Part shown: one piece after another, positions 1-27,248 of the stretch | Layout: each line of letters opens with the position of its first letter | How positions within the stretch are numbered: the first letter of the stretch is position 1 | Virus record (IMG/VR): IMGVR_UViG_3300046511_000532 | Location: 1-27,248 of that record | Length of the DNA: 27,248 nt | DNA from: a virus | Direction: 5' to 3' (one strand) | Program-made: the position numbers and the translations under genes | Notes under the pieces: generated by a model | Seen by the model: the letters and a program-made list of their open reading frames with translations, nothing else | Database searches by the model: none | Told to the model about the DNA's origin: nothing

Positions 1-2
1 CT

Positions 3-323
3 CGAGTTCGTCGACGACTCTGGTCAGCCCCCATCCCCCGCATCGCCCTGGAAAATCCCCGCGGCCTCAATCGCTTCTGGTACCGCGAGTCGCAGATGAT
101 CCAGCCCTGGATGTTTGGCCACGGCGAAACCAAAACCACCCTGCTCTGGCTCAAGAATCTCCCACCACTCATGGCCACCCTGGTCAGTACCGGCCGTACA
201 CCACGCGTCCATTACGCCGCACCCGGCCCCGACCGCTGGAAAGCTCGCAGCCGCACCCTGGACCTGGTAGCTCAGGCGATGGCCGATCAGTGGGGATCCA
301 TCACTGACCATGCATCATCCTGA
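3..323 (+). CDS. DNA cytosine-methyltransferase-like protein, C-terminal part (5' end outside window)
   Basis: The frame is open from the left edge to the TGA at 321-323, so the start lies outside the window. The translated tail carries IQPWMFGHGETKTTLLWLKN followed by LPPL, and later APGPDRWKARSRT and a run ending AMADQWG. This combination (ENP, then a GHGETK-type loop, then WLKNLPPL) is what I recall from small phage proteins annotated as cytosine or SAM-dependent methyltransferases, where it forms the C-terminal half. The catalytic and SAM-binding parts are not in the window, so activity cannot be judged. It overlaps the next gene by 14 nt and lies upstream of a second methyltransferase, suggesting a DNA-modification block. 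The family call is from memory of the motif and is moderate. Confidence 0.6.
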   Translation, partial: RVRRRLWSAPIPRIALENPRGLNRFWYRESQMIQPWMFGHGETKTTLLWLKNLPPLMATLVSTGRTPRVHYAAPGPDRWKARSRTLDLVAQAMADQWGSITDHASS

Positions 324-504
324 ATCCATGCAGCTCTACCAGATCGGCGATCGCGTCTACGTCCCGCTCAGCGGCATCACCGCCGGCTCTGGCACCGTCC
401 AGGATCTCTGGCCCCGCGGCTTGCTCTTGATCAAATTCGACTCGGACGGCGTCGTCGCTCCCTACCAGCCCGACGACGTCCGCCCATTGCCGAGGCCCGA
501 GTGA
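310..504 (+). CDS. small hypothetical protein (64 aa), possible SH3-like fold
   Basis: ATG at 310 overlaps the end of the preceding gene, and its stop overlaps the GTG of the next gene in a GTGA arrangement, so it appears translationally coupled on both sides. An alternative ATG lies at 328. The protein is short and rich in beta-prone residues: IGDRVYVPLSGITAGSGTVQ, then a hydrophobic strand LLLIKFD and a final PYQPDDVRPLP. The pattern G-D-x-V-x-V-P followed by G-x-G-T-V is common in small SH3/KOW-like barrels that bind nucleic acid or protein, but no specific family is recognised. Its place inside the methyltransferase block is the only functional hint. Confidence 0.6.
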   Translation: MHHPESMQLYQIGDRVYVPLSGITAGSGTVQDLWPRGLLLIKFDSDGVVAPYQPDDVRPLPRPE

Positions 505-1700
505 CTACCAGCGCCTGGCGCTCACGTATCGTCGGCTACGGCAATGTCGACCCACACGACCTCGTCGGCAATCCACGCAACTGGCGAACCCACCCCGACC
601 ATCAGCGCGATGCCCTCGCCGGACTGCTCACCGAAGTCGGTTGGGTCGCCGAGGTCCTCGTCAACCAGCGCACCGGCTTCGTCGTCGACGGCCATCTGCG
701 CGTCGCCTCCGCGCTGCGTCACGGCGAGACGTCCGTACCCGTGCGCTACGTCGACCTGGACGACGCCGAGGAGCGCCTCGTGCTGGCGACGTTCGACCCG
801 GTCTCGGCGCTGGCCGGTTCAGACGCCGACACGCTCGCGGCGCTGCTCGAGGGCTTGCAGCCAGCGGATGCCGCGGTCGCCGCGCTGCTCAAGGACCTGG
901 CACCACCGCTCAACAAACACCTCAACCCGGACGATGCCGACCTCACGCCACCGGCTGAGCCAATCACCAAGCCGGGCGACCTGTGGCTGCTAGGCGAGCA
1001 CCGGCTGTTGTGCGGCGACTCCACCGTTGCGGCGGATGTTGAGCGGCTGATGGACGGGGATGCACCGGCGTTGATGGTGACCGACCCGCCGTATGGTGTG
1101 GATTACGACGCCGAGTGGCGGAATGACCGTGCAGCGAAGGGCCAGCTTGCGTACGCCGCTCGGCGTACGCAACCTGTCGATAACGACGACCGTGCCGATT
1201 GGACTCAGGCGTGGGCACTATCGCCGAGCAGTGTCGTCTACTGTTGGTCCGGGGGGCTTACGGCCATTGCTTCTGGGCTATCGCTCGAACAGGCGGGCTA
1301 CGGCATCCGCGCTCAGATCATGTGGGCGAAATCGAATTTTCCCATCAGTCGTGGCCACTATCACTGGCGGCATGAGGCATGTTGGTATGCAGTTCGCGGA
1401 GACGCGACGGCAGGTTGGATAGGCGATCATTCTCAGACCACACTCTGGGAGATCGACTTAGATCGGAATGTTGAAGGCGGGCACAGTACGCAAAAGCCTG
1501 TCGAGTGCATGCGCCGTCCAATCCGTAATCATTCCGGTGACGTCTATGACCCGTTCGTGGGCTCAGGAACCACCATCGTCGCCGCCGAGCGCGAAGGACG
1601 TGGGTGCTACGCCCTCGACATCGACCCTGGCTACTGCGACGTTAGCGTCCGCCGCTGGGAGCGAGTGAGTGGTCGGCAGGCCGTCAAAACGCACGCCTGA
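501..1700 (+). CDS. ParB-like N-terminal domain fused to N4/N6 DNA methyltransferase
   Basis: 399 aa, GTG start overlapping the previous stop. Residues about 15-100 resemble a ParB/sulfiredoxin-like domain (PHDLVGNPRNWRTHP, then FVVDGHLRVASALRHGE with the G-x-x-R element). Residues about 160-390 form a class I SAM methyltransferase. The catalytic motif DPPY is at 195-198, and the SAM-binding motif DPFVGSGTT begins at residue 350, followed by an acidic residue in ALDIDPGYC. Catalytic motif before SAM motif is the beta-class order, found in N4-cytosine and N6-adenine methyltransferases; DPPY fits either base. Phages carry such ParB-methylase fusions, probably to protect DNA from host restriction or to mark it near packaging. 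The gene overlaps the small terminase gene by 32 nt. The target sequence cannot be read. Confidence 0.9.
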   Translation: MTTSAWRSRIVGYGNVDPHDLVGNPRNWRTHPDHQRDALAGLLTEVGWVAEVLVNQRTGFVVDGHLRVASALRHGETSVPVRYVDLDDAEERLVLATFDPVSALAGSDADTLAALLEGLQPADAAVAALLKDLAPPLNKHLNPDDADLTPPAEPITKPGDLWLLGEHRLLCGDSTVAADVERLMDGDAPALMVTDPPYGVDYDAEWRNDRAAKGQLAYAARRTQPVDNDDRADWTQAWALSPSSVVYCWSGGLTAIASGLSLEQAGYGIRAQIMWAKSNFPISRGHYHWRHEACWYAVRGDATAGWIGDHSQTTLWEIDLDRNVEGGHSTQKPVECMRRPIRNHSGDVYDPFVGSGTTIVAAEREGRGCYALDIDPGYCDVSVRRWERVSGRQAVKTHA

Positions 1701-2064
1701 GCGCGAGGCGCGCCTGATCGAGGCCCTGCGCGCCGGCAACACGCGCAAGGCTGCCTGTCACTATGCCGGTATCGAGCCGCGGACATTTGAGCGTTGGATG
1801 AAACTTTATGTCGGTTTTGTCGCCGCCATACAAAAAGCTGAGGGCGACGCCGAAGTCCGCATGGTGGCGCAGATCGCTCAGGCGGCGCAGGCGGGGACAT
1901 GGACGGCCGCGGCCTGGTGGTTGGAACGCCGCCGTCCTGACGACTACGGGCGCCGTGACCGGATCGACATGGCGACTACCGGCGACTCCACCATCCGCGT
2001 CGAATACGCCGATGCCGCGACGCCTAAGCTGTCACACGAGCAGACGAACGGCCATTCGGTCTGA
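1669..2064 (+). CDS. terS: terminase small subunit
   Basis: 131 aa. The GTG at 1669 is chosen because it gives the typical N-terminus MVGRPSKRTPE. Residues 16-44 (RLIEALRAGNTRKAACHYAG, then IEPRTFERWM) form a helix-turn-helix of the kind that recognises phage packaging sites. A second helical part follows, with the motif WWLERRRPDDYGRR at about 83-96, commonly seen in small terminases of this type. The small subunit forms a ring that binds the packaging-initiation site and hands DNA to the large subunit. It overlaps the methyltransferase gene and is separated from the large terminase by three bases, so the three are probably one transcript. The identity rests on both motif and neighbourhood. 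Confidence 0.85.
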   Translation: MVGRPSKRTPEREARLIEALRAGNTRKAACHYAGIEPRTFERWMKLYVGFVAAIQKAEGDAEVRMVAQIAQAAQAGTWTAAAWWLERRRPDDYGRRDRIDMATTGDSTIRVEYADAATPKLSHEQTNGHSV

Positions 2065-2067
2065 GGT

Positions 2068-3327
2068 ATGCCGGTCACCATCACGTTGCCGCGGCCACTG
2101 CACTGGCAGCACGACGTGATGCAGGCCAACGCCCGTTTCTCCGTCCTGGCCTGCGGCCGGCGCTCCGGTAAATCTACCCTGGGCCAGCACCAGTTGATCC
2201 TCACCGCGCTGTCAGGTCGCCCAGCCGGCTACTTTGCCCCCAGCTACAAGCTGCTCGGCGAGTTCTGGCGCGAGCTGCGTACCCTGATCGAACCCGTCAC
2301 CCGTAACAAGAGCGAGCAGGACCACCGACTCGAGCTCGTCACCGGCGGCGTGCTCGAGCTCTGGTCACTCGACGATCCCAACCCTGCCCGCGGTCGCAAG
2401 TACCAGCGCGTGGTCGTCGACGAGGCCGCGATGGTGCCCAACCTCCTCGACATCTGGCAGCTTGCCATCCGCCCAACCCTGGCCGACTACGCCGGCGATG
2501 CCTGGTTCCTGTCCACGCCCCGCGGCCTGAACGATTTTCACCAGCTCTACCAGTTGGGCCAGGATCCGCTGGAAGGGGCCTGGCGATCGTGGCAGATGCC
2601 CACCAGCGTCAACCCGTACATCCACCCAGACGAGATCGAAGCGGCACGCCACGAGCTGCCTGAGCGCGCGTACGCCCAGGAGTACCTGGCGCAGTTCGTC
2701 CAACTCGAGGGCGCTGGCGTGTTCCGCGGCGTGCAGGGCGTCTCACGTCTCAAGCAGATGCCACCCCAGCGTGGCCACACGTACGTGTTCGGCGTGGACT
2801 GGGCACGCTCTAACGACTTCACCGTCATCAGCGTCATCGACGCCACCCTCAACGAGCAGGTCGCGCTGGACCGGTTCAGCAACATCGACTTTGAATTCCA
2901 GGCCGAGCGGTTGCACAGGTGGGCCGAGCTCTACCACCCCGTGCAGATCGTGGCCGAGGCCAACAGCATGGGCGGCCCCCTGGTCGAACGGCTGCAGACC
3001 GGCTATGCCAGACTGCTGGGCTCTGCCCGCGCGGCACTGCCGATCTATGCCTGGACGGCCACCAACGCTTCGAAGGACGCCGCGGTCAGGAGCCTGGCAT
3101 TGGCGATCGAGCAGAACCAGATCAGCCTGCTGGACGACCCCGTGCAGATCTCGGAGCTCCTGGCCTTTGAGAGCAGTGTGACCGTGACGGGCATGGTCAG
3201 GTATGCGGCGCCCACTGGCCTTCACGACGACTGCGTAATTGGCCTTTGCCTCGCTTGGCTGGGGTCGCAGTTGGCCACGGCCGAACGGCCACGCTCGAGC
3301 TATCGATTCGCAGCCGGCCGGCGGTGA
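2068..3327 (+). CDS. terL: terminase large subunit (ATPase/nuclease)
   Basis: 419 aa. The N-terminal ATPase has a Walker A motif CGRRSGKST at residues 29-37 and a Walker B strand RVVVDEAAM with D118-E119. An STPRG element follows, typical of the coupling motif after Walker B. The C-terminal half has the RNase H-like nuclease signature: D244 in FGVDWARSNDF, an acidic residue E297 in VAEANSMGG, and D387-D388 in GLHDDCVIG. The enzyme translocates DNA into the prohead through the portal and cuts the concatemer. The ATG lies three bases after the small terminase stop. All expected catalytic residues are visible, so it is probably functional. It is a useful marker for placing the phage phylogenetically. 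Confidence 0.96.
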   Translation: MPVTITLPRPLHWQHDVMQANARFSVLACGRRSGKSTLGQHQLILTALSGRPAGYFAPSYKLLGEFWRELRTLIEPVTRNKSEQDHRLELVTGGVLELWSLDDPNPARGRKYQRVVVDEAAMVPNLLDIWQLAIRPTLADYAGDAWFLSTPRGLNDFHQLYQLGQDPLEGAWRSWQMPTSVNPYIHPDEIEAARHELPERAYAQEYLAQFVQLEGAGVFRGVQGVSRLKQMPPQRGHTYVFGVDWARSNDFTVISVIDATLNEQVALDRFSNIDFEFQAERLHRWAELYHPVQIVAEANSMGGPLVERLQTGYARLLGSARAALPIYAWTATNASKDAAVRSLALAIEQNQISLLDDPVQISELLAFESSVTVTGMVRYAAPTGLHDDCVIGLCLAWLGSQLATAERPRSSYRFAAGRR

Positions 3328-3351
3328 TAAACTGCCCGTAAGCGTTTCCTC

Positions 3352-3377
3352 GAGGGTTACCGCGCTGTTGAGCCCTC
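3352..3377 (+). other. stem-loop 1 after the large terminase
   Basis: GAGGGTT at 3352-3358 can pair with AGCCCTC at 3371-3377 (seven pairs, one G-U) across a 12-nt loop. No U-run follows, so it is not a convincing intrinsic terminator. It is the first of two neighbouring hairpins in the only sizeable gap inside the packaging block. Function unknown. Confidence 0.4.
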
Positions 3378-3383
3378 CTAGTT

Positions 3384-3437
3384 AGTGGCATATGCGAAAC
3401 ACGGTGAGACGGTCAGTCTCTCGTTGCGCCTGCCACT
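3384..3437 (+). other. nested stem-loop 2 between terminase and the next ORF
   Basis: AGTGGCA at 3384-3390 is perfectly complementary to TGCCACT at 3431-3437, enclosing a second perfect hairpin GAGAC/GTCTC at 3406-3410 and 3416-3420 with a five-base loop. At 54 nt it is too short for a tRNA and no anticodon or T arm is seen. It ends just before the GGAGG at 3440-3444, so it could affect translation of the following ORF. Both stems are read directly; folding in vivo is inferred. Confidence 0.4.
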
Positions 3438-3457
3438 GACGGAGGTTTGCGAGAGCA

Positions 3458-3709
3458 ATGCCACACACGCGATGTTGGGAACGTGGCCAGCGTTCAGAGC
3501 GAAATAAATATGGCTGGGCAGAAGAGGGTTTCAAGTATTGGCGGCGCACGCCACGCGTGCTTCCCGCCTTTGTTCGCCTTGATGCCCGATGGGTGGAGGC
3601 TGTAGAAGGTCGCCGGGCGAATCCGGCCGACTGGGCCGCGACCGACTGGATAACCGGCAAGGCAACTTTGATCATCCTGCACCACGAGGGCCTTGCTCGT
3701 GCCGCGTGA
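3458..3709 (+). CDS. hypothetical protein (83 aa)
   Basis: An ATG start is preceded by GGAGG with somewhat long spacing (about 13 nt). The end overlaps the start of the HNH gene, the usual sign of coupling in this genome. The product is rich in Arg and Trp (KYGWAEEGFKYWRRTPRV, ARWVEAVEGRR, WAATDWI) and matches no family I know. Base composition is more AT-rich than in the neighbouring genes, suggesting a separate origin. No signal peptide or membrane helix is apparent. Minus-strand ORFs in the same place look less protein-like and lack a start signal, so I favour the plus frame, with limited confidence. Confidence 0.5.
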   Translation: MPHTRCWERGQRSERNKYGWAEEGFKYWRRTPRVLPAFVRLDARWVEAVEGRRANPADWAATDWITGKATLIILHHEGLARAA

Positions 3710-4037
3710 TTATGCTGACCAACTCGGCCTCTGGGATGATCGAACGTTCGATGCTGGCAGCAGTCGCCAGTTCCGACGCACGCCGCAGCAGGCTCGCGCT
3801 GACTACTACCACGTCTATCTCGGCACGCCGCAGTGGCAGTGCCGTCGGCGCGAGGTGATCGAACGCGGCAGGTTTCGCTGTGCCCGCTGCGGTAAACAGC
3901 GCCGGCTGCAGGTTCACCACAAGAGCTACATGTTCCCTGGCCAGGTGGGTGATGAGTCACCCGAGCAACTCGAGGCGCTGTGCGTGGACTGCCACGAGCG
4001 GGTCACCGAAGAGGAGCGCAACCGCCGGGGATGCTGA
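3699..4037 (+). CDS. HNH endonuclease
   Basis: 112 aa from the GTG at 3699, which has GAGGG eight bases upstream; a TTG at 3693 in the same frame would add two residues but sits too close to that site. Numbered from the TTG, the motif is C63-A-R-C66, then the histidine pair H75-H76 in LQVHHKSY, then ALCVDCHERV with C97, C100 and H101. This is a zinc-ribbon HNH fold in which the first histidine is catalytic. The upstream part YLGTPQWQCRRREVIERG also matches the family. HNH nucleases beside the terminase are known in many phages to assist DNA cleavage in packaging; a free-standing homing endonuclease is the alternative. The position between terL and portal favours packaging. Confidence 0.85.
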   Translation: MPRDYADQLGLWDDRTFDAGSSRQFRRTPQQARADYYHVYLGTPQWQCRRREVIERGRFRCARCGKQRRLQVHHKSYMFPGQVGDESPEQLEALCVDCHERVTEEERNRRGC

Positions 4038-4039
4038 CC

Positions 4040-4078
4040 CGTGTGACAGTCGTGTGACATTGGTGATCGACGTGTGAC
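4040..4078. promoter_or_regulatory. three CGTGTGAC repeats upstream of the portal gene (candidate operator)
   Basis: The octamer CGTGTGAC occurs at 4040-4047, 4051-4058 and 4071-4078, starts separated by 11 and 20 bases, so all three lie close to the same face of the helix. They fill the 58-nt gap between the HNH stop and the portal GTG. No convincing -35/-10 pair was found; a TACACT at 4080-4085 lacks a well-spaced partner. Protein binding is inference. Confidence 0.4.
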
Positions 4079-4095
4079 GTACACTTGGCTACGTC

Positions 4096-6069
4096 GTGGC
4101 CATCGACCGCTCGAAGAAGGAGCTCAAGCCGCCGGATAGCTCCTATCTGACGTCGCTCCAGACCGAGCTCAGCGACCTGTACCTGCAGCAGGACAACGAC
4201 CTCGACCTGGTCCGCGAACAGCGCGAGATGCGCCGCCCTGCCCTGTCAGAAGCCGACAAGGACTACATGCTCGTCCACGTCGACCCCCGCGACCCTGACA
4301 TCACCGAAGAGGCGTTTCAGCAGACCGCAATACTCACGCTCGAGCGCCCCAAGTTATCCATCGTCGGCGGCGAAGGTGACACGGCCCAGACCGTCGCCAG
4401 CAAGCTCGAGCATTTCACGGAAGAGACGTTATGGGAATGTGGGACGAGGGAGCCCGGCTCGGACACCATGACCCAGGTCACCGACGCCACCCTGAACGAT
4501 GGCGGCGGCTGGGCCAAGCTGCTCTGGTCGTCCGATCTGTGGTCAGAACGCTACGGCATCGCCTCACCCAAGTCGGGTGACCCGACCGACGCGTACACGT
4601 CCTACGACAAGATGACCGAAGAGGCCAAGAAGCGCGCCGGCCCCCCCTTCGTCTGGCAGTACGTCGACCCTCGCCGGGTGTACCCCCAGTGGTCCAACGG
4701 CTACCTGTGCGAGGTGCTCGAGGTCTCAGAAATGCCGATGCGTAGCGCATTCCGGCGCTACCGGCTGTCGCGCGACGCCATCGGCGACATCGTGCCCGAG
4801 GAGCTCGGCCAGTCGCAGAACATCATCGAAGCCAGCCGCAACATGCTCAGCACGGTGACGTACCTCGAGCACTGGGACGACACCTGGGTGTCATACGCCA
4901 TTTGCGGCCAGAACTTCAACGGCGACCAGACCGGCTACATCGTCAAGCAGTTCAAGCACAAATACTCGTTCGGCGTGCCCTACGACTACGCGCCAGGACT
5001 GACCATGAACCACTGGCGCAATCGCAAGGTCGGCTGGGGGATTGGCAGGACGAAGTTGTGGCTCGTGCAGTACCGGCAGTACCTGCGGGCCATGCACGCG
5101 CAGTACGTCGCCAGGGACCTCCTTTCCCCCCTGGTGACGTACGGCGACACGCCGGCGGCCGCGGTCATTGGCGACGATGGTCTGCCCAAGGAAACCGACC
5201 CCACGGTCCACCCCGGCGAGATCCTGAACCTGCCGCCCGGCCGCCAACTTCAGAGGATCCAGTACCCCGACGCCAGCACCCTGGAGAAACACATGGCGCT
5301 CATAGACGGCGCCATCCGCGACCTGGAGTCTCCCAGGGTCACCACGCTGTCAGGCATGGAAGGCGCTGGCTTCGCCATCAGCCAGGTGCTGAGCTACTCG
5401 AGGACGCGGGTCGGTCCCATCCGCCACGGCATCGAATCCCTCCTCAAGGGGCAGACCGAGAAGCTGTGGACGCTGATCCGCGAACGCGCCAACGAGAAGG
5501 TGTACGTCTTTTCGGGCGGCATCGACGTCGGCTCTGGCAAGGCGGCCGCGGAGTTCATTGGCTTCGGTCCCAAGGACCTCGAGCGCCCGATGCGGATCAA
5601 GTGGGAGGTCCAGGCCCAACTCCCGACCGACGAGATGATCATGGCGCGGTACGCCCACGAGCGACTCGCCGCGGGCACGTTCGGCAAGGATGAGGCCGTC
5701 ACGTATCTGGGCGACAACCCCGACGAGATCCGCCGCAGTATCGCGCGCGACCGCATCCGCGCCTCACCCGCCTATCAGAAATGGCTGGACGCCGAGGTGT
5801 TCATGGAAGCGGGCCGCGGCGACCTGTTGCAGAAAGCGCAGGACGCCGAGCAGCTCGCGCTCAGTGGTCAGGTCAACGCACAACCAGGCCTGCCGGCTGG
5901 TGGTGGTCCGCCCGGTCAGCAACCCCAGCCCGGCGTGTTCGAGGGTGGTGGTCCGGGCATGGGCGGCGTGCCAGATCTTGGCGCGCTGGCCGCGGCGCCC
6001 AATGGTGCGGGCGCTAACCCACCAGGGTACCCGCAGGTGATGCAGGGCGCGCAGCAAGCGGGTCAGTGA
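4096..6069 (+). CDS. portal protein
   Basis: 657 aa, GTG start. The identification rests on position directly downstream of the terminase/HNH block, on size, and on a sequence resembling large phage portals: an early acidic helical segment (SDLYLQQDNDLDLVREQREM), a mid region FVWQYVDPRRVYPQW at about 185-199, and a long helical C-terminal half containing RVTTLSGMEGAGFAISQVLS. Twelve copies form the ring through which DNA enters and leaves the capsid and to which the tail attaches. From about residue 596 the protein turns into a Gly/Pro/Gln-rich tail without predicted fold. The next gene starts inside the stop codon. No clear ribosome site precedes the GTG, but the next in-frame alternatives would remove conserved-looking sequence. 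Confidence 0.85.
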   Translation: MAIDRSKKELKPPDSSYLTSLQTELSDLYLQQDNDLDLVREQREMRRPALSEADKDYMLVHVDPRDPDITEEAFQQTAILTLERPKLSIVGGEGDTAQTVASKLEHFTEETLWECGTREPGSDTMTQVTDATLNDGGGWAKLLWSSDLWSERYGIASPKSGDPTDAYTSYDKMTEEAKKRAGPPFVWQYVDPRRVYPQWSNGYLCEVLEVSEMPMRSAFRRYRLSRDAIGDIVPEELGQSQNIIEASRNMLSTVTYLEHWDDTWVSYAICGQNFNGDQTGYIVKQFKHKYSFGVPYDYAPGLTMNHWRNRKVGWGIGRTKLWLVQYRQYLRAMHAQYVARDLLSPLVTYGDTPAAAVIGDDGLPKETDPTVHPGEILNLPPGRQLQRIQYPDASTLEKHMALIDGAIRDLESPRVTTLSGMEGAGFAISQVLSYSRTRVGPIRHGIESLLKGQTEKLWTLIRERANEKVYVFSGGIDVGSGKAAAEFIGFGPKDLERPMRIKWEVQAQLPTDEMIMARYAHERLAAGTFGKDEAVTYLGDNPDEIRRSIARDRIRASPAYQKWLDAEVFMEAGRGDLLQKAQDAEQLALSGQVNAQPGLPAGGGPPGQQPQPGVFEGGGPGMGGVPDLGALAAAPNGAGANPPGYPQVMQGAQQAGQ

Positions 6070-6575
6070 TGGCCGGCTCCCCCCAGCAGTCTGAATTCCT
6101 GAAACTGCAGCAGGAGATCACCAACGAGGTGCAGCGGGATGCGCCGGCCATTGCGACGGGCGTGTTCGGCGACAACAAGAACCACCCCGATATGGCGCAG
6201 GTGTCCAACCAGAAGCTGGACGACCTGTACCGTCAGAAGTACCAGACCAACGATCGCGCGTGGCTGCAGAGTGAGGCGCGGCGAGATCCGCAGCAGTTCC
6301 TCGACGTCGCCAAGCGCATCGGCGTGAGCATGCCTCAGCCGGGTGAGCCGTCGACCGTGGTCGACCCCAACGCCTTCGGCAAGGCGGTCATGGCCAACGC
6401 CACGCCACCCGCACCACCGGCCATGCCTGTCGCGCCGCCGGCTCTGCCGGCTCCTCCTCCGGTGATGCCTGTCGCACCGCCGGTGGCGATCGCTCCCCCA
6501 CCGGGTACTGTGGCGCCACCACCCGTGATTCTCGGGCCGAACGGGCAGCCGCTGCCGCCCACGATGGCTGCGTAA
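6069..6575 (+). CDS. hypothetical virion-associated protein with proline-rich tail (168 aa)
   Basis: The ATG at 6069 shares a base with the portal stop; a GTG three bases upstream is also in frame. Residues 1-110 are mixed helical and charged (SEFLKLQQEITNEVQRD, QKLDDLYRQKYQTNDRAW). From about residue 112 the chain becomes an Ala/Pro/Val repeat region, PPAPPAMPVAPPALPAPPP and similar, to the end. No family is recognised. Similar Pro-rich tails occur in the portal and in the next gene, suggesting flexible linkers among proteins of one complex. The stop abuts the ATG of the giant gene with no gap. A portal-associated or ejection role is inferred only from position. Confidence 0.7.
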   Translation: MAGSPQQSEFLKLQQEITNEVQRDAPAIATGVFGDNKNHPDMAQVSNQKLDDLYRQKYQTNDRAWLQSEARRDPQQFLDVAKRIGVSMPQPGEPSTVVDPNAFGKAVMANATPPAPPAMPVAPPALPAPPPVMPVAPPVAIAPPPGTVAPPPVILGPNGQPLPPTMAA

Positions 6576-9500
6576 ATGCCGGGGACCATCCTCCTCGACG
6601 ACCTGCGCTCGAGCATCGGCGACGAGCTGCGCTCCCACGCTCAGGGATTGCTCCAATTGGGCCAGGGCGCCGTTCAGAGCATCAACGACGCCATCCCCAC
6701 GCCACCGCCGGTACCCCAGGGTCCTGACCCGAATCAGATCCTGCAGGAGCTCCAGCAGCACGCCCAGCAAGCCGCCGCTGCCGCACAACCCGCCCTGCAG
6801 GTGCTGGGTACCGCCGGCCAGGCCGCCAGTGGCGCGGTGACGCAGCTCGGCCAGGCACGCGACCAGGTCGCACAACAACTGCAGGATCACGTCGCCAGCA
6901 TCACCCAGGGCGCGCAGAACGCCGTGCAGACGCTTGGTAGTCCTGCACCGCCAACCCAGGCGCCTGTCCAGCAACCAACCGCGGATCTCGGTGCGCCGCC
7001 GGACCGGTCGATGTCGCTGCAGGACTACGCTCGAGCCGCGGCCCAGCGAGCAGGCATCGACCCCAACGTGTTCACCGCGCAGATCCAGCAGGAGTCAGGG
7101 TTCAACCCCTCGGCGCGGAGCAATGCCGGCGCGATTGGCGTCGCCCAGTTCATGCCCGAGACGGCGAAGGGTGTCGGGCTCGATCCGACCGATCCGTATG
7201 CGTCACTCGACGCGGCGGCCAAAGAGGACGCGAAGCGACTGCAGCAGTATCAGGGTGACTGGGGCAAGACCCTGGCGTCCTACAACGCGGGTGCTGGCGC
7301 GGTCGAGACGTACGGTGGCATCCCGCCGTATGCGGAGACGCAGAACTACGTCAAGACCATCATGGGCAATGCCCAGCAGGCGGCGCAGGCAGCGGGTACC
7401 ACGATCAGCAACGCCGTGGGCGGCGCCGCGTCGGCACTGGGCGGCGCGGCTCGAGGTGCGCTCGACACGGCGTCGACCGCGATGAATCAGTCGCAGTTCA
7501 ACGATCCGCAGTTGACCGCGGACGAAGCGTACGCCGCGTGCGGTCCCGCGGCCGCCGTCAGGTTCGCCGAACGGTTTGGCCGCAACCCCACGCTCAGGGA
7601 AGCCACCGACCTGGCCAAGCAGGTGGGCTGGACGAGTGGCGGCGGCATGGCGGGCATCACCAGCGAGCAGCGACTGCTCAAGAACATGGGCGTCGACACG
7701 CACATCGTGGCGCCCGATTGGGATGCCATCTCCAGAGAAGCCCAGACGGGCAACCCCGTCACCATCTCCACGGCCGGCCATTACTTCTTTGCGGACGGCT
7801 ACAACCCGCAGACGGGCGCGTTCCACGTGGGACGTTCCGGTCTGGACCTGAAAAACGGCAGCGAGTGGATGACGCCGACCCAGATGGAAAATCTGATGGG
7901 CCGCGCGCAGGGCGCATTGTTCGCCGACAACCCCGCGGTGCCTGCCTCGAGCACGTCTCCCACCGCACTCGGCGGCACTGGTGGCGCATCCAACGCGCCG
8001 ATCACCATTGGTGGCCCGGCGCCCGTGAAGGCGCCGCTGTACGTCAAGGGTGCCATGCAGGACGCCGACGGCAACGTGGTCGCTGACCAGGGCCCAACCC
8101 CGATTCAGTCGGCGGCGGACGTGCTGGGTGGTGCCGCGGGCGCCGTCGGCGAGGCGGTTGGTGGTGCGGCATCGGCACTGGGCTCGGCCGCGCAGGGTGC
8201 GCTGGCTCAGGCCACCGCGCCTGTGCAGCTCCAGCCCGGTCAGGTGTCGGCGCGCGATCAGGTCAACCAGGTGGCGAGTGACGTGCAGCAGGCCGCGCAG
8301 GGCGTGCTGGGAGCGGCACAGGACGCCAACCGTCAGACCCCTGGCACAGCGGCCGTCAATGCGGTAGCGCCCGTTCTGGGGGCTGCTGCAAGCGACCTGG
8401 GCACCACGGCTCGAGGTGTCGTCGACGCTGCCGCGCCAGTGCTCGGTGGAGCGCTTCAGGATGAGAACGCCCAGGCGCTCGCCTTCGCACAGTCGCCCAT
8501 CGGGCATCGTCTCTTACAGGCCGCCGCGGAGAATGCCCAGGAGGGGCCGTCGCTGATCCCCGCGGGCACGATGAGCCTGTACCGCGACGTGATGCAGGTC
8601 AAAAACGATTGGCTCGAGCAGAACAACCCGCTCAACAATCTGCCCGGCGCGCGGCCAGAGCCAGGGCACGAGGGCGATATCACGCCAGGCGGGTTGATCG
8701 CGGGCCTGACCACGGGCATCGCACAGCAGTTCACCGACCCGTTGATGCTGGCGTTGCTGGGACCGACAAGTGGTGTGGCTGAAGCGGGCACGGGTGCGCT
8801 CAGTGGCGCGGTGAGCCGGATCGTCGGACCGCAACTGGCCGAACGTCTGTCGCCCGGTGCGGTCAACGTGCTCGGCACCATCGCGCAGAAGTTCTCGCAG
8901 GGCGCCATCGTGGGCGGTTTGCAGAACGCCATGTTCGAGGCGGAAAAGAAAACGTCCACGCCCGAGTCGGTGGGCCAGGCGCTGGTCGTCGGGGCTGGAC
9001 TGGGTGGCGTGATCGACGTGGGCTCGGTACCGGTGATGGCGGTGGTGCGGCGTATCGGCCAGGTGCTGCTCGATCGCGCACCCGAGATCAGCGCGGCATT
9101 GCGCTCAAGGCAACCTGCCCAGGCCAACGTCAATGCCGCGCTTGCCGGTGTGCCCGAGATGGTGGCGCGCGCGAGGGGTGAAGGTGAGCCGACGGCCGGG
9201 TTTACCGCGCCAGAGGCTGAGCCGAGCACGCGGATGTATCACGGCACGGGCTCAGGGTTCGATCGGCCGACGGGTGAAAGATTCGATCCGAACGGGCTGT
9301 ACGGACCGGGTTACTACCTGACCAGTGACCCGAGGGTGGCCGGTGGCGTCGTCGCTCAGGGCAATGAGATGCGTGCGCCGAATCTGCTCCGACTACTACC
9401 AAATAGTCCGGGCGCTGCGGCGGCTGCCGAACTGCGTGAGCCTGGTCAGGTACTCAGTCCGGGGTATGCCCAGGAACGTGCCCCACGGCCAACGGTTCTC

Positions 9501-12500
9501 GGCCAGCAACTGGACATGTACCGGAGTCGTCTGGCCCCGGCGCAGGAGTTGTTGCGAAACGCTCGTACGCCCGAGGAGCGCACGTACTTTCAGAACTACG
9601 TCGACAAGCTCCAGGGCTTGATCGACGACACCGAGAGCAAGGTGACGCCGCCAGAGGCCGGACCCAACGTGCGCGCGGTGGACGTGCCGCAAAACCTGAA
9701 CCTGCTGAACGTCGACGCCCCCGTGTCGGTCGAGAACGCACGCCGAATTTCAGACGCCATCCCTGATGCGGAGGACCGGCGGCGGTTCGATATTCGGGTG
9801 TTCCCGAATGACGAGCGCACGAGCACGAACGGGCAGACGGGTGATGCGGTCTATCAGGTGCTCACTCGGGCGTATGTCAGTCCTGATGTGTCGCTCAGTG
9901 AAGCCAAGACCCAAGCAGCGCAGGTGCTGAAGCAATCTGGGTACGACGGCATCACCTACAACGGTGGCCAGCGCATTCCGATGAACGACGCGGCGGGTGC
10001 GCCCATCGAGCACCAGGCGACCGTCATCTTCCCGGAATCGCTCGACAAGGTCCGTAACGCGGTCAGTGGGCGGCAGGGCGGCCAGGCGCAGGTGCCGTTC
10101 GGCATCAACCTTGCGGGCGGTGTCGCTGGCGGCTACGCCGGTAATGTCGCTACCCCCCAGGACGCGTCACCCGAAGAGCGCCTCAGAAACATCGGGCTCG
10201 GAGCAACCGCGGGGTTGCTCGGCACGCATCTGATCACCCGCGGCGGCGTCGGACCCAGCCTGGAACGCGCCGTCGCGGGTGTCGGGCGTGAAGGCTTCCG
10301 TGCGCCAGAGACGCGCCCGACACTCGAGGAGCAACTCGCGCGGGCAGCAGATAGAGGTCCACGCCCCGGCGAGAACCTGCTGAGGGCCACCACCGAAGAG
10401 CGGTCGCCGTCGACCGATGTGACGTCGCAGATGCAGCGCAATTTTCTCCGCGACACGGTCCGCGCACCTAACGCTGACCCGCGGCCGAAGGTGCAGGACA
10501 TTGGCCTGCCGAACGAGAAGCTCGTTCACCAGAACGACCTGACCGACGTGGTCCCGGCCGGCACCACCGTGCTCTACCACGAGACGAGTGTGCCGAACGC
10601 GCGCGCATTGCTCGATCGCATCGAAAGTGGTCCGCGCAACCAGACCCCGATCTTTACATCAGACAACCGCGACCTGGCGCTCGGGCAGGGTGGCAAGGGC
10701 GTCATGCTCGAGTTTGATCCTGCTCGGGCCAATGGCAGCGTCGCGCCTCAGAAGCCGGGCCTCACGTTCACCGCGGCGACGGGCAGCGGTCAGGAATACA
10801 CGGTCAGCAGGACGCTTCCAGGTGCTGTTTCGGCGATCGTGGTGCGTACCGAGCGGCAGGCTGCGCAGCTCGCGACCAACGCACGCGTGGCGCGCAGGTT
10901 TGACTTTGCCAATGCGGAGCCGACGGCAGATGGCGGCATACGCATCCCGCGCCGCGAAACGGGTACCGCACTGCCCGCCGCAGCGGCAGTGGTCACGCCG
11001 CGAGTCGCGCCTGAACCGACAGGGTTTCGTGCTCCCGAGACGGGTGCCACCAGCGAGGCGCCTATGACCGCTGCGTCAGAGGCGTTTGCCGGCGCACGAG
11101 CAGCGCCGGGGGAAGCCGTGACCGCGACAACTCCGACTGCGCGGGTGACGGCGTCCTTAGGTGAGCCGCCAGTGCCGCCTCAACCACCCGAGCGGCCTCC
11201 TGCTCCGCCAGCCGGGCCGCCTCCGCCTCCACCTACGGCGCCACCTACGGCGCCAACTGGCGCTACTCCTGAGCTCGACAAGCTCAACGCGATGTACGAC
11301 GGCAAGAAGCCGAAGCCAGCGACCAGTATTCCTGACGTTATCCAGCAAGTCGGCGACAGCCTGACACGCATGTTCACCGACCGCCAGGTCGACATCAACC
11401 GTGCCCAGGAGCGCTACGCGGCAAACCTCGGCCGTCCGTTGCGTGGCGACGAGATGGCCGCGGAGCTGCAGCGTCTGGCCTCCGATCCCGTGGCGCAGGT
11501 CAGAGTCGATGAAGGACTGAAGCCAGCCATTCAGTCCGTCGGCGCGGACTACCCCGCCCTGCGCAACTACGTGACGCTACGCTCGAATATCGAGGTCGCC
11601 GACAACCTTGCCACGCGCACCGGCAAGCCGGAGGTGGGCACCGATCGTCTGTTTTCAGGCGGCTTGAACCGTGAAGAGTCGGTCAAGGCGATGCAGGACC
11701 TCGAGCAGCAGCTCGGCCCGGAACGCTTTGCCAGGGTCCAGGCCGCGGCCGACCAAGTGACGGCGTTCAACCAGTCGATGCGCGAGCGATTGGTTCGGGC
11801 GGGCGTGCTCGACGAGGGCACCGCGGCCCAGCTCGAGGCGCAGTATCCGAACTGGGCGAAGACGCGCATTCTGGACTACATGGCCGACCCAGCCGGTGGC
11901 CAGGGTGCCGGTACCAAGCTCGGGCTCAGCGATCGCCAGTTGCGCGAATACACACTCAAGGGCACCGAACGTGCGCGCGAAGACCCGATCGCCTCGACGG
12001 TCGCGTACGCGCACCAGGTCGAACGCATGGCGATGAAAAACGAGGCGTTCCAGGCGTTTCTCAAGATCGACCAGGACAGTGCCAGCCCGATGCTGCGTGA
12101 AGTGCCGCAGAGCTACACGGCGAAGTCGAACGAGACGACGATGATCGGGTTCGTCGACGGGCAGAAGCAGAAGTATGTGACCGACAACAAGGCACTCGGC
12201 GCGGCGATCAATGGGGCGAGTGTGCTGTCGACGCCTGAGTGGACCAGCGCCTGGCAGAAGATATTTCGTTCGCTGGCGACCAGTCGTAACCCGCTGTTCC
12301 TGGCTGGCAACGCGGCGCTCGACGTCCCGACGTACGTGCTGCGCTCGAGCGTGCGGGAGGGTGGCCCGCTGGCGTTGCCGCGGATTCTGGGAGAACTGGC
12401 CAGGGGCTATGGCGACGCGTTCCAGGGCCTGTTCCAGGGTGAGTTCCGCGGTGAGGGTACGTCTGCCTTTCTGAAGGGCGGCGGCGGCCAGTCGGGGTAC

Positions 12501-13913
12501 TTCACCGGCGGCGAGGGGCAGACCAAACGTGCTGTCGCGGAGATGCAGCGCAAGAACGTGTTTCAGATCAACGGATGGCAGGATCTGGGGCGATTGACCA
12601 AAGACCTGCTCACGTTGCATCCCGTCGAGGCGTTGGGCGAGCGGATAGAACTCGGCCCGCGCGTGGCGGCGATGCGACTCGCCGAGCGACGTGGCGCCAA
12701 CGCGACGCAAGCGGTCATCGACGGACGCACCGTCACCGTCGATTTTTCTCAAGGCGGGACCGTCACCAAGTACCTCAACAACTTCATCCCGTTCTTCAAT
12801 GTTGGGTTCCAGGGTCCAGCCCAGATCGCTCGAGCGTTCCGAGACAATCCGCGAGCGTTCGTCGCGACGGTCGGCACGCTGATCGGCATTCCGTCGATGG
12901 CCGCCGAGGTGTGGAACAAGAGCGACCCGCAGCGGGCGAAGGACTACGCCGACGTGCCGCAGTACGTGAAAGATCAGGGCATCGTCGTCATGCTGCCGGG
13001 CGAGGCACCCGTCGACGCGCAGGGCAACCGCAAGCCGATGTACGCCGTCATCAAACTCCGCGAGTGGATGCCGTTCGCCAGTCTCGCACGCGAGGCGACC
13101 GGCCGCGTGATGGGTGACGACTCGCGGTCCTGGCAGGAGATGGCGTCGTCCATCGGGTCGGGGCTGTCACCCATCCAGGCGCAGAGCGCCGCCCAGGTCG
13201 GTACAGAGCCGCTCGGTGGTATCCCGATCCTGCCTGCCGCGGCGCAGCTCGAGATGAACACCGACTTCTTCCGTGGCCGCACGATCGTGACGCAGCGCGC
13301 CGATCAGAACGCAAGCGCGGTGTCGAAGGCCATCACGCCGGCGATACAGGCGATCGTCGATCGCGCGGGGATCAATGCCGAGGTGCGACCGTCGGCGATT
13401 GATTTCCTGGTACGGAATCAGGGCGCAGGCGTGGGCGGCGCCGCGCTGAGCGCCAGCGACCTGGCCGCGGGCCAGCCGTCAGACACGGCGGGGCCGACAG
13501 GCTTGCCAGGCGTTGGTGGGCTGATCGGGCGATTTGCGGGCAACCAGACCGGTAACGAGTTACAGCAGGCCCGCGACCAGACGCTCACCACCGAGGGTCG
13601 CCAGACGCTGCGCAACAACGGCATCACGCTGACCCCAGGAGCCGTGTCGGGCAGCGTCAATCAGATACCGCTCAATATCGAGGAGGAAACGCGCTACCAG
13701 CAACTGACCAACCGCTACATCGACGCGGCGATTGCGCGCACGGCAGCGTCGCCTGACTTCGCGCGTATGACGCAGGTCGGCAAGCAGAGCCTGATGGATC
13801 AGGCGATGCAGGCCGCTCGCTCGAGGGCAGGCATCGAAGTCTTGAACACGATTCCCGCTGATGAGAAGCGGCGGCGTCTCAGTACGAAGTCGACCGCGCC
13901 TGCAGCCGCTTGA
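6576..13913 (+). CDS. giant polyvalent ejection protein: lytic transglycosylase, cysteine-peptidase-like, two ADP-ribosyltransferase-like and LPD38-like regions
   Basis: 2445 aa. Residues 1-145 are Ala/Gln-rich. Residues 146-262 form an SLT lytic transglycosylase: catalytic E173 in QQESGFNPSA, AIGVAQFMP, and ASYNAGAGAV. Residues about 305-440 resemble a C39-type cysteine peptidase, with C322 in AACGPAAAV and H402 in GHYFFADGY; the third catalytic residue is unclear. Ala/Gly-rich linkers and amphipathic segments follow (about 440-860). Residues 887-1160 look like an ART-PolyVal ADP-ribosyltransferase: MYHGTGSGF, LYGPGYYLTSDP and a distal GYDGITYNGG with VIFPES. Residues about 1325-1445 resemble a second one: VLYHETSVPNARALL, PIFTSDNRDLALGQGGKGV. 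After a Pro-rich linker (about 1530-1565), residues 1568-2185 resemble LPD38, with NPLFLAGNAALDVPTYVLR and KYLNNFIPFFNVGFQGPAQI. It is probably packaged in the virion and ejected. The SLT call is firm; the others are motif-level. Confidence 0.88.
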   Translation: MPGTILLDDLRSSIGDELRSHAQGLLQLGQGAVQSINDAIPTPPPVPQGPDPNQILQELQQHAQQAAAAAQPALQVLGTAGQAASGAVTQLGQARDQVAQQLQDHVASITQGAQNAVQTLGSPAPPTQAPVQQPTADLGAPPDRSMSLQDYARAAAQRAGIDPNVFTAQIQQESGFNPSARSNAGAIGVAQFMPETAKGVGLDPTDPYASLDAAAKEDAKRLQQYQGDWGKTLASYNAGAGAVETYGGIPPYAETQNYVKTIMGNAQQAAQAAGTTISNAVGGAASALGGAARGALDTASTAMNQSQFNDPQLTADEAYAACGPAAAVRFAERFGRNPTLREATDLAKQVGWTSGGGMAGITSEQRLLKNMGVDTHIVAPDWDAISREAQTGNPVTISTAGHYFFADGYNPQTGAFHVGRSGLDLKNGSEWMTPTQMENLMGRAQGALFADNPAVPASSTSPTALGGTGGASNAPITIGGPAPVKAPLYVKGAMQDADGNVVADQGPTPIQSAADVLGGAAGAVGEAVGGAASALGSAAQGALAQATAPVQLQPGQVSARDQVNQVASDVQQAAQGVLGAAQDANRQTPGTAAVNAVAPVLGAAASDLGTTARGVVDAAAPVLGGALQDENAQALAFAQSPIGHRLLQAAAENAQEGPSLIPAGTMSLYRDVMQVKNDWLEQNNPLNNLPGARPEPGHEGDITPGGLIAGLTTGIAQQFTDPLMLALLGPTSGVAEAGTGALSGAVSRIVGPQLAERLSPGAVNVLGTIAQKFSQGAIVGGLQNAMFEAEKKTSTPESVGQALVVGAGLGGVIDVGSVPVMAVVRRIGQVLLDRAPEISAALRSRQPAQANVNAALAGVPEMVARARGEGEPTAGFTAPEAEPSTRMYHGTGSGFDRPTGERFDPNGLYGPGYYLTSDPRVAGGVVAQGNEMRAPNLLRLLPNSPGAAAAAELREPGQVLSPGYAQERAPRPTVLGQQLDMYRSRLAPAQELLRNARTPEERTYFQNYVDKLQGLIDDTESKVTPPEAGPNVRAVDVPQNLNLLNVDAPVSVENARRISDAIPDAEDRRRFDIRVFPNDERTSTNGQTGDAVYQVLTRAYVSPDVSLSEAKTQAAQVLKQSGYDGITYNGGQRIPMNDAAGAPIEHQATVIFPESLDKVRNAVSGRQGGQAQVPFGINLAGGVAGGYAGNVATPQDASPEERLRNIGLGATAGLLGTHLITRGGVGPSLERAVAGVGREGFRAPETRPTLEEQLARAADRGPRPGENLLRATTEERSPSTDVTSQMQRNFLRDTVRAPNADPRPKVQDIGLPNEKLVHQNDLTDVVPAGTTVLYHETSVPNARALLDRIESGPRNQTPIFTSDNRDLALGQGGKGVMLEFDPARANGSVAPQKPGLTFTAATGSGQEYTVSRTLPGAVSAIVVRTERQAAQLATNARVARRFDFANAEPTADGGIRIPRRETGTALPAAAAVVTPRVAPEPTGFRAPETGATSEAPMTAASEAFAGARAAPGEAVTATTPTARVTASLGEPPVPPQPPERPPAPPAGPPPPPPTAPPTAPTGATPELDKLNAMYDGKKPKPATSIPDVIQQVGDSLTRMFTDRQVDINRAQERYAANLGRPLRGDEMAAELQRLASDPVAQVRVDEGLKPAIQSVGADYPALRNYVTLRSNIEVADNLATRTGKPEVGTDRLFSGGLNREESVKAMQDLEQQLGPERFARVQAAADQVTAFNQSMRERLVRAGVLDEGTAAQLEAQYPNWAKTRILDYMADPAGGQGAGTKLGLSDRQLREYTLKGTERAREDPIASTVAYAHQVERMAMKNEAFQAFLKIDQDSASPMLREVPQSYTAKSNETTMIGFVDGQKQKYVTDNKALGAAINGASVLSTPEWTSAWQKIFRSLATSRNPLFLAGNAALDVPTYVLRSSVREGGPLALPRILGELARGYGDAFQGLFQGEFRGEGTSAFLKGGGGQSGYFTGGEGQTKRAVAEMQRKNVFQINGWQDLGRLTKDLLTLHPVEALGERIELGPRVAAMRLAERRGANATQAVIDGRTVTVDFSQGGTVTKYLNNFIPFFNVGFQGPAQIARAFRDNPRAFVATVGTLIGIPSMAAEVWNKSDPQRAKDYADVPQYVKDQGIVVMLPGEAPVDAQGNRKPMYAVIKLREWMPFASLAREATGRVMGDDSRSWQEMASSIGSGLSPIQAQSAAQVGTEPLGGIPILPAAAQLEMNTDFFRGRTIVTQRADQNASAVSKAITPAIQAIVDRAGINAEVRPSAIDFLVRNQGAGVGGAALSASDLAAGQPSDTAGPTGLPGVGGLIGRFAGNQTGNELQQARDQTLTTEGRQTLRNNGITLTPGAVSGSVNQIPLNIEEETRYQQLTNRYIDAAIARTAASPDFARMTQVGKQSLMDQAMQAARSRAGIEVLNTIPADEKRRRLSTKSTAPAAA

Positions 13914-14061
13914 TGCCCCAGTTGATCACACCCAGTAACGCGGCGAGTCCGAAGCCAACGCCGGCAATGATCGCGCCCACGGGCGGAAAGAAGAAGGTGA
14001 CCATGAGCCATGCGAGGACCAGGGCGACCGCCGCCTTCTCAAAGTTAGAATCGAGTTGCAT
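13879..14061 (-). CDS. small two-helix membrane protein, antisense to the virion genes (holin candidate)
   Basis: 60 aa from the ATG at 14061; a GTG at 14064 is also in frame. On the minus strand AAAGGG precedes the ATG by nine bases, a good ribosome site. The product has a short polar N-terminus (MQLDSNFEKA), a hydrophobic stretch AAVALVLAWLMVTFFF, a PPVG turn, a second stretch AIIAGVGFGLAALLGVINWG, and a basic tail IKRLQARSTSY. That layout fits a small inner-membrane protein; class II holins are similar, but nothing proves a lysis role. It is the only credible minus-strand gene here, fills a gap otherwise without genes, and overlaps the last 35 nt of the giant gene antisense. The plus-strand ORF across this gap is of random composition. 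Confidence 0.6.
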   Translation of the reverse strand: MQLDSNFEKAAVALVLAWLMVTFFFPPVGAIIAGVGFGLAALLGVINWGIKRLQARSTSY

Positions 14062-14088
14062 CACGGAGTGCCCTTTCGTGGTGTCTGG

Positions 14089-14115
14089 CCCGCGGTCGTT
14101 TGCTCGACGCGCGGG
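14089..14115 (+). terminator. terminator-like hairpin downstream of the giant gene
   Basis: CCCGCG at 14089-14094 plus GTCG at 14095-14098 pair with CGAC at 14105-14108 and CGCGGG at 14110-14115, with one bulged G and a six-base loop TTTGCT. CTTTCTC follows on the plus strand. The stem is strong but the U-run is imperfect. It could end transcription from 6576-13913 before the next gene, or sit in the leader of the minus-strand membrane gene. Confidence 0.45.
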
Positions 14116-14160
14116 CTTTCTCAGTCTTGGGGCGCACTATACGGCGGCGTGTGGTAACTG

Positions 14161-16041
14161 ATGGCGAATTACAAGACGGAAGCCGAAGCACTGGCTGGTG
14201 CGGGCGTCCCAGGCTGGAGCGTGACTGGTCGTGAGCAGGAATACGAAAACATCACGACCAAGGACGAGAACAACCAGAACGTCACGACCAAGCGCCCTAC
14301 CGGCAACACCATCCTGACCGTGCAGTCGCCGGACGGCTCGCAGCACGACTCGATCACTGTCGGGTCCGGGGATGACGCGACGGTCAAAGGCGGCAAGGTC
14401 ATTACGGTCGTCAAGGGTGCCCAGCAGAGCCATCCCGTGGCGGCGACGTCCACCCCGGCCAGCGGGCTCGAGCGGCTGGACGAGAATCTGAACGTCATCC
14501 CGCCTGGCTCGAGCACGCCGACGGTCTACGTCCGCGACCCCAAGGCGCCGCCAGGCACCCAGCCGTTCAAGGTCGATCCGAACGTCAAGACCGACCCGTC
14601 GACGTGGACGCCGATCACCGACCCGAACGATAAGAGCGACAACCCGCGCGTCATCGGTCTGTGGGACCCGGCCAATAACAAGGTGGGCGCCAGCGTCTCT
14701 GCCCAGGCCGGTGCGAAAACCTCGGACCCTGGCAAGTGGACGCCGGTGTACCGCACGCCAGGCGATAGCGGCAGCGGCGTGGTCGGCCAGTGGGACCCGG
14801 TCAACAGCGAGCTGCACGCGGTGTCGAGTGCCCCCGATGGGACGCAGATCGTCGCCACGCCGACGGCGATCTACACGCTCGACAAGGCCACCGGCAAGGT
14901 CATCAACACCCAGGAGGTCGCCCAGGGCGACGTCAACAAGCAGGCCGTCTCGAGCGGCGGCAAGATCTACGTGTTCGATCCGAAGACGGGCACGCTGACA
15001 CTGCCAGACAACGTGCAGGCCGCGGCGACGGTGGGCAACAGCACCACCCTCAAAGACCTGGTCTGGTACGACGACCAGGGCAACGAGGTCAGCCGCACGC
15101 CCAACCCGAATTATGGGAAAGCGCCGGTCACCGCGCCCACGCCGAACACGGTTGCACCCTATATCCAGGTTCCCGATCCACAGAATCCGTCGCAACTGAT
15201 CTGGATCGAGAACAAGGGTCAGGTGACCGCGAGCGCCGCGCTGCAACAGTTGGCGGCGCATCTGACTGGCCAGGTGGTGGACAAGAAGATCAGCGTCGAT
15301 GAGGCCAAGACGCTGATCGACGCGGCCAACCAGCGCATGACGGCCGACACGGCCCAGACCAACGCGGAGACGGCCCAGCAGCAGAACGTCACGACCGCCG
15401 CGGGCGACATCCTGAGCAACACGCGCGGCAACGCCCAGACGGGCGCTGGCCTGTTGCAGCAGCGAGCTCAGACGGCCAGCGGGATGCTGCAGAACATCCT
15501 GGGCCAGGCGACCGGCGCCAAGAACCTGATGTCGGCGCCGGCCGGGCTCGGCGAGCAGCTCGTGGGTGGCATCGGGGGCTGGACGGCGGACATGATGGGC
15601 GGCCAGAGCACGCTCGATTCGGCGGCGCGCATGGTGCAGATGGCCGATCCGTCGAGCAACATGGCCGATCCCGCCACCCAGACCGCGGTGGGCGTGCTGC
15701 AGCAGATGCTGGACAAGTACCACCAGGTGACGGGCTCACCGCACCCCGCGGTTGCGGCGACCAACGCCGCGCAGCAAAGCGCACAGAATGGTGGTCTGAC
15801 GGCGCCGGTCACGACGACCACGCAGCAGACGCAGCCGGCACCGCCGGTGCAGCAGCGGACGACCTACGGAGGTCTGGCGCAGGGAGGCGCGAACATGGGT
15901 GGGATGAACCTGTACCCAACGCCAGGCTCGCCAGGGATGCCGATCAGTGGTCTGGCACAGGGCGGGTTGCAGGGCATGCCAGGATTTGTCGCTCCAGGTG
16001 CGCCCGTCAAGCCACCGCCAATCACGGTCACGGTGGGCTAG
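14161..16041 (+). CDS. putative internal virion protein (626 aa) with beta-repeat N-terminal half
   Basis: The ATG at 14161 follows a gap with no strong ribosome site. The N-terminal half is beta-rich and contains a tandem repeat with a 44-residue period: DPSTWTPI...VIGLWDPANNKVGA from residue 145 and DPGKWTPV...VVGQWDPVNSELHA from residue 189. A propeller-like strand follows (IYTLDKATGKVINTQE, KIYVFDPKTGTLTLP). The second half is helical, Ala/Gln-rich (about 360-540), and the C-terminus is Gly/Pro-rich with two GLAQGG motifs. No family is recognised. Size, composition and place after the giant protein suggest a second internal or ejected protein, as in the core of short-tailed phages; this is inference. 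The next gene starts three bases after the stop. Confidence 0.75.
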   Translation: MANYKTEAEALAGAGVPGWSVTGREQEYENITTKDENNQNVTTKRPTGNTILTVQSPDGSQHDSITVGSGDDATVKGGKVITVVKGAQQSHPVAATSTPASGLERLDENLNVIPPGSSTPTVYVRDPKAPPGTQPFKVDPNVKTDPSTWTPITDPNDKSDNPRVIGLWDPANNKVGASVSAQAGAKTSDPGKWTPVYRTPGDSGSGVVGQWDPVNSELHAVSSAPDGTQIVATPTAIYTLDKATGKVINTQEVAQGDVNKQAVSSGGKIYVFDPKTGTLTLPDNVQAAATVGNSTTLKDLVWYDDQGNEVSRTPNPNYGKAPVTAPTPNTVAPYIQVPDPQNPSQLIWIENKGQVTASAALQQLAAHLTGQVVDKKISVDEAKTLIDAANQRMTADTAQTNAETAQQQNVTTAAGDILSNTRGNAQTGAGLLQQRAQTASGMLQNILGQATGAKNLMSAPAGLGEQLVGGIGGWTADMMGGQSTLDSAARMVQMADPSSNMADPATQTAVGVLQQMLDKYHQVTGSPHPAVAATNAAQQSAQNGGLTAPVTTTTQQTQPAPPVQQRTTYGGLAQGGANMGGMNLYPTPGSPGMPISGLAQGGLQGMPGFVAPGAPVKPPPITVTVG

Positions 16042-16044
16042 GTC

Positions 16045-17310
16045 ATGCCAACGTATACGCTCCCAGATCCGTCAGGCAGTGGGTTCATCAATGCGTCCGG
16101 CAACACGCTGCAGGAAGCCGAGCAGACGGCTGCCACCGCGCGCGGCATGGCGTCGTGGACGGGCGGCAGCTACGGTGCCGACAGTTCGCCGACCGGGACG
16201 CAACAGGCCGGCAGCGGCGGCGGTGCAGGCGGCGGTACGCCCGGCGGCGTCGCACAGACGGTAACCCAGCAGTCGGGCCAGCAACTGGCCGCGGGCATCA
16301 ACAGTTTGCTCGGCGCCATCGCGTCGGGCAACAAGCAAGCGTTCGACGAGCAGGTCCGCGAGTTCGACGCCACGTTCGGTCTGAATAAGGACCAGTTCAA
16401 CCAGAACGTCAGCGAGTACAACCAGAACCTGGCGGTCACCCAGGCGGGTCTGACAGGCCAGTACAACGGCCAGCAAACCCAGCAGGCGCAGCTTCAGGCG
16501 TACAACGAGGCGATCGGCGCCGCTGGCCTGACGGGCTACTACCAGGCGCCTGGCACGGCCGGCGGTGCGGGTGGAGGTCTGACGCAGGCCCAGTACATCA
16601 CCGCGCGCAGTCAGCAACTGGCAGGCATGGGCTGGGCGCCCGCGGCCGCCGCTCAGACCGCGTTGTCCGAGTGGAACCAGGGCCTAGCCCAATCGGGCAA
16701 TGTTGCAGGCGGCATGCCAGCCGGTCTGATCCCGGCGTCCGCCGGCGCAGCACCGGGTGCGGCCGGCACGCCGACATTGGCGGCACAGTTGCAGTGGGCC
16801 AATCTGTACGGCCAGAACGCCGCGCCGACGGCCGGCCAGACCACGCTGGCGGCGCAGCAGCAGGCGTACGCGCAGCAGATGGGCGCAGTGAGTGCGGCGG
16901 CCGCGATGCAGGCCAATCCGTTCAGACAGGCCCAGGTGATCGGTCAGGCAGGCCGCATCCTGCAGGGCATGCCCACCGCGGGTTTTTCAGCACCGAATAC
17001 CGTGGCGGGCGTGGGCACGGCCGGCGGCAACACCCAGGGCGGCATGGGGTACCTCCAACAACTGATTTCAGATATTCAGAGTCCTAGTGCCAACCAGACG
17101 ACGGCGGATTCGTTTTTGAACCAGACGCCGACGCCGAATCAGATCGACTCGCCGAGCTTCCTGCGATCGACGCCCACCACGCAAAACCTGATTCTTCAGG
17201 CTATGCAGGAGCGCTACGGAATTGATCCAACGGATTCGCTGAAGCAGATCCAGAACACGCTCCCGCAATTCTCGGCGCCTAACACCGCGGGCACGATCCG
17301 GAGGGGGTGA
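16045..17310 (+). CDS. putative internal virion protein, Gln/Ala/Gly-rich (421 aa)
   Basis: It begins MPTYTLPDPSGSGFINASGN, a beta-hairpin-like start followed by a helical segment QEAEQTAATARG. After a Gly-rich linker the body is dominated by Gln and Ala (QQLAAGINSLLGAIASGNKQ; FGLNKDQFNQNVSEYNQNL), consistent with long amphipathic helices. There are no cysteines, signal peptide or enzymatic motifs. The C-terminus has Asn/Gln/Pro-rich spacers and ends with RRG. It sits between the 626-aa protein and the capsid operon. The role is unknown; an ejection or core component is the best guess from composition and position. GGAGGGGG near its stop serves as ribosome site for the next small gene. Confidence 0.75.
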   Translation: MPTYTLPDPSGSGFINASGNTLQEAEQTAATARGMASWTGGSYGADSSPTGTQQAGSGGGAGGGTPGGVAQTVTQQSGQQLAAGINSLLGAIASGNKQAFDEQVREFDATFGLNKDQFNQNVSEYNQNLAVTQAGLTGQYNGQQTQQAQLQAYNEAIGAAGLTGYYQAPGTAGGAGGGLTQAQYITARSQQLAGMGWAPAAAAQTALSEWNQGLAQSGNVAGGMPAGLIPASAGAAPGAAGTPTLAAQLQWANLYGQNAAPTAGQTTLAAQQQAYAQQMGAVSAAAAMQANPFRQAQVIGQAGRILQGMPTAGFSAPNTVAGVGTAGGNTQGGMGYLQQLISDIQSPSANQTTADSFLNQTPTPNQIDSPSFLRSTPTTQNLILQAMQERYGIDPTDSLKQIQNTLPQFSAPNTAGTIRRG

Positions 17311-17313
17311 GCG

Positions 17314-17448
17314 ATGCCACTCAAGAAGAGCGCCAGTAAAGCAGCCTTCAAGGCCAACGTCCGCGAGATGGTCAAGTCGGGTCGCCCCGTCAAGCAAGCG
17401 GTTGCAGCCGCGTATTCGACGCAGCGTGCGGCGAAGGGCAAGAAGTAA
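17314..17448 (+). CDS. small basic conserved phage protein (44 aa)
   Basis: The ATG at 17314 lies seven bases after a strong GGAGGGGG site. The product starts MPLKKSASKAAFKANVREMV and continues with SGRPVKQAVAAAYSTQR and a KGKK end. This matches a small family I recall in many phage structural modules (MPLKKG...K...I..N..EL...G.P.KQAVA...), whose function is unknown. It is strongly basic and probably a short helical hairpin that binds nucleic acid or an acidic partner. Its stop overlaps the ATG of the scaffold gene (TAATG), so the two are probably translated together. The recognisable sequence and strong ribosome site make it credible despite the length. Confidence 0.8.
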   Translation: MPLKKSASKAAFKANVREMVKSGRPVKQAVAAAYSTQRAAKGKK

Positions 17449-18335
17449 TGCCAGGCGATTGGGACAAGAACGTCCACCCCGACCTGGTCGATGACGAGGA
17501 GAGCTCGTCGTCCGAGACGTCGGCGCCCCGCCCTCGCGGTCGCGGGCGTGCCAACTCTGACGCGGCCCTCCCCGCGACGGCGGGCGAGGCAGTATCGGAA
17601 GAGCCTGTCACTGAGTCAGGTTCCGACGGCACTGCTGAGCCCGACCCGGCAACACCCGACCTCTCCTGGTTCGACCAGGTGCGGGACGCGAAAGATCCCG
17701 TCGAAGCCCTGCGGCTGATCACCAAGAATCTGCCGCGCGACCAGCTCGAAAAAGACGAGGTGATGTCTGGCGTCATCGGCGCGCGTGCCGAACGTCGGTT
17801 CAACGAGATCAAGGCTCAGCAAGAGCGCGCGGCGCAGGAGCGAGCCAAACTGGAAGCGGCCGCCAACAACGACCTGTACACCCTGGGCGAAATGACTCAG
17901 CGCGAGTTGCAAGGACAACTCGCGTCGCAGCAAGCCGCCCAGGCCGCCGGGCCGTTCATGGACGGCATCGTCCAGTTCCAGAAAACCCTGCCCGAAGCGA
18001 TCCAGAAGAAGATCGCCGGGAAAACCTTCGGGGCAGGCAAGGGCTACGCCGAGGGCGTGGCAGAATACGTGGCAGCCATCGTCGACGAGGCAGTGGAGCT
18101 CGGCGTCAGTAAACGCGAGTCCGCACTGAGGAAATCGGTGATGAGCGAGATAAACGGTGACGAGCCTGTCCCTGAGCGCGACTCTGGTACCCCCGGTCGC
18201 GTCCGAGAAGTGACAGACGAAATGATCGCCGCCATGACGTTACGCGAGTATGAGGCGCTGTTCGACGAGAACGGTAAGCCAAAGCCAGGGGTACGCCATC
18301 GGTCAACCCGAGGGATCCCCGTTCGTCAACATTAG
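17448..18335 (+). CDS. putative capsid scaffold protein (295 aa)
   Basis: It is immediately upstream of the capsid gene. Residues 1-75 are acidic and disordered (DLVDDEESSSSETS, EPVTESGSDGTAEPDP). Residues about 105-150 form a charged coiled coil (RAERRFNEIKAQQERAAQER). A helical middle follows, and the basic C-terminus PKPGVRHRSTRGIPVRQH would fit a capsid-binding tail. Acidic disordered start, coiled coil and basic end is the common layout of phage scaffolds, which guide coat assembly and are then removed. No protease domain is visible here or nearby, so removal may be by exit or by an enzyme outside the window. The stop is followed by AGGGGGT, the ribosome site for the capsid exon 1. Confidence 0.75.
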   Translation: MPGDWDKNVHPDLVDDEESSSSETSAPRPRGRGRANSDAALPATAGEAVSEEPVTESGSDGTAEPDPATPDLSWFDQVRDAKDPVEALRLITKNLPRDQLEKDEVMSGVIGARAERRFNEIKAQQERAAQERAKLEAAANNDLYTLGEMTQRELQGQLASQQAAQAAGPFMDGIVQFQKTLPEAIQKKIAGKTFGAGKGYAEGVAEYVAAIVDEAVELGVSKRESALRKSVMSEINGDEPVPERDSGTPGRVREVTDEMIAAMTLREYEALFDENGKPKPGVRHRSTRGIPVRQH

Positions 18336-18356
18336 GGGGTCATTCAAGACAACCAC

Positions 18357-19977
18357 ATGGCAACCGGTGCTTAGTACGGTATAGGCACCTAACGCAGCTC
18401 AAATGCGGGGAAGCCCTAAGAGCCTTCGAGCCTGATTAGGGAAGAGTGCGAAGGATGGAGCAATGGGTAATCCGCAGGCGAAAGTTTCAGATATCGAGTA
18501 CGGCTGGTTAGCCGGGTTCTTTGACGGTGAGGGTTCTGTGGTACTGACGATTCGTTCCAGCGCAGGCAAGAACGGTGGACCCAAGGTCCAGCCGATGGCG
18601 CTGCTCGCTGGGACAGATCAGGCAGCACTGGATGCCATCACGAGTATTCTCGATCGCGAGCAGATTGGGCATTGGGTGGGCTGGGGTATTCCGAAGGGAA
18701 CAGCCCGAAATGGAAACGCCTACAAACGTGCCTGGGCTGTTCGTCTCGTGGGACTCAAACGAACCCAACGTTTCGTCGAATGGATCTTGCCCGCGCTGCA
18801 GACAAAGCGCGAGCGGGCCGAGTTGGTGCTGCAGTACATCGCAGCGCGTTTGGCTCATAGCGACTTCCGCACGCCGATTCAGCCCGAAGAATGGGCGATG
18901 GCGATGCAGATGAAATTGCTCAACAGCAAGACCCAGCCGTTTACTCGAGAAGTCACCTTGAACACCGAACCAGCCGGGCTCACTACAGAAGAGGCTCGGG
19001 TGCGTGGCATGAAGGGCCACGCCGTTCGGTGGGGTTACTCTGATACTAGCCTCAACGACCCCACGCTGCGCTTGCCCATCTGAGTGGGCAATGAAGGTAG
19101 AGTCTGCTCTTACATAAAAGTGTAAGCTAACAACAGGACCGAATTCGTAGATAAAACCATTTCAGATGGCGTTTTCTCCCCCGACATCTGGAGTAAGCAG
19201 GTACTGCGGGCGACAGAGTCGAACTTGCTCTTCGCAAAGTCAGTAAACCGAGGATTCGAGAACGACGCCAGCGTGGGCAAGACCGTCAAGGTCGCGAGCA
19301 TTGGCAACCTCGCCGCTCGAGCCAAGACCGAAAACACCGCGATCGTGTACGAAACCGTTGCCGAGACGGCGACCACGATCACGCTGAACATCTGGTCGTA
19401 TGCCGCATTGGGAATTGAGGACATCGTGAAGGTGCAGAGCATCATCGATGTCCAATCCGAATACCAGCAGAAGCTGGGCTACGCCCTGGCCAAGGACGTC
19501 GACACCAACCTGGCCGTGGACGTCGCCGGGTTTACGCAGACCGTCGGCACCCTGGGCACGGCGCTGTCAGACGCCAACGTGCTGGCCGCGGTGCAGTTGC
19601 TGGATAACGCCGACGCGCCCCAGACCGAAAGATTTTTCCTGATGTCACCGGCTGAGAAGGTGGCCAAGCTGGCACTCGACCGGTGGAGCAATGCGTTGTA
19701 CATCGGCAACACCAACCTGCCGTCGAAGGACGGCCAGCTCGGCGACATGTACGGGCTGAACCTGGGCGTCACCACAAATTTAGTGAAGCCGGCTGGCGGC
19801 CAGGCCAACAATTTCATCGGTCATCGCGAAGCCATCGCGCTGGTGATGCAGCGCACGCCCAAGTCGCACATCTTTTATGACATCGATGTGTTCTCGTGGA
19901 AATTGGCCGTCGAAGAGATCTACGGCCACCAGATGATGCGGCCGACGTTTGGCGTGTGGGCCAAGGGAGTTTCGTAG
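18357..19977 (+). CDS. major capsid protein, split by a group I intron: join(18357..18371, 19138..19977)
   Basis: Exon 1 is only five codons (MATGA) behind an AGGGGGT ribosome site. Exon 2 resumes in phase with TEFVDKTISDGVFSPDIWSK. The spliced protein is 284 aa and its N-terminus matches a known coat-protein pattern: MATT..FV, then PEIWS..VLRA, NLVFA..VNR and IPSIGNLTARAKTENTAI. The exon 2 body shows VLRATESNLLFAKSVNRGFE, IGNLAARAKTENTAIVYET and IEDIVKVQSIIDVQSEYQQK. It forms the icosahedral shell, probably with an HK97-type fold. Without splicing, the first intron codon is an in-frame TAG (18372-18374) and a second in-frame stop (TAA, 19123) lies near the intron end. The first start-like codon in exon 2 is a TTG at 19225, which would lose 34 residues. 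Splicing is therefore needed for full-length protein. Confidence 0.88.
18372..19137 (+). ncRNA. group I intron (766 nt) in the major capsid gene
   Basis: Elements paired by eye: P1, exon GGTGCT 18366-18371 with GGCACC 18384-18389, giving the required U-G pair at the 5' splice site; P10, CGGT 18377-18380 with exon 2 ACCG 19138-19141; P3, CGCAGC 18393-18398 with GCTGCG 19065-19070; P4, TGCGGG 18404-18409 with TCCGCA 18471-18476; P5, GCCC 18413-18416 with GGGT 18465-18468, with an inserted arm (CCTTCG 18423-18428 / CGAAGG 18449-18454); P8, TTGCCCA 19072-19078 with TGGGCAA 19085-19091; P9, CTTACA 19109-19114 with TGTAAG 19121-19126. P7 is probably ACTCT 19037-19041 with AGAGT 19099-19103. The intron ends in G at 19137. 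The 3' part (GTAGAGTCTGCTCT then P9) resembles the phage T4 td intron, suggesting subgroup IA. P6 was not resolved. Confidence 0.88.
18463..19083 (+). CDS. LAGLIDADG homing endonuclease encoded in the intron (206 aa)
   Basis: The ATG at 18463 is preceded by AAGGATGGAG. Residues 16-24 are LAGFFDGEG in the context YGWLAGFFDGEGSV, the LAGLIDADG helix with its metal-binding acidic residue. Only one such motif is seen, so a homodimer is expected. The next part (WVGWGIPKGTARNGN, KRAWAVRLVGLKRTQRFVEW) fits the beta-sheet/helix layout of the family. The enzyme would cut intron-less capsid genes and drive spread of the intron; some members also help splicing. It lies between P4 and P7, and its ends are built from intron core sequence: P5/P4 strands encode residues 1-5, P7 and P3 strands lie in the last 16 codons, and the TGA stop sits in the P8 loop. 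Confidence 0.9.
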   Translation: MGNPQAKVSDIEYGWLAGFFDGEGSVVLTIRSSAGKNGGPKVQPMALLAGTDQAALDAITSILDREQIGHWVGWGIPKGTARNGNAYKRAWAVRLVGLKRTQRFVEWILPALQTKRERAELVLQYIAARLAHSDFRTPIQPEEWAMAMQMKLLNSKTQPFTREVTLNTEPAGLTTEEARVRGMKGHAVRWGYSDTSLNDPTLRLPI

Positions 19978-19980
19978 ACC

Positions 19981-20592
19981 GTGGCGACTGACACCTTCAC
20001 CGAGCGGATGCAATCAAAAACGCTTGGCCGCTCGGACATCCCCCTGCGCCGCGGGCAGAACTACAACTACCCGCTCCGCTGGTGGGCGACCCCCAACGGC
20101 GACATCGTCCAGTTGCAGTCTGACCCCCAGAACCGCGCGTTGTACGCCGATCTGGGGTTTCATCTGTTGGCCGTCACCGCCGCGCAGGGCGACTCGCTGT
20201 CGGAAGTCGAGGAGTGGGAGCGGCTCGAGCGGCCCAGGGTCATCGCCGAGCAGCGCAAGCGGGCCAAGTTGATCAACGCGATCCGCAAGGCCGACCTGAA
20301 AGATCCCACGCTGGGCACCCTGATCGACGTCGAGACGATCGACTCGCAATCAACCGACGAGCTCGAGGCCACCATCCGGGATATCCGCGCGCACGGCGCG
20401 GTGATCCGGGTGGTCGACACCAAGTTTCGGGACGAGCCCGAGCCGAGCCTGCTGCGCGGCGTCGAGACGAGCGCCACCAACGCGCTCGAGGACCTGCAAC
20501 GCAAACTGAGCGCCGACGGCGCCAGGGCAACCACGATCGAAGGCACCGGGAAAGATCCCATCGACGAGGCGCGTCGTAGGAGCAGGACATGA
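19981..20592 (+). CDS. hypothetical protein downstream of capsid (203 aa)
   Basis: GTG start three bases after the capsid stop; no other start gives a better N-terminus. The first 65 residues are beta-prone (RRGQNYNYPLRWWATPNGDI, LGFHLLAVTA). The middle is a long charged helical part (VEEWERLERPRVIAEQRKRA, INAIRKADLKD). The C-terminal third (TDELEATIRDIRAHGAVIRV, NALEDLQRKLSADGARATT) is also helical. No family is recognised. Genes here often encode head decoration or head-completion proteins, but the coiled-coil character is also compatible with an assembly factor. Its stop region overlaps the next ATG by four bases (ATGA). Confidence 0.75.
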   Translation: MATDTFTERMQSKTLGRSDIPLRRGQNYNYPLRWWATPNGDIVQLQSDPQNRALYADLGFHLLAVTAAQGDSLSEVEEWERLERPRVIAEQRKRAKLINAIRKADLKDPTLGTLIDVETIDSQSTDELEATIRDIRAHGAVIRVVDTKFRDEPEPSLLRGVETSATNALEDLQRKLSADGARATTIEGTGKDPIDEARRRSRT

Positions 20593-20891
20593 GTGAACCT
20601 GTGGATTTCGTTGCTCAGGCGAACCTGATGCACGAGCACGGCCCGGCGGTCACGCCGCCGAGCACGTTGTTTTTTACGTATCTGAAACCTGACGGTGAGT
20701 CGATCATCGCGCCGGCGACCAGTGCCGAGGTGTACCTGCGGGAAGGGTTCACCATCACGGGCGAGCAGACCATCGAAAGCCTGGAGGCGTATAGCGCCGA
20801 GCAGGCCGCGAAGGCGGCCCCGAAGGCGGAACGTGAAACGCACGCGCCCAGGGCTGAGCACGTCGAGGCGCCGGCTCGGCCGAGGTCCTGA
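20589..20891 (+). CDS. hypothetical protein (100 aa)
   Basis: ATG at 20589 overlaps the preceding stop, and GGAG just upstream serves as ribosome site. The first 60 residues look folded and partly beta (STLFFTYLKPDGESIIAP, AEVYLREGFTITGEQTI). The remainder is a charged Ala/Glu/Pro-rich tail (EQAAKAAPKAERETHAPRAE). No known family and no membrane segment. It lies in the capsid-to-tail interval where small head proteins are usual. It is followed after two bases by the FN3-like gene. Confidence 0.7.
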   Translation: MSEPVDFVAQANLMHEHGPAVTPPSTLFFTYLKPDGESIIAPATSAEVYLREGFTITGEQTIESLEAYSAEQAAKAAPKAERETHAPRAEHVEAPARPRS

Positions 20892-20893
20892 CG

Positions 20894-21349
20894 ATGCCGC
20901 TCGACGGCGGCAAAATCGGCTCGCAGGTCGGGGCCGCGATGGGCTTGTGGACGCACACGCCCGTCGATTGGCGTGGGAACGAAACGGGTCAGGCGCCGCC
21001 TGGCCCGGCGGGGTGGCCGCCCAACGCCTCGGCCGCCACCGCGGTGTTTCCGAATGGCTCGCCCAGCGTGGCCACCGGTCAGGCAGTCAGCATCACGGCC
21101 ATCTCGACGTCGGGCATCACCACGACGGGGGCCACCGTCAACTTCACCCTGTCGCAGTCCGCGTTGAACTGGATCGACTACGGCACGACCACCTCTTACG
21201 GCACGAGCAACACGCAGGGGTCGGGCACGGGTCCGCAGGTCAAGGCATTGTCAGGACTGACGACGGGCACGCTGTACCACTACCGGATTGCGGCGTACGC
21301 CAACGGTCTGACGACCTACTCGCCAGACGGCACGTTCACGACCAGCTAG
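20894..21349 (+). CDS. fibronectin type III-like domain protein, probable head decoration or fibre (151 aa)
   Basis: After a Gly/Pro-rich start (GNETGQAPPGPAGWPPNASA), residues about 65-151 form one FN3-like unit: ISTSGITTTGATVNFTLSQS, then WIDYGTTTSYGT, then LSGLTTGTLYHYRIAAYA and a final TYSPDGTFTTS. The L-x-x-L-x-x-G-T-x-Y-x-Y-R core is the usual signature of FN3 domains of the metallophosphatase/bacterial surface type. Such domains are common on phage capsids and fibres, where they are thought to give weak carbohydrate binding. The gene lies between head genes and tail genes; a head fibre is the likeliest role. Its stop lies in TAGGAG, which is also the next ribosome site. Confidence 0.75.
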   Translation: MPLDGGKIGSQVGAAMGLWTHTPVDWRGNETGQAPPGPAGWPPNASAATAVFPNGSPSVATGQAVSITAISTSGITTTGATVNFTLSQSALNWIDYGTTTSYGTSNTQGSGTGPQVKALSGLTTGTLYHYRIAAYANGLTTYSPDGTFTTS

Positions 21350-21358
21350 GAGATGGTG

Positions 21359-21580
21359 ATGCAGGACGACGACAACGCACTTGGCCAGGTGGCGTACGAG
21401 GCGTATTCGGCCAATACCGGCGGCAAGTCGCTGGCGAGCGGCGACAACCTGCCCGCGTGGGCCGATCTCGGCGAAGCCTACAAGACGGCGTGGATTGCGG
21501 CGGCGCGCGAGGTGGTCGCGAACGCCACCGAGCCCGTCGAGGAGCCTGCCGACGAGGCAGAGCCTGAAGCCACGGCGTGA
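21359..21580 (+). CDS. small acidic hypothetical protein (73 aa)
   Basis: Two in-frame ATGs exist at 21353 and 21359. The GGAG at 21349-21352 abuts the first and lies six bases from the second, so the second is chosen. The product MQDDDNALGQVAYEAYSANT continues through LPAWADLGEAYKTAWIAAAR and ends in an acidic tail (EPVEEPADEAEPEATA). The A-Y-x-A-Y...W-x-x-L...WxxAA helix-loop-helix pattern resembles small phage proteins of unknown role that begin QxAYEAY. Its stop overlaps the next GTG. Confidence 0.7.
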   Translation: MQDDDNALGQVAYEAYSANTGGKSLASGDNLPAWADLGEAYKTAWIAAAREVVANATEPVEEPADEAEPEATA

Positions 21581-22023
21581 TCGACGAGCACGGTCGGACC
21601 GAGTACCTGAGCGTCACGGCGGCGCATCGGTCCGACTGCGCCTTCGGCCAGGGCTTTTTCCGCTTGACCTTTGGCGACCACGAGGTGCGGTACTGCCAGA
21701 CGTGGGACGCTGTGCTGACGGCGACCAGGTTGCTCGAGGGCGTCGTGCCGGAGATCCGCGTCGAACGCGACGGGCACTGTCTGGACGGCGACTCCCTGAT
21801 CGGGGATGCCAGGACGCCGGATGTCGTCGACGGCGAGTGGTGGCTGTCTCTGCCACGGGAGGACGCGATGCGTGAGCTCGGGCTGACCCGTGACGCCGAC
21901 TATCGGCGGGCGTACGACGCGATCGCTGCCACGGTTTACCGTAGGGACAATCGCGCGTCCCAGGGCGGCGTGCGCGCCAGCATCATCATCAAGCGGCCAG
22001 GGGCCAGGGTGGTGAACGCGTGA
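21577..22023 (+). CDS. hypothetical protein (148 aa)
   Basis: The GTG at 21577 overlaps the previous TGA. It is a mixed alpha/beta sequence, with GQGFFRLTFGDHEVRYCQ near residues 25-42, VVPEIRVERDGHCLDGDS in the middle, and a basic end RASQGGVRASIIIKRPGARV. Three cysteines are scattered and form no metal motif. No family is recognised. The place between head and fibre genes would fit a neck or connector protein, but nothing in the sequence proves it. It ends in a GTGA overlap with the next gene, continuing the coupled series. Confidence 0.65.
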   Translation: MIDEHGRTEYLSVTAAHRSDCAFGQGFFRLTFGDHEVRYCQTWDAVLTATRLLEGVVPEIRVERDGHCLDGDSLIGDARTPDVVDGEWWLSLPREDAMRELGLTRDADYRRAYDAIAATVYRRDNRASQGGVRASIIIKRPGARVVNA

Positions 22024-22373
22024 TCGACACGACGTTTCCGGTCAGTCAGGACCGCTACACCGACGGCGCGTGGCGGCACACGGGACGATTGCAGGTCAGC
22101 CGTCGTCTGCCCACGGGCGTGGTAGTGACGGTCACGCTGCCCGACGACTGGCAGACGCTGTCGGTGGCGGACGGGTCGATCACCTCGGCCAAGATTGCCG
22201 ACGGCACGATACAGACGGTGGACATTGCCAACGGGGCGGTGACCGCGGCCAAGCTGGGGCCGGATGTGCATCCGACGCCGGCCGAGTTCAACGCGCTGGT
22301 GGCGCGGGTGACGGCACTCGAGGCACGGCCCGTGATCAACAGCCTCGACGACCTGGTGTATGGGCCAGCCTGA
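22020..22373 (+). CDS. fibre-type protein with three 10-residue repeats (117 aa)
   Basis: GTG start overlapping the previous stop. Residues 51-80 are three exact-length repeats: DGSITSAKIA, DGTIQTVDIA, NGAVTAAKLG. This G-x-I/V-x-x-x-x-I/L pattern is typical of phage fibre shafts, where three chains wind into a beta-structured trimer. Residues about 88-102 (AEFNALVARVTALEAR) form a short coiled coil that would trimerise the chain. The N-terminal 45 residues are beta-prone. A short tail fibre, fibre foot or neck-fibre adaptor is the likely role. Three repeats is few, so this is probably an adaptor rather than a full fibre. Confidence 0.7.
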   Translation: MIDTTFPVSQDRYTDGAWRHTGRLQVSRRLPTGVVVTVTLPDDWQTLSVADGSITSAKIADGTIQTVDIANGAVTAAKLGPDVHPTPAEFNALVARVTALEARPVINSLDDLVYGPA

Positions 22374-22376
22374 GTG

Positions 22377-22487
22377 ATGACGCCGTCACTGCAGCCCGCT
22401 CCCCCGAGTACGCCAGCGCCGTCGCTCGAGCCCGCGGTGCAACCGACGGCCCCGGTCGTGGCGGTCGATCTCATGGGCGGAGGATGA
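22377..22487 (+). CDS. possible 36-aa proline-rich peptide
   Basis: The ATG at 22377 follows the preceding stop by three bases and the frame ends at the TGA at 22485-22487, four bases before the next gene. The product is MTPSLQPAPPSTPAPSLEPA followed by VQPTAPVVAVDLMGGG. It fills an otherwise empty 118-nt gap, and its end contains the GGAGGATGA used to start the next gene. No ribosome site is clear for the peptide itself, so it may be a leader or a chance ORF. Pro-rich segments are frequent in this genome. Confidence 0.4.
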   Translation: MTPSLQPAPPSTPAPSLEPAVQPTAPVVAVDLMGGG

Positions 22488-22491
22488 GCTG

Positions 22492-23517
22492 ATGGCCACG
22501 CTGCAGCAGTACCGCGCGACCTTTTCGGTCGAGGCTGGCCCGTACATCGGCCCGTCGTCGTACGAGGTCAGGGCGATGGTCGGCTCGACGACCAGCCAGC
22601 TCGTGTGTCTGGCCTATCCGATCATGTCGGGCATCCCCCAGGAAGACCAGTTGATCGACCGGCCGTTGTACCGCCCCAACGCCACCCAGCCCACCGACCG
22701 GCACCGTTACGTCATGGCGTACGACCCATCGACGGGCACCATCACGCCCGATCTGCCGTGGTCGGTCAGCCCGTTCTCGGATGGCGCGGGCACGACGTAC
22801 GGGTTCCTCGAAGCACTGACCTATCACGACATGGAGCAGTACGAGTACCTGGACCTCGCGGGCGGTGGCCTGACCGGGGTCGGCGAACGGTTCGAGATCC
22901 TGGGTCCGTTCGACGCGCCGACCACGCACCGATTGATCAACGAGGGTCTGAAACACTGCTGGATGGTCGTCGAGGTGGCGTGCGTCCCGACCATCCTGAC
23001 GACCCGACACGACCTGAACGTGGTGGCGCCGTGGCTGATCGACAGTGGCAACGTGCTGCAGGTGGGACTGCTGGCCGCAGGTGAGGACCGCAACCTGCAG
23101 GACCCGTTCGAACGCAGGATCATGGGCCAGGTCGAACGCGATGGCGGCCACTTTTATTTGAACACCCAGCCGCACACGTTCAACGACGGCGACCTGATTT
23201 TTCTCCGCGTGCTGAAGCGCGCGTATGACCACTGCCGGCCGGCGGGGGGCACGTTCGGCGATCAGGCGGGGTTGAGCCTGGAGAGCGACGAGGCGGCTAT
23301 CGAGCCTGGGTGGGCGGCGTCCGCTGCGCTGGTGGCTGGCTGGCGCCAGTTCGGGCATCTGCTCGAGCCGGCGGCCAACCAGCGATTGATCCGGGACCAG
23401 GCCAGCGCCGTGGCGGCGTTCAACGACCTGGTCAGAGAACACCTCGTCGCGGACATGCCGCAGAAAAAGCTGTACCGCCAGCGCACATTCGGCCCAGGTG
23501 TCAGGACCGCCGGATGA
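22492..23517 (+). CDS. putative tail/connector structural protein (341 aa)
   Basis: The ATG at 22492 has GGAGGATGAG upstream, one of the better ribosome sites here. N-terminus MATLQQYRATFSVEAGPYIG. The body is beta-rich with many aromatic residues (DRHRYVMAYDPSTGTITPDL; PFSDGAGTTYGFLEALTYHD) and then alternates helices and strands (HRLINEGLKHCWMVVEVACV; LIFLRVLKRAYDHCRP). The second half ends in a helical segment before a basic tail LYRQRTFGPGVRTAG. No family is recognised. The gene precedes the propeller-like tail gene and overlaps it by four bases, so a tail-hub or head-tail adaptor role is reasonable but inferred from location alone. Confidence 0.7.
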   Translation: MATLQQYRATFSVEAGPYIGPSSYEVRAMVGSTTSQLVCLAYPIMSGIPQEDQLIDRPLYRPNATQPTDRHRYVMAYDPSTGTITPDLPWSVSPFSDGAGTTYGFLEALTYHDMEQYEYLDLAGGGLTGVGERFEILGPFDAPTTHRLINEGLKHCWMVVEVACVPTILTTRHDLNVVAPWLIDSGNVLQVGLLAAGEDRNLQDPFERRIMGQVERDGGHFYLNTQPHTFNDGDLIFLRVLKRAYDHCRPAGGTFGDQAGLSLESDEAAIEPGWAASAALVAGWRQFGHLLEPAANQRLIRDQASAVAAFNDLVREHLVADMPQKKLYRQRTFGPGVRTAG

Positions 23518-25469
23518 GCCTGTACGCAAAAAGAAGCCCCTGGCCGTTTCACGTGCGGATCGACAACGTGGGTTTTCTGATTGGCGCGCCGCAGCCAGGG
23601 CAGCCAGCGCTGGTGTCCACCAAGACGGCCGACGTCGGCTCGGTGGCGCCGCCCGACTACTCGTACGCGGGGTCGAATCCCACCAATGATCGGGAAGAGC
23701 CGTTCCAGAATCTGACGCTGGGCCTGGGCCTCGCCCTGCAAGAAAAATGGGACGACCAGCGGTATATGTCGGCCAACGCGGTGGACCTGTCGGTCTGGCC
23801 GTGGTGTCTGGGTCCCGAGATCGGCACGTACACCCTGGCTGGCGTGGACGCGGCACGGGGCATCACCCGGTTCTTCGAGCTCGGCGCCACCCTGTACGCG
23901 GCCAACGGGGTCAACGTCCTGAGAAAGGCCGCGGGCACGAGCGATACGTGGTCGATCGCGCACACGTTCGGGCAGCCCATCCTGGACGTGTGCGTGTTCA
24001 CGTCGAACTTCGACGGGGTGCAGCGGGCGTTCTTCGCGCTGGCCGGCGGGGTGGCGCAGTACACGTCGGACGGCACGGCGTACACGGCGATGGCGACCTT
24101 CAACGCACTGGCGTTCACGGTCGTGGGCAAGGAGTTCTGGTGGGCGGACGACGTCAACCGTCTGAGAAAACTGGACACCAACGCCGACCCCACCAACGAG
24201 GCCAACTACACCAGTCTGATCTTCAGGGCGGGCGACAAGTCTGCCGCTATCACCTCGCTCCTGGTGACGAGCGGCGGCACCCTGGTCATCTGCAAAACGG
24301 ATGGCACGTACACGCTGAATGCCGCGGGCGACGACCACGAGCTCTTCCCGTTCTTGCGGTACGCCGACACGCCCAACAACGGCAAGGCGTGGGGCACGTT
24401 CGAGAACGGGCTGTACGTGGCCTATGGCGACAGTCTGGGGCGGATCGATTCGGACCTGTCGTGGACGTCGGTCGGGCCGGACGACCTGTCATCGAACGTG
24501 GCGGGCATTGCGGGCCAGGTGACGGCGTTCGCGGGCGTGGGCCAGATGTTCGCCTACGCGGCACTGCTGGATCGGAACACCAACACGGGGTACCTGTGCA
24601 AGTTCGGGGCCTGGGTCAGTATGGGGGTGCGGGGTCCGCGGCAGAGCACCCTGGTGACGGCGCTGGGCTCGCAGGGCACGGGCGAGCCGGTCCACATCGA
24701 CGCGTGGCACGGTTCTGTCAGCATCCCGTTTGTCGGCCGCGCCATCCAGGCGCTGTTCGTGTCGACGATCGGCTCGACGGTGAGCGGGCATACCCGCACG
24801 TACGTGGGGTTCAGCGATGGCAGTATCGGCTGGGTCTTGAATCCGTGTACGCCCAATCCCGCGGGGTGCGTGGACTACAAGTACTTCGTGGGCGACGGGT
24901 GGGTGGACCTGCCGGTGTGGCACGGCGGATACCACGCGTCGGTGAAAAGCCTCAGACATTTTTCGGTGACGGGTCCGCGGATCGACGCCCAGAATTACGT
25001 GACGCTGGAGTACCGGCTGGACGTGACGCCGGGCATGGCGTGGACCGCGTTTCCGCACACGTTCAACACGGCGGTCTATGACCGCGCGAAATTCCCGACC
25101 GGCGCAACCTGCACGCTGGCAGCGTTGCGGGTGCATCTGCACAACTCCGACCACACGCTGTCACCGCTGGTCAGCGCGGTGTCCCTGGGGCACGCGCTGC
25201 GTCCGAAACGGGTGATGGAGTTTTCGGCCGACATCCTGTGTGCCGACGGGCTGGTGCGGCGGGACGGGGTGCCGGTGCGGATGGGCCGAAAGCAGATTCA
25301 GAAATTGATCGAGGCGGCGGTGGACAACCCTGGAGCGGTGACGGTGGTCTTGCCTGACGAGACGACGCAGGAGCTGTCGTTTACCGACTATTCGGTGATG
25401 CAGAGCTTCGATGAGATCGGGCGCCAGTGGCGTGGCAGTTTACGCATCAAAGCGGTGCAGTGGATTTGA
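23514..25469 (+). CDS. putative tail protein with beta-propeller-like repeats (651 aa)
   Basis: The frame is open upstream to 23310, but the ATG at 23514 (ATGA overlap with the previous stop, MSLYAKRSPWPFHVRIDNVG) is the natural start. Residues about 100-430 contain a series of short beta units ending in aromatic/Gly turns: FELGATLYAANGVNVLRKAA, FALAGGVAQYTSDGTAYTAM, VVGKEFWWADDVNRLRKLD, TLVICKTDGTYTLNAAGDD, LYVAYGDSLGRIDSDLSW. This repeated strand pattern suggests a propeller, as in some tail nozzle proteins of short-tailed phages. The last 150 residues (LEYRLDVTPGMAWTAFPHTF; GRKQIQKLIEAAVDNPGAV) look like a separate domain. A nozzle or hub role is plausible but not proven. Confidence 0.75.
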   Translation: MSLYAKRSPWPFHVRIDNVGFLIGAPQPGQPALVSTKTADVGSVAPPDYSYAGSNPTNDREEPFQNLTLGLGLALQEKWDDQRYMSANAVDLSVWPWCLGPEIGTYTLAGVDAARGITRFFELGATLYAANGVNVLRKAAGTSDTWSIAHTFGQPILDVCVFTSNFDGVQRAFFALAGGVAQYTSDGTAYTAMATFNALAFTVVGKEFWWADDVNRLRKLDTNADPTNEANYTSLIFRAGDKSAAITSLLVTSGGTLVICKTDGTYTLNAAGDDHELFPFLRYADTPNNGKAWGTFENGLYVAYGDSLGRIDSDLSWTSVGPDDLSSNVAGIAGQVTAFAGVGQMFAYAALLDRNTNTGYLCKFGAWVSMGVRGPRQSTLVTALGSQGTGEPVHIDAWHGSVSIPFVGRAIQALFVSTIGSTVSGHTRTYVGFSDGSIGWVLNPCTPNPAGCVDYKYFVGDGWVDLPVWHGGYHASVKSLRHFSVTGPRIDAQNYVTLEYRLDVTPGMAWTAFPHTFNTAVYDRAKFPTGATCTLAALRVHLHNSDHTLSPLVSAVSLGHALRPKRVMEFSADILCADGLVRRDGVPVRMGRKQIQKLIEAAVDNPGAVTVVLPDETTQELSFTDYSVMQSFDEIGRQWRGSLRIKAVQWI

Positions 25470-25480
25470 GGAGCAGCTAG

Positions 25481-26539
25481 ATGGCGCGTATCCCAGTTGA
25501 CCCGAATTACTCGTTTCCTACATTTCCGCGCGCGACCGCGGCGACCGACATTTTTGTCAAAGAGGACGTGCAGGCGCTGGCCGCGGCGGTGAGCACCCAC
25601 GTTCACGACGGGGCGGGCAAGGGTCTGCTGGTTGGGGGACCGGCCGCGGGCTCGATCACCAACGCCATGCTGGGCGCGGACGTCGCGCGCGACAACCTGC
25701 TGGTGAATGGCGGCATGGCTGTCGCCCAGCGTGGCAACGGTCCGTTCACCACGAATACGGCCTATACGGCCGATCGCTGGCAGATCGCCCTCGGCGGCGG
25801 CTCGGCCATCTCGGTGTCCTGCGCATCGGCGGGGATCGGGGCAGGTGGTGGCGCGACCGTTCCCTGTGTCCAGGGGTCGTACACCCATTCGACCGCGTCG
25901 TACCTGTTGCAGCAAGTGAAATTTGCCGGTGACGGGAATCACGTCGGGCACCTGGGGGGACAGACGGTGTCGCTGTCCATGCGGGTGTGGGCGAACGCGG
26001 CGAATGCGGTGCGGATTTCACTGAGCACCGATGGCACCGGTCCACTGAATGCCGTCAGCAGTTTTCACCCTGGCTCATCGGCGGCAGTAACACTCACGGT
26101 CAGCGGGCTGGTACCGAACGACGCCACGGTGCTCAACGTGGAGTTGAATTTCCAGGCGACGTGCTCGCAGTGGTACGCGGGTCAAGCCATGCTGGTGGTG
26201 GGCAGCCAGGCGGCCAACTACGTGCCCATGCACCCGGCCGACGACCTCGCGCGGTGCCTGCGGTATTACGAGATCCTGGGAGAGACCACAACGTCACTGG
26301 TCACTCAGTCCTACACCGTGGCCGGGGGGCAGATCCAGACGAGTTATCGGTATGTCCGGAAGGCGGTCCTGCCGACGGCGACGAAGGTCGGGACATGGGT
26401 CGTCTCCAATTGCGGCCAGCCAACCGTGGGAGCAGGCGTAGATGCGCTGTATTTGACGATGATCGCGGTGGCGACCGCTGCGGTGGCGGCCTACAACGGG
26501 ACCGCCGGCAACTGCATCACGCTGGAGGCAAACGCCTGA
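25481..26539 (+). CDS. tail fibre / receptor-binding protein (352 aa)
   Basis: The start ATG has GAGGAG ten bases upstream. Residues 1-60 are an attachment-type start (ARIPVDPNYSFPTFPRATAA; QALAAAVSTHVHDGAGKGLL). From residue 71, DNLLVNGGMAVAQRG...TAYTADRWQI matches the N-L-L-x-N-G-x-(x)n-Q-R-G...Y-x-A-D-R-W signature of jelly-roll domains in many phage tail fibres. The C-terminal DDLARCLRYYEILGET is the usual end of that domain. Such proteins bind cell-surface sugars. A cysteine-containing beta tail completes the chain. The next gene starts inside its stop codon. Confidence 0.85.
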   Translation: MARIPVDPNYSFPTFPRATAATDIFVKEDVQALAAAVSTHVHDGAGKGLLVGGPAAGSITNAMLGADVARDNLLVNGGMAVAQRGNGPFTTNTAYTADRWQIALGGGSAISVSCASAGIGAGGGATVPCVQGSYTHSTASYLLQQVKFAGDGNHVGHLGGQTVSLSMRVWANAANAVRISLSTDGTGPLNAVSSFHPGSSAAVTLTVSGLVPNDATVLNVELNFQATCSQWYAGQAMLVVGSQAANYVPMHPADDLARCLRYYEILGETTTSLVTQSYTVAGGQIQTSYRYVRKAVLPTATKVGTWVVSNCGQPTVGAGVDALYLTMIAVATAAVAAYNGTAGNCITLEANA

Positions 26540-26946
26540 TGAGCGTCAAGGTCACTTCTTTCGACGATCCCGCTGCCTGGGAGTATGTCCATGATGATGC
26601 CCCCGGCGGCAGCCACGGCGGCACGCTCGATCCCACCACGGTCACCTACGGCACCAACATCGACGGCACCGACAACCTGAACGTGGTGGTGGTGCCGTGC
26701 CCGTTCGAGGGCTGCGGCAGCGTGTCGTACTGGCCGCCAGGTGGTGGTGCCGACGCGCTGATGGGCCAGAGCTTGCACGTCATGGTGGCGATGCAGCCCG
26801 GCCTGAGCCGCGAGGCCAAAACCGCCGAGCAGGCCGCCGCCGAGGTCAAGCAGCGCGTGATCGATACCGACGGCGAGCAGCGCTGGATCTTAGATGACAG
26901 CCTGATTGCGGCGCTCGCGCTCATGGAGGCGGGTGTGCATGGCTGA
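26539..26946 (+). CDS. hypothetical protein (135 aa)
   Basis: The ATG at 26539 shares a base with the fibre stop. The product starts MSVKVTSFDDPAAWEYVHDD and contains VVVPCPFEGCGSVSYWPPGG, a C-P-x-x-G-C-G element similar to one half of a zinc knuckle and to small phage proteins that I recall only as hypothetical. A histidine occurs shortly after (QSLHVMVAMQ). The second half is helical (EAKTAEQAAAEVKQRVIDTD; LIAALALMEAG). No function is proposed. It overlaps the next ATG by eight bases. Confidence 0.7.
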   Translation: MSVKVTSFDDPAAWEYVHDDAPGGSHGGTLDPTTVTYGTNIDGTDNLNVVVVPCPFEGCGSVSYWPPGGGADALMGQSLHVMVAMQPGLSREAKTAEQAAAEVKQRVIDTDGEQRWILDDSLIAALALMEAGVHG

Positions 26947-27121
26947 CTACAACATCGGCCCAGGCGTGCAGGCTGCCATCGACGACAACGGCGACGAGGC
27001 CCGCAGCGACGAGCAGTACGTGATCCTCGACCCTGGCCACAAGATCTCGCTCACGCTCGCCCGCGACGCGCAGTACTGGTATTACGAGCAAGACAACAAA
27101 GTCAATCGACTGGCTTTCTAG
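26939..27121 (+). CDS. small hypothetical protein (60 aa)
   Basis: The ATG at 26939 lies inside the end of the preceding gene, with GGAGG at 26935-26939 region giving a close ribosome site; a longer in-frame version from 26906 is less likely. Product MADYNIGPGVQAAIDDNGDE, then EQYVILDPGHKISLTLARDA and QYWYYEQDNKVNRLAF. It is acidic with a beta-prone centre. No family or membrane segment is recognised. The stop is directly followed by a nested hairpin, so it may be the last gene of the fibre unit. Confidence 0.6.
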   Translation: MADYNIGPGVQAAIDDNGDEARSDEQYVILDPGHKISLTLARDAQYWYYEQDNKVNRLAF

Positions 27122-27122
27122 C

Positions 27123-27163
27123 AGGGATCGAGCCGGCACCACCGGCGGTTCGATGGGATCCCT
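27123..27163 (+). other. nested hairpin after the 60-aa gene
   Basis: AGGGATC at 27123-27129 pairs perfectly with GATCCCT at 27157-27163, enclosing GCCGG 27132-27136 / CCGGC 27142-27146 with a five-base loop. It begins two bases after the stop codon. No U-run follows, so intrinsic termination is doubtful; RNA processing or translational control of the next gene is possible. Confidence 0.45.
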
Positions 27164-27171
27164 ATACACCG

Positions 27172-27248
27172 ATGGAGCCCCAGTTGCTGGACTGGACGTG
27201 CGCCGCGTGCAGCCTGGATTGGCTCAAAGTGGCGACCGGCATGGAGGC
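27172..27248 (+). CDS. start of a hypothetical gene, cut by the window edge
   Basis: The ATG at 27172 opens a frame running to the edge: MEPQLLDWTCAACSLDWLKV followed by ATGMEA. The W-T-C-x-x-C-x-x-x-W-x-x-x-A-T pattern resembles the N-terminus of phage proteins I have seen only as hypothetical in structural or lysis-proximal regions. A competing frame from the ATG at 27153 is also open but has no recognisable pattern. Only 25 codons are visible, so no function is assigned. Confidence 0.45.
   Translation, partial: MEPQLLDWTCAACSLDWLKVATGME

Follow-up and report, generated by a model that had tools for sequence, protein, structure and literature searches.

A putatively ejected polyvalent protein with exchangeable internal cassettes in a probable short-tailed phage

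In a viral contig of 27,248 bases (the window, i.e., the whole stretch of DNA that was analyzed), one open reading frame at 6576..13913 (+ strand, ATG start) encodes a protein of 2445 residues. This locus raises the question of what kind of protein unites wall-degrading, peptidase-like and ADP-ribosyltransferase (ART)-like parts in one chain, and what it might do during infection. The first-pass annotation regarded it as a polyvalent ejection protein. All three kinds of parts fit this reading, yet only one of the two proposed ART domains turned out to be well supported and the LPD38 domain had been misplaced. With these corrections, we consider it probable that the protein is carried in the virion and ejected by a probable short-tailed phage, and that it consists of a conserved carrier with exchangeable cassettes.

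Gene, neighbourhood and phage

The reading frame had been taken as one continuous gene, which was confirmed by its conservation in relatives, including a full-length counterpart in contig L001 that is 96% identical. Beyond L001, six further long versions were found in the contigs of relatives, the shortest relative having 1787 aa and the longest 3080 aa. The frame sits among virion and packaging genes, with the terminase large subunit (2068..3327, +; phrog_2, 5e-38; Terminase_6C) and a portal-like protein of 657 aa (4096..6069, +) encoded upstream and the major capsid protein (19225..19977, +; phrog_267, 6e-26; Phage_capsid_2) downstream. The portal assignment comes from a single relative, L027, whose homologue (23% identical) matches the portal family phrog_156 (E 3e-5). 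The earlier placement beside the portal agrees with this portal-like gene upstream, but a gene of 169 aa separates the two.

Upstream of the terminase gene, window positions 501-1700 encode a DNA methyltransferase (phrog_498, E 2.7e-98) to which a ParB-like region is fused at the N-terminus. An HNH-endonuclease-like ORF (phrog_5046, E 7.8e-12) is located at 18463-19083; the stretch of about 18336-19137 is missing from L004, L008 and L036 although the flanks align, and resembles a mobile endonuclease insertion. The same phage recurs in another sample, as positions 1-9560 of L033 are 100% identical to 14208-23767 of the window. Virus, relatives and host are represented by metagenome contigs only, and a genome scan for the host returned just three MAG contigs (Chloroflexi, Acidobacteria and Thermoleophilia). 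The phage is probably a short-tailed one (podovirus).

The wall-degrading end and the ART-like centre

The N-terminal part contains an SLT lytic transglycosylase domain (aa 151-253; 7026..7334, +). The catalytic motif proposed at residue 173 was borne out, with a match to PF01464 (E 2.6e-21, 75.8 bits against a cut-off of 21.3) and with Glu173 lying in ESGFNP. The domain occupies an exchange region for wall hydrolases, slot 1 (aa ~119-289; 6930..7442, +), which was delimited by Pfam and by a DNA comparison in which seven relatives lose identity from 6930 to 7410-7442. Elsewhere, this slot contains a glucosaminidase (L002, L005, L006, L012, L015 and L022) or, in L004, an M23 domain together with a glucosaminidase.

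Directly behind slot 1 follows a C39/papain-like cysteine peptidase domain (aa 306-457; 7491..7946, +), recognized by its fold and by Cys322 and His402. Both residues, which had been singled out before, are invariant across 17 relatives (50-96% identical). The claimed fold was also recovered by structure prediction: the AlphaFold model (pLDDT 86) resembles ComA, PCAT1, phytochelatin synthase and PeiR (best Foldseek E 2.5e-4), and VIA places PeiR at the top (Z 12.7), with ComA at Z 12.2 (rmsd 2.8, 126 residues). However, the Pfam match to C39_2 (PF13529; 316-417, E 0.0036) is below the cut-off, and two canonical catalytic positions, which we take to be Gln at -6 and Asp about 16 after the His, are not conserved. 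In the 17-relative alignment, the oxyanion Gln is absent, the -6 position being D, S or E, and no Asp is present about 16 residues after the His. As both residues are unconserved, "C39/papain-like" is a safe name, "active C39 peptidase" is not. A search of PDB sequences with the C39 profile gave nothing relevant, and no counterpart of the region was found in named phages by tblastn. As a wall hydrolase adjoins the domain, it most likely acts on wall peptides, alongside the SLT domain.

The centre of the protein holds slot 2 (aa ~870-1160; 9184..10056, +), an effector cassette slot delimited by loss of DNA identity and filled here by the allele ART1a. The domain itself, ART1 (aa 885-1160; 9228..10055, +), bears H889, Y914 and D1124. 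In an alignment of 22 members from other viral contigs, the motifs YHGT and GPG.Y are invariant and GY[D/E]GI carries an acidic residue; H889 and Y914 are invariant, and wherever a row covers the third site it has D, apart from four ART1b rows with E. H-Y-D is the pattern given for polyvalent ARTs (ART-PolyVal / Tox-ART-HYD2), with H on strand 1, Y on strand 2 and D on strand 5 (PMC5512222). A reading as an R-S-E, Alt-type enzyme is ruled out by this motif.

The earlier claim of ART-like motifs around 887-1160 holds, but the window's sequence does not reach the Pfam cut-off for ART-PolyVal (PF18760; 12.8 bits against 31.2). Nineteen of the 22 relatives match this family weakly (best E 9.4e-5), all below the gathering score. 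A model of residues 878-1480, of moderate pLDDT and with the ART1 core mostly at 70-94, has as its top BFVD match a phage "ART-PolyVal-like domain-containing protein" (E 1.7e-5). Its top PDB match is a pre-ejectosome protein of cyanophage A-4L, over residues 1418-1600 of that protein (Foldseek E 4.8e-3; VIA Z 10.3, rmsd 3.4, 156 residues). The matched chain is ORF27 of Anabaena phage A-4L (PDB 9k3a chain B; L084, 20116-25269), and it reads SLYHGT...GSGTYF...GVDAL, i.e., it has the same residues as ART1 at the three H-Y-D positions. MbcT, a related NAD-handling toxin, matches the model at Z 7.3 over 128 residues, a value which the tool flags as possibly due to chance. The ART1 profile retrieved nothing relevant from PDB sequences, and no ART1 region was found in named phages by tblastn. 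ART1 is the only well-supported ART of the protein, an ART-PolyVal-type domain that may act by ADP-ribosylation. A-4L ORF27 is annotated only as "tail protein", and its part at about 1418-1600 looks like an ART (H1426, Y1448, D1580).

A near-invariant motif, NA.SG..GG, follows right after ART1 (aa ~1161-1170; nt ~10056-10085) in the window and in the A4 relatives. It bears on another possible role of the C39-like domain, namely that of a processing protease which would free the cassettes by cleaving the long chain, either while still in the head or once inside the host. ComA and PCAT1, among its nearest folds, are C39 peptidases cleaving at double glycines; the domain is nearly invariant while the adjoining wall hydrolase is swapped, and for the MPTases, zincin peptidases of other polyvalent proteins, a role in processing has been proposed in the literature (PMC5512222). 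Yet the domain adjoins a wall hydrolase, its top VIA match PeiR is a wall peptidase, the canonical Gln and Asp are missing, and the motif is also present in the protein of L058, where the C39-like domain was not detected. Processing is hence a tentative alternative that we do not favour, and the motif as a C39 cleavage site is speculation. Cleavage of wall peptides is still the preferred reading of the domain.

Slot 3 (aa ~1278-1494; 10408..11057, +) holds a second ART-like candidate, ART2 (aa 1326-1455; 10551..10940, +), with the motifs YHET, IFTS and QEYT. It is present in the window, L001, L003 and L052 (78%), whereas slot 3 contains another domain or a coil in L002, L006 and L008, and nothing in L004. 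A second ART had been proposed at 1325-1445. Its motif and the ART-like order of predicted strands speak for this, but ART2 alone matched no family in Pfam and PHROGs, hhalign found no relation to ART1, and the 878-1480 model gave no separate fold match for it, the VIA list being filled by a helical hairpin, which makes it a weak test of ART2. No ART2 region was found in named phages by tblastn. Residues 1326-1455 are therefore only plausible as an ART. A stretch resembling ART2 (30% match) also occurs at 2781-2904 of a 4459-aa polyvalent protein in L032 (1595-14974).

Cassette exchange among sister phages

In the sister phages, neighbouring genes are 75-99% identical, yet the same flanks hold different contents. 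The flanks common to the relatives share 83-97% DNA identity around different interiors, and the boundaries are abrupt and recurrent, those of slot 2 being at 9184 and 10056. Between them, DNA identity is sharply lost in L003, L005, L006, L008, L012 and L015. Slot 2 consists of ART1a in the window, L001 and L002, of ART1b in L003, of a GNAT-like domain (assigned by eye) plus ART1b in L005, of a DUF7178-like domain plus ART1b in L006 and of a DUF7178-like domain alone in L008, L012 and L015; in L022 it is empty. These contents are always found between the same middle block (aa 485-869; 8028..9182, +) and the same conserved glycine-rich connector (aa 1161-1277; 10056..10406, +). L004 represents a clean loss in which both slots 2 and 3 are gone together with the connector, and TAPEPST is joined to EAFAGARAAPGEAV.

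The cassettes of L006, L008, L012 and L015 were initially treated as unrelated; this was dropped, as L024 and L065 match both probes, which makes them one DUF7178-like group. The DUF7178-like domain is a recurrent alternative cargo of slot 2, occurring in L006, L008, L012, L015, L024, L047 and L065.

The C-terminal module (type A; aa 1502-2445; 11079..13910, +) is common to the window, L001, L003 and L004 (78% DNA identity), and types B and C occur elsewhere. By hhalign, A and B are not detectably related, B and C are related, and A and C share only the last ~90 aa. An LPD38-like block had been located at 1568-2185. LPD38 is indeed present (PF18857, E 3.6e-10, 40.7 bits against a cut-off of 27), but its true position is aa 2122-2301 (12939..13478, +), so that the claimed block lies mostly upstream of it; residues 1568-2121 form a conserved block in which no Pfam domain was found.

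All these sequences are metagenome contigs, and L003 has an ART1 different from that of the window although the DNA to either side of it is about 99% identical, as would also be seen if the mosaic were an assembly artefact. However, the junctions of ART1a recur in different samples (window, L001 and L002), which argues against assembly error, and so do those of ART1b (L003, L005, L006 and L057); L012 and L013 carry identical cargo, and the reading frames remain open across the junctions. An artefact is therefore very improbable.

Every module tested is under purifying selection (dN/dS 0.02-0.37). This matters for the idea that the protein is a tail-associated lysin only, in which the wall-degrading part works and the ART-like segments are mere passengers, either structural or degenerate. 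Virion proteins with an SLT domain are common, as seen from PHROG and phage matches, and L004 and L022 do without ART1. In contrast, ART1 retains H-Y-D/E and has dN/dS values of 0.10-0.37 in independent alleles, those of ART2 are 0.03-0.10, and the slots hold other enzyme-like domains such as GNAT, so that we regard a mere lysin as unlikely.

When mapped on a tree of the portal gene from 13 phages, the wall type requires five changes, the contents of slot 2 nine and the C-terminus three; as most inner branches are unresolved, these counts are indications. In L027 two separate ORFs, 7310-10441 (C39-like) and 10973-14875 (LPD38), make up the polyvalent chain, and in Bacillus phage Palmer a wall-degrading protein and an LPD38-matching giant are encoded by adjacent separate genes, both of which is consistent with modular fusion. 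We lean towards the view that recombination at conserved flanks swaps wall hydrolases and, at fixed internal slots, effectors (ART, GNAT-like, DUF7178-like or none). Polymorphic toxins would be a parallel, except that here the cassette would be internal and delivered by the virion. The "single delivered weapon" of the first-pass annotation has accordingly to be modified: its enzymes are exchangeable cassettes, with close relatives carrying other enzymes or none, and its delivery is suggested by precedents, i.e., JC1 gp69 in virions and A-4L ORF27 in the pre-ejectosome.

In such a scenario, the protein would be packaged near the portal and leave the head with the DNA at infection. The SLT and C39-like domains would open the peptidoglycan locally, while the LPD38-type C-terminal module might function in loading into the virion, in anchoring or in translocation. 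ART1, held at the centre of the chain, would reach the cytoplasm and ADP-ribosylate a host target, possibly before phage transcription. Recombination at the conserved flanks would replace wall hydrolase and effector as units, which could allow sister phages to adapt their equipment to another host or another defence. If this is true, nature has performed a domain-swap experiment in which near-identical phages differ in the injected enzyme, on a chassis with naturally varied cargo size and position (1787 to 3080 aa). Two questions would then be open to direct testing: the action of injected ARTs, and of the domains that replace them, during the first minutes of infection, and the passage of giant proteins with different cargo through the ejection channel.

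Relation to known systems

Polyvalent ejection proteins as a kind are already known, the phage type having been described in 2017 (Iyer et al., PMC5512222). Like these, the 2445-aa protein combines disparate domains in one chain beside virion genes; SLT, C39-like, ART1 and LPD38 domains are united, with SLT and LPD38 above the Pfam cut-offs, and lysozyme, ART, GNAT and LPD38 are common to the described proteins and the present family. In the Burkholderia podovirus JC1 (Bcep22-like), mass spectrometry detected gp69 as a virion protein through 51 unique peptides; gp69 likewise has an N-terminal LT-like domain and a C-terminal LPD38, but comprises 4515 aa and contains methylase and helicase domains instead of an ART (PMC9144972). 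ORF27 of A-4L, as part of a solved pre-ejectosome, shares the ART1-like fold with H-Y-D-like residues at 1418-1600; no C39-like or SLT match was found in it, and its sequence similarity to ART1 is not significant.

T7 gp16 is also a virion ejection protein with an N-terminal lytic transglycosylase. Its family, PHROG 342, matches the 2445-aa protein (E 4e-14) over aa 148-617 only; for the C-terminal body no relation was detected, and the effector cassettes set the present protein apart. With T4 Alt it shares the proposed role of an injected ART that modifies host proteins, but Alt is placed in the R-S-E type (PMC5512222), whereas ART1 is H-Y-D. MuF polymorphic toxins are phage-head-linked carriers of variable toxin domains including ARTs, yet their variable parts are C-terminal (PMC5576092) and those of the present protein internal; a MuF domain was not matched in it by Pfam.

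Compared with the survey of 2017, the C39/papain-like domain is outside the four peptidase superfamilies listed there (PMC5512222), and no zincin MPTase was found in the present protein. Recombination of cassettes was raised in that survey merely as a possibility, for kinase-bearing proteins and loci, whereas exchange of effectors at fixed internal slots is documented here among sister phages. What is new with respect to it is thus the C39/papain-like core together with direct evidence for exchanged internal effector slots.
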